This document shows, in pieces, positions 1-49,466 of a stretch of DNA of 49,466 nt. The DNA lies in assembly GCA_023653055.1 (NCBI GenBank), contig JAMNXR010000019.1, forward strand, positions 1 through 49,466, read 5' to 3'. Source of the DNA: Burkholderiaceae bacterium (GTDB lineage: Bacteria; Pseudomonadota; Gammaproteobacteria; Burkholderiales; Burkholderiaceae_B). Position 1 is the first letter of the stretch; each line of letters begins with the position of its first letter. The notes under the pieces are model-generated. The model was not told the DNA's origin. It saw only the letters and a list, made by a program, of their open reading frames with translations, and ran no database searches. Both the position numbers and the translations under genes were made by a program.

Positions 1-99
1 ATCGACTCCCCATCCAGAAATCTAGACACAAATCTTAGTTTTTCGTCCATTTTCGTACTTTCCGTCCAAGGCATAGTGGTCCCCTCCTATGCCAAAACT

Positions 100-145
100 G
101 TAAAGTATGTGTCCGGTATAAAACGTAAACTATGTGTCGGGTACT
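100..145. repeat. Tandem imperfect direct repeat, 25-nt period
   Basis: Two copies of a GTAAA(G/C)TATGTGTC(C/G)GGTA motif start at 100 and 125 and differ at only a few positions. Closely spaced repeats of this type can be transposase-binding sites at the end of an insertion sequence, but no transposase gene is present in the window, so this would at most be a remnant end. That origin is inference only. Confidence 0.4.
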
Positions 146-151
146 ACATGA

Positions 152-178
152 AAAACAGCCTTCGGGCTGTTTTTTTTT
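152..178 (+). terminator. Rho-independent terminator
   Basis: An AAACAGCC / GGCTGTTT stem closed by a TTCG tetraloop is followed directly by a run of T residues on the plus strand. This is a textbook intrinsic terminator. It would end transcription arriving from left of the window, so the following TAXI gene needs its own promoter. Confidence 0.85.
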
Positions 179-237
179 GGCTTAAACCTAATCTGTCATA
201 TGTTCTATGCTATTAAGTGGTTTAAAAAAATGAACCG

Positions 238-271
238 TTGACCACGATTGGTCAAGTTACCGCGAAGGTAA
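238..271. promoter_or_regulatory. Adjacent small palindromes upstream of the TAXI gene (possible operator)
   Basis: TTGACC (238-243) and GGTCAA (250-255) form a perfect inverted repeat with a 6-nt spacer. It is followed at once by TTACC / GGTAA (257-261 / 267-271). They lie about 65 to 95 bases before the start codon of the TAXI gene and could be a regulator site. No regulator gene is adjacent, so function is unproven. Confidence 0.3.
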
Positions 272-333
272 GGCCAATTTGATGGTGTAAATCAATAAAA
301 CTTATTCCATAATAAGCGAAAGCGTTTATTTGA

Positions 334-1620
334 ATGACCCGTCCCTCGCCCATGACACAAGAAGACATCTCCTTGAAATCGATTTATCAAAGATTTAGAG
401 TCATTATCTGGGTTGGCGTGACTGCCTTGATAGCTTTGGCAATTATCTCTGAAGCGCCTCCTAGCCAGATCATAATTGAAGCAGGCCCCAAAGGTGGTTT
501 TTTTGATTCAACGGCCATGATGCTCAAAGGAAGACTTCAACAGCGCGGCATCGAAGCCTCCATCATCAACAGCGAACAAACCTCTAGGATCATTAGTAAC
601 GTCAATGATGCTAAAAATAAAATTGATATTGGCTTTATTGCACACGGAGTCAACTCAGGCCAATATCCAAATGTTAAATCTCTCGGCTCGATCATCATGG
701 ATCCCTTATTTATCTTTCAGCGGAATGGGGGGAGTGCAAAGTCCCCTGCCGACTTTAAAGGTCTGAGACTCGGTGTCGGTCCACCTGATACGGGCGGACG
801 TATCATTACCGACATCGTTTTAAATGAATACGCCATTTCTGAAGACAACGCCACGTATGAGGTATTGAGCCTGAATAACATGGTCAATGCTTTAAAAACA
901 GGTCAGATTGACGTCGGTTTCTTTTTGCAACCGACAAATAACAAGATTGTCGATCAGCTCAGCACTAGCGGGATGTTCGAACTGGTTTCTGTCGAACACG
1001 CGTCTACCATCATAAAGAAGAACAGTTCTTTGCATCACTTAACCATTAATCGTGGTGCGTTTAATCTAATACCAGAACTCCCCAGTTCAGATATTCAAAT
1101 GGTGGGTATTCCAATCACTGTAGTCGCTAAGAAAAACCTGCATCCAGCAATTGTGACGCTCATCAGTCTCGCGTTGAAAGATGAGTTTCGTGGACCCACA
1201 CTGGTCTCAAGTCGGGGAGCATTTCCAAGTATGGATTACGAGCGCGATCTTAATGTTGATCCCGATGCAGACAGAATTTATCGAAATGCCACTGGATATG
1301 TGCCCTTTTTATACAGAACATTTAATTTCTGGATCGCTGGCGTTCTGGATAAAATCGCCCTAGTCTTAAGCTTTTTAATCACGGCCTACTTTTTCTTTTA
1401 CTACATGGGCGGACCTAAACCCTTCGATGTCTGGAAAGACGGTCGGGCAAAACGTCTTATCCAGACACTCGATCGACTGAATGAAAAGGCTGCTAAAAAT
1501 ACTCTCTCTAAATCCGATCTACGCAAATTACATCGTATTGAAGATTTTTTTACATCATCAAGTAAGTTATCTCAAAAAGCCTCGAATTTAATTACTGAAA
1601 TTAAATCGCGTCATAATTAG
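334..1620 (+). CDS. TAXI family TRAP-type solute-binding protein, membrane anchored
   Basis: A 428-residue protein of the TAXI (NMT1-like) family, which captures small organic solutes in the periplasm for TRAP transporters. Residues about 24-42 form an N-terminal hydrophobic segment. The binding domain follows, with the family-typical stretch around IIIEAGPKGGFF at its start and a GPPDTGGR segment inside. A second membrane helix (about 340-360) precedes a basic cytoplasmic tail of roughly 65 residues. That double anchor is seen in other proteobacterial TAXI proteins and differs from free periplasmic receptors. No DctQ/DctM permease genes are next to it, so it is an orphan here. The start at 334 has no strong ribosome site; ATG at 352 is a realistic alternative. 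It converges with the NRPS gene (35 nt apart). The ligand cannot be read from sequence. Confidence 0.8.
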   Translation: MTRPSPMTQEDISLKSIYQRFRVIIWVGVTALIALAIISEAPPSQIIIEAGPKGGFFDSTAMMLKGRLQQRGIEASIINSEQTSRIISNVNDAKNKIDIGFIAHGVNSGQYPNVKSLGSIIMDPLFIFQRNGGSAKSPADFKGLRLGVGPPDTGGRIITDIVLNEYAISEDNATYEVLSLNNMVNALKTGQIDVGFFLQPTNNKIVDQLSTSGMFELVSVEHASTIIKKNSSLHHLTINRGAFNLIPELPSSDIQMVGIPITVVAKKNLHPAIVTLISLALKDEFRGPTLVSSRGAFPSMDYERDLNVDPDADRIYRNATGYVPFLYRTFNFWIAGVLDKIALVLSFLITAYFFFYYMGGPKPFDVWKDGRAKRLIQTLDRLNEKAAKNTLSKSDLRKLHRIEDFFTSSSKLSQKASNLITEIKSRHN

Positions 1621-1655
1621 TCCGATCAATCTCTAGATAGCCGCATATTGTTTGT

Positions 1656-4600
1656 CTAATTAGTTAATAGCATAGGCGTCAACATTGCAGCGATAGCCTG
1701 GCTTGGTGTTGCTTCCCACATAGCGCTGTGCAAACAATCTACGGTCTTATACGTGACGTCACCCGTGCAATATTGCGACCAGTCGAATAGCGCCGGATTG
1801 TTAGGTACCGGTTCTTGCCCAGCCCTTACAAAGACAATATTTGTTGAACACATTTTTGGAATGTGCTCGGCTGTTAGCTTGCTAGCTCTGATCATGTGAG
1901 CGATCGTTCGTCTAAAAATATCTGGAGACGTACCTTCTGGGATGTGACCATGCGCAGAGATGTATTTAATAAGCTTAAGAATAAATTGATCATTATTAAT
2001 GTTGATTGAATCATCCTTAATGCCCATAGATTCTGCAAAGTTTTCTAGAATACTTTGCGTTTGAGCGGATTCGTCGACAACAGAGTTTTCTATTGCGCGA
2101 GGGTCAGCAACGGAATCAAGCAGCACGAGTAAGTGAACCGATTGACCTGCTGCCTCTAGCTGAGTAGTGATTTGTTGTGCAATCGTGCCACCAAAAGACC
2201 AGCCAAGGAGTTGATAAGGGCCTTGTGCTTGCACTGTTCTAATGGCTTTTATGTAGGCCGTTGCCATGTCACTCACATTAGCGTGCGGCGTTTCATTATC
2301 TTCGAGACCACGCGCCTGTAGTCCCCAAACTGGAACGTCATGTGGCAAAGCATCAGAAAGATTTTTATACACCGTGCTAGATCCACCGCCTGGATGAATA
2401 CAAAATACAGGTGAACGCGAACCTGTTTTTCTAATCGGGAGCAAAGGATCGTAGGAAAGTTGTTTCGCATCCCTTAAGCAGGCTTCCAGAAGTCGGGGCG
2501 TTGGATGATTGAATAACGTTTGCAAATTCATACCAACTTCCAAGTCTAGCCTCAGGCGACTCACCAGTTGCATGGCAAGCAGTGAATGCCCGCCGAGATC
2601 ATAGAAATCATCATCGATGCCAACAGTTTCCGTGCGGGTTAGCTGAGCAAATAGCTGACACAGGTATGCCTCCCGCATTGAGCGCGGTGCAACAAATTTT
2701 CTTTGTAGCAGCGAGGCGTCTACATCCGGTAGCGCTTGCCGATCCAGCTTTCCATTTGCTGTCAAAGGAATACTTGCGATAGTGACAAAATAGCTTGGCA
2801 CCATGTAATCAGGAAGATGTTCACTGAGTTGTTCACGAAGTCTGTTGGCATCAGGGATCTCACGGCCGAGGCTTGGGACACTGTACGCAATCAGTCGCTT
2901 TTCATCATTAAGGTGGCGCATGATAACTGCCACTTGTTTGATTTCTGGTACCTGTTTGAGTATCGCTGCTTCAATTTCACCCAGTTCAATTCTGAATCCT
3001 CTGATCTTGACTTGGTTGTCAGCACGACCTACATATTCAATTTCTCCATCGGCACGGCGATACACTAAATCACCGCTACGGTACATGCGAGAACCAGGGT
3101 GTCCAAAAGGATTCGCAATAAATCTCTCGGCAGATAGACCCGCTCTATTGATGTACCCTCTGGCCAAACATTCGCCTGCGATGTAGAGTTCGGCCACCAC
3201 GCCCTGAGGAACCAACTGTAAAGAAGAATCTAAAATATAAAGCTGTGTATTCCAGATGGGAGTTCCTATTGGAGGAAATTCGTTCCAATCCGAAGCATGA
3301 CGATCAAGCACATAGCTACTCACCACATGGGTTTCTGTTGGTCCATAATGATTGTGTAGTGAAGATTCAGTTTGTCGACTATAAAGTTGGCGTATCTCTG
3401 GAGTAATTTGTAATTGCTCGCCAGCAGTGATGAGCACCTTTGGCCACGCAGATACTTCGCGATGACTATTGGACAGCGCAAGGTTGTTCAGGACGATGTA
3501 TGGTACATGCAAGAGATCGACATGCTGCTTGTCTATGTATTCGAGCATTGCAAAACTATCTTTACGCGCTTGTTCGTCGATGAGAACAAGCGTGGCACCT
3601 CGCGTGAACGTTGCAACGATTTCCTGAGCTGAGACGTCAAAGCCGATAGGTGAATATTGCAAAACTTGTTTGGGGAGGTCGGGATACGTCTCCTGCTGCC
3701 ATAGAGCAAGATTGACCAGTGCGCCTTGCAAGAAGCCCACGCCTTTAGGTAATCCCGTACTGCCCGACGTGTAGATTAAGTAAACGAGATTATCAGCGCG
3801 AAGTGGATGACGACGATCGTCATCGGATATTTTATCGACGGAGTAAGTGTCAGTATTCTTGATGCACTCTGCGTCAGCGACGTCTATGATGGATAAGTGA
3901 GTGGGAAAAGTGTCCTCAAAAATACTCAATAATGTTTCATGTGTTGAGATGAGATGTTTCGCTTGACTATCTTTTAGTATGAACTGCAAGCGAGATGAAG
4001 GTTGGCTCATGTCCATTGGCAGATAGGCGGCTCCCGTCTTGATCACAGCAAGTATGGCAATGACCATTTCTTGTGAACGGTCAAGCATGACTCCAACAAT
4101 ATCTTCAGGACCAATGCCTTGCGCAATCAGGTATCTTGCAAATTGATTGGTCTTAGCGTCAAGTTCTGCATAAGTCAGTGCAAAGTGTCGTCCATCCCGA
4201 ACGGAAGTTAGGGCGATAGATTGCGGACTGTTAGCAGCTTGTCTACTGAATAGGTCTGGTAGAGTCGTAGTTTGATGTGGCGATACATTACCCGCAGACT
4301 GTGAAATGAGTTCAAGACGTTCTTGCTCAGAAATACTAGTGACCATTGCGAGCGGTTGCTCGTAAATATTTGAAAGTGTCTTGATCAAATTTTGTAAGCG
4401 CATCAAAAATTTTTGCGCAAACTGTGAATCTATTTTTGCTGAATCAAAGCCTAAGCGCAGCAAAATTGAATCGCCGGGTACGACAGAAAGCGCGATGGGG
4501 TAATGGGTCCCATCTATATTTTCTGCTCGTACAACCTCAAGATCACCCGTAGATTTTTTTGCGGAATTGTTAGGATAGTTTTCAAATACAAATAAAGCGT

Positions 4601-7600
4601 CAAACAGCAAGCTTGATGGGGTGTTTGTTAGCGCTTGTATTTCAGTCAGAGTGAGGTGTTCATACTCTTCTTGAGTGACCGCTTCAATTTGTTGAGCGCG
4701 TAACCAGTCTGCGAAACCTTGCTCCGCTGAAAGTTGGACATACACCGGAAGCGTATTAATAAAAAGACCAATCGCTCGGTCAATTCCAGGTAATTGACTC
4801 GAACGCCCGTGCCTGACAGTGCCGATCACGACTTCGTTCAAACCGAACAATTGCCCAAGCAGAAATGCGAACATACCTTGAAAGGCGGTTGCTTGGGTGA
4901 TTCGCTGATCACGTGAAAACTGTCTGACTATTTCGCTCGACGCTTGATCCAAATGAATCTGTAACTCTTTCATTCCAGTTTCTGGCTGTGCTGGCGCAGT
5001 AAACATGAGGCGAACAGGCGAGGTGAGTTCGGATAAATAATTTTTCCAATATGATTTAGCCTGATCTTTGTTTTTCTCGGAGAGCCACTTGAGATGATCC
5101 TGCCATGCAAATGGCTTGACGAGCTCAGCGGTGTATCCCTTTTGCTCTGCGTCATAGAGTTGTGCTAATTCTGTACCAAGTTGAGCGCTCGACCACCCAT
5201 CAAGAATTAAGTGATGGTTGCTGATAAGTAGAGCGGTGCTATTTTCGTCTAGTTGACATATTGATAAGCGGAGGAGTGGGCCCGTTTCAAAATCAAAAGC
5301 GTGGTTTAGATCCGCAATGCGTAGCGCTTCGATCGATTCTTCAGGCGATCCCTTAAAGTCAAATATTTCTAGACCAAGACCAGGCGAGGATCTAATCAGT
5401 CCAATGCCAGAGACAACGCCCGCCGGTGCTAGAACCAAGCGCAAAATGGCATGTCTTGCTGTCAACTGCGTCCAAGCGCGTTGCATGCAGGCGATATCAA
5501 GTGTTCCCTTCAGTGTAAGCATTAGCTGTACATGATAGGTATCGCTTTGATTTGCTGCGATAGACATACTTTCGTAGGCTAAGCCTTGCTGAAGCGCTGT
5601 TAGCGGGACTACATCTTCGACGTCCGGAAAGCGTTGCAATAAGGTGTTCAATTGTGTTTGAGTGATCAGACTGGTTTGACCAGGCTGTTGTGGAATCATC
5701 AAACTGAAGTCATGAGGGGTATGACGATTCTCGAGTGGCGAATTTAAGCAATCTCGCGCGACTGCAACGAGTGTTTCTTCAAACAGGCGTGCTAGATTTG
5801 CGATCGACGCTTTGTCGTATGCTTTGTCACAATAAGCGATGTTGAATTTGAAACAACCCGTTTCGTCAAGTACGGAATTAATTTCTAGTAACTGCAAGCG
5901 GCTTCGGTCAAGATCGTCATTGGCAGACGTTAGGGAGTCAGCGGCAAGAGCCCAGCGTTTGTTATCCGAGGGTGTTGAGTCGAATTTACCTAAATAATTA
6001 AAAAGTATCTGCGGTTGGCTAATGTCTTTTGCGTTAAGTTGACTCAGAGGGTCGAGGTGGCGAAGAACGCCATAACCCAGTCCCTTGTCGGGTATGGAGC
6101 GTAGACATTCTTTAATTGTTTGAACAGCTTGGTTTCTGCTCATTGCTGAACTGTCAATGGCCAAGTCTGCAACTGGCAATCGAACGGGGAATGCAGTCGT
6201 AAACCAGCCAACACTGCGGCTCAGATCAACGTCGCCTTCTCTGCCGTGGCCTTCAAGCATCACGACCGGATCGCCCAAGTAGTAACCATAATGTGACTCG
6301 CTCCACTTGCATAGCGCTAAACCCAAGGAGGCAAGGAGCACATCATTGATTGAGCCAAAATATACTGAAGGTGCTTTTAAAAGCTGGATAGTGCTGTTAC
6401 GGTCCAATTCGCCTGTCATCAAATGTGCATGCGCGAGCGTGTTCATTTCTGGCGTGATGGGATAGTCTTGAGGCAGTGGACGTATCGTCTTAAGTTGCGT
6501 CAGCCACAGTGACTCTTCTAAACGCCTCACACTTTGCTCTGCTTGTTTAGTAAGAAGTTGTGACCAACTGAGTAGAGACATTGTTTTAGGGGGTAGGCTG
6601 GTAGGACTTGCCGATGTCAATGTTTCAAGGTCTTCTACCAAAATCCGCAACGACACTGCGTCGACAGCAAAGTGGTGGATTGTCAGAACGAGCATGGCCG
6701 CTTGTTGCTTACGCAATACCCACAGGGCGGCGACGAGCTGACCACGTTCGGGATTTAGCCCATCGCTTAGGTGATTGATGGCATCTTTGAGGCGCTGTTC
6801 ACCTGATTCTGGTGACATTTCACTTAAATCAAGGACCTGTAGCAATGGAGTATTCGCATTCTCCAAGCTATCGATTATTAAGGTCGTGTTTGAAGTCGTT
6901 CGAACAAATTTAAGCCGTAATGCGGCATGATGTTGCACTAATTTCAGGAGTGCTTGTTGAACTGAATCAAACGTTACATGCTGTGGAACACCTAAACAAA
7001 TAGTTTGATTAAACTTATTAAGGGGGCCGCCTGCGCTTAAAAACTCTAAATGAATGGGGAGTCCCTTAAACAAACCCTCTTCTGGCCAGTCTATTTGAGT
7101 AGACTGATTTAAGTCAATGCTGCGTGCGCGTTCTGCAAGCTTTGCGGGTGTTTGTAATTCAAAAATTTCTTTGACAGAGATGATTAATCCAGCAGCACGA
7201 GCACTACTCACTAGACGAATGGACAATATGCTGTCGCCACCTAAATGAAAGAAACTATCGTCGATTCCTACCGCAGAGGTTCCTGTCAACGATGCAAATG
7301 CCTCACAGAAAATAAGTTCGTTTGGCGTTCGCGCGACCTCAAAGTTCGTCTGTGTGACAGACGCGATAGGTAAGGGAAGCTTATTTCGATCGAGTTTTCC
7401 ATTTGGTGTGACAGGGAGTTCAGGTACCGTCACAAAGTGCCCGGGGATCATATGCTCGGGTAGATACTGGCTTAAGGTTTGTTTGATCGTCGCTGCGTCA
7501 AAGATATGCCGCTCTGCAGTGGGTACAAGGTAAGCCACTAAACGCAAATCAGATCCGATAGTCCTTGCGATGACAACGGCATGTGCGAGATGATCAATAT

Positions 7601-10600
7601 GTGTCAAGAGCGCAGTTTCAATTTCACCTAGCTCAATACGAAAGCCGCGAATTTTTACTTGATCGTCGGCGCGTCCCAAGTAAATCAATACGCCATCCTC
7701 ACGGCGTTGCACCAAGTCACCCGTTCGATACATTCGAAGACCTGGTGGACCGAAGGGGCAGGCAATGAAACGTTCGGATGTTAAAGCGCTACGACCTAAG
7801 TATCCTCGAGCAAGTCCATCGCCAGCGATATAAAGCTCACCTACTGTGCCGTCGGATACCGGCTCAAGATAAGGATCAAGTAAATAAAGTTGAGTATTCC
7901 ATATTGGTTTGCCAATGGGTATGACGCCCTCGTGTGAGGTGTTCTCGCTCACTTCATATACGCAGCAGCCTACGACTGTCTCGGTCGGCCCATATTCGTT
8001 AATGAGTCTCGTGTTAGGTGAGTGCTCTCGCCAAAACGAAACCGTCGCTGAGGTGAGTTGTTCACCTCCAATCACATAGGAATTCGTTTGATGGTTAAGC
8101 GAAGTCGCAGGTAACAAATGACGTAAGGCATCTAAATGAACAGGAGTCAGTTTGACTAACGTAAAATTATTCTGCTGTTGAAGTTTTTCAGCTAAGTCTT
8201 CAATTTCATTTTGTTGATCAATGAAGAGAATCGCCTTGCCAGCAGTTAACGGTAACCATAGGCTCGTAATCGTGGCATCAAACGCAATCGAGGTGTTGAT
8301 AGGCGCACCTTTCCCGGCTTTGACGTCGTACATGTCTGAAGCCCACAAGATGTAATTCAATAGACCGCTATGCGAAAGTGCTACACCTTTTGGTCTGCCA
8401 GTACTGCCTGAGGTATAAATTAAGTAAGCAAGATTGGCAGAAAGAATAGGCGCTAGACGATCTTTATTTTTAATTGGCGCGATCGAACAACCATCGATCT
8501 TATGCAACGTTGTATTGTCATCAAGTGCTACCACTCGGGGCAGAACAGGTCCGTGATCAATAATAAGAGAGTTGGAAATAGCTGACGTACTCACTACAAG
8601 TTTTGATTGACTGTCAGTTAACAAGTAAACGACACGTTCAGCGGGATAATTAATATCTATAGGCAAATAGGCTGCGCCGGCGCGCATAATGCCAACCAAA
8701 GAAACCAGTAACTCTGGTGTACGTGCAAGGAGAACACCTACGATATCATCTGGGCCTACGCCTTGGTCGATAAGATATCGGGCAAATTGATTGGCACGCT
8801 GATCAAGTTCACTATAGGTCATGCACAGTGCTTGATTATTTAGTTCGTAATTGAGTGCAATCGCCTGAGGTGTTGCAACAACATGCGCATCAATCAGAGG
8901 CAAAATAGATTCAATTTCTAATGGATGATGTTGTACGAGGCCAATGCTAGCCTCAGAAAGCGCTAGCCGCTTGTCCGATGACACTAAGGGTATTTGTGCC
9001 AAAGCTAATGTGTTGATGTCTGGCAAAGAGGTAATGAGAGCGATCAGCTGTTCTAGAATTTCTGCTGCGCTTGTCTCATTTAATCGGGCTTGGTCAAATC
9101 CTAATCGCAATGTCAGCGTATCGCCGGTCAGTGCAGATAATCCAATTGGGTAATGATTGCCGTCTTCACTTTCTGCATCTGTGAGTTCAATTTGCCCGAT
9201 TGTGGTAGCGGTCTTGCTGACTGGATAGTTTTCAAACACAAACATCGCTTCGAATAAGGGCTCCCCCGTCAGGCCTGTTATCTTTTGAATTTCCCGCAGT
9301 CCAATATGTCCATGTACATTCTGCTCTGCCATCGCAACTTGTTGCTCTTGCAACCATGTGGTCAGGGTTTGAGCAGGATCGATGGGAATGTAAATGGGGA
9401 GCGTGTTGATGAACAAGCCAACGCCTCTGTCGATATCTGATAGCGAACTCGTTCTACCGCTCCGCACGCTGCCGATCACGATTTCATTAAGATTGCCGCG
9501 ACGCGCAAGTACGAGTGCGTACAGACCTTGCAAAATAGATGCCTGAGTTAAGCCTTGTTCTTTGGCAAAGCGCTCAAGTGTTGCCGTTGCTAGGCCTGAA
9601 AGTGGTGACTCCAAATTTTTCATGCCCTGAGTGGGCGTGTGGGGGGGAGGCAAGTCAAGCCTGCTTGCTGTCGTGAGGTTTCGGAGGTAGTGTTGCCAGT
9701 AGTGGGTTGCCTGCGCTACATTTTGTTCCTGCAGCCACTGCACATGAGATTTCCAAAGAAATGGCTTGTCGAGATTTGGCGCAACGCCTGTACTCGCGCC
9801 TTGGTACAGTTGTGCGAGTTCGTTGGTGACGATAGGCAAAGACCAACCATCTAAAATCATGTGATGATTTGAAATTAAAATCGCAAATTCATTATCACCA
9901 AGCTCAGTGACATAAAAGCGAATGAGCGGTCCTTGTTCAAGATTAAATGGTTGAGCGAAGTCAAGCGCTTTAAGTGCCTTGGCACGCTGTTTGTTAGTCC
10001 CAGTGAGTTCAATCACCTGAAAATCAATGGCAGATGCATTCAAGATGACGCCATAGCCCGGGGGCATAGGTGCTGCACACACCACTAATCGAAGCGTTTG
10101 ATAACGTTTGACGACTTGTTGCCATGCTTGACGCATCGCTTTTATATCGAGCCGACCCCTGAATGTCAGTAACAGATGTACGTGATACGGATCATGTGCG
10201 CCACTTGGCAAGGCAAACGTTTCAAACGCCAATCCTTGTTGCAGTGGTGTTAGAGGCACGATATCGTCAAAATCCGGGTATGCATCTGCAACCGCGTTCA
10301 GAGTCTTTTGATCAATGCTATGAAGAGGTGACAAACTCTTGTGAAGTGAATCGAAATCTGAAAGTGTCCGACGATAAACAAGCGGTGACTCAAGGCAATG
10401 TTGGCTGACTTCGACCAGATAACGTTTAAACAAATGGGCGAGATCTGCGATGTCGGTTTGATGATGCGCCAAGTTGCAGTATGAAACGGCAATGTCGAGC
10501 TGCCCAGCAGGATTGATCGCGGTATTTACATCAAGTAGATGCATTCTCGATCTATCAGGTGACTCCTTTGCTGCAATGAGTCCATTTTCTGCCATTTGCC

Positions 10601-13600
10601 ATTGATGGCTATTGGTCTTTGTTTGTTCAAAGCGTCCAAGATGATTAAATCCAATTTGAGCGGAGCATTCTTTTAGGTGAGCGAGTTCGCTGCCTGTATC
10701 TAAAAACTTCAAGATTCCAAAACCCAATCCCTTGTCGGGCACTGCACGTAATGTTTCTTTCACGCGTTGTATCGCGATTCCCAGATCTTCGTTGGACGAT
10801 TGACGCAGATCACTGATCCTGATTTTGACAGGGAACACGGTTGTGAACCACCCGACAGTGTGGGTTAAATCAACCCCCATTTCACGTCCGTGCCCTTCAA
10901 TGTCAACGACGGGGTCATTTAGGTCGCAACGGTAGTTTGTCTCCGCCCAATGTCTGAGCGCAAAGCCCAGCGCAACAAGAAATAGATCGTTAATGCCGCC
11001 GTTGTAGCTTGATGAAGCCGCGACTAGGTTTTTAGTTTGTTGTTCGTCCAGTTGGCACCTAAAGTGCTCAGCAGCCGCCAAGGTATTTAAGTCATCGTGA
11101 AAGCCATCTCTGACAGGTAATAGTGTTATTTGCTTGAGTTGTTGAAGCCAAAACAAATCTTCACTCCGCCGCAAGCCCTCTTGCCCTTGTAAGGCTAGCG
11201 TCTCTGCCCATTCGCGGAAAGATACCGTAGCGGGTGCAAGCTCTTTTGGCTCTGCCTGAGTGAGTGTATTAATGTCGTCAATGATGATGCGCCACGAAAC
11301 ACCGTCCACCGCATAGTGATGCACGACAAGTGCAAGTTGATGCGAGCCATCGTGACAGGTAATCCAAAGGCCAACCATGACCCCGCCCGTTTCATTTGGT
11401 GCAAGATAATCACTGAGGTCAACAAATGTATCAATCAATTTTTCACGAGCGAGCAACGGATCCATGCCCGTTAGATCCAACTCCAAGATGACCAGTTCAG
11501 GCATTGCACTGACCGGATCAATGATGAGTTGATGGGTATTTCCAGTATCGATACATCTCAATCGAAGGGCGCCATGACTTGCTCTAAGCTTGTTGAGCGC
11601 AGACTTGGTCGCTGCCAAACTGACGTGTGTTGGTGCATTCAAAAGTACAGCTTGGTTAAATGTTTTGAATGATCCTGCTAGATTCCAAAATTGATGAAAT
11701 ACCGGCAGCGCAGGCAATGGACCGTCTTTTACACCAATTGTTTTGGTTTTGGTCTCTTCTATTTTTTGCGCAATTGCCGCGAGGCCTTCTGGTGTCTGGT
11801 GTGTAAAAACATCTTGAACAGATAAAGATAAGCCCTTTGCTCGTGCAAGACTGACAAGTCTTATCACTGAGATACTATCACCGCCTAGCGAAAAGAAACT
11901 GTCGGTAATACTGACGTTGTTTTGATTGGTTAACAAGCAAAAAATATCACATAGGATTTTTTCTTCGGGCGTATTTGCTGCGACATTTATTGAATCATTT
12001 TGATTGCGTTGAGGTGCGGGCAGAGCGCGTTTGTCAAGCTTGCCATTTGGTGTGAACGGTAGTGCTGACAGCGTCATCAAAAAGCGTGGCACCATATATT
12101 CTGGTAGTTGTGCCGACAGGTTTTTCTGGTAAGCCTCTAAGTCGACATCATCGATTTCGATGTCTGCTCTGGGTACTAAATAAGCGACAAGTTTTTGGTC
12201 TCCATCTAAATTTAGTGCAATGACCGCAACTTGTGCGATGTCATCAGTAAGCTTGAGTAGCGCAGATTCAATTTCTCCAAGTTCGATGCGATAGCCATGG
12301 ATTTTGACTTGATCATCGACTCTGCCCATAAACTCTATTGCGTTGTCTTCTCTACGCCTGGCAATGTCACCAGTTCGGTACATCCGCTGACCTGAAGTGC
12401 TGAAAGGACAAGCAATAAAGCGTTCTGCCGTCAATGCTGATCGGCCAATATAGCCACGGGCTAAGCCTGAACCTGCGATGTATAGCTCACCCAACATGCC
12501 TGGATCGACAGGCTCAAGTGCGCTGTCTAATATGAAGGCTTGCATATTAAGAAGTGGATGACCAATCGAAACAGGGCCTGAATTGGCTGTTCCATCCACA
12601 TCTGGATCTAGTGCATCGCTGATTGTTGCGCAAACGGTATTTTCTGTCGGACCATACGCGTTAAACATTTTTCTGTTGCGCGCAAACTTAGAAATAATTT
12701 CCGGCGAGCAAGCCTCGCCAGCCACGACTAAGGTATTCAGTGTTGACAAGACGTTTATATCAAGCGCCGCAACTAAGGCGGGCGGCAACGTAGCGTGTGT
12801 CACATCAAACAGTTGAAGATTCTCTGATAATGCATTTGCCACTTCGACACGTGAAGTATCGGGGATTGCCAGTGCAGCCCCGGAACCAAACGCTAAAAGC
12901 ATCTCCCAAACACTTGCATCGAATGCCTGAGAAGCAAATTGCAATACTCTGTCGGTTTGGTTGAGGTTAAAAACTTTCTTTTGTGCTTGAACTAAATTAC
13001 AAGCTGCTGCATGAGAAATCCCAACACCTTTTGGTTGTCCAGTAGATCCTGAGGTGTAAATGACGTAAGCCAGTCCCTCTGAGTAAACCTTAACTTGCTG
13101 ATTCTCCTTGCTGAGGTTTTCTTCGGACAACATTGATACTTGAATATTGACGATATCATCCTCAAAATCGAGCAAAGCGGGTAATTCAGTCGTGACGGCT
13201 AAGCTGAGACTTTCGTAGATTGATTCAGTGGATATGATTCTTTTGACACCACTGTCTTTAATAATGAATTCCAAACGTGCTGCGGGATAGTCTGGATCCA
13301 GCGGTAGGTACGCAGCACCGGTTTTAAGAGTGGCCAGTATCGACTCGATCAGTAACAATGATCGAGGCAACATCACTGCAACGATTTCGCCTGGCCCGAT
13401 ATTCAGAGTGCGGAGATGTCGTGCCATCTGGTTAACACTAGCGTTGAGTTGTTTGTAGCTAATGTGTTCAACTGAATTTCTTTCTTTCAGTAATAAAGCT
13501 GACTGATTTGTATACTGAACGACGGTTTGTTCGAACATCTGAACAAGATCAAGTTGATCTGTAGATGTTTGGTTTGCTTGGCTCGCAGATTGTTCGATTA

Positions 13601-16600
13601 ATAGCCTACGCTCAGTTTCGTCTCGTAAGCGAATGGCGCCCAAGGCGGTATCACCCAAGTTCGGTAACGCATCAATGAGAAACAACAGCTTATTCATCAG
13701 GCGCTGTGCTGTTGACGCATCTAAGCGCGCGGTATCAAAGCTTAAGCGTAGACGTAAAGGCTGGCCTGGAAATACGCCTAGTGCCAGAGGGTAGGTTGTT
13801 CCATCGTGTCCAAAGCTTTCCGCGACGGTAAGATCACCGAGCGCAATTGCGGATGAATTGATAGGGAAATTTTCAAATACGAAGAGTGCTTCAAAGATAG
13901 AGGCGCCAGAGAATCCTGCGGCTGTTTGTATTTCTGCTAACCCAATATGTGCGTGTTGATCTTGTTCAGATTGGGACGCTTGTAGCCGAATAAGCCATTG
14001 AGAAAGTGTTATACCTGACGGAAGGTCTAAAAATAGTGGCAGCGTATCGATGAAAAGACCAACAGCTTGATCGATTCCGTTGGCAGGATTGATGCGCCCA
14101 TTGTGTACGCTACCCACGACGATGTGACTAAGCCTGCATACTCTGCCTAAGACCAACGCATAGAGACCCAGAAGGATACTGGCCTGAGTGACGCTATACG
14201 TACGTCCAAATTGATTCAGTTTTTCGTTCAGTTTTGCATCAATCTGACCATTGATTTCACCCGTTGAATTAACATTTTCAGCAGGTTGAGAAAATTGCAG
14301 ACGACTAGGTTCAATCAGTTCACTAAGATGATTTTTCCAGTAATGACGTGATGAGGCCTTATCTTGTAGTGAAAGCCACTGAAGATGATCCTGCCAAGCT
14401 AAAGGTCGCGCCAAGGACTCTGATAAGTTCCGTACGTCTCGATCATAAAAATGTGCGAGTTCACGCAATAGAATCTGGTTAGACCATCCGTCAAGAATGA
14501 GGTGATGCTGGGCAATTAGCACCACATATTTTTGCTCACTGAGTTGCCCCAGACGCATACGCACTAGAGGTGTTTTTTCAAGATCAAAGGGCAACTGTAA
14601 GTCTGATTGTTGAATCTGAATCAGACGTTGTTGATCATCACCCCTCAACTCAATAAATTGGGCATCAATAAAAGTATCTTGATGAATGATGCCAATATTC
14701 GGAAATTCGTCTGCTGGCGCAAGCGTCAATCGTAAGACTTCATGGCGTTTGACAAGACGGCCCCATGCACGCTTCATGGCGGGTATGTCTAATGCGCCCT
14801 CTAGAACCAATACGATCTGTATATGGTTTGGATCGCTAGCGTTATGAGCAAGTCTGATGCTTTCGAAAGCCAAGCCTCGCTGTGCAGCGGTGAGTGGGAC
14901 AATACTTTGCAGATCTGTAGTCTGCTCAACGAGTCGATCCAGCGATGACTGGGTCACTAAGGCTGCAAGTTCTGGTTTTGCTGTGATTAGCGGAAAGTCA
15001 ACAGGAGTGAAGCGATTGAAGAAGGGCGCATGCAGGCAGTGATCAGAGACTAATTGCAGCGCTGTTTCAAAACAGCGCGCAAGCGCGAGGATAGATTCGG
15101 GTTGATATGCTTGATCGCAGAAATTGATGTCAAACTGGAAGCAACCAGTCTGATCTATGATTGCATTAATCTCTAATAGGTGAAGACGTTTTCGGTTGGG
15201 ATCGTCCGCTGCGCTGTTGGAATATTCATTTAGTAGTTGCCAAGTTGTGCTGTGGTGATCATTTTTCTCAAATTTACCTAGATAATTAAAGACGACCTGT
15301 GGTGTGGCCGGCGGGCTTTGTGAGAGTGCACTATTAGGATCAAGGTGACGCAAAATCCCATATCCCAGACCTTTATCGGGTAGCCCGCGTAATCTATCTT
15401 TAATTCGCCGAAGCGCCATGCCTGCACTGTTCAAATCGGTTGGGTCGATGTCTCTGACTTCGAGCTTGACAGGAAACATACTGGTGAGCCAACCAACAGT
15501 GCGCGTGAGATCAACATCCGTCTCCCTGCCGTGTCCCTCTAGGGTGATGACAAAATCGCTTGTCTGCTGCTGAAATTGATCGGTACTCCACTGACGAAAC
15601 GATAAGCCAAGGGCGGCTAACAGTACTTCGTTGATTTCGTTTTGATACGTCGCCTGTGCGCGAAATATTGCTTCGGTTTGCGGAGTCGTTAACCGCCCCG
15701 AGATGGTCTTGACTTGCTTGTTTGTGTTGTCTTTTTCGTCAACGATTTGATCTTGCGGTAGTAGGTCAGTGTCAGCAAATTGTGACAACCAAAGGGTCTC
15801 TTCACCTCGTCGCTGTCCTAGTTGTCCCGCTTGAGCGAGCATGTTTGCCCAGGCAACCAGGGGCATCGTCCGCTCAGGCAGAGGTATTGTGATGTCATTG
15901 GCTAATGCCTTTAGATCGTCAAACAATATCCGCCAAGACACGCCATCTACAACAAAATGATGCAAAGTCAGAATCAATAGAGACGGAAGCTCTTTGCGCA
16001 CTACCCAAAGTGCCTTCACCATACCGCCTGGTCGGTTTGGCGAGAGCTCTGTGCTCATGCGATCGATTGCAGAGCGGATCATGTTTGTATATTGGGTTGG
16101 ATCGTCTTGCGCCAAGTCCAAAACTTGTATGCGTGGCATCTGTGTAGACACGGCTGAATCAACGATAAACCTTGTTTTAAGACCCTGGCCTTCTGTGCGT
16201 AAGCGTAAGGCACTGTGATGCTGAACTAAGATTTTAAGTATTTCACCTGCTACAAACTGATCAATATGTTCAGGCGCTTGCAAACACACAGTTTGATTAA
16301 ATTGATTGAGCGTGTCATTGACACTTAGGTATTCTAAATAGATTGGTAAGGGGGAAACTTCTCCGACTTCAATCCAGCTCTCGGTGGTCACTGCGGGCGA
16401 ATTTAGAATGACGGTTGAGAGCGCTTCCGCGTTTTGATACTTAAATATGTCACGAACACTGATGACATAGCCTGCAGCTTTGACTCGACTCACTAAACGA
16501 ATAGCAGAAATACTATCGCCGCCTAGTGTAAAAAATCCATCGTCAATTCCAACTTGTTCGACGCCGGTAATCTCGCTGAAAAGTGTGCACAACAGCGCTT

Positions 16601-19600
16601 CTGCATGATTACGCGCGGAGCGATAGTTCAGGACGTCTGTTTGTGCCACAGGTTCTGGTAAAGCACGTCTGTCGAGCTTGCCATTGGCGCTTAGGGGCAG
16701 GGTATCGATCGCCACAAAGTAGGCCGGTACCATGTACTCGGGTAAGACACTCAGCAAGTTGGTCCGTAATTCGGTGGGCGTAGCGTGTTTATCATCTTTT
16801 CTTGAAACCAGATATGCAACTAAGCGCTGATCCCCATTAATTTTTCGAGCGATCACGGCGACCTGAGCAAGGTGGTCATTTTGACTCAGTATGGCAGCCT
16901 CGATTTCTCCGAGTTCAATTCGATAGCCCCGAATTTTCACCTGGTCATCGATGCGTCCTAGGTATTCGATCGCGCCATCTGTTCGGCGTCTGGCGAGATC
17001 GCCTGTGCGGTACATTCGCGCACCCGGTGTTCCAAAAGGACACGCAATGAATCGTTGCGCCGTTAAGTCACCTCGCCCCAGATAGCCTCGGGCGAGCCCA
17101 ATTCCTGCGATATAGAGTTCACCGGCCAACCCGTGGGGCAGCGGTTCAAGCGCATCGTCAAGAATGTACAGACCAATGTTCCAGATTGGATAACCAATAG
17201 GCGGGGTATTGACGCCATCTTTGGGATCGCACGGCCAGACAGAGACGTCAATAGCGGCCTCAGTCGGTCCATAGAGATTCCATAGTTTTGTGTTGGGCAG
17301 ACGCGTAAATGTTTGCGACTGTACTGCACCACTTAAGGCTTCTCCGCTCGTGACGATTTGAGTAATCGCGCTGCAGTCGCCTGCTTCGAGAGACTCAAGG
17401 AATACCGCCAACATCGACGGAACGAAATGCAATACGGTGACGCGTTGCTGCTCAATGATTCCCTTTAGATAGGCCGGATCTTTCTGGCCATCAGGACGAG
17501 CGATAACGAGTGCAGCGCCTGTCATCAGAGGTAAAAACCACTCCCAGACTGCCACATCAAAACCGATAGCTGTTTTTTGTAGCACGCGATCTTGACGGGT
17601 CAACTGCATAGTGTCTTGCATCCAGAGCAGTCGGTTCACGACAGCTTGATGCGTATTGCCAGCGCCTTTCGGTACTCCTGTGGATCCGGAGGTGTAGATG
17701 AGATAGGCGAGGTGATCTGAAACAAGGGGATGTAATCGCTCATCCGAAGCAATGCAACTGGTTGGTAAGGATTCAATGAACGTCGCCTCTGAGGCCTGGT
17801 CGAGCTCAATGACTTTTAGACGATCTTGATCTACGAGGCTTTGAACTACTGTAGGTTCGGTACTAAGCTGCTCAGTTGAATTGACAGTGGATAACAGTAA
17901 TTGACGACGCGCTTTTGAGGTAATCAGCATGCCTGACTTGCTATCTGTCAACATGAAATGCAGACGGGCAAGAGGAAGTTCTGGATCTAGCGGAAGATAA
18001 GCAGCACCCGCCTTAAGTACGGCGAGCATTGCGACAATCATCTGTGCCGAACGGTCGAGCAGCACCGCTACAATTTGGTCTGGCCCTACGCCTTGGGAAA
18101 TAAGATGCCGAGCGAGTTGGTTGGATTGCGCATCAATTTGCGCGTAAGTTAGGCTTGAATGTATCTGCCCATTTTCGAAAATCAGTGCAGTAGCGTCTGG
18201 CGTTCGTAGCACCTGAACATTAAATAGCGCGACCAGATCGGAAGGCTCCGCTGATAGGTCTACGCGCGGTCCCAGCGAAGAAGTGGCGACCGAAAATTTT
18301 TCATGAGAATCAAGAATGCTTAATTCAATTAATGGACGGTCCGGAGCATTGGCGATGGACTTTGCCAAGCTGATAAAACTATGCGCCCAAGTTTCAACAT
18401 TTTTTTCGTCAAACAGATCAGCGTCGTACTCCATGACACACGATAGGTCTCCGTTTGATAACGGCTCCAGCACAAATGCCAAGTCAACTTTGGTTGTTGC
18501 TTGACCAACTACAATTTTCTCGGTTTGAAGGCCTGAAAATTCAAATGTTGCCTCGCCCTGATTCTGGAACGATATCAATGTTTGAAATATTGGTGTGTGA
18601 TCAAGTGATCTCGCAACACCCAACTCTTCGACTAACAATTCAAATGGCAAGTCTTGATCGCTAATCGCCCCTTCAAGTTGCTTTTTTGATTGTTGAATTA
18701 ATTCACGCGCACTGATCCCTTGATCAAGACATAGTGGAATAGCCAATGTATTAAGGAAGAAGCCGACAATGTGTTCGGTCTCGCTTCGCGTACGTCCAGC
18801 AATCGGAGAGCCGATCACGATATGAGATTGTCCAGCAATTCGACTCAGTGTTGCACCGTAGGTTGCTAGTAAGGACGCAAACAAGGTTGTTTGAGATTCT
18901 TTGGCAAGGGCTGTCAGTTTTTGAACAGTCGTTGACCCGAGGATCACTGACACGTAGCCCGCCTTGTGCTCTCTATCGGGATGTCTGGGGTGATCGACGG
19001 GGAGCGTCAATTGTTCAGGAATGTCGACTAATCGCTCTTTTGCACGCTTAAGTTTGTCTGCTAATTTCTTTTTTAGCGAGGCTTCTTGCCAATGCGCCCA
19101 ATCACTGTATTGAATCGGCAATACTTCTAAGTTAGGTGATACATTTTCTTTAAATGCCGAATACAACAGACCCAGTTCACGACCAATAATATTCCATGAT
19201 GCACCATCACCAGCGTGGTGGTGCATAGTGAGTAATAAAACATGTTCATCAGGTTTGATATTTAGCAGCAGCGCTCGGAACGGAATCTCTGCACCTAGAT
19301 TAAATGCGGTGCTTGCGGCAGTCCGTATTAATCTTTCAACGATTTCGGCGCACTGCTCAGGATTATTGTTATAGGTTGAACTGAGATCTTGTACAGCGAG
19401 GACGCCTGCTTGAATAGGTGAGTCTACCAGTACGCCAGTTGGTTGCCCTTTATCATTTTCAACAATTAAGGTACGCAAAGCTTCATGTCGCTCGACGAGA
19501 TAGTTCAATGCGCGAGAAAGCGCATCGTTATCGATTAGACCGTATATGCGCAGCGCCATCGGCATGTTGTATGTGGCGGCATTCTGCTCGATCCTGTCGA

Positions 19601-19649
19601 GAGTCCATAATCTACGCTGACCATAGGACAGCTGAATTTTAGTAGTCAA
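1656..19649 (-). CDS. Tetramodular nonribosomal peptide synthetase (C-A-T-E x3, C-A-T-TE)
   Basis: A 5997-residue cytoplasmic assembly line. Approximate domains are: C1 1-445 (HHHAGDG at 143-149), A1 470-990, T1 (Ser1046), E1 1090-1530 (HH at 1230), C2 1575-2010, A2 2030-2540, T2 about 2590, E2 2630-3070, C3 3125-3560, A3 3575-4085, T3 about 4138, E3 4175-4620, C4 4680-5105, A4 5125-5635, T4 about 5687, TE 5725-5997 (GWSFGG Ser5818, His5974). Ten-residue specificity codes aligned by eye to GrsA are DVWHVSLIDK (Ser), DAWTVAAVCK (Phe), DATKVGEVGK (Asn) and DVQHIAHVVK (Pro). T1 to T3 carry LGGDS, typical before epimerases, and T4 carries LGGHS. C2 to C4 look DCL-type (HHLILDGWS or HHMILDGWS). 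The predicted chain is D-Ser-D-Phe-D-Asn-L-Pro, N-capped if C1 is active. E3 has a degenerate core (see findings). The start is TTG at 19649, with GGAG 8 nt upstream. No PPTase, MbtH or exporter gene is nearby. Confidence 0.96.
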
Positions 19650-19651
19650 GT

Positions 19652-19831
19652 TTATATCTCCGTCATACCACCAGCAAAACGGATAAGCGTGGGCTCATCG
19701 TTGTTGCCGTCGATGTATTCGAGGTAGGGTGCTAAGGACTCTGGGGTGCTGAAATTGTGTCGTCTTGAAATTTGCTGGTGAGACCAAACATTACGTTGTG
19801 CCCCAGTGAGGGGTAGTAGGTCAGTTTTCAA
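19652..19831 (-). pseudogene. Remnant of an NRPS condensation domain (59 codons)
   Basis: This ORF starts at TTG (19829-19831) and ends with TAA at 19652-19654, two bases before the NRPS start codon. Its product begins MKTDLLPLTGAQRNVW and continues SHQQISRR, then [18 protein letters not shown], and ends RFAGGMTEI. The LPLTGAQRNVW segment matches the first core motif of condensation domains (L-P-L-T-x-A-Q-x-x-x-W), and Y-L-E-x-x-G-x-x-D-x-x-x-L fits the strand and helix that follow in EntF-like C domains. A complete C domain is about 450 residues, so nearly all of it is missing, including HHxxxDG. The GGAG serving the NRPS lies inside its last codons, so the two frames are probably translationally coupled. 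The upstream ribosome site is weak. It is most simply the stump of a deleted upstream NRPS gene. A functional leader peptide is the alternative. Confidence 0.7.
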
Positions 19832-20329
19832 AATAATCTTTACAAAACTAAGGAAAATGGATTGAGCATTTTTAAAATCAAATTAAATCAATATTTAAAT
19901 GATCATTGACTGCAAAGAAGAATTGAGAATCTTGCCGAATAGGTAAAACAAACGGTCCCACTGAAAAGAAAAAGGCATGGCTAATCCGTAGTCATGCCCC
20001 TAGCAAGCGCGTTGATAATGCTTTAAATAAAAGCACCAAGAACTTAAAATTTTGCTTAGCGCAGAATTCCAAGTAAAGCTTAATTCATTAAAAAAATGAT
20101 ATAGAAATCTCCTAAATTTTATTCTGCTTTACATGCTCAAAATTGCAGTTGCGAGGGTTTGCGAGTTTATTATTGGACGCAGTTGTGACGTATTGGCAAA
20201 TGAATTTTTTGATATGAATCTTTATGACGCTCTGTATGCTTTATCGTTGATATATATAGGAAAAACTGACTTTCATGCCCATTTTCAGAACTACTTTGGT
20301 GTTCAATATTCGTATTCAAAGGTGTAAAC
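19832..20329. other. AT-rich divergent intergenic region between NRPS and GST genes
   Basis: About 500 bases without a convincing gene. It must carry the NRPS promoter (minus) and the GST promoter (plus). A minus-strand terminator sits at 19963-19999. An open plus-strand frame at 20133-20327 encodes 64 residues without a ribosome site or a recognisable family. On the minus strand, a frame of about 30 codons with no usable start codon runs directly into the terminator hairpin. A weak minus-strand promoter-like pair (TTGCAG, 16 nt, TATTGA) lies near 19890-19915. Confidence 0.5.
19963..19999 (-). terminator. Rho-independent terminator upstream of the NRPS gene
   Basis: On the minus strand GGCATG-A-CTA, a five-base loop, and TAG-C-CATGCC form a nine-pair stem with one A.C mismatch, followed by TTTTTCTTTT. 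The hairpin with its U-tract points toward the NRPS gene, about 310 bases before its start. It either ends an unannotated small minus-strand transcript or acts as an attenuator in the NRPS leader. Confidence 0.6.
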
Positions 20330-20938
20330 ATGCTGCTCTATGACATGACTGTAGGAATGAACCCTCGCCGCGTGCGTATTTTTTTGGCGGAAAAGGGACT
20401 TACGATCCCGACCCGTCAGGTCGATGGCCTCAAACGTGAAAACCTCACCCCAGAATTCCGCGCGATTAATTCTCTAGGGAAAGTGCCGGTTCTTGAACTG
20501 GATGACGGCACGTTGCTGACCGAGTCTGTCGCCATCTGTCGTTACCTTGAGGCGCTCCATCCAGAAAAACCACTGTTTGGTCGCACCAATCTAGAAAAAG
20601 CCAAAGTGGATATGTGGACCCGACGGATCGAGTTCGAAATCGTTGCGCCGATTGTCAGCCACTTTCAACATACGGGCGAATATTGGATTGGACGCCTACA
20701 ACAAGAACCCGTCTGTGGCGAGCTTGCGCGTAACCGGGCATTTGATGCATTTGCTTGGCTTGATCGTGAGCTCGCCGGTCGCGAATTTATCGCCGCGGAT
20801 CACTACACGATTGCCGATATTGTTGCCCAGTGCGGCTTTTTAGTCGGCAAAGCGACCGGTACACGTATCCCGCCTGAACTCAAAGAGCTCAACCGTTGGT
20901 ATACCGCTGTGGTCGCACGTCCGACTGCGAGGGCATAA
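20330..20938 (+). CDS. Glutathione S-transferase family protein
   Basis: A 202-residue cytoplasmic protein with the two-domain GST plan. An N-terminal thioredoxin-like half (about 1-80) includes the glutathione-site segment GKVPVLELDDGTLLTES, where the cis-Pro (VP) and the E-S pair bind the glutathione backbone. An all-helical C-terminal half includes the FIAADHYTIADI N-cap region that is highly conserved in GSTs. A good ribosome site (AGGTG, six bases before ATG) supports the start. The following SDR gene begins two bases after the stop codon, so the pair is probably an operon acting on a shared small-molecule substrate. The substrate is unknown. Confidence 0.9.
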   Translation: MLLYDMTVGMNPRRVRIFLAEKGLTIPTRQVDGLKRENLTPEFRAINSLGKVPVLELDDGTLLTESVAICRYLEALHPEKPLFGRTNLEKAKVDMWTRRIEFEIVAPIVSHFQHTGEYWIGRLQQEPVCGELARNRAFDAFAWLDRELAGREFIAADHYTIADIVAQCGFLVGKATGTRIPPELKELNRWYTAVVARPTARA

Positions 20939-20940
20939 CA

Positions 20941-21690
20941 ATGGACACTTCGACTGCAGTCGCAACGAAACAAAAGGTTTGCTTGATCGTAGGAGCGGGC
21001 GATGCAACGGGGAGTGCCATTGCAAAACGCTTTGCGCAAGCAGGCTTCACCGTCTGTGTGACGCGTCGCACACCCGATGCCAACGCAGCACTGGTGCAAA
21101 GTATCCAAGCTGCAGGGGGTCGTGCATTGGCATATCAACTCGATGCACGCCGCGAAGATGAGGTCATCGCACTCTTTAAAAAAATTGAAAGCGAAGTAGG
21201 GTCTCTGGAGGTCGTGGTCTTTAATGTGGGTGGAAACGTGCGCTTTCCGTTGCTAGAAATGACAGCAGAAAAATATTTCAAAACCTGGGAAATGTGTGCG
21301 ATGGCCGGTTTCTTGGTCGGTCGTGAAGCCGCACGTGTGTTGTTACCTAAAGGACGCGGCACGATTTTGTTTACAGGTGCGACAGCGAGCTTAAGGGGCG
21401 GGGTAGGTTTCAGTGCTTTTGCAGGTGGTAAGGCGGCTTTGCGTGCGTTAGCGCAAAGCATGGCGCGAGAGTTTGGTCCACAGGGCTTGCACATTGCCCA
21501 TGTCGTGGTAGATGGTGTGATTGACTCAGAGCGTGTTCGCAACACACAACCAGAGCGTGTTGCGGCCTTGGGGCCTGAGGGTTTGCTCGAACCAGACAGT
21601 ATTGCTCGTGCCTATCTCTGGCTGCATGAACAAACCCCTGATGCTTGGACTTTTGAGTTGGATCTGCGACCAGGGGTTGAGAAGTGGTAG
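20941..21690 (+). CDS. SDR family oxidoreductase with atypical active site
   Basis: A 249-residue Rossmann-fold short-chain dehydrogenase/reductase. The nucleotide-binding glycine motif is VGAGDATGSAIA (residues 17-28), and the NxGG counterpart of NNAG is at 95-98. The catalytic YxxxK is replaced by F-A-G-G-K (Phe160, Lys164), and the usual upstream catalytic Ser is not obvious (TGATAS at 145-150). Members of the same SDR branch with F at this position are known, so this is probably a subfamily trait, but classical hydride-transfer chemistry is uncertain. The start was placed at ATG 20941, not further upstream, because GAGGG precedes it by about eight bases and the longer frame would overlap the GST gene. 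It is likely cotranscribed with the GST. Confidence 0.87.
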   Translation: MDTSTAVATKQKVCLIVGAGDATGSAIAKRFAQAGFTVCVTRRTPDANAALVQSIQAAGGRALAYQLDARREDEVIALFKKIESEVGSLEVVVFNVGGNVRFPLLEMTAEKYFKTWEMCAMAGFLVGREAARVLLPKGRGTILFTGATASLRGGVGFSAFAGGKAALRALAQSMAREFGPQGLHIAHVVVDGVIDSERVRNTQPERVAALGPEGLLEPDSIARAYLWLHEQTPDAWTFELDLRPGVEKW

Positions 21691-21715
21691 TTAAAACTGC
21701 AGGAGCTCTCGCGAC

Positions 21716-23719
21716 TTATTCCTTCAATGAATCAGTGATTTCCTTGGCCTGATGGTAGCCCCCAATGCGCTTGATATAGTTCAGTAAGTCCACGAAAAAA
21801 GGTTTGAAACTGAGCGTAGAGACGTCACCGACAAGTAACAACTTGCTACGAGCACGGGTCATGCCAACGTTCATGCGACGGATGTCGGAGAGGAAACCGA
21901 TTTCGCCATAGGGGTTACTCCGCGTCAATGAAATCGCAATGATATCGCGCTCCTGACCCTGAAACGAATCGACGGTGCCCACGCTCAGCCTCCGTCGCAG
22001 GAGTAGATCATTGAGCACGTCGTTTTCCTCGACGGCATCCATCAAATAGTTAATTTGAGCGCGATAGGGTGCAATCACGCCAATCGTGAGTGGTTTGTGT
22101 TCGTGTTCAGCTTGGTTGTAGGGCGCAAGGAGTTCAGTGAGACGCACGAGCAGTAAGTTCGCCTCTTCGGGGTTTGCCGTTGAGCGACTTTCGGGAAGTG
22201 TCACTTCAAGAAAGTCGCAACCGGCAGTATCGAGAAACTCCACGGGTAGATCGGGTGCGAATCGAGGATCATACGCTTCCAAGCCGGCGTGACGGACACT
22301 TTGGTGCGCGACCAATTGGCCTTTGTAGAACTTCTCTGAACTAAAACCCATAATTTGCTCGTGCATGCGGTACTGCACAGTCAGCATGCGAGCGGTATCA
22401 GGCTGGCGTTTGATACATTTTTCGAAAAGTGTTTCGCGCAGGCCTTCGCGGGCAGCTTGCTCGCTTTTCACTGTAGGCGGTAGTTGGTGGTGATCACCTG
22501 TCAGAATAATCCGCTGGCCCTTAGCAATCGGAATCCAACAGCCCGGCTCCAAGGCTTGCGCGGCTTCGTCGATAAAGACGGTTTCAAAGCTCAGGTGTCG
22601 AATGTTGCGGTTGCTGGCCCCTACGAGCGTGCAGGTGACGATTTGCACCGATTCGATCACGTCCTCGGTCATCTTGGTCTCTAAGTCGTCGGCGGCTTGA
22701 AACAGCATTCTCGCGTCATCCTTCAACAACTGGCGTTGCTGCTGCTCCTCGTAGCCAAAGCGCCGGGTGCGCTGGTTAGCGGTTTCACGATACTGTTCTG
22801 CGGTTTGACGCATCGCACGCATCTTGCTATAGCTGGCATGCGCCATCAAGCCGGCATCAAGCGTGTGCTGAAGCAGCAGATCTGACACGCGGCTTGGGTT
22901 ACCTAGCCGGATGACGTTGACACCGCGTTCCGCTAACTTTTCGGTGAGCAGGTCTACGGCCGTATTTGAGGGTGCGCACACCAACACACGTCGTTCGCGA
23001 CGAATGGTTTCTAGGATGGCATGTACCAACGTTGTCGTTTTTCCCGTGCCGGGCGGCCCATGGATGATGGCAACGTCTTGAGCAGTAAGCACATGGCGTA
23101 AAGCGGTGAGCTGCGAGTCGTTGAGCAGGTTGGGGTACAAAAGGTCGTCGGCCTTGTGCGCGCGAAAGCGAGCCTGTCGAGCGCCCAACAGGACGTCGCG
23201 TAGATGGGCCAACCGGTTTGCATATGCGCCCATGACATCACTGAGGGCATTGTTCATTTCGCGGTAACTGACCTCATCAAAGGTGAGGTCAATGCCCAGC
23301 GTGCCTCTATCATAGACCCAGTCGGGCAGCTCATCTTTGGTCGTGGTCAGCTGTAACGTATTGCGCCGTACGCTCGTAATGACGCCGCTAAGCGTAAGCC
23401 GTTCGGATACCGAGTGGGCAGGTGCATCAAGGAATAGTGACGCATTCTTACCTTCTTGAAACAAGTGAAGTTCCTGCCGTCTAGCTGGGCGCTCTATCTC
23501 CAATACCACTTTTCCACCAAAGCCAATTTCTTCCTTGGTGATGGTGATGGGGTACCAGGTGAGGCCGCGCTTGCGACGCTCCTTGATACTGGCACTGGTA
23601 TTTTTGAGTTTGAATTGAGCTTGGTCTTCCCTTTGCTCAAGTTGCATCAGTGCACGCACGTGACGTAATTCATTTTCAACAGTGCGAGGGTCGGTGGGGA
23701 TCGCGTCGATATTAGCCAA
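21716..23719 (-). CDS. Superfamily 1 helicase, UPF1/IGHMBP2-like
   Basis: A 667-residue ATP-dependent nucleic-acid helicase. Motifs in order are GPPGTGKTT (Walker A, about 221), FIDEAAQALEP (motif II, DEAA, about 381), GDHHQLPPTV (motif III), QYRMHEQIM (motif IV region), GTVDSFQGQERD (motif V) and RRMNVGMTRARSKL (motif VI). The DEAA box and the N-terminal beta-barrel-like region before Walker A place it in the SF1B UPF1-like group, which unwinds 5' to 3' on RNA or DNA in characterised members. The frame opens at TTG 23719, 11 nt after the nucleotidyltransferase stop and without a clear ribosome site, so translation may be coupled or start further in (an ATG lies 24 codons inside). It follows the HEPN/MNT pair on the same strand. 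Confidence 0.9.
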   Translation of the reverse strand: MANIDAIPTDPRTVENELRHVRALMQLEQREDQAQFKLKNTSASIKERRKRGLTWYPITITKEEIGFGGKVVLEIERPARRQELHLFQEGKNASLFLDAPAHSVSERLTLSGVITSVRRNTLQLTTTKDELPDWVYDRGTLGIDLTFDEVSYREMNNALSDVMGAYANRLAHLRDVLLGARQARFRAHKADDLLYPNLLNDSQLTALRHVLTAQDVAIIHGPPGTGKTTTLVHAILETIRRERRVLVCAPSNTAVDLLTEKLAERGVNVIRLGNPSRVSDLLLQHTLDAGLMAHASYSKMRAMRQTAEQYRETANQRTRRFGYEEQQQRQLLKDDARMLFQAADDLETKMTEDVIESVQIVTCTLVGASNRNIRHLSFETVFIDEAAQALEPGCWIPIAKGQRIILTGDHHQLPPTVKSEQAAREGLRETLFEKCIKRQPDTARMLTVQYRMHEQIMGFSSEKFYKGQLVAHQSVRHAGLEAYDPRFAPDLPVEFLDTAGCDFLEVTLPESRSTANPEEANLLLVRLTELLAPYNQAEHEHKPLTIGVIAPYRAQINYLMDAVEENDVLNDLLLRRRLSVGTVDSFQGQERDIIAISLTRSNPYGEIGFLSDIRRMNVGMTRARSKLLLVGDVSTLSFKPFFVDLLNYIKRIGGYHQAKEITDSLKE

Positions 23720-23730
23720 GGGAGTAGGGT

Positions 23731-24045
23731 TTATTTAAGGTCAGCCTGATAAAAAACGATGCCTACTCGTGAAATATGTTCTTTGAGCTCGGTATTGTCT
23801 AAGGTGTTAAACAGCGACAGGTCGATCACATAAGGCAACAGAATATCGTCAAGCGCTTGGGCGATTTTCCAGACTAAGTCTTGAGTCAGCGCTTGGCCTA
23901 TCAAAGTGATGTCGATATCAGAGCTAGGTTTGAATGTGCCTAGGGCACGTGACCCATACAAGATTGCTTGTTCAATTTGTGAAAAGTTTTTAAAAATCGA
24001 ACAGATTTTTGAGGTGGTATCAATGTTTAGACCGGTATCCATCAT
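23731..24045 (-). CDS. MNT-domain nucleotidyltransferase (antitoxin-type, HI0073-like)
   Basis: A 104-residue minimal nucleotidyltransferase. The catalytic signature GS-x10-DxD is complete: Gly31-Ser32 and Asp43/Asp45 within GSRALGTFKPSSDIDITLIG. Proteins of this class pair with a HEPN partner encoded next to them. In the characterised Shewanella MntA-HepT pair the MNT enzyme AMPylates the HEPN RNase and silences it. Here the start ATG (a double ATG) lies six bases after the HEPN stop, so the two are cotranscribed and probably translationally coupled. It is likely the antitoxin or modifying partner. Confidence 0.88.
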   Translation of the reverse strand: MMDTGLNIDTTSKICSIFKNFSQIEQAILYGSRALGTFKPSSDIDITLIGQALTQDLVWKIAQALDDILLPYVIDLSLFNTLDNTELKEHISRVGIVFYQADLK

Positions 24046-24051
24046 CTAAAG

Positions 24052-24462
24052 CTAGCGGGCTAAATCGCCGAATTTATTGGCGAGTTGATTCAGTGCTGGA
24101 TAAAACTGCATCAAAATACTGTCAACAACGGCTTGAGCGACCTTGATATTGTAGGTGTGTGATGTTTGATTTCGCGCTGCGATCATTTGCATCCACACCT
24201 CACCATCTTGGATGAGTGTGTTTTGGAAAGCCACGCGACTTGCGTCACGGGATCCGACAATGTTTGTGATGCCTTGGTATTCGAGATAGTCTTTGAGCAT
24301 TTTCCACGCTAATTCGTGGGTAAATTCAAAGCTTTGTATGAGACCCTGTTTCTCAAGCGAAGAGAGCTCTCTCTGTTGAGAGAGCTCTACAGCCTCAGTC
24401 AGTGACTGAAAGGCTTTTGTGTAGTTAGAGAATCGCTGTTTCCAGCGAATATCTTGTCCCAT
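24052..24462 (-). CDS. HEPN-domain protein, HI0074/HepT-like (toxin or substrate-binding partner)
   Basis: A 136-residue all-helical HEPN protein of the 'nucleotidyltransferase substrate-binding' (HI0074) family. It carries an intact Rx4HxY motif: Arg97, His102 and Tyr104 in ARNQTSHTYN. In HepT RNases the Arg and His form the active site, and the Tyr is the residue adenylylated by the MNT partner. The middle segment FTHELAWKMLKDYLEYQG is typical of the family. It is the first gene of a three-gene minus-strand run (HEPN, MNT, SF1 helicase). The start ATG is at 24462, with GGGA about nine bases upstream. The motif supports a toxin role; the older view of the family as a passive substrate-binding subunit remains possible. 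Confidence 0.87.
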   Translation of the reverse strand: MGQDIRWKQRFSNYTKAFQSLTEAVELSQQRELSSLEKQGLIQSFEFTHELAWKMLKDYLEYQGITNIVGSRDASRVAFQNTLIQDGEVWMQMIAARNQTSHTYNIKVAQAVVDSILMQFYPALNQLANKFGDLAR

Positions 24463-24545
24463 CGCATGTGTCCCAAATCAAAAAATAACTATCCTTTTGA
24501 TTTTAAACGTTTTCAGTGGGTAAGATTCGCTCTAACACTGGAGTT

Positions 24546-25322
24546 TTAAAACCTAAACGTCACGCCCACCGCAGCACCGAACATGTTTAAGTCAACATTC
24601 GAGTTGCTAACCTTGAAATTGTAGTAGACGTTCTTGGCGACAAGTGACACATCACCCCAGTCATAGGCGCGACCAATACCCAGATAAGCCTGACTCGTAA
24701 AGCTTGAGTGCTGTCCTCCACCGGCATCAACATAAAAAGGCACGAAATAATTTGAATCACCCAGATTAAATCTGCCCTTTACGCCCGCTACGGCGGTAGT
24801 AATGTTTTCTGTAATCTTGTACTGATTAGACACATTTAAAGCAGAATCTGAGACCGTCGTCTTTGTATTGAGCCCTAAATATCGCGCACCAATCAATCCG
24901 TCGACATGTGAGGTTTTTGATGAATACAGCCTAAAATTGGGCGCGAGGGTGATCATTGAAAGCTGGGCGGACACATTCGCGTTTAAATCCGCACGTCCAA
25001 CCACCTTTGCGACCGATTTACCCAGGTCTCCATACAGCGCATCAAGATAGAGACCATACTGCGGAGTACGTGCTTCTGCGGTAAGCATTGCGAGAAACTT
25101 GAGATCAGATAACAGATCGCCCAAGGTCACTTTGACTGGTTTCGAAACATTATTGTGGGAGAGAGATCCTCTCACGCCCATTCCCCATAAATATGGCGTG
25201 ATGCTGAAGTTCCACTCGTCTTGTAATGATGTTGGGCTTGTTGTCGCGCTCGGGACAGGTTGTGCCGTGGCGAGCTGTGCTGCGAAGATTCCGCCAATAA
25301 CAAGTGCTGTTCGTAATTTCAT
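24546..25322 (-). CDS. Outer-membrane beta-barrel protein
   Basis: A 258-residue exported protein. The signal peptide ends about residue 20 (MKLRTALVIGGIFAAQLATA, then QPVPS). The mature part is rich in alternating polar/hydrophobic strands, begins WNFSITPYLWGMGVRGSL, and ends with the aromatic VGVTFRF, the C-terminal Phe signature recognised by the BAM machinery. The length suggests a small barrel of about eight to ten strands. GGAA lies about eight bases before the ATG. Similar proteins are annotated only as hypothetical outer-membrane proteins; no pore specificity can be given. A decayed outer-membrane protein end lies just upstream on the same strand. Confidence 0.75.
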   Translation of the reverse strand: MKLRTALVIGGIFAAQLATAQPVPSATTSPTSLQDEWNFSITPYLWGMGVRGSLSHNNVSKPVKVTLGDLLSDLKFLAMLTAEARTPQYGLYLDALYGDLGKSVAKVVGRADLNANVSAQLSMITLAPNFRLYSSKTSHVDGLIGARYLGLNTKTTVSDSALNVSNQYKITENITTAVAGVKGRFNLGDSNYFVPFYVDAGGGQHSSFTSQAYLGIGRAYDWGDVSLVAKNVYYNFKVSNSNVDLNMFGAAVGVTFRF

Positions 25323-25340
25323 GAATGGATTCCAGGTGTT

Positions 25341-25589
25341 TTATCGAGGAAAAAGGAAGGCTATGCTTGCACGACCGCCCCATCTAGATGGGCCGCCAGG
25401 TACATTATCCAAATAGTAACGTGCTCCGACTTGAAAGGAAACTGGCATGTCGCCAATCCTGACAAGCTTAGAAATATCTGAATTCAAGGGATTTTCTGCA
25501 CTTCGGAAGTCCCAGTTAAAGGTGGACTGGGGTGAGAGCAATTGGTAGCCTTCGCCTCGAATGGCACGGATGGCTTTGCCGTAATACGA
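25341..25589 (-). pseudogene. Chimeric gene remnant: OmpR-type regulator end fused to outer-membrane transporter C-terminus
   Basis: An open minus-strand stretch without a proper start, bounded upstream by TAA at 25590-25592, reads SYYGKAIRAIRGEGYQL, then LSPQSTFNWDF. It continues with ISKLVRIGDMPVSFQVGARYY and ends GRASIAFLFPR. The first part resembles the last winged-helix strand of OmpR-family regulators (I-R-x-[IV]-R-G-x-G-Y-x-L). The second resembles the C-terminus of the outer-membrane transporter family whose members end in a G-K-x-P-V-x ... G-x-R-Y ... L-F-P-K pattern. Neither has its remaining domains, so this is debris joined by deletion. A TTG at 25541 could initiate a 66-residue fragment, but there is no reason to think it is functional. 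Confidence 0.6.
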
Positions 25590-25802
25590 TTATTATTGTG
25601 ATTTTCTTCGGCATGTCTAGCTGGAGTTTGGCGAGATTGTCTATAAAGTCATCCTCCCCTATTTAAGTAAGAAGGTCAATCTGATGTTGTAGGGATTCGT
25701 AGGGAATCTCGCTCGCCATTTGTCATGATGCATTTAATATTGCAGGATCTGAATTTCTTTACCGATTTTGCTTCTTAATCTAACTAAGCGAGAGTTTAAG
25801 CT

Positions 25803-27557
25803 ATGTGCATGTGGTGTAGAAAATCTGAATTTTCCGAACATTTGACCTCTCAGTTTTCAGGAAAGCGTCGACAGATGATGCTGTTTGCAGGTGCGGGTTC
25901 GATTACTGCTGCGTTTCATGCCAGTTTGGCCGCGCAAAATGTAGAGCAGTCCGACACTGTTTTCCGTAATGGCACCATTTATCCGATGTCAGGCAACGCC
26001 AATAAAGTCGAGGCCCTGGCAGTGCGGAACGGAAAGATTTTGGCGACGGGTTCAGTCGACCAGGTTATGAGTTTGACTAAAAATAAACCGACGATCGTCA
26101 ATCTCGAAGGAAGGACGGTATTTCCTGGGTTTATTGATCCACATAATCACGTGGTGCTCAGCAGCTTGTTTGATCAATTGCTGATGAATGTCGGTTTTTC
26201 AAAATACAAATCGAAAGCGGATGTCACGGCTTTCATGAAAGCAACTGCCGCTAAGACCCCTGCAGGTCAGTGGCTGGCATTTGGCTTTTATGACAATCTG
26301 CTTCAGGGCGGTGATTGGTCGATGGCTGAGTTGAATAATGTGTCAACAACCCATCCGATATTTGTTTTTTACGTCAACGGTCATGTTGGTGCAGTCAATG
26401 GTTTGGCATTTACAAAGGCCAATATTCCACAGAACATTGGTATGCTCCCTGGTGGAGGGTACTTTGGACGTGATTCCAAAGGGCAACTCAATGGAATGAT
26501 TTATAACCAGCCTGCATTAATGAAGATTGTGGAGTTCGCGGTTCCAAAGCCATCTCCAGAGATATTAGAGAAGGCCGTCGTGCAATATGCGAAACAAGCT
26601 GCGGCTTCAGGCCTGACGACCCTGCACGAACCAGGAACGGTGAAGCCAGAGTGGGTAGAGTCTCTCGCAAAGCTCTCTAACCATTTGCCGATTCGATTTA
26701 GCGCAAGTTTCAGCTCAGACGCGGTGGAGGAGAGTAAAAAATATACGTCGCTTGGGCCCTCAAACCGCGCGCGCATTTTGCCAAATAGCCGGTTTTCTTT
26801 GTTCGGAATGAAATGTTGGGCCGATGGATCTAATCAAGCTGAATCTGCCGCGCAAACCCAACCCTATCTGAACACAGATAAAAAGGGTGTCGAGAGCTAC
26901 ACCCAAGCGCAGATGACCGAGATATGTAAAAAAGCCAAAGATGCAGGCTGGACGATGCTAGCGCATTGCCAAGGGGATGCCGCAATTGATGAATACCTCA
27001 ATGCCCTCGAGTCTGTATATGGCGCGAATCCCTCAGAGGGTCTCATGCGCGTTGAGCATGCAACGATGGCGCGCCAAGACCAAATTGAAAGAATGAAAAA
27101 GCTGGGCTATGAGGCGACTTTCATGACTGACTTTGTCTATCTCTATGGTGCTGCATATAGAGATACTATTTTTGGACCTGAACGCGCAGCCTTTATGGTG
27201 CCATGCGGGGCCGCTCACAAAGCGGGACTCCAGTATTCGGTTCATTCTGACAATCCTGCTGCAGGGATGCCGCTAAATTCTTTACGCCACGTTCAGATTC
27301 AGCTCATGCGGCAATGCATCGTGGATGGGTCTGTTGTTGGTCCAAATCAGAGGGTGGATCTTGATACGGCACTGCGCGCGATCACCATCAATCCAGCTCG
27401 GCATATCGGGATGGAGCACTTGCTTGGTTCGCTTGATGTGGGCAAGGAAGCAGACCTGACGATCCTTGAAAAAGATCCTTTCCAGACCGAAATGAGCGCG
27501 ATGAGCGCTATTAAAGTTTCAGAGACTTGGATTGCTGGCCAGAAAGTATTTGGTTGA
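25803..27557 (+). CDS. YtcJ-like metal-dependent amidohydrolase, probably Tat-exported
   Basis: A 584-residue amidohydrolase-3 family enzyme, expected to hydrolyse amide or related C-N bonds with a divalent metal. Residues 21-45 (GKRRQMMLFAG followed by a hydrophobic stretch to SLAAQ) look like a twin-arginine signal, so the folded metalloenzyme would be periplasmic. Metal motifs are PHNH (His114, His116) after the first beta-strand, HCQGDAAID, RVEHATM and HSDNPA, matching the TIM-barrel metal and acid-base positions. The C-terminal composite domain ends GKEADLTILEKDPF. A GAGAG about 11 bases upstream supports the start. A paralogue follows 76 nt downstream and a VOC protein after that, suggesting one catabolic operon. 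The substrate is unknown. Confidence 0.88.
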   Translation: MCMWCRKSEFSEHLTSQFSGKRRQMMLFAGAGSITAAFHASLAAQNVEQSDTVFRNGTIYPMSGNANKVEALAVRNGKILATGSVDQVMSLTKNKPTIVNLEGRTVFPGFIDPHNHVVLSSLFDQLLMNVGFSKYKSKADVTAFMKATAAKTPAGQWLAFGFYDNLLQGGDWSMAELNNVSTTHPIFVFYVNGHVGAVNGLAFTKANIPQNIGMLPGGGYFGRDSKGQLNGMIYNQPALMKIVEFAVPKPSPEILEKAVVQYAKQAAASGLTTLHEPGTVKPEWVESLAKLSNHLPIRFSASFSSDAVEESKKYTSLGPSNRARILPNSRFSLFGMKCWADGSNQAESAAQTQPYLNTDKKGVESYTQAQMTEICKKAKDAGWTMLAHCQGDAAIDEYLNALESVYGANPSEGLMRVEHATMARQDQIERMKKLGYEATFMTDFVYLYGAAYRDTIFGPERAAFMVPCGAAHKAGLQYSVHSDNPAAGMPLNSLRHVQIQLMRQCIVDGSVVGPNQRVDLDTALRAITINPARHIGMEHLLGSLDVGKEADLTILEKDPFQTEMSAMSAIKVSETWIAGQKVFG

Positions 27558-27633
27558 TACTCTAATTGCTTAATTTTTATTTTTGAGTAGTTCGATGTGT
27601 ACGTGGTCTGACACAAATCTTTAGGAAACTCTT

Positions 27634-29340
27634 ATGAAATTCTCATTGAAACTTTTGTCGGCGTTGTTGATGACACAATCCGCCTTGGTATTTGCTCAGG
27701 GAAATGCCGATACGATTTTCTATGGTGGACCGATCGTCACCGTCAATCAAAAGAATGAAGAAGTTGAGGCACTGGCCGTGCAAAACGGAAAGATTGTCGC
27801 CGTCGGTAGTAAACAATCCGTGGTCAAGGATTGGCAGTCTGATAAAACCAAGCTTGTTGATCTAAAAGGGCAAGCCTTGATGCCTGGGTTTGTCGAGCCT
27901 CATGTTCACATTATCGTGACTTCGATGTTTGAGAATTTATGGTTGAACTTAAGCAACTTTACATTACCTTACGACACGCTTGAGACCATCAGTGAAAAGC
28001 TCAAAGCCGAACTAAAAAATGTCCCACCTGGCGGTTGGTTGACCGGTTTTGGTGTGGACCCTTCACGCACTTCACCATTTATGGCTGAACTCACTTCAGA
28101 TATTTTGGACAAGGTATCAACAGAAGTCCCAATTTTTATTGTGAATCAGTCCGGCCACATTGCGTATGCCAATCGTAAGGCTTTCGCACTGGCTGGCATT
28201 ACGGATCAAACGCCTAATCCTGCAGGGGGAGGCATTTACGTCAAAGATGCTCAGGGTAAGTTGACTGGAAAATTAGTCGAGCCACCCTCATATCTTGCTT
28301 TTACTGCAAAGATGCCTGTTCCCTCTGAGGCTCAGCTGCTCGGTGCGATGCAGAAAACCATGAAGAAAATGGCTTCCACCGGTGTGACAACCGTTTCTGA
28401 AATGAGTGTGGGGGCTAATTTCAGCGTGGATCAAGAGGCGGGTATTTATAAAGCACTTGCAGCTAAATCAATGCTCCCCATTCGTATTCGTGGATATCTC
28501 TGGGGAGAGGCATTGCCAGTTGAGTATAGCAATATCAAACCGAATGAAGGTGATGACCGCTTACGCTTTATTGGTGTGAAATATATCTCTGATGGATCGA
28601 CGCAAGGTTTAACGGCTGCACTGCATAATTCGTATGATTATCCCAAGGGGAGTAAATTTAGTGGAGATTTGGATTTTTCAGATGAGAAGATTTTTAATCT
28701 GATGAAACCATTTTTTGATCAAGGTTGGCAGATTTCCATTCACTCGAATGGTGACAAAGCGATTGATCAAACACTGAATAATTATTCAAAACTACTTGCG
28801 GGTAACCCTCGTCCTCAGGACCGTCGCTTAAGGATCGAGCACTTTACGGTGAATACTGAAGCTCAAGTTAAAAAGGCTGTGAGTTTGGGAGTGGTGCCGA
28901 GCTTTACGATTGGCCATGTGCATTATTGGGGTGATGCCTTTAATGACCAGATTCTTGGCCCAAAACGCGCAGAGCGGATTGATCCAACTGGTGATTTCAA
29001 GCGGGCGGGAGGGAGATTTTCTCTGCATAGCGACACACCCGTCTCAAATGTGGGGCCTTTGAACTACATCACCGAATCTGTCACACGTTTGACCCAGTCA
29101 CCCTTGATGAAAGTCTTAGGTCCTGAGCAGCGCATCTCTGTCGATGATGCCATCCGTGGCATCACGATTGATGCGGCCTATCAGATTATGCTTGACGATA
29201 AAGTGGGCAGCCTAGAGGTTGGTAAGCTCGCAGACTTTGTTATTTTGGAACAGAATCCACGTCAGACTGATCCATTAAAGATTCGTCATATCAAGGTGAA
29301 AGAAACTTGGATCGACGGCAAGCCTGTTAGCATTCAGTAG
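27634..29340 (+). CDS. YtcJ-like metal-dependent amidohydrolase, Sec-exported paralogue
   Basis: A 568-residue amidohydrolase-3 protein related to the preceding gene. It has a conventional Sec signal peptide (MKFSLKLLSALLMTQSALVFA, cleavage before QGNAD). Motifs are EPHVH (His90, His92), SDGSTQG, HSNGDKAID, RIEHFTV and HSDTPVS, so the metal centre appears intact. The C-terminus reads GKLADFVILEQNPRQTDP. AGGAAAC directly upstream of ATG is a good ribosome site. Its twin probably uses the Tat route, so the two copies may handle metal loading differently or act on different but related compounds. The following VOC gene begins 33 nt later. Confidence 0.88.
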   Translation: MKFSLKLLSALLMTQSALVFAQGNADTIFYGGPIVTVNQKNEEVEALAVQNGKIVAVGSKQSVVKDWQSDKTKLVDLKGQALMPGFVEPHVHIIVTSMFENLWLNLSNFTLPYDTLETISEKLKAELKNVPPGGWLTGFGVDPSRTSPFMAELTSDILDKVSTEVPIFIVNQSGHIAYANRKAFALAGITDQTPNPAGGGIYVKDAQGKLTGKLVEPPSYLAFTAKMPVPSEAQLLGAMQKTMKKMASTGVTTVSEMSVGANFSVDQEAGIYKALAAKSMLPIRIRGYLWGEALPVEYSNIKPNEGDDRLRFIGVKYISDGSTQGLTAALHNSYDYPKGSKFSGDLDFSDEKIFNLMKPFFDQGWQISIHSNGDKAIDQTLNNYSKLLAGNPRPQDRRLRIEHFTVNTEAQVKKAVSLGVVPSFTIGHVHYWGDAFNDQILGPKRAERIDPTGDFKRAGGRFSLHSDTPVSNVGPLNYITESVTRLTQSPLMKVLGPEQRISVDDAIRGITIDAAYQIMLDDKVGSLEVGKLADFVILEQNPRQTDPLKIRHIKVKETWIDGKPVSIQ

Positions 29341-29373
29341 AGATCACAGCTTAACTTTTAATTTGGAGTGTTT

Positions 29374-29757
29374 ATGTTCAGTCACGTGATGGTGGGTGCG
29401 AATGATTTAGAAGCATCAAGAAAGTTTTACGATGCGGCTCTGGGTGCACTGGGTATGAGCCCAGGTGTGTTGAATCGCGACATTCGTTATTTTTACAGAA
29501 GCCCAACAGGTGTGTTTGCGTTTACTTTGCCTTTGGATAACAAACCTGCGACACCTGCCAATGGTGGCACGATCGGCTTTATGGCGAAATCGGCCGAGCT
29601 AGTCGATGCCTTTCACGCCGCAGGAATTGCCAATGGTGGTGTAAGTTGTGAAGATCCTCCAGGCTATCGTGAAGGTCCCGCCGGGAAAATGTATCTCGCT
29701 TATTTGCGTGACCCGATTGGGAATAAGATCTGCGCGATGTTCAGGGCGCCTAAGTAA
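29374..29757 (+). CDS. VOC family (glyoxalase/dioxygenase fold) protein
   Basis: A 127-residue single vicinal-oxygen-chelate domain protein beginning MFSHVMVGANDLEASRKFYDAALGAL-like (HVMVGANDLEASRKFY). This is the typical first beta-alpha unit, with His4 as the first metal ligand candidate; the repeat ends with YLAYLRDPIGNKICAMF. VOC proteins act as isomerases, dioxygenases, lyases or resistance proteins. Here it closes the amidohydrolase cluster and a strong terminator follows at 29782. The start was set at ATG 29374, since GGAG lies five bases before it; a GTG six bases upstream overlaps that ribosome site. Confidence 0.87.
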   Translation: MFSHVMVGANDLEASRKFYDAALGALGMSPGVLNRDIRYFYRSPTGVFAFTLPLDNKPATPANGGTIGFMAKSAELVDAFHAAGIANGGVSCEDPPGYREGPAGKMYLAYLRDPIGNKICAMFRAPK

Positions 29758-29781
29758 AGCGGGATAGATGTTTAGGATAAG

Positions 29782-29812
29782 AAAATAGCAGCCTTAGGCT
29801 GCTATTTTTTGG
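29782..29812 (+). terminator. Rho-independent terminator (works on both strands)
   Basis: AAAATAGCAGCC and GGCTGCTATTTTTT form a twelve-pair stem with a TTA loop and T/A tracts on both sides. It ends the amidohydrolase-VOC operon and, in the other direction, the BrnT-BrnA operon whose last stop codon is at 29827. Confidence 0.88.
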
Positions 29813-29826
29813 AAGTGTTGATTCGT

Positions 29827-30105
29827 TTAGTTTGTCTTTAGCTGCCCTGCTAATTTGAGTGATGCACGCAGTGCATCATTAATACGCGTTTGCCATCCCT
29901 CGCCACTTGCGCGAAGCGCAGCAAGTACATCCGCATCTAAGCGAAGTTTTACGGGTTCTTTAGGTGTAGCAGATTTAGGTCTACCACGCGTTTTTAACTT
30001 AGAGCCTTTGTACAGGTCGGCAGAGTTGAAAAATACCTCCGTTAACTCCGGTGCATCGTCAAGATCTTTCAAGGTGGCGGGTGTAGAGCGCTTTTTCGCG
30101 GTCAT
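29827..30105 (-). CDS. brnA: BrnA antitoxin
   Basis: A 92-residue BrnA family antitoxin. The N-terminal half (MTAKKRSTPATLKDLDDAPELTE) is the disordered toxin-binding part. The C-terminal half has the ribbon-helix-helix DNA-binding region PVKLRLDADVLAALRASGEGWQ, where the strand KLRLD would contact the operator. The strong ribosome site (AGGAAAGGAA before ATG) lies inside the upstream toxin gene, whose last 47 bases it overlaps. In characterised BrnTA systems BrnA represses the shared promoter, alone or with BrnT. Confidence 0.9.
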   Translation of the reverse strand: MTAKKRSTPATLKDLDDAPELTEVFFNSADLYKGSKLKTRGRPKSATPKEPVKLRLDADVLAALRASGEGWQTRINDALRASLKLAGQLKTN

Positions 30106-30337
30106 TTCCTTTCCTCATGCTGATAATACGGCGAGCCTCGCCGCGAGTTGTCCAAACCAACACCACTAATCTGCTATCTAACAAACCTGCTGTGATGAAT
30201 CGGTCTTCTTCGTATGCAAATCTCATATCCTGAGCCGTGAAATGTAAGCCCTCAAATATCTCAACGGCTCGCGCAAAATCTAAACCACGCTCCAGAAAAG
30301 TAATCTTTCGTTTTTCTTGATCGAATTGAATTTCCAC
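30059..30337 (-). CDS. brnT: BrnT toxin, RelE-like ribonuclease
   Basis: A 92-residue BrnT family toxin, an RNase E/RelE-like fold that blocks translation by cutting RNA. It starts MEIQFDQEKRKITFLERGLDFARAVEIFEG. It carries the conserved VVLVWTTRGEARRIISMRKGNDREKALY segment in pieces: WTTRGEARRIISMR and the following K/R-E residues form the active surface. It is the promoter-proximal gene, typical for BrnT-BrnA, and overlaps brnA by 47 nt. An inverted repeat 35-57 nt upstream of its start may be the operator. No truncation is visible. Confidence 0.9.
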   Translation of the reverse strand: MEIQFDQEKRKITFLERGLDFARAVEIFEGLHFTAQDMRFAYEEDRFITAGLLDSRLVVLVWTTRGEARRIISMRKGNDREKALYTRHLERS

Positions 30338-30371
30338 TTATTTATTGTACCCCCATTAAATGTCATATGTC

Positions 30372-30394
30372 AGCCTATTGATACTGGCTAGGCT
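30372..30394. promoter_or_regulatory. Inverted repeat upstream of brnT, candidate BrnA operator
   Basis: AGCCTA (30372-30377) and TAGGCT (30389-30394) form a perfect inverted repeat with an 11-nt spacer, about 35 bases upstream of the brnT start codon. The position fits the autorepression expected of BrnA, a ribbon-helix-helix repressor. Binding is inferred, not shown. Confidence 0.4.
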
Positions 30395-30484
30395 CATATT
30401 CTGAATGGGGAAGTGCGGAAGGTGCAATATGACAAAAAAGTCCTGTTTTTTAAACACCCCTATTTTCAAAACGTCCAAATAATT

Positions 30485-30527
30485 CAGCACACGTTGCAAT
30501 ACCTAAGAGGTGTTGCAACGTATGCTG
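30485..30527. repeat. 43-nt near-perfect palindrome
   Basis: CAGCA-C-ACGTTGCAAT-ACCT, a 3-nt AAG centre, and AGGT-GTTGCAACGT-A-TGCTG form a hairpin. It has 14 consecutive pairs (one T.G), one mismatch, and five more pairs. No T-run follows on either strand, so it is not an ordinary terminator. It lies between brnT and a truncated Bug-family gene, 26 bases past that gene's premature stop. It could be a REP/MITE-like mobile palindrome, a recombination site or a large operator. Confidence 0.75.
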
Positions 30528-30552
30528 GTTGATTTTCGAAATGACAGTTGTT

Positions 30553-30717
30553 CTATCTAGCTGCGCTGTCTGTGGGTCCGCCTGCTGAAAAACCAACAAG
30601 CAAGGTGATAGGACGGGTGGGGTAGTCTTGGGCGAGCGCGGAAGTCAATGACGCTGCACCGAATAAAACAAAGCCTATTCCCAGCATGTAATGAGAAAAC
30701 TGACGGCGTGAAATCAT
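30553..30717 (-). pseudogene. Truncated Bug/TctC-family solute-binding protein (5' end only)
   Basis: A 54-codon frame from ATG 30717, with AAGGAG six bases upstream. The product begins MISRRQFSHYMLGIGF, a twin-arginine-type export signal ending SALAQ, and continues DYPTRPITLLVGFSAGGPTD. This is the hallmark start of Bug (TctC-like) periplasmic receptors: Y-P-x-x-P-I-x-x-x-V-x-x-x-x-G-G-x-x-D. It then stops at SAAR-TAG. A complete member is about 320 residues, so about 270 are missing. The cut lies next to the 43-nt palindrome. The ribosome site and signal are intact, so a short exported peptide may still be made. Confidence 0.75.
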
Positions 30718-31117
30718 GAATGCTCCTTTTTCTGCTTATTAATATGGACGTTTTAACTGAATACCACCTAATACGTATTTGTGGCACCAACTCGATAAAA
30801 AGTACCAGTTTGGGACGGCGTAATATGGATATTACTAACGTTAAGGGTGGAATAATCAAGTTGCGGTATGCGTTTGGTAGGCGAGTTTCAGAGTCGTTGT
30901 GTGCCAATAAACCCTTGATTTGGGCAGGACTCATTTCGCTCCAGATTGCGACTTGTTCCAGTCTATTTGGCGCATACAACGCAATGGCGGGAAATAGCTA
31001 GATCATCTGTCATTAAAATGCAATACGCTGCAAATAATATGTGACAAGAATATGAAGAGTTTCAATAAAACTGCTTAATTTTTTTTATCACATTGTTACA
31101 TTTTGCGGAGTATTCGT
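30718..31117. other. Intergenic region with decayed coding fragment and importer promoter
   Basis: About 400 bases without an intact gene. The minus strand holds an unrecognised 55-codon coding-like fragment (30833-30997). The last 100 bases before 31118 are AT-rich and must contain the promoter of the phosphonate importer operon, although no consensus promoter stands out. Confidence 0.5.
30833..30997 (-). pseudogene. Unidentified coding fragment
   Basis: A minus-strand open stretch reads LFPAIALYAPNRLEQVAIWS, then EMSPAQIKGLLAHNDSETRL, then PNAYRNLIIPPLTLV. It then loses protein-like character. The composition (amphipathic helices, a Pro-rich end, no low complexity) suggests former coding sequence. 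A stop at 30998-31000 bounds it upstream. I do not recognise the family. It lies upstream of the truncated Bug gene on the same strand, so both may be debris of one lost operon. Confidence 0.35.
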
Positions 31118-32158
31118 ATGAAACTGAGCTACGTATTAAAAACCGCGTTGTCAGGTGCCTTCGTTGCACTGATGGCGATGCCTGCTGTTGCGCAAAAGAC
31201 TGTCTTATCGGTTTACTCCGCTCTTGAAAACGATCAACTCGGCCCCTACAAAAAAGCTTTTGAGGCAGCCCATCCTGATATCGAAATCGCGTGGGTACGT
31301 GATTCCACCGGCATTATCACTGCCCGCATTTTGGCTGAAAAAGATAATCCCCGTGCAGACGTGATTTGGGGTCTGGGTGCATCAAGTGTTGCTTTGTTTG
31401 ATAGCATGGGTTTGTTGTTGCCTTATAGCCCAAAGGGTGTTGATCAGCTCAAACCCGTTTTTCGCAGCGCCAAGAACCCCACCACCTGGACTGGCCTGGA
31501 TGCCTGGCTGGCAGTCATGTGTTTCAACACCATTGAAGGTGGCAAAAAGTCCATGCCAAAGCCAGAGTCATGGGCCGACTTGACCAAGCCAATTTACAAA
31601 GACTCTATCGTGATGCCTAACCCAGCCTCCTCTGGCACGGGTTATCAGGCCGTTTACGCCTGGTTGCAGTTGATGGGCGAAAAAGGTGGCTGGGAGTTTA
31701 TGGATAAGCTCCATCAAAACGTCGCAGTCTATACGCACTCTGGCTCCGCACCCTGTGTACAAGCCGCTAAGGGTGAGCGTGTGGTCGGTATTGGTGCTGA
31801 CATGCGCGGCGCGAAAGAGAAAACTGGCGGCGCACCGCTTGACGTGATTCTGGCCAAGGAAGGTTCACCTTGGGATATGGAAGCGACTGCCATTGTCAAA
31901 GGCACGAAAAATCTAGCGGCTGCACAAAAATTGGCAGATTTCGCCGTGACGAAGCAAGCCTATGAGATGTACGGTAAGTTCTACGCCATTGTGGGTTACC
32001 CAGGTTTAAACCCTGCGCCGCCAAACTACCCTGCCAATGCTGAAAGCTCTATGGTTAAGATCGATTTAGTCAAAATGGGTGAAGAGCGTGCCCGTATCTT
32101 GGCTGAGTGGACCAAGCGTTACGACGCGAAGTCGGCACCTAAGCCAGTCGCGAAGTAA
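31118..32158 (+). CDS. phnS2: 2-aminoethylphosphonate ABC transporter substrate-binding protein (AepX/PhnS2-like)
   Basis: A 346-residue periplasmic receptor. The signal peptide ends at about 26 (MKLSYVLKTALSG ... MPAVAQ). The mature sequence has the PhnS2/AepX pattern: VLSVYSALENDQLGPYKKAF, WVRDSTGIITARILAEKDNP, ADVIWGLGASS, then PNPASSGTGYQAV and GSPWDMEATAIVKGTKN. It belongs to the iron/phosphonate SBP superfamily, but these segments and the fused-permease context favour aminoethylphosphonate rather than ferric iron. The start is ATG 31118, with GGAG seven bases upstream. Two strong hairpins separate it from the ATPase gene, probably giving more receptor than transporter. No phosphonate-degrading gene (phnW, phnX) is in the window. 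Confidence 0.85.
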   Translation: MKLSYVLKTALSGAFVALMAMPAVAQKTVLSVYSALENDQLGPYKKAFEAAHPDIEIAWVRDSTGIITARILAEKDNPRADVIWGLGASSVALFDSMGLLLPYSPKGVDQLKPVFRSAKNPTTWTGLDAWLAVMCFNTIEGGKKSMPKPESWADLTKPIYKDSIVMPNPASSGTGYQAVYAWLQLMGEKGGWEFMDKLHQNVAVYTHSGSAPCVQAAKGERVVGIGADMRGAKEKTGGAPLDVILAKEGSPWDMEATAIVKGTKNLAAAQKLADFAVTKQAYEMYGKFYAIVGYPGLNPAPPNYPANAESSMVKIDLVKMGEERARILAEWTKRYDAKSAPKPVAK

Positions 32159-32168
32159 ATCTGTTGAT

Positions 32169-32227
32169 ACGGGATAGCGCCTTGCGCCATCCCGTGTGAG
32201 TTTCAGGGGCGCTAGACAAGCGCCCCT
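32169..32227 (+). terminator. Double hairpin between receptor and ATPase genes (intercistronic attenuator)
   Basis: The first stem is ACGGGAT-a-GCGC / GCGC-c-ATCCCGT (32169-32195, loop CTT). The second is AGGGGCGCT / AGCGCCCCT (32205-32227, loop AGACA), followed by GTCTTATT. The second is terminator-like with a weak U-tract. Together they should let part of the transcripts end after the receptor gene and protect its 3' end. Confidence 0.65.
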
Positions 32228-32256
32228 GTCTTATTGAATGTGTTTGTGTGAGTGCG

Positions 32257-33351
32257 ATGACCGTCCCCTACCTTGATGTGAGCAATATCAACAAACGCTT
32301 TGGCCATTTCTGGGCACTGCGTGATGTCTCACTTCACATCAGCCCCGGAGAGTTTGTTTGTTTTTTAGGACCCTCTGGCTGCGGAAAGACCACGTTGCTT
32401 CGCATCATTGCCGGCTTAGAGACGCATGACAGCGGCTCAATTTTGCAAATGGGGCGAGACATCACGGGCTTACCCCCTTCGCAGCGCGACTTTGGCATCG
32501 TCTTTCAGTCTTATGCTTTATTTCCCAATTTAAATGTACGCGACAATGTGGGCTATGGCTTGCAAGGTAAAGCGTGGTCTCGGGAAAAGCGCCAAGTGCG
32601 TGTGGATGAATTATTAAGTTTGGTCGGCTTATCCGCCTCAGCGAGTCAATATCCCGCACAATTATCGGGAGGTATGCAGCAGCGTGTCGCGTTAGCGCGT
32701 GCCCTCGCGACCTCTCCTGGTTTGTTATTACTCGATGAACCACTGAGTGCCTTGGATGCAAGAGTACGTGCACATTTACGTACTGAGTTGCGACAATTAC
32801 ATCAGCGCCTTGGGGTGACGACGATCATGGTCACGCATGATCAAGAAGAAGCACTCAGCTTGGCCGATCGCATCGTAGTGATGAACCAGGGCTGCATCGA
32901 ACAAATCGGTACACCTCAAGAAATTTACCAACAACCTCGCAGTGCCTTTGTCGCAGATTTCGTCGGTAAAACAAATCCTCTGCAAGTACAGTGGCTCTCG
33001 CCAGGACGTTTCAACTGGCACGGGGTCGAATTATGCTGTCAACACACTTCGCCGCAGACATTGGGTGAAATGTTTACATTGGCGCTCAGGCCAGAGGACA
33101 TCGTGTTGCACGATCACGACCGTCCTCATCCACAGGCATTCAATTCTTATTCAGCACAAGTACAAGATCTTGAGTTTTTAGGGGCCTTTTGTCGGGTGCG
33201 GGTGCATCTTCCTATTAATGGTCAAAGTTTGGTGGCGGATGTGCCCAGCGAACAGGCTGCACGCATGGGTTTGACACGCTCCCGTCAAGTTTTTGTTGGT
33301 CTGTCTGCCGAGCGCATGCAGGTCTTTGGCCCGAACGCTAGCGCGGCGTGA
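32257..33351 (+). CDS. phnT2: Aminoethylphosphonate ABC transporter ATP-binding protein (AepV/PhnT2-like)
   Basis: A 364-residue ABC ATPase on the cytoplasmic side of the importer. The nucleotide-binding domain (about 1-230) has Walker A GPSGCGKTTLL, the Q-loop in VFQSYALFPNL, signature LSGGMQQRVALARAL, Walker B LLLLDEPLSALD and switch His in VTHDQEEAL. A C-terminal TOBE-type domain (about 240-364, with ALRPEDIVLH) completes it. ATG 32257 is preferred (GAG about five bases before it); GTG 32248 is also in frame. The stop codon overlaps the permease start (TGATG), so the two are translationally coupled. Confidence 0.88.
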   Translation: MTVPYLDVSNINKRFGHFWALRDVSLHISPGEFVCFLGPSGCGKTTLLRIIAGLETHDSGSILQMGRDITGLPPSQRDFGIVFQSYALFPNLNVRDNVGYGLQGKAWSREKRQVRVDELLSLVGLSASASQYPAQLSGGMQQRVALARALATSPGLLLLDEPLSALDARVRAHLRTELRQLHQRLGVTTIMVTHDQEEALSLADRIVVMNQGCIEQIGTPQEIYQQPRSAFVADFVGKTNPLQVQWLSPGRFNWHGVELCCQHTSPQTLGEMFTLALRPEDIVLHDHDRPHPQAFNSYSAQVQDLEFLGAFCRVRVHLPINGQSLVADVPSEQAARMGLTRSRQVFVGLSAERMQVFGPNASAA

Positions 33352-35027
33352 TGTTGACCTATTGGCGACGGCTTGACGGCGACAGCGCTTGGATGCGTGT
33401 GGGCGTATTACTGCTCGGACTATGGCTGTTAGTCACGTTAGTCTTACCTTTGGGTACTTTGCTGAGCAAGAGTTTCGAAGACGCAAATGGAACTTGGGTG
33501 GGACTGAGCAACTATGCCCGCTATTTTGAGACGCCTGCATTAACGGATTCCTTGTGGAATAGCGTGTGGGTCTCTACGTTGGTAGCGATCATTACGCTCA
33601 CCTTGGCCTATGTCTATGCATTTGCATTAACGCGTAGCGCTATGCCGGGCAAAGGGGTTTTTAAGGCTTTGGCCTTAATCCCAATTTTGGCACCTTCTTT
33701 ATTACCAGCGATCTCGTTGATATATTTGTTCGGCAATCAAGGGCTTTTAAAAGAGTGGCTTTTGGGCGCGTCGATTTATGGACCTCTGGGCATCGTGATT
33801 GCTCAGGTCTTTTATTGTTTTCCACATGCCTTGATGATCTTGGTGGTCGCGCTGAGTATGGCCGATGCCAGGCATTACGAAGCGGCCCGGGTGCTCGGTG
33901 CCTCGACTTTTCGCACCTTTATGACGGTGACCTTACCAGGTAGTAAATATGGTCTGATCAGTGCGGGCTTTGTGGTGTTTACCTTGGCTATTACCGACTT
34001 CGGAATTCCCAAGGTTATTGGTGGGCGGTTCAATGTGTTAGCCACCGATATTTTTAAGCAGGTGATTGGTCAGCAAAACTTTTCAATGGGTGCAGTCGTA
34101 GGCTTCGTACTGCTCTTGCCAGCTGTATTAGCGTTCGTCGCAGATCGCTGGGTACAGCACCGTCAAGTCGCGTTGCTGAGTGGTCGTTCGGTACCGTTAA
34201 AACCTTCACAACACATCCCGCGCGATACTGGCCTTTTTATTTTTTGTGCACTGGTGGCAGGCGCTTTTTTGGTGATGATAGGTATGGCAGTTTGGGCCTC
34301 CTTCGTCACACGTTGGCCTTACAACCTCAATTTAACCTGGGCAAATTATTATTTTGAAAACTTTGACAGCGAGGGTTGGAATGCGTATTTCAACTCTTTA
34401 CGTATGGCCGCTTGGACAGCGGTGGTGGGTACGGTAGTCGTATTTACAGGTGCTTTTGTATTAGAAAAAACACGTGGGTTTGTTTTGATTCGTCACACTA
34501 CGCAGCTGATGGCCATGCTTTCTATGGCAGTGCCAGGTTTGGTATTAGGTTTGTCCTACATCTTCTTTTTTAATGCGCCGGGTCACCCACTAGGTTTCAT
34601 TTACGGCACGATGGCGATATTAGTGCTGAACTCGGTTGCGCATTTCTATACTGTGAGCCACATTACGGCAACGACAGCGCTTAAGCAGTTGGATAGTGAG
34701 TTTGAGTCAGTGTCAGCCTCACTCAAAATCTCTGTTGGTCGCATGTTCAAACGCGTCACGGTCCCGGTATGTTTACCAGCGATTCTGGATATTAGTATTT
34801 ATTTTTTCGTGAATGCGATGACGACTGTTTCAGCCGTGATCTTTTTGTATGGCTCTCATACAAAATTGGCGGCAGTTTCTATTGTACAAATGGATGAAGC
34901 GGGCTCCACGGCGGCTGCTGCGGCGATGGCTGTTATGATTGTTGTAACTTCAGCTGCGGTGAAAGTCATCCATAGTCTGCTGACGCATCAGCTGCGTCAA
35001 AAAACTCAAGCTTGGCGATTACGCTGA
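33351..35027 (+). CDS. phnU2: Aminoethylphosphonate ABC transporter permease, fused two-domain (AepW/PhnU2-like)
   Basis: A 558-residue inner-membrane protein with two BPD_transp_1 permease domains in one chain, about six helices each. The first coupling loop is in HYEAARVLGASTFRTFMTVTLP (EAARVLGAS, then VTLP), and the second in EFESVSASLKISVGRMFKRVTVP (SVSASLKIS, then VTVP). Double-length permeases of about 550 residues are characteristic of PhnU2/AepW and of FbpB. The receptor identity points to the former. The start ATG overlaps the ATPase stop by one base. The operon appears to end here: the next gene has its own ribosome site after 78 nt. Confidence 0.87.
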   Translation: MLTYWRRLDGDSAWMRVGVLLLGLWLLVTLVLPLGTLLSKSFEDANGTWVGLSNYARYFETPALTDSLWNSVWVSTLVAIITLTLAYVYAFALTRSAMPGKGVFKALALIPILAPSLLPAISLIYLFGNQGLLKEWLLGASIYGPLGIVIAQVFYCFPHALMILVVALSMADARHYEAARVLGASTFRTFMTVTLPGSKYGLISAGFVVFTLAITDFGIPKVIGGRFNVLATDIFKQVIGQQNFSMGAVVGFVLLLPAVLAFVADRWVQHRQVALLSGRSVPLKPSQHIPRDTGLFIFCALVAGAFLVMIGMAVWASFVTRWPYNLNLTWANYYFENFDSEGWNAYFNSLRMAAWTAVVGTVVVFTGAFVLEKTRGFVLIRHTTQLMAMLSMAVPGLVLGLSYIFFFNAPGHPLGFIYGTMAILVLNSVAHFYTVSHITATTALKQLDSEFESVSASLKISVGRMFKRVTVPVCLPAILDISIYFFVNAMTTVSAVIFLYGSHTKLAAVSIVQMDEAGSTAAAAAMAVMIVVTSAAVKVIHSLLTHQLRQKTQAWRLR

Positions 35028-35105
35028 ATTCACGAGTACTTTAATGCGTAGGCGTATCGATTCAGCGCTGGCGTATAAATTTTGATAGCAGGCGGAGATA
35101 ATCAA

Positions 35106-35903
35106 ATGAGAAAAAATCATTACGTCAGAAAATTTATTATTCTATGCTGTTTAGTATCATTGAGTTCACTTACCTGGGCCTTGTCCCCGACGGTCAAAAA
35201 TCCTCAGGTCGACACACCTAAGAGACTATTACTGATTGGAAATAGCTATCTCTACTACGGTGATAGCCTTCACAATGTTTTAAGAAATTTGGTGATCGCG
35301 GATCAACCTGAAATTTCTAAAGCGCTTCAATACAAGTCTGCAACCATTGGTGGCGCAAGCCTTGATCACCACAATATCGACTGGCTAACCAAACCAGGCC
35401 AAATTGGTATCAAGGAGCCTTTTGAATTGGTTATTTTGCAGGGCCATAGTGGTGCAGCCATTAACGCTAAGCAAGGTGAGACCCATATCAATGCCGCCAA
35501 GAAAGCCGCAGCACTGATTGCTGAGCGGGGTGGTAAGGTCGCTCTTTATATGCCGCATTCGTATGTCGCACCCCATAAACAGGCTGCGCCAGAAAATGTA
35601 CAAAAAAATAATGACTACTACGTCAAGCTAGGTAACGAGCTCAATGCCTTGGTGATTCCCGTTGGATTAGCGTTTGCAGAAGCTTACAAGCGCGACCCCG
35701 GTTTGAAGCTTCATAAATATTACGACGGCAGCCACCCTTCAAAGGAGGGTACGTACCTTGCTGCGGCCACTGTCTATGCAGCACTTTACAATCGATCGCC
35801 TGTTGGTAACACCTTTGATGCGTTCGGTGAGGTGGATCCCAAGACGCGCTTGTTCTTGCAGCAAGTGGCTTGGGATACCGTCAAGCAGTTTTACGGTCGA
35901 TAA
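35106..35903 (+). CDS. Exported SGNH-hydrolase-like protein
   Basis: A 265-residue protein with a signal peptide (MRKNHYVRKFIILCCLVSLS to TWA). The mature part starts with LLLIGNSYLYYGDSL, block I of SGNH hydrolases with the nucleophile Ser in G-N-S. It later shows GHSGAAIN and YYDGSHPSKEGTYLAA, where Asp and His of D-G-S-H would complete the catalytic set (block V). This suggests a periplasmic esterase or acetylhydrolase acting on a sugar, lipid or phosphonate-related ester. ATG 35106 was chosen because GGAG lies eight bases before it; the longer TTG start would place the ribosome site inside the gene. It follows the phosphonate importer on the same strand, but a functional link is not established. 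Confidence 0.75.
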   Translation: MRKNHYVRKFIILCCLVSLSSLTWALSPTVKNPQVDTPKRLLLIGNSYLYYGDSLHNVLRNLVIADQPEISKALQYKSATIGGASLDHHNIDWLTKPGQIGIKEPFELVILQGHSGAAINAKQGETHINAAKKAAALIAERGGKVALYMPHSYVAPHKQAAPENVQKNNDYYVKLGNELNALVIPVGLAFAEAYKRDPGLKLHKYYDGSHPSKEGTYLAAATVYAALYNRSPVGNTFDAFGEVDPKTRLFLQQVAWDTVKQFYGR

Positions 35904-35921
35904 GGGTCGGCAGTCCCAAAC

Positions 35922-37562
35922 TTAGGGTTTGCAAGCCCCAGGTGATTGGGGCTCGATAATGGCCCATTGAATTTCGATTGGGCGGACCTGCTTGTAGCGA
36001 TTCCAATACATGTGAATTGAGCCTTTCTCGGTCGCCCGATCAAGAAAACCTTTCATGCCCTCGGTGAGCGGTCGGTGTGCTTGGGCAGTATCCAGAACAA
36101 TCAGTGCGCCACATTTTTTGATTAAGTCGGGCGTGATGGCGGGTGCTTGGGCTGCAATCCCATAGGGCATCACTAGGGGTTGGTCACTCGACATCACTGA
36201 GGTGACGCCGGCCACCCAGGTCTCACCAATGACTATTTTGAGTGGACCACGTTTTTTGGCGTCCCAGACTTTATCGAGCAACTCACCTTGCTGTTTCGCA
36301 GGATAGTTCGCACGTCCGACCTTACCAAGGACATCAATCAATACACCGTAATACAAGCCTACTGAGCAAGCAAACGCGATATTGATCGCGAGTCCAACAC
36401 CGACCACGCGCTGTAAGGCGAGGGATGTATCGAATGTTGGAACATATCGGATGGCGAATAGCCCAATCACAACAAAATAAGCGGTTGCCCAATTCGCATT
36501 TAAATCAATCCATATGGCACCCAATGCGCATGTGATAAGCATGGGGCCAAAGGCGGTAAAGGAGACATAGCGCTCTTCGTTTGTCGCATTGGAACCGCCA
36601 CGAAGCGGTTGCAAGGGCGTTCCAGCGCGCTTAAATTGCAGATTAATAATAATGAGTGCAATGAGGAGGGGAGAAAGCTTACCTAATTGGCTCAGTAAAA
36701 ATTTACCGACCTCGGTAAAGTGATTGACCTCAACACCAAATTGGCGTTGCATGTATCGAATGGGGGGAGCATCCGCACGAATCAGCCATTCGATATGCGG
36801 AATCATGGCGATGCCTCCCGCCACAATCGCAATCCCGATGCCAAACATCGCACGACGATTATGTGTACGCCTGTCAAACAGCAACCACGTACCCATCACA
36901 GCAAACCAAATGCCTCCAGCATATTTGGTGAGTAAGCAAATCGCCCCCGCTACGCCTAACAGTACCCAGCGCCACCAATCTTGGTGTCGAACAGCGAGTA
37001 GTACCGCCCAAAGAAATAACGCTGTTGGAAATAGCTGCATCAAGTTGGAGCTGACTTGTAGGCCATTGATGTTATGGTAGGCCACCAAGCTTGTCAGCAC
37101 CACCGTCATCAGTGCACGCGAAGGGGTTGTGACTAATAAGGCAATGCGCCAAACAACTAAGAGCATCAGGGCAACGTTGACCACGCCCGCAAGGTAAGTC
37201 ACCCAGACTGCACGTCCAAATATCACCACAAAAAGATGGACCCACCAGGTCCCGATGGGCCCGAACTTTGGGTAACCCCAGTCGAAATATTGCAACCAGT
37301 TGAGCTCTTCGATACTGTCTTTATGTGGGGCGGTATGGCTCAGAATCGCGATCAAGAACCAAAACAGCGCATGAAAAACGATGAAAGCAAGTGTTACTTT
37401 GCGTAACTGATCGGCGTTATTTGCATCGAGATTTTTTAAAGAAAATTTACCTAGCATATTGACCCGCCTACGATTTAAGCCACGCATTCTTGCGATTCGC
37501 TGATTTACAAACTTTTCAACTATTACTTTTATGGAACGCCCTCGATCGTATAACGACGTCAT
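35922..37562 (-). CDS. Membrane glycosyltransferase-like protein (PMT/ArnT superfamily fold)
   Basis: A 546-residue polytopic inner-membrane protein with about eleven hydrophobic segments between residues 55 and 420, and a C-terminal periplasmic domain of about 130 residues. The first loop has KDSIEELNWLQYFDWGYPKFGP; the D-S-I-E-E acidic pair is placed like the catalytic acidic residue of GT-C enzymes of the PMT_2 family, and W-G-Y-x-K-x-G-P follows. These transfer sugars or aminosugars from polyprenyl carriers to lipid A, proteins or glycans. The acceptor is unknown. The first ATG has no clear ribosome site; ATG at 37457 gives a 511-residue form lacking a basic N-terminal extension and may be the real start. 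It converges with the SGNH gene and diverges from the phosphoesterase gene. Confidence 0.72.
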   Translation of the reverse strand: MTSLYDRGRSIKVIVEKFVNQRIARMRGLNRRRVNMLGKFSLKNLDANNADQLRKVTLAFIVFHALFWFLIAILSHTAPHKDSIEELNWLQYFDWGYPKFGPIGTWWVHLFVVIFGRAVWVTYLAGVVNVALMLLVVWRIALLVTTPSRALMTVVLTSLVAYHNINGLQVSSNLMQLFPTALFLWAVLLAVRHQDWWRWVLLGVAGAICLLTKYAGGIWFAVMGTWLLFDRRTHNRRAMFGIGIAIVAGGIAMIPHIEWLIRADAPPIRYMQRQFGVEVNHFTEVGKFLLSQLGKLSPLLIALIIINLQFKRAGTPLQPLRGGSNATNEERYVSFTAFGPMLITCALGAIWIDLNANWATAYFVVIGLFAIRYVPTFDTSLALQRVVGVGLAINIAFACSVGLYYGVLIDVLGKVGRANYPAKQQGELLDKVWDAKKRGPLKIVIGETWVAGVTSVMSSDQPLVMPYGIAAQAPAITPDLIKKCGALIVLDTAQAHRPLTEGMKGFLDRATEKGSIHMYWNRYKQVRPIEIQWAIIEPQSPGACKP

Positions 37563-37636
37563 GATATTGACATCATTTTATGACAATCTTTTTTTATTGT
37601 GCGGTGTGACAATATCGCGAACGGAGTCTCAGTCCT

Positions 37637-38668
37637 ATGTCAGTTAAGAACCTCTTCAAAATGCTTATCAATCTGCCAATTCAGCATCAGTCTGAAGGGA
37701 TGTTTAAACGATCGACGTTATTTTTAAAACGTTTGTTGACGATATTGACTCTAGCAACTGCAGGGGCGGGTGTTTGTATCGCACAGAGTTTTAGTTTTGT
37801 TGCTTTAGGCGATATGCCCTATGGTAACCAAAATCAAACATATCTTTCATATCGAAACCTTATTGAGACGATTAATCGTTCACAACCAAAGTTTTCTATC
37901 CATGTGGGAGATTTTAAGAGCGGTTCAAGCTTGTGCTCAGATCGTGAGTTCGCTGAGCAGCTCAAACATTTTGCAATGTTTGATGCGGGGGTTGTCTACA
38001 CCCCTGGTGATAATGACTGGACCGATTGCTATCGATTGAATAATGGCGGCTATGACCCATTGGAAAGACTGCGTATGATCCGACAGGACTTTTTCAAGCC
38101 GGAGGTCTCTCTTGGCAAAAGTCCGCTCCGCTTAGTCAGCCAGTCACAAATTCATTCTGATTTTGATGAGTATGTCGAAAATCAGCGCTGGGTGATGGAT
38201 GAGGTATTATTTGTGACCTTGCATATTGTGGGGAGTAATAATAATTTTGAATCTCGCGATGTCGAGGCGATCAAAGAGTTTTTCGAGCGTGATACAGCTA
38301 ATATCGCATGGATTCGCAGTGCGTTTGAGCTCGCACAGCAAAATAAGTACAAAGCGATTGTTTTTGCCTTTCAGGCTGATGTATCGATCAGTCGATCAAT
38401 GTGGGAAGATTTTCCTAGCTGGTCTGGTTTTCGAAACAGTATCGGCCAGACGCTCCTGCCCCTTGCAAAAGACTGGGCTAAGCCGGTCATGCTGATTCAT
38501 GGTGACGGGCACAAATATCATTTTGATCAGCCTTTTAAATTGAAAGGCGCAGTGATACCGAATGTGACGCGTCTCGAAGTGCCGGGCGCTTCTGATGTGC
38601 GTGCGGTCAAAGTCACGATTGATTTGGAAAAAGAAAAGGTGTTTAGCACTGAGTTGCTAAAGCCCTAG
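37637..38668 (+). CDS. Exported metallophosphoesterase-like protein
   Basis: A 343-residue protein. From the internal ATG at 37700 it has a clear signal peptide (MFKRSTLFLKRLLTILTLAT to CIAQ). The mature part carries calcineurin-like phosphoesterase blocks: FVALGDMPYG, SIHVGDFKSG, YTPGDNDWTDC and MLIHGDGHKYH. These match D-x-H/D, GD-x-x, GDN-D/H and GH-x-H metal-ligand motifs, with variations (LGDMPY instead of DxH), so metal binding is likely but activity is unproven. Both starts have purine-rich sequence upstream (GGAG before 37637, GAAGGG before 37700); the second gives the better export signal. It lies next to the glycerophosphodiesterase/ugp operon and could be part of phosphate scavenging. 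Confidence 0.7.
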   Translation: MSVKNLFKMLINLPIQHQSEGMFKRSTLFLKRLLTILTLATAGAGVCIAQSFSFVALGDMPYGNQNQTYLSYRNLIETINRSQPKFSIHVGDFKSGSSLCSDREFAEQLKHFAMFDAGVVYTPGDNDWTDCYRLNNGGYDPLERLRMIRQDFFKPEVSLGKSPLRLVSQSQIHSDFDEYVENQRWVMDEVLFVTLHIVGSNNNFESRDVEAIKEFFERDTANIAWIRSAFELAQQNKYKAIVFAFQADVSISRSMWEDFPSWSGFRNSIGQTLLPLAKDWAKPVMLIHGDGHKYHFDQPFKLKGAVIPNVTRLEVPGASDVRAVKVTIDLEKEKVFSTELLKP

Positions 38669-39399
38669 TTTTTTTTATCCATCGTATCGGTGATGATGCT
38701 GTCTACCCCCATTTTTAAAAGGTTATGCGCAGTCTCTAAATCATTGACCGTATAAGCTAAGCTGTATAGGCCAAGTCGCTTAATTTCCTCGATCAATGAC
38801 GCGTTATACAAGGGGAAATGACAGGCTACGGCCATGCACTGTAGAGCGTCAACGGCCTCATGCCAGTCAACCGCTAATTCGTGCATGAGGAGACCGCGGG
38901 GGAGCTCAGGCGCAACTGATTGAGCACCTCGCAGTGCCTCACGCTTAAATGAGGTGAGTAGCGGTGGAATGGACTGACCCGCCCAAAGACGCTGGGCTTC
39001 TCGGGCCACACATTGTCCTGTGAGGAAATCAAATCCTGGAGAAGGTTTAATTTCGATATTGAGTTGACAGGATTTTTCTATACAAAAGGTCGCGAGTTGC
39101 TCAAGCGTAGGAATGGACGTACCGGCAAATTGAACGCTATGCCAGCTACCCGCATCTAATGCGGCTAACTCATCCCACACATACGCGTGCGCCGAGCCTT
39201 GAACGTTCGTCGTTCGGTCGAGCGTGGCATCATGTAATAGAAACACCACTTGATCTGCACTCAGTTTGGCGTCACATTCGAACATGGTGAATCCAGAGTC
39301 AAACCCTAACTGAAACGCCGCTAGGGTATTTTCTGGTGCGGCGAGACCCGCACCACGATGCGCAATCCATTGGGGGTAAGACCATTTGTTTTTCAACAC
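38665..39399 (-). CDS. ugpQ: Glycerophosphodiester phosphodiesterase (UgpQ)
   Basis: A 244-residue cytoplasmic GDPD enzyme that hydrolyses imported glycerophosphodiesters to glycerol-3-phosphate and an alcohol. A TIM-barrel with the signature AHRGAGLAAPENTLAAF holds the catalytic His-Arg (residues 14-15) and metal-binding Glu. FECDAKLSADQV holds the E-x-D pair, and LLHDATLDRTT the second catalytic His. It starts at GTG 39399, directly after the ugpC stop codon, with GGAG six bases upstream inside ugpC. It is the last gene of the ugpBAECQ operon. It overlaps the end of the convergent phosphoesterase gene by four bases. Confidence 0.92.
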   Translation of the reverse strand: MLKNKWSYPQWIAHRGAGLAAPENTLAAFQLGFDSGFTMFECDAKLSADQVVFLLHDATLDRTTNVQGSAHAYVWDELAALDAGSWHSVQFAGTSIPTLEQLATFCIEKSCQLNIEIKPSPGFDFLTGQCVAREAQRLWAGQSIPPLLTSFKREALRGAQSVAPELPRGLLMHELAVDWHEAVDALQCMAVACHFPLYNASLIEEIKRLGLYSLAYTVNDLETAHNLLKMGVDSIITDTMDKKN

Positions 39400-40413
39400 T
39401 TATCGCTCCAAGCGTTTCTTTGTGTGCGCATCAAACCAATGCATGCGTTCAGCGATAGGTTTGACATATAGCGTTTGACCGATTGTAGGAGCAACTTGCT
39501 GTGCGTCCACGCGAATCACAATCGTTTCATCACCCAGATTGCCGTGAATGAGTCGTTCTGCACCCAAAAGCTCTACCGTATCGACGATGACTGGCCAACC
39601 CTCTGACGTAAATTCAAAGTGCTCCGGCCGTACCCCTAAAATCTGACCGCTCGACGCACCCGGAGCATGCGCAAAAAGATTCATGGGTGGTGAGCCAATA
39701 AATCCAGCGACAAACAGTGACGCAGGTTTGTTGTAAATCACTTCTGGTGTATCAAACTGTTCAATCTCACCGGCATGCATGACAATGACACGATGTGCCA
39801 AGGTCATGGCTTCGACTTGATCATGCGTCACAAATAGTGTGGTGACACCGAGTCGTCGATGTAGTTTTTGTATTTCTAGCCGAGTATGTACCCGCAACTT
39901 CGCATCAAGATTTGAAAGCGGCTCGTCAAAAAGAAAAACTTTGGGTTGCCGAACAATGGCGCGACCCATCGCTACACGCTGACGTTGACCTCCAGAAAGT
40001 TCGCGGGGCTTGCGTGCTAATAGTTCGCTAATGCCTAAGATTTGTGCAGCTGCTTCAACCCGTGTTTGAATTTCAGACTTGTTAACACCCGCGATTTTAA
40101 GCGCATAGCCCATATTGGCACGCACAGTCATGTGTGGGTATAGGGCATAGTTTTGAAAGACCATTGCAATGTCACGACGGGATGGATCAATCTCATTAAT
40201 GACACGATCTCCAATCATGATCTGTCCTTCGCTAATATCTTCGAGACCAGCGACCATGCGTAATAGGGTGGACTTGCCGCAACCTGAGGGACCGACGATG
40301 ACGACTAATTCACCCGCAGAGATATCAGCCTCAAAGCCCCGCACTGCATGATGTCTACCTGCATCGCGGCCATAGTATTTTTGAACGTTTCGGAAACTTA
40401 GTGCTGTCATCAT
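39400..40413 (-). CDS. ugpC: Glycerol-3-phosphate ABC transporter ATP-binding protein (UgpC)
   Basis: A 337-residue ABC ATPase of the MalK/UgpC type. Walker A is GPSGCGKSTLLRMVAGLE, signature LSGGQRQRVAMGRAI, Walker B VFLFDEPLSNLD and the switch is VTHDQVEAM. The regulatory C-terminal part (about 235-337) includes GVRPEHFEF and two TOBE-like strands. It energises import of sn-glycerol-3-phosphate or glycerophosphodiesters through UgpAE. The start is ATG 40413 (second of a TTG-ATG-ATG string). It sits between ugpE and ugpQ with gaps of 16 and 0 nt. Confidence 0.92.
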   Translation of the reverse strand: MMTALSFRNVQKYYGRDAGRHHAVRGFEADISAGELVVIVGPSGCGKSTLLRMVAGLEDISEGQIMIGDRVINEIDPSRRDIAMVFQNYALYPHMTVRANMGYALKIAGVNKSEIQTRVEAAAQILGISELLARKPRELSGGQRQRVAMGRAIVRQPKVFLFDEPLSNLDAKLRVHTRLEIQKLHRRLGVTTLFVTHDQVEAMTLAHRVIVMHAGEIEQFDTPEVIYNKPASLFVAGFIGSPPMNLFAHAPGASSGQILGVRPEHFEFTSEGWPVIVDTVELLGAERLIHGNLGDETIVIRVDAQQVAPTIGQTLYVKPIAERMHWFDAHTKKRLER

Positions 40414-40429
40414 CAATCTCGATATGTGA

Positions 40430-41284
40430 TTATTTCTCGTTCTCTACAAGACCTTTGACAAACCATTTTTGCATGAGCACTACGACAAATAACGGTGGTG
40501 CCATGGCTAATATTGCAGTCGCCATGATGACGTTCCACTCAGTTTGCGCATCTCCTGCAGGAATCATTCGGCGAATACCTACGATGACGGGGTACATATC
40601 CTCTTTGGTACTGATCAACAAGGGCCATAAATACTGGTTCCAGCCATAAATGAACTGAATCACGAACAGCGCAGCAATACTTGTAGCAGAGAGTGGCAAG
40701 AGAATGTCAAAGAAGAATCGAATAGGGCCTGCACCGTCTACCCTTGCAGCCTCTATTAATTCATTGGGTACAGATTTGAAAAACTGTCTAAATAAAAAAG
40801 TTGCTGTTGCAGAGGCGATTAAAGGAATAGTTAAGCCGCCGTAAGAATTGAGCATACCTAAATCGGCGACGACTTTAAATGTCGGAACGATACGCACCTC
40901 GACAGGGAGCATTAAGGTGATGAAAATACACCAGAATACAAGGCCACGGAACGGAAAGCGAAAATAGACCAGCGCAAAGGCGGAAAGTAATGAAATGATT
41001 ATTTTTCCGAATGCGATGGTTAAGGCTGAGATCAGACTCACGGCCAACATGCGATACACGCTCATCCCACGCGTCCCCGAGTTTTCAGTCCCGGATAGTG
41101 CGGACATGTAGTTTTCGAGCATTTGATCGCCGGGTAAGAGCGGAATCGGCCATTGCGCCATTGCTTGCGCGGTGTGCGTGGAAGCGACCCAAGCCATATA
41201 GATTGGAAAGGCAATTACCATGACACCGAGGATCAATGTCGTATGTGCAATCGCATCTACCCAAGGTCTTTTTTCTATGGCCAT
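40430..41284 (-). CDS. ugpE: Glycerol-3-phosphate ABC transporter permease (UgpE)
   Basis: A 284-residue inner-membrane permease with six predicted helices, of the MalG-type subunit. The coupling motif is PNELIEAARVDGAGPIRFFFDILLP in pieces: EAARVDGAGP and the following L-L-P. The N-terminal periplasmic loop GDQMLENYMSAL resembles UgpE proteins. The start ATG overlaps the ugpA stop codon (TGATG), so the two permeases are translationally coupled, matching their one-to-one assembly. Confidence 0.92.
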   Translation of the reverse strand: MAIEKRPWVDAIAHTTLILGVMVIAFPIYMAWVASTHTAQAMAQWPIPLLPGDQMLENYMSALSGTENSGTRGMSVYRMLAVSLISALTIAFGKIIISLLSAFALVYFRFPFRGLVFWCIFITLMLPVEVRIVPTFKVVADLGMLNSYGGLTIPLIASATATFLFRQFFKSVPNELIEAARVDGAGPIRFFFDILLPLSATSIAALFVIQFIYGWNQYLWPLLISTKEDMYPVIVGIRRMIPAGDAQTEWNVIMATAILAMAPPLFVVVLMQKWFVKGLVENEK

Positions 41285-42171
41285 CAGTAGTTCACCCGTT
41301 TGTCGATGAACTTGAATTGCAGGGCGGTCAGGAGAATGACGATCGTCATCAGGATCACAGACTGTGCGGCAGAACTGCCTAAGTCAAGCGCCTTGAAGCC
41401 ATCAAAGTAAACTTTGTAAACCAAAATTTCTGTTTCTTTACCAGGACCGCCTTGCGTGGTCGCATCCACAATCCCAAAGGTATCAAAAAAGGCATAGACG
41501 ATATTGATGACCAGTAAAAAGAAAAATACAGGTGATAAAAGGGGTAATTGAATAGACCAAAATCGCCGCCAAGGTCCTGCTCCATCTAGCATGGAGGCTT
41601 CGATCAGTGACTTGGGGATACTTTGTAAGCCCGCTAAGAAAAATAAAAAATTGTAAGAGATTTGTTTCCAGACAGAGGCCACGACAATCAAGGCCATGGC
41701 GTGATCGCTATTAAGTAAGGAGTTCCATTGCAAGCCAAAGGCGTCAAGCGATCGCGCAACCACGCCTACGCTAGGTGAAAACAAGAACAACCAAAGAATG
41801 CCCGCGACGGCAGGTGCAACCGCATAAGGCCAGATGAGTAAACTACGATAAATTAAGGTGGCGCGCACTACGCGATCGGCAAATACGGAAAGTAATAGCG
41901 CCAGACCGATGCCGATTGTTGCGACTAAGACAGAAAATATGCCTGTGATTTTGAAGGAATACCAGTAGGCAGGATCAACAAGGAGTGCTTTAAAGTTTTT
42001 TAAGCCCACCCACTGCACCGACATTCCAAAAGCATCGGATTCCTGAAAGGAATTGACCAATGCCTGACCCGCAGGCCAAAAGAAGAACACTAAAACGATG
42101 ACGCCTTGAGGCGCAACAAGCGCCCAAGGCAACCATCGAGATTTAAAAAATACTTCTTGTTTTTGAGACAT
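41284..42171 (-). CDS. ugpA: Glycerol-3-phosphate ABC transporter permease (UgpA)
   Basis: A 295-residue inner-membrane permease with six predicted helices, of the MalF/UgpA type. The coupling motif is [26 protein letters not shown] ([10 protein letters not shown], then IQLP). The segment [20 protein letters not shown] is typical for this subunit. It follows ugpB after 56 nt that contain a strong intercistronic hairpin, so receptor and permease levels are probably uncoupled. No strong ribosome site is visible before ATG 42171. Confidence 0.92.
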
Positions 42172-42180
42172 CGTATTGAC

Positions 42181-42215
42181 GCCTGCTTAAGTGACGGATA
42201 GTCACTCAGGCAGGC
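42181..42215 (-). terminator. Intercistronic hairpin between ugpB and ugpA
   Basis: GCCTGC-TTA-AGTGAC and GTCACT-CA-GGCAGGC-like arms pair (GCCTGC/GCAGGC outer, AGTGAC/GTCACT inner) around a GGATA loop. No T-run follows on the minus strand. It most likely stabilises or partly terminates the ugpB message, giving more binding protein than permease. Confidence 0.5.
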
Positions 42216-42227
42216 ATACAGGTCAAT

Positions 42228-43547
42228 TTACTTATTTGACGCGTCAAACTTTTCAAGCAAGGCATTGCCACGCTTGGTCACCTCATCAAGTGCTTGTTGT
42301 GCTGTTTTCTTGCCAGCCCACACTTGCTCAAGCTCTTCATCGATAATCGCACGGATCTGTACATAATTGCCTAAGCGAATGCCGCGTGACTTATCGGTTG
42401 TTTTGCGGATCATTTGGTTGACAGAAATATCTGTACCTGGATTATTTTTGTAAAAACCTGAGTCTTCTGTCAGCTTAAAGGCTGCCAGTGTGACAGGAAG
42501 ATATCCAGTACGCATATGATTGTCTGATTGAACTTTTGCGTCAGAGAGGTAGTTGAAAAAAGCACCAACACCTTTGTATTCTGCAGCGGGTTTGCCTGCC
42601 ATCACCCACAAGCTCGCACCACCGATGATGGTGTTTTGTGGTGCACCGGCGACATCAGGGTAGTAAGGGAGTGTCGAAACTGCAAACTTGAATTTTGCAT
42701 TCTTGACGATACCTGCGTAAGCAGCTGAGGAGTTAAACGAGATCGCGCACTCACCAGACTCAAACGAAGGGGCAGGGGCTGCACCGCGGCCTTTGTAGAC
42801 AAACAGACCGTCTTTTGCCATTTGCGCTAGATTGTCGATATGACGGACATGCAAAGGTGAGTTGGCGACTAAGCGAGCGTTAGGACCTGACATTCCGTTG
42901 CCCTGAGTGGCAAGCTCAGTATTGTGCCAAGTTGAAAAGCTTTCAAGTTGTGTCCAGCCCTGCCATGCGGTTGTGATGGGGCACTTGTGGCCATTGGCTT
43001 TAAGTTTCTCAGCAGCGGCTTTAATTTCTGGCCAAGTAGTAGGTAATTTGTCTGTGTTGACACCCGCAGCTTTTAACGCGTCGAGGTTGAGCCATGTCAC
43101 CGTTGTTGAGCTGTTGAACGGGAACGACATCATTTCACCGGTTGGGGCTGTGTAGTAACCCGAAACCGCAGAAATGTATGAATTTGGATCAAACTTGAAG
43201 CCGTTGTCGAGCATGACTTTTGATGCAGGTACAACAACGCCTTTGGAGGCCATCATTGTTGCGGTGCCCACTTCAAATACCTGAAGAATATGTGGAGGCT
43301 GACCGGCTCTAAATGCGGCGATCGCAGCTGTCATTGCTTCTGGATAGGTCCCTTTGAAAACGGGGACAACGACGTAATCATTTTGGCGCTTGTTAAAGTC
43401 ACCTGCGACATCATTGACCCAATCGTTTAGCGCACCTGACATGGCGTGCCACCAGATGATTTCAGTCTTAGCTTGAGCCTGTGCTGTGAGGTGAGTACCT
43501 GCCACCATTGCTAAAGCTGTAGCAAGGGTTGCTAATTTTTTCATCAT
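42228..43547 (-). CDS. ugpB: Glycerol-3-phosphate ABC transporter substrate-binding protein (UgpB)
   Basis: A 439-residue periplasmic receptor. The signal peptide (MMKKLATLATALAMVAGTHL, cleavage after TAQAQ or near it) precedes a mature sequence beginning KTEIIWWHAMSGALNDWVND. The W-W-H-A-M-x-G pattern is highly conserved in UgpB and contributes to the ligand pocket. The segment YYTAPTGEMMSFPFNSSTTV also matches. It binds sn-glycerol-3-phosphate or glycerophosphocholine for UgpAEC. GGAG lies seven bases before ATG. It is the first gene of the operon, and a perfect inverted repeat sits 22-37 nt upstream of the start. Confidence 0.93.
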   Translation of the reverse strand: MMKKLATLATALAMVAGTHLTAQAQAKTEIIWWHAMSGALNDWVNDVAGDFNKRQNDYVVVPVFKGTYPEAMTAAIAAFRAGQPPHILQVFEVGTATMMASKGVVVPASKVMLDNGFKFDPNSYISAVSGYYTAPTGEMMSFPFNSSTTVTWLNLDALKAAGVNTDKLPTTWPEIKAAAEKLKANGHKCPITTAWQGWTQLESFSTWHNTELATQGNGMSGPNARLVANSPLHVRHIDNLAQMAKDGLFVYKGRGAAPAPSFESGECAISFNSSAAYAGIVKNAKFKFAVSTLPYYPDVAGAPQNTIIGGASLWVMAGKPAAEYKGVGAFFNYLSDAKVQSDNHMRTGYLPVTLAAFKLTEDSGFYKNNPGTDISVNQMIRKTTDKSRGIRLGNYVQIRAIIDEELEQVWAGKKTAQQALDEVTKRGNALLEKFDASNK

Positions 43548-43568
43548 TTGTATTCTCCATCGAATATG

Positions 43569-43584
43569 AACTAGTCGTCTAGTT
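43569..43584. promoter_or_regulatory. Perfect inverted repeat ahead of ugpB (candidate operator)
   Basis: AACTAG and CTAGTT flank a four-base TCGT spacer, 22-37 nt upstream of the ugpB start codon. The site lies in the short gap after blh, in the expected promoter or 5' leader of the ugp operon. No Pho-box-like tandem repeat is obvious, so control by another regulator is possible. Confidence 0.4.
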
Positions 43585-43609
43585 TCATTGACGATAAAGA
43601 GTTTTCATT

Positions 43610-44527
43610 TCAAATTAATGACAGTTTCTGTTTGGCTTTGACAGAGGCGAGAGCGATTAGCGCCATATGGGGAACTGTTACAGCCGCTAAACCAATAAAA
43701 ATAAACTTTAGGATCAGTGCATTAATCGGTAAGTTCGGCCATAACCACCAGAGCACACCGAGTAGCATTAGGGTTGCCAAGGTGTAAATCACCATCATTC
43801 GCATTAAGCGAGGATGGACTGCAGTCGGAGCAGCGCTAAACTCACCATACAGATGACGTGGGCTGTGTAACAGGCAAAAATACAGGGTGAAGTAAAGAAG
43901 TGGTGGTGTGAAATACGCCAGCGCAATGAGTGTGAGAAACTCTAAGCTGGTATGCCATTGCCGCTTCCAAGCGGTGATAGCGATCAGGATGGCGACTGTC
44001 GTCCCGAGAAGCCATTCCGGCAGCGCGAGGGTGATGGCAAGTTTGCCCCCCTCGATACCCGAGAGCTGTTGAAAAATCATCTCTACAGCTTGAGTGTGAA
44101 AGCCAATGGGCATCAATAGTAAAAGAGCGCCTGTAATGAGGCGTATGGGCATGCTGAGTGAGGGCATCCAGTCCGCAGAGAAGTGCCAGGCACTGATGCT
44201 TAAAAAAATGATCAGACTGAGCGCTGGACACCACCACCAAAATAACACTACGAGTGCCGCGAGTGCGAGATACCCTGCGTTGAATAAAATTTTTTGTTGT
44301 AGCGAATTGTTTAATCCAATGCGTTCAGCAATCCAAGGGTCGAGTGCACCGTGGGGCAAACCAAACAAGGCGATCACAATACCTAAAATGATCAGTTGTG
44401 CGGTGGGTGAAATAAAGTCGAACGATATATTCAGTAAAACAATGCAGAGTAGCGCTGATAAGGGGAAAACGCGTTGCGCACTTTTTAAAAGTGTCAGGAT
44501 GAGCGGCGATGGCGACGGCTTCATCAT
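43610..44527 (-). CDS. blh: Beta-carotene 15,15'-dioxygenase, Brp/Blh family
   Basis: A 305-residue integral membrane enzyme that cleaves beta-carotene symmetrically to two retinals. Conserved histidines thought to bind iron are in GLPHGALDPW (His59), SAWHFSADW, LLHSPRHLYG and VPHMALIAL. About eight hydrophobic helices are visible. Its start overlaps the crtY stop by four bases (ATGA), so it is the last gene of the crtEIBY-blh operon and supplies the chromophore for the rhodopsin encoded upstream. Confidence 0.92.
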   Translation of the reverse strand: MMKPSPSPLILTLLKSAQRVFPLSALLCIVLLNISFDFISPTAQLIILGIVIALFGLPHGALDPWIAERIGLNNSLQQKILFNAGYLALAALVVLFWWWCPALSLIIFLSISAWHFSADWMPSLSMPIRLITGALLLLMPIGFHTQAVEMIFQQLSGIEGGKLAITLALPEWLLGTTVAILIAITAWKRQWHTSLEFLTLIALAYFTPPLLYFTLYFCLLHSPRHLYGEFSAAPTAVHPRLMRMMVIYTLATLMLLGVLWWLWPNLPINALILKFIFIGLAAVTVPHMALIALASVKAKQKLSLI

Positions 44528-45702
44528 TTTCTTTGAAAGAGATTTGACAAGAGTGCTTGAATAAATGGTTTTTTAGGCAAGCACATGACAATGTGGAGAT
44601 AGTCGATCAAGCTGGCGCGATCATTCATAAAACGGATAAAGCGCTCGGTCTGCGTCTTACCTAGTAACTTATTAAAAAGAGTTGGTGCAAGACTTGGTTG
44701 AGATTGAATGACCGAAAGAAAAAGTTGATCCATCTTTTGAAGCCAAAATTTGGATAATGTCTGAGGAACAACGGTGCCTTGTTTGCAGTAATGTTCCGCG
44801 CATTGTTCTGCCCAGCGTTGAATTCTCATAAAGCCGTAGCCCGATGAGGGTCGCAAGGCACCGCCTCCCAAGCCAGCACGGGGCGGATCGCTACGGTGGA
44901 TGGGTAAACCCATTGGGAGATTGCCATACTCTATGCGAAGAGATTGCGAATCAGTCAAACCACGCTCGGCGAGTAACTGATCGAAGGCCTCTCTGAGTGC
45001 CTCTGCCGGATATGGTCGGCTTGCGAAAAGTGTGAGTTCGATCAGTAGACGATCTTGTCCGAGGGGTAAGAGATAGGTAAAACAAAACTCACCGTCCAAC
45101 AGACGCATATCTGTCATGAGCTCTAAGGTAAAGTGCTCGGTGTTGATGCCATGGCCAAGTTGAATCTCTGCTCCTAAAAAGCATTGATACAACGCGGATT
45201 GTTCAAAATGTGTTGAACTGGGAGGTCGGGTATCGATGACTTGTTTGGCGAAAAAGCTTCCTTGTGTCGTTTCAATGTTCCACCCGTCCTCTTGTTTTAT
45301 AAGGTTGATGACCGTTGTGCCCAGTCTTGAGGCAATGGATGGGCATTGGTTGATTTTCTTCCAGCAATCTAGATAAAAATCAGAAGAGCGGATGTATTGA
45401 TAAGGATGCAGGCTGCTGCTTTTTGTTTCAATCGCTTGCCCCTGTAACCCGAAATGCCAAGTTGTCCAACGGTGACTGACCAACCTAGAGAGCGCATGTT
45501 CTGGGGTCGACCAGAAACACCAGCTACGATCGTCTTGGTAGTGTGTGCGTGGTTCTAAAATAATGATTGATCGAGTCGTTTGGCGATCGGCAAGCTCTCT
45601 GGCTAGTGAAAGACCTGCACAACCCCCACCAATGATCGCGAGATCAACGCGTTGCGTTGGTTCCAAAGCAGTCTTGTATATGTTGGTGGAGTGGACGTGC
45701 AT
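44524..45702 (-). CDS. crtY: Lycopene beta-cyclase
   Basis: A 392-residue CrtY-type flavoprotein that cyclises both ends of lycopene to give beta-carotene. The N-terminal dinucleotide-binding motif is DLAIIGGGCAGLSLARELAD (residues about 21-40), followed by EPRTHYQDDRSWCFW. The D-D-R-x-W-x-F-W pattern is characteristic of CrtY. Mid-protein FCFTYLLPLG and GGGALRPSSGYGFMRIQRW are also family marks. It overlaps the end of crtB by 59 nt, longer than the other junctions in the operon, and this first ATG is the only plausible start before the flavin motif. Confidence 0.93.
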   Translation of the reverse strand: MHVHSTNIYKTALEPTQRVDLAIIGGGCAGLSLARELADRQTTRSIIILEPRTHYQDDRSWCFWSTPEHALSRLVSHRWTTWHFGLQGQAIETKSSSLHPYQYIRSSDFYLDCWKKINQCPSIASRLGTTVINLIKQEDGWNIETTQGSFFAKQVIDTRPPSSTHFEQSALYQCFLGAEIQLGHGINTEHFTLELMTDMRLLDGEFCFTYLLPLGQDRLLIELTLFASRPYPAEALREAFDQLLAERGLTDSQSLRIEYGNLPMGLPIHRSDPPRAGLGGGALRPSSGYGFMRIQRWAEQCAEHYCKQGTVVPQTLSKFWLQKMDQLFLSVIQSQPSLAPTLFNKLLGKTQTERFIRFMNDRASLIDYLHIVMCLPKKPFIQALLSNLFQRK

Positions 45703-46564
45703 GGTCGGGGTTCGATTTTCGTAAGCTTGGATGCAAAGCGTAACGTATCAGCGCCGAAGTTGCACAAAGTACTTTACGTGGCTGAGAGACGATGGCACGT
45801 CGATCCCAAGAGCGATAGTCTGCCTGCGCGATTGTTTGGCCAATCTCTCCATAAACATGCGCAGCAACGATGATGCTGTAGCGGGCAGCCGGAGGCAGAT
45901 ACACGACGCCACTCAAGCCGCTTTGATAATACTCTTTTGCTAACGTGAGCAGTCTTTTGGTGGATGCTTGTAGGCTGAGCGCTTGCTGTGCATTTGGAGA
46001 CAGAATCTCCTGTGCCGTCATACTGCCGAGCCATGTTGCAGGTAAATAGATGCGGCCGAGCCTCGCATCTTGTCCCACATCACGTGCGATATTGGTCAGT
46101 TGCATCGCAATACCCAAGTCAATCGCAAACGGCCACGCTTGCTTGGGCTGAACGTCCAGCACTTCACACATCATTAAGCCTACAGTTCCTGCAACTTGAT
46201 AGGCATAGCGCAGTAAATGCCTTTCATCTTGGATATGTTGCATGTTCAGATCAGATTGAATGCCCTCAATCAGAGATAAGACAGGCGCCTGCGGCATCGC
46301 CAATTCTTGCATTAAGGCGATCATGTCCATCACGCAAGCTTGGTCAGTGTGACCACTTTGGATAGCGCTTTTGATGCAGTCTAACTCTTGCGTGGCCAAG
46401 AGGGGATCGCTCGCCTCATCGGCAACATCGTCTACGTAGCGGCAAAAAGCATATAGTCGTGCTGCGCGCGCCCGGTACTTTGGCGCGAGTAAATGACTCG
46501 CGAAGTAAAAACTTCGCCCGTGCGATTTGAGAACCGCCAGGGCTTGATCCTTGGCAGGTGTCAT
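45644..46564 (-). CDS. crtB: Phytoene synthase
   Basis: A 306-residue squalene/phytoene synthase family enzyme that condenses two GGPP molecules into phytoene. The two Asp-rich Mg-diphosphate motifs are FCRYVDDVADEASD (DDVAD) and TNIARDVGQDARLGRIYLP (DVGQD). SFYFASHLLAPKYRARAARLYAFC near the N-terminus also fits. The start overlaps the crtI stop by four bases. A cytoplasmic protein peripheral to the membrane, third gene of the operon. Confidence 0.94.
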   Translation of the reverse strand: MTPAKDQALAVLKSHGRSFYFASHLLAPKYRARAARLYAFCRYVDDVADEASDPLLATQELDCIKSAIQSGHTDQACVMDMIALMQELAMPQAPVLSLIEGIQSDLNMQHIQDERHLLRYAYQVAGTVGLMMCEVLDVQPKQAWPFAIDLGIAMQLTNIARDVGQDARLGRIYLPATWLGSMTAQEILSPNAQQALSLQASTKRLLTLAKEYYQSGLSGVVYLPPAARYSIIVAAHVYGEIGQTIAQADYRSWDRRAIVSQPRKVLCATSALIRYALHPSLRKSNPDHARPLHQHIQDCFGTNATR

Positions 46565-48060
46565 AGGCGCTGACTCAATTCGACTTCTGGCAGAAGTCGG
46601 TCCACTACTTTCGCTGAGGAGACAACGCCAGGCAGTCCTGCACCTGGATGAGTTCCCGCACCCACAAGAAATAAGTTGGCGGGACCTTCGCCTCGATTAT
46701 GAAAGCGAAACCAAGCAGATTGGCTGAAAATCGGCGATACAGAAAAACCAGCGCCGTCAGGAGAGAGGTAGCGGTCTTTGAAGTCGACGGGTGTCATAAA
46801 GAACTGATCAACGATGTGTTCGCGCAAGCCGGGGAGGGTGCGTTCGCCCAGCGCGTCAATAACACGATCGGCTAGGAGCGGACCCGTTTTTTCCCAGTCA
46901 ATATTGGCTTGTAAATTGGGGACAGGCACAAGCGCATAAAAACTATCGCCGCCCTCAGGTGCAAAACTCGGATCGGTTGCGGTCGGTCGATGGAGATAAA
47001 TCGAAAAATCGTCTGCTAACACTTTGCGATTAAAAATGTCATCGAGCAATTCTTTATAACGCGGTCCCATCCAAATGGTGTGGTGAGCGACCTTTGGATA
47101 TTGCTTGTTTGTCCCAAAAAAGAGTACGAACAATCCCATCGATTTGCGCCAACGATCCGCTTTAAAGCGTGCCGTCCATGTGGTGGCTTGTTTTGGTAAA
47201 AGATCTTTATAGAGATGAACGGGGTCTGCGTTAGAAATCACGTAATCGCAGCGGAGATTTTCCTTGTGACCCTCTCCGTTCTCTATTTCGACACTTTTAA
47301 TATCTCCGTTTTGATTGGTTAACGAGGTGACCGTGGTGTTTAATTTAATCTCTACACCTTGCTCAACCATGAGCGTGCCCAGCGCATCGACTAAAGCGCC
47401 CGTACCTCCCATGGCGAAGTGCACACCATGTGCTTGCTCCAGAAAATGAATCAGTCCGTAGATGCAGGTGGTATCAAAGGGGTTACCCCCCACTAGCAAG
47501 GGCTGAATAGAAAACGCTTGGCGTAAATAATCACTTTTAAGATAACGACACACCATTTGCCAGACTGTTCGCCATGCCCCCAGTCTTGCGAGGTGCGGGA
47601 TTTGCGCAAACATGAAGGCCATGCTGTGAAAGGGGCGGTCTGAGAGCTTGGTAAAGCCAATGTCATAAAGCTTTTTAGACTGTTCAAGTAAACGCAGGTA
47701 GCCTTCGACATCATCAGGATTGATCCGTCTAATTTCAGCTAACGTGTCCTCGAGTGTGCCCCCATAATCAAAATGGTTGCCATCGGAAAATTCAAAGCGA
47801 TACCAGGGCTTGAGGGGTACGAGTTTGACGTGGTCATGCAAAGATTGACCGAATAGTGCGAAGAGTTCTTCAAAGAGAAAAGGGGCCGTTAAAACAGTCG
47901 GACCTGCGTCGTGTTTGAATCCGGCCCGTTCAAAGACTTGTGCCCGGCCTCCGAGGCGCGGACAACGATCAATCAATGTGACTGCGTACCCTTTTTTGCG
48001 GGCGCGTAGCGCCGCGGCTATTCCTCCAAAACCACCGCCAATGACTACTACCTGGCTCAT
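46561..48060 (-). CDS. crtI: Phytoene desaturase (lycopene-forming)
   Basis: A 499-residue CrtI-type FAD enzyme that introduces four double bonds into phytoene to give lycopene. The FAD motif is VVVIGGGFGGIAAALRARKKG at the very N-terminus (GGGFGGIAAA), followed by LIDRCPRLGGRAQVFERAG. The C-terminal signature is LFLVGAGTHPGAGLPGVVSS (GAGTHPGAGLPGV). The start was placed at ATG 48060, nine codons inside the longer open frame, because GAGGAA precedes it and it gives the same four-base ATGA overlap with crtE seen at other junctions. Confidence 0.94.
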   Translation of the reverse strand: MSQVVVIGGGFGGIAAALRARKKGYAVTLIDRCPRLGGRAQVFERAGFKHDAGPTVLTAPFLFEELFALFGQSLHDHVKLVPLKPWYRFEFSDGNHFDYGGTLEDTLAEIRRINPDDVEGYLRLLEQSKKLYDIGFTKLSDRPFHSMAFMFAQIPHLARLGAWRTVWQMVCRYLKSDYLRQAFSIQPLLVGGNPFDTTCIYGLIHFLEQAHGVHFAMGGTGALVDALGTLMVEQGVEIKLNTTVTSLTNQNGDIKSVEIENGEGHKENLRCDYVISNADPVHLYKDLLPKQATTWTARFKADRWRKSMGLFVLFFGTNKQYPKVAHHTIWMGPRYKELLDDIFNRKVLADDFSIYLHRPTATDPSFAPEGGDSFYALVPVPNLQANIDWEKTGPLLADRVIDALGERTLPGLREHIVDQFFMTPVDFKDRYLSPDGAGFSVSPIFSQSAWFRFHNRGEGPANLFLVGAGTHPGAGLPGVVSSAKVVDRLLPEVELSQRL

Positions 48061-48917
48061 GCTTCCTCGAGACTGAGTTTGCCGCACAGACTCATTAGAA
48101 ATTCACCACTGTGGGCAGGTAATTGGGCTGCATGCGTTTCGGCCTTGAGCAGGTGCGTCTGCATCACATGCATCGCTTCTGTGGTGGCCAAGGTTTTGTC
48201 TAGGTGCAGTTGCTCTAAAACGCTAATGATATTGCAGGTGCCGCGCGTTTGGTCGTCATGGACGTCATTGAGGTCATCGGCAATCTGGTAGGCTACTGCA
48301 AAGGATTGACCTGCGATAGTGGCATCAGTCAGTGCATTGTTTTGTTGACTAGCAATCATGACAAGCTCCAGCGGTAAGGCTAGTAGGCTACCAGACTTGA
48401 GGGTGGCAATATTGAGATAACCCTCTAGATTGACGGGCTGTGCTGCATAAGACAGATCGAGTGTCTGACCGCAGATCAAGTCTGCAGTTCTTTGATGAAG
48501 GTGAGAGACGAGCCGATGGGAATCAGGCTGGCTCTGGTGAATGGTGTCGAAGGCTGCTGAGAGCATCAAGGTTCCCGCGCACATCGCGGTACTTTTGTCG
48601 AAACGAGACCACGCGGCTTCTTTTCCACGGCGTTGGGTATCGCCATCTTGAATGTCGTCATGCAATAGCGAGGCATTATGAATGAGTTCACAGCCGGCGG
48701 CGAGGGCGATACACCTATTGTCGCTTAGACCAAGCGCAAGGCCCGCAGTGAGCGCTAATCTTGCTCTGGCACAACTGGCATTGCTATCAAAATGATAAAT
48801 AATTAGATCGTTTAGTTTTTTTGCATCAGTACGACAAAGTTTGTTCAGAATGAGCGCATCCATTTTGCGCAACAACGCTTCTATCTTTATATCTGCTTGG
48901 GCGTCATATGTACTCAT
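48057..48917 (-). CDS. crtE: Geranylgeranyl diphosphate synthase
   Basis: A 286-residue trans-prenyltransferase that makes C20 GGPP from IPP and DMAPP/FPP. The first Asp-rich motif is HDDIQDGDTQRRG (DDxxD, residues 87-91) and the second QIADDLNDVHDD (DDLND, 214-218). The start was set at ATG 48917, with AGGA seven bases before it; GTG 48923 is in frame but would overlap that site. The ribosome site immediately follows the T-run of the rhodopsin terminator, so expression depends on read-through or a promoter very close by. First gene of crtEIBY-blh. Confidence 0.93.
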   Translation of the reverse strand: MSTYDAQADIKIEALLRKMDALILNKLCRTDAKKLNDLIIYHFDSNASCARARLALTAGLALGLSDNRCIALAAGCELIHNASLLHDDIQDGDTQRRGKEAAWSRFDKSTAMCAGTLMLSAAFDTIHQSQPDSHRLVSHLHQRTADLICGQTLDLSYAAQPVNLEGYLNIATLKSGSLLALPLELVMIASQQNNALTDATIAGQSFAVAYQIADDLNDVHDDQTRGTCNIISVLEQLHLDKTLATTEAMHVMQTHLLKAETHAAQLPAHSGEFLMSLCGKLSLEEA

Positions 48918-48926
48918 TCGCACATC

Positions 48927-48967
48927 CTAAAAAACAATCCCTGGTCAACGTTGCTGACCAGGGATTG
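48927..48967 (-). terminator. Strong hairpin/terminator between rhodopsin and crtE
   Basis: CAATCCCTGGTCA and TGACCAGGGATTG form a perfect 13-pair stem with a seven-base loop (48935-48967). On the minus strand it is followed by six T residues. It is a strong intrinsic terminator placed 40 nt after the rhodopsin stop and directly in front of the crtE ribosome site. Confidence 0.88.
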
Positions 48968-49007
48968 GATCATGCCAAAGTCACTTAACTGTGACGGTTG
49001 GACAGAC

Positions 49008-49466
49008 TTAGTTGGTCGAACCTTGTGACTTGCGAACTGCGATCATGAAAATCATGACGCCGAACATTGCTTTAGCCACGATGTCGGAAATGGTGTAACC
49101 CACTTCGATCACTGTTGTTGCAGTGCCGCCATTTAAAGACATGACAAACGGTGCAAAGTAAACGATTGGGTAGAAAGACCATGACAGGACCACAACCCAA
49201 CGTGCTGCGCTGATCAGTCCGCGGACGTCAGCAGGTTGCTTTTCGATCGACTCGGACAAACCTGAGAACAAGTTGATCACGATGTACAGGAAAGGAATCA
49301 TCGACAACGCGCCCCACAGCAAGCGTGTATTGTCGATACCGCCGGAGACTTCACCTGGGTAACCAAGCACGATCATCAAGGCAGCTGCAACACCGAGCTT
49401 GACGCTCTTGTCGATTGTTTCTGCACGACTCAAACCCATGACCAGAATCAATTCGATCAAGAGAAG
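49008..49466 (-). CDS. Xanthorhodopsin-like light-driven proton pump (partial, 5' end outside window)
   Basis: The last 152 codons of a microbial rhodopsin, helices D to G. The gene enters from the right edge, so the visible first residues are not the true start. Recognised segments are ALMIVLGYPGEVSG (end of helix D and loop), LLWGALSMIPFLYIV (helix E), RWVVVLSWSFYPIVYFAPF (helix F, with the retinal-pocket W-x-x-Y-P) and GYTISDIVAKAMFG (helix G). The retinal Schiff-base Lys has its codon at 49071-49073. GYPGE, WGxLSxxPFLYI and VGYTI-D-x-x-AK resemble xanthorhodopsin more than marine proteorhodopsin. The helix-E Gly (codon 49311-49313) is at the position of xanthorhodopsin Gly156, where bacteriorhodopsin has Trp138; small residues here allow carotenoid antenna binding. 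The helix-C proton acceptor and donor lie outside the window. Retinal comes from the crt-blh operon downstream. Confidence 0.93.
   Translation of the reverse strand, partial: LLLIELILVMGLSRAETIDKSVKLGVAAALMIVLGYPGEVSGGIDNTRLLWGALSMIPFLYIVINLFSGLSESIEKQPADVRGLISAARWVVVLSWSFYPIVYFAPFVMSLNGGTATTVIEVGYTISDIVAKAMFGVMIFMIAVRKSQGSTN

What the first reader, a model, noticed from the sequence alone, without database searches (positions are those of the whole stretch)
19652..19831. Amputated condensation domain immediately upstream of the giant NRPS
A 59-codon frame reads LPLTGAQRNVW and then a Y-L-E-x-x-G-x-x-D-E-P-x-L-I-R stretch, the start of an EntF-like condensation domain. It then stops 2 nt before the NRPS start codon. 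This suggests an upstream NRPS gene was removed by an internal deletion, leaving its 5' tip and a short tail (GGMTEI-stop) that now carries the ribosome site for the surviving NRPS. The assembly line may therefore make a shortened peptide compared with relatives, or be orphaned.
Basis: partly seen in the sequence, partly recalled or inferred. Interest (0 to 1): 0.75.

Follow-up and report, generated by a model that had tools for sequence, protein, structure and literature searches.

The report
Stub of a deleted peptide-synthetase gene
A 59-codon reading frame looks like what remains of a large gene that, in relatives, starts a bacterial peptide assembly line; nearly all of that gene is gone, yet its last bases still abut the surviving half and probably hold that half's ribosome-binding site.

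Summary
The frame is real: minus strand, 19831-19652, ending 2 nt before the TTG start of a 5,997-codon NRPS (here B, 19649-1656). In 8 of 8 relatives where sequence upstream of the B start can be read (7 same-genus genomes, 1 other MAG), a larger NRPS gene A lies upstream, adjoining B in 7. A is complete in 5 (open frames of 3,270-3,336 codons, three modules) and cut by contig ends in 3. The frame joins A's first ~21 codons to its last ~33; about 3,190 codons (~9.6 kb, judged from G101) are missing, in frame. Profiles from relatives score the halves 34.3 and 25.1 bits; the best of 20,000 shuffles reach 9.9 and 11.7. B keeps its catalytic motifs, but its first C domain groups with internal C domains, while the lost one groups with chain-starting ones. 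B is thus probably a headless line: silent, or making four residues instead of seven. Ordinary in kind, unusually clean in form. Reads over the junction were not available.

The parts
19652..19831 (-). 59-codon remnant frame of NRPS gene A (TTG start, TAA stop)
   Evidence: alignments; profile scores
19769..19831 (-). 5' tip of A: residues 1-21, start of a first C domain (LPLTGAQRNVWSHQQI)
   Evidence: 34.3 bits over residues 5-21
19754..19768 (-). junction zone, residues 22-26 (SRRHN), assignable to neither side; deletion point
   Evidence: no word of 16 nt or more from the frame recurs in the window; of an 80-nt junction stretch the longest word shared with 4 relatives' loci is 10 nt
19652..19753 (-). 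3' tail of A: last 33 codons (end of the last PCP and C-terminal tail) and stop
   Evidence: 25.1 bits over residues 27-54
19658..19661 (-). GGAG, probable Shine-Dalgarno of NRPS B, 8 nt before its TTG, inside the remnant
   Evidence: read from the sequence; unpaired in the predicted fold of 126 nt
1656..19649 (-). NRPS B, 5,997 aa: C-A-T-E three times, then C-A-T-TE
   Evidence: E domains told from C domains by order and tree
18297..19640 (-). first C domain of B, groups with internal C domains, now without an upstream donor
   Evidence: tree
1689..2411 (-). terminal thioesterase of B
   Evidence: PF00975, residues 2749-2989 of the stretch translated
19682..19699 (-). terminator-like hairpin inside the remnant (7 pairs, 3 G-C); 1 found, 0.5 expected in shuffles
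   Evidence: weak, may be chance
19832..20329 (.). intergenic stretch between the remnant and the divergent GST gene; no convincing match to stretches upstream of A in relatives (best E 0.29)

Best explanation
The frame is the remnant of NRPS gene A, a three-module gene that in relatives lies upstream of B. An internal, in-frame deletion removed about 3,190 of about 3,245 codons, from just inside A's first C domain to the end of its third PCP. Because A's start, its last ~33 codons and its stop survive, ribosomes could still translate the stub and stop 2 nt before B's TTG, and B keeps the GGAG that lies in A's last codons, so B can still be translated. B itself is intact, but it has lost the module that starts the chain and the carrier that feeds its first C domain. 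It should therefore be silent, or at most make the last four residues of a former heptapeptide. Shown: the anatomy, the relatives' A, the intact motifs, the grouping of the C domains. Inferred: a single event, that the stub and B are translated, and the effect on the product.
For: A upstream of B in 8 of 8 readable loci. Complete A frames: G012 3,281, G021 3,272, G028 3,291, G026 3,336 codons, G101 3,270, each with three A domains. Contig-cut A: G008, G001, G003. Ends match: alignment; 34.3 and 25.1 bits against best shuffle scores of 9.9 and 11.7. A-B adjacency: 3-nt gap in G008, G001, G003; overlap in G012, G021, G028, G026 (read). Own genome: C domains only on C3 (B), C26 and C14, so no second A in the bin. 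B has 7 HHxxxD, 4 YTSGSTG, 4 NGKLD, 4 PCP serine motifs and a TE GWSFGG. Tree of 40 C/E rows: B-C1 groups with A-C2, A-C3 and B-C1 of relatives (13 rows, 100/99); first C domains form their own clade (8 rows, 100/100).
Against: The nearest B-C1 found is 61% identical, so this lineage's own A was not seen and the breakpoint cannot be placed to the base. The genome is a draft (30 contigs, 95% complete): read support over the junction is unknown and a full A on an unbinned contig is possible. In G101 A's tail is 6 residues longer and a dioxygenase gene lies between A and B. No promoter on the minus strand upstream of the stub was found (2 promoter-like sites in the region, 2.0 expected), a weak terminator-like hairpin lies in the stub, and the upstream DNA does not match that of relatives. 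The stub's own ribosome site is weak (read). An in-frame join has a 1-in-3 chance anyway. In G008 the A start (C129) and A end (C130) lie on different contigs, so they are one gene by inference.
Confidence: 0.87

Rival explanations
1. Assembly error: A is present in the cell, but the assembler or a strain mix joined its two ends in this draft genome.
For: NRPS genes break assemblies: A is cut by contig ends in 3 of 8 relatives, and the NRPS frames on G008:C129 and C130 run off their contigs in the same A-domain sequence. The window genome is a draft.
Against: A repeat collapse would fuse like with like; here a C-domain start joins a PCP end, and no word of 16 nt or more from the frame recurs in the window (the rest of the genome was not scanned for such words). 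Own-genome searches find no spare A modules except on C26 and C14, which look like a PKS-NRPS line.
Confidence: 0.08
2. The stub is kept by selection as a translated leader that couples or meters translation of B.
For: The frame is open, in frame, and ends 2 nt before B; a GGAG for B lies inside it. A and B adjoin or overlap in 7 of 8 relatives.
Against: Only one genome has the stub, so selection cannot be measured; weak start context; GGAG unpaired in the predicted fold. A 59-codon frame can stay open by chance after a recent deletion.
Confidence: 0.2
3. A short coding gene unrelated to NRPS that resembles one by chance.
For: Pfam gives no family for the 59-mer at E<=10.
Against: Both halves score far above the shuffles against the relatives' gene ends, in the right order, strand and place.
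Confidence: 0.01
4. B with the stub moved away from its old cluster, or came in separately, and A was lost in that rearrangement rather than in a deletion of its own (compatible with the best explanation).
For: Own contig C29 is largely collinear with G021:C33 and keeps relatives of the transporter, ParA-like, metallo-hydrolase and dioxygenase genes of that cluster, with no C domain on it and no A or B match below E 0.12 in its first 40 of 70.8 kb. In relatives the window's flanking genes have other neighbours: GST-SDR in 6 of 7 loci read (the 7th, G015, has only 293 nt on that side), the NMT1-like gene in 4 of 5 loci read (in G001 the contig ends inside the gene).
Against: Both ends of A remain beside B in their old order, so an internal deletion is needed in any case; distance and order of C3 and C29 in the chromosome are unknown.
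Confidence: 0.35

Closest known systems
Nodularin versus microcystin synthetase (deletion of two modules of mcyA and mcyB)
   Same: NRPS modules lost by deletion, with a smaller peptide (passages of PMC8097286, and PMC12184294).
   Different: There (recalled) the deletion leaves a fused working synthetase; here a three-module gene is cut down to a stub and nothing is fused to B.
mcyA strains that lack the N-methyltransferase segment
   Same: Natural deletion inside an NRPS gene (figure legend seen as a passage of PMC8097286).
   Different: One domain lost and a product still made; here the first C domain and three modules are lost.
Gene remnants and NRPS reduction in Xenorhabdus poinarii
   Same: Leftover pieces of genes found by tblastn against relatives; fewer NRPS/PKS modules than in kin (passages of PMC4079199).
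   Different: Here the remnant is an open frame that still ends at the next gene's ribosome site.
In-frame knock-out designs that keep a gene's start and last codons (recalled, no call)
   Same: Same geometry: start and tail kept, middle removed in frame, downstream gene intact.
   Different: Natural; the kept tail is about 33 codons.

Membership tests
Condensation domain PF00668 (the 59-residue product) | significant Pfam match | tested here: not met
   0 families at E<=10
Condensation domain PF00668 (the 59-residue product) | HHxxxDG active site | tested here: not met
   absent from the 59 residues; profile match ends at residue 21
Remnant of NRPS gene A by internal deletion | first residues match the N-terminus of a longer gene at the same place in relatives | tested here: met
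   34.3 bits, residues 5-21; 74% over residues 5-23 to G008:C129
Remnant of NRPS gene A by internal deletion | last residues match the C-terminus of that gene | tested here: met
   25.1 bits, residues 27-54; 58, 58 and 52% to G003, G001, G008 over residues 25-58
Remnant of NRPS gene A by internal deletion | relatives carry the longer gene upstream of B | tested here: met
   8 of 8 readable loci, adjoining B in 7
Remnant of NRPS gene A by internal deletion | reads span the junction | not testable with these tools
   no reads held
Multimodular NRPS (gene B) | C, A and T core motifs and a terminal TE | tested here: met
   the Pfam library scan covered window 13656-19649 and 1656-10655, not 10656-13655
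NRPS that starts chains itself (gene B) | first C domain of the chain-starting group, or no C domain at the N-terminus | tested here: not met
   B-C1 falls with internal C domains (13 rows, 100/99), not with the first C domains; the groups are named by position, no typed reference domains were included
Translational coupling of stub to B | B translation depends on translation of the stub | not testable with these tools
   needs a reporter; adjacency and GGAG only suggest it

The most novel reading that the evidence does not exclude
A natural clean excision has turned a two-gene heptapeptide line into a one-gene tetrapeptide line: B now starts chains on its own despite a first C domain of the internal kind, and the stub has been recruited as the leader frame that sets B's translation.
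Probability: 0.15. Interest if true: 0.6.

Novelty: new member of a known kind. Interest (0 to 1): 0.4.

Why it matters
It gives a natural case of NRPS shortening by loss of a whole starting subunit, with both ends of the lost gene still readable and the downstream 18-kb gene intact. It would be a ready test of whether an NRPS that begins with an internal-type C domain can start chains by itself. For annotation it is a warning: read alone, this NRPS would pass for a complete four-module line, whereas in relatives its counterpart is the second half of a seven-module one.

Tried and rejected
Rejected: that the second half of the frame is C domain; its alignment to the early C-domain strand is by chance, the PCP-end match is the real one. 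Rejected: that A moved elsewhere in the held genome (only C26/C14; C26's first module is 46% to G101 A and 45% to B). Not informative: relaxed selection on B-C1. In C1 the window has 47 lineage-only differences and G101 33, with G021 as the third sequence; summed over the 16 domain stretches they are 721 and 579, so the window's B runs somewhat faster throughout, while its C1 tip branch in the tree (0.30) is no longer than that of G101 (0.32). Led nowhere: promoter/terminator scan, match of upstream DNA to relatives, plasmid collection (no match), micro-homology at the junction (parent sequence not seen). Papers: 'Sheuella' (3 papers, listing only); module plus in-frame deletion (1 paper, listing only); translational coupling with NRPS (0 papers); listings only, from which passages of three papers were read. 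Adenylation codes: the script uses rough offsets, so its strings serve only to compare loci; the residues that I would read from them (Ser, Phe, Asn, Pro-like) are recalled, not tested. Not done: the tree was not rebuilt without the long-branched row that the tool flagged.

Full report
WHAT IS THERE. On the minus strand, 19831 to 19652, lies a 59-codon frame with a TTG start and a TAA stop; two bases later, at 19649, the TTG start of a 5,997-codon NRPS follows. I call that NRPS B.

WHERE IT COMES FROM. The window is a whole contig (C3) of a 2.84-Mb draft genome of 30 contigs, 95% complete. A named record of the same length and match position as relative G008:C130 is a MAG called Sheuella sp. 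(Alcaligenaceae). The genome is therefore probably of or near that genus; it is not named directly by any search.

THE RELATIVES. G017 matches at 60%, but its contig begins inside the domain, so its upstream side cannot be read. An eighth locus, G101 (DUBF01000008.1, deposited as a Rhodospirillales MAG, 59%), came from the named-genome scan. In 8 of these 8 a larger NRPS gene, A, lies upstream of B. It is complete in G012, G021, G028, G026 (open frames of 3,281, 3,272, 3,291 and 3,336 codons) and G101 (3,270), and cut by the contig end in G008, G001 and G003. In 7 of the 8, A ends at B's start: with a 3-nt gap in G008, G001 and G003, by overlap of A's last codons with B's ATG in G012, G021, G028 and G026 (read). 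In G101 a dioxygenase-like gene lies between, and A's tail is 6 residues longer.

THE MATCH. A's C-terminus in G003 reads ...LPLRTLFEFTTPESLAPHLESLEDDDEPMLIRGFGRITEN-stop; the window frame's second half reads [37 protein letters not shown]. This is the end of a PCP and the gene tail. The frame's first 21 residues match the start of a first C domain (G008:C129 has LYPLTGAQRNVWFHQKI). A profile of 7 such N-termini (one of them from the own-genome C26 NRPS) scores the frame 34.3 bits over residues 5-21; a profile of 8 A C-termini scores it 25.1 bits over residues 27-54. Of 20,000 shuffles of the same residues, 13,030 and 15,881 received a score, the best being 9.9 and 11.7. Pfam itself finds nothing in the 59 residues. 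Residues 22-26 (19768-19754) belong to neither side with certainty. So the frame is A with its middle gone: about 54 codons remain of roughly 3,245 (G101 A counted from its likely Met).

WHICH C DOMAIN WAS LOST. A tree of 40 C and E rows cut from the window, G101, G021, G012, G028, G026, G008 and the own-genome C26 NRPS separates E domains (9 rows, 98/98), C domains that follow E (9, 100/99), first C domains of A with those of G008:C129 and C26 (8, 100/100) and A-C2, A-C3 and B-C1 together (13, 100/99). Two rows are poor: a spurious second cut of G026 A-C1, counted among the 8, and a long-branched G021 row outside all four groups, which the tool flagged and which I did not remove. The window's B-C1 is in the last group. 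The groups are named by position; no domains of known type were included. So the stub's 5' tip is of the chain-starting kind and B's own first C domain of the internal kind. That internal C domains hinder chain starts is recalled from the NRPS literature and was not looked up.

STATE OF B. B has the order C-A-T-E three times, then C-A-T-TE; G101 B has the same number and order of C and E matches in a 6,046-codon frame. The motifs sought are present: 7 HHxxxD, 4 YTSGSTG, 4 NGKLD, 4 PCP serine motifs, 1 TE motif. B's A-domain strings equal those of G101 B in two domains and differ by one letter in the other two (rough offsets). B-C1 is the best conserved C domain against G101 (59%; the others 47, 52 and 39%). 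I saw no sign that B has decayed, although it carries more lineage-only differences than G101's B (721 to 579, summed).

WHY THE SHAPE MATTERS. The codons ACG GAG ATA TAA at the end of the stub hold GGAG, 8 nt before B's TTG. A deletion past A's end would have removed this site; one out of frame would have changed where ribosomes on the stub stop. As it is, both are kept, the geometry of a non-polar in-frame knock-out. Against a need for the stub: the predicted fold leaves the GGAG unpaired (z -1.71), and an in-frame join has a 1-in-3 chance. A weak terminator-like hairpin lies inside the stub (19699-19682; 1 found, 0.5 expected) and promoter-like sites are no more than chance (2 found, 2.0 expected).

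THE REST OF THE CLUSTER. In the same genome contig C29 is largely collinear with G021:C33, the contig that carries A and B in G021. It keeps relatives of that cluster's ABC transporter, ParA-like, metallo-hydrolase and dioxygenase genes, the dioxygenase pair and an MgtC-like gene standing in other places than in G021, and a gene of the PPTase family; gene names here other than PPTase are my reading, not a family search. C29 has no C domain, and no A or B match below E 0.12 in its first 40 of 70.8 kb. B sits instead between an NMT1-like gene (334-1620) and a GST-SDR pair (20330-21690). Of 14 other genomes with both GST and SDR matches I read 7 loci: in 6 the side where the window has B holds other genes, in the 7th (G015) only 293 nt are left on that side. 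Of the NMT1-like gene's relatives I read 5 loci: in 4 the B-facing side holds other genes, in G001 the contig ends inside the gene. So the cluster seems to have been broken up in this lineage as well as shortened. C26 and C14 hold what look like two parts of a separate PKS-NRPS line.

HOW IT LIKELY WORKS NOW. Most likely B, if made, has nothing to extend: it lacks the starting module and the donor carrier, and no replacement for A was found in the held genome. If B can start by itself, the product would be the last four residues of the former seven. I put orphaning ahead of shortening, without a measurement.

WHAT IS NEW. Module loss in NRPS evolution is well known (nodularin, mcyA deletions; passages). 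What is unusual is how clean the stub is and that the starting subunit is the part lost. I rate it a new member of a known kind.

LIMITS. No reads, no close strain, no transcript data. An unbinned A cannot be excluded. The breakpoint is known to about 15 nt only.

Noticed in passing
G000:C29 12619-31998 (L057, L058): The window's own genome keeps relatives of the sister A-B cluster's accessory genes on another contig, largely collinear with G021:C33, with A and B absent there.
   Followed up: partly
G000:C26 78000-86816 and G000:C14 1-3114 (L038, L039): What looks like a PKS-NRPS line runs off the end of C26; C14 begins inside a C domain frame and goes on to an A domain. The two may be one line broken at a contig end.
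   Followed up: partly
window 23731-24462: Neighbouring genes of the nucleotidyltransferase (PF18765) and nucleotidyltransferase substrate-binding (PF08780) families, the make-up of a HEPN-MNT pair (recalled), beside an AAA_11/AAA_12 protein (21716-23719).
   Followed up: no
L002 (G008:C130) and L028 (G008:C129): NRPS frames on both contigs run off their contig ends in the same A-domain sequence, as expected when nearly identical adenylation domains break an assembly.
   Followed up: no
L034-L037 (G012, G021, G028, G026): A's stop and B's ATG overlap in one short shared stretch (ATGACAACTAA in G012 and G021), while the window, G008, G001 and G003 have a TTG start 2-3 nt after the stop.
   Followed up: partly
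window 24546-25322: 258-codon frame with no Pfam family at E<=0.001.
   Followed up: no
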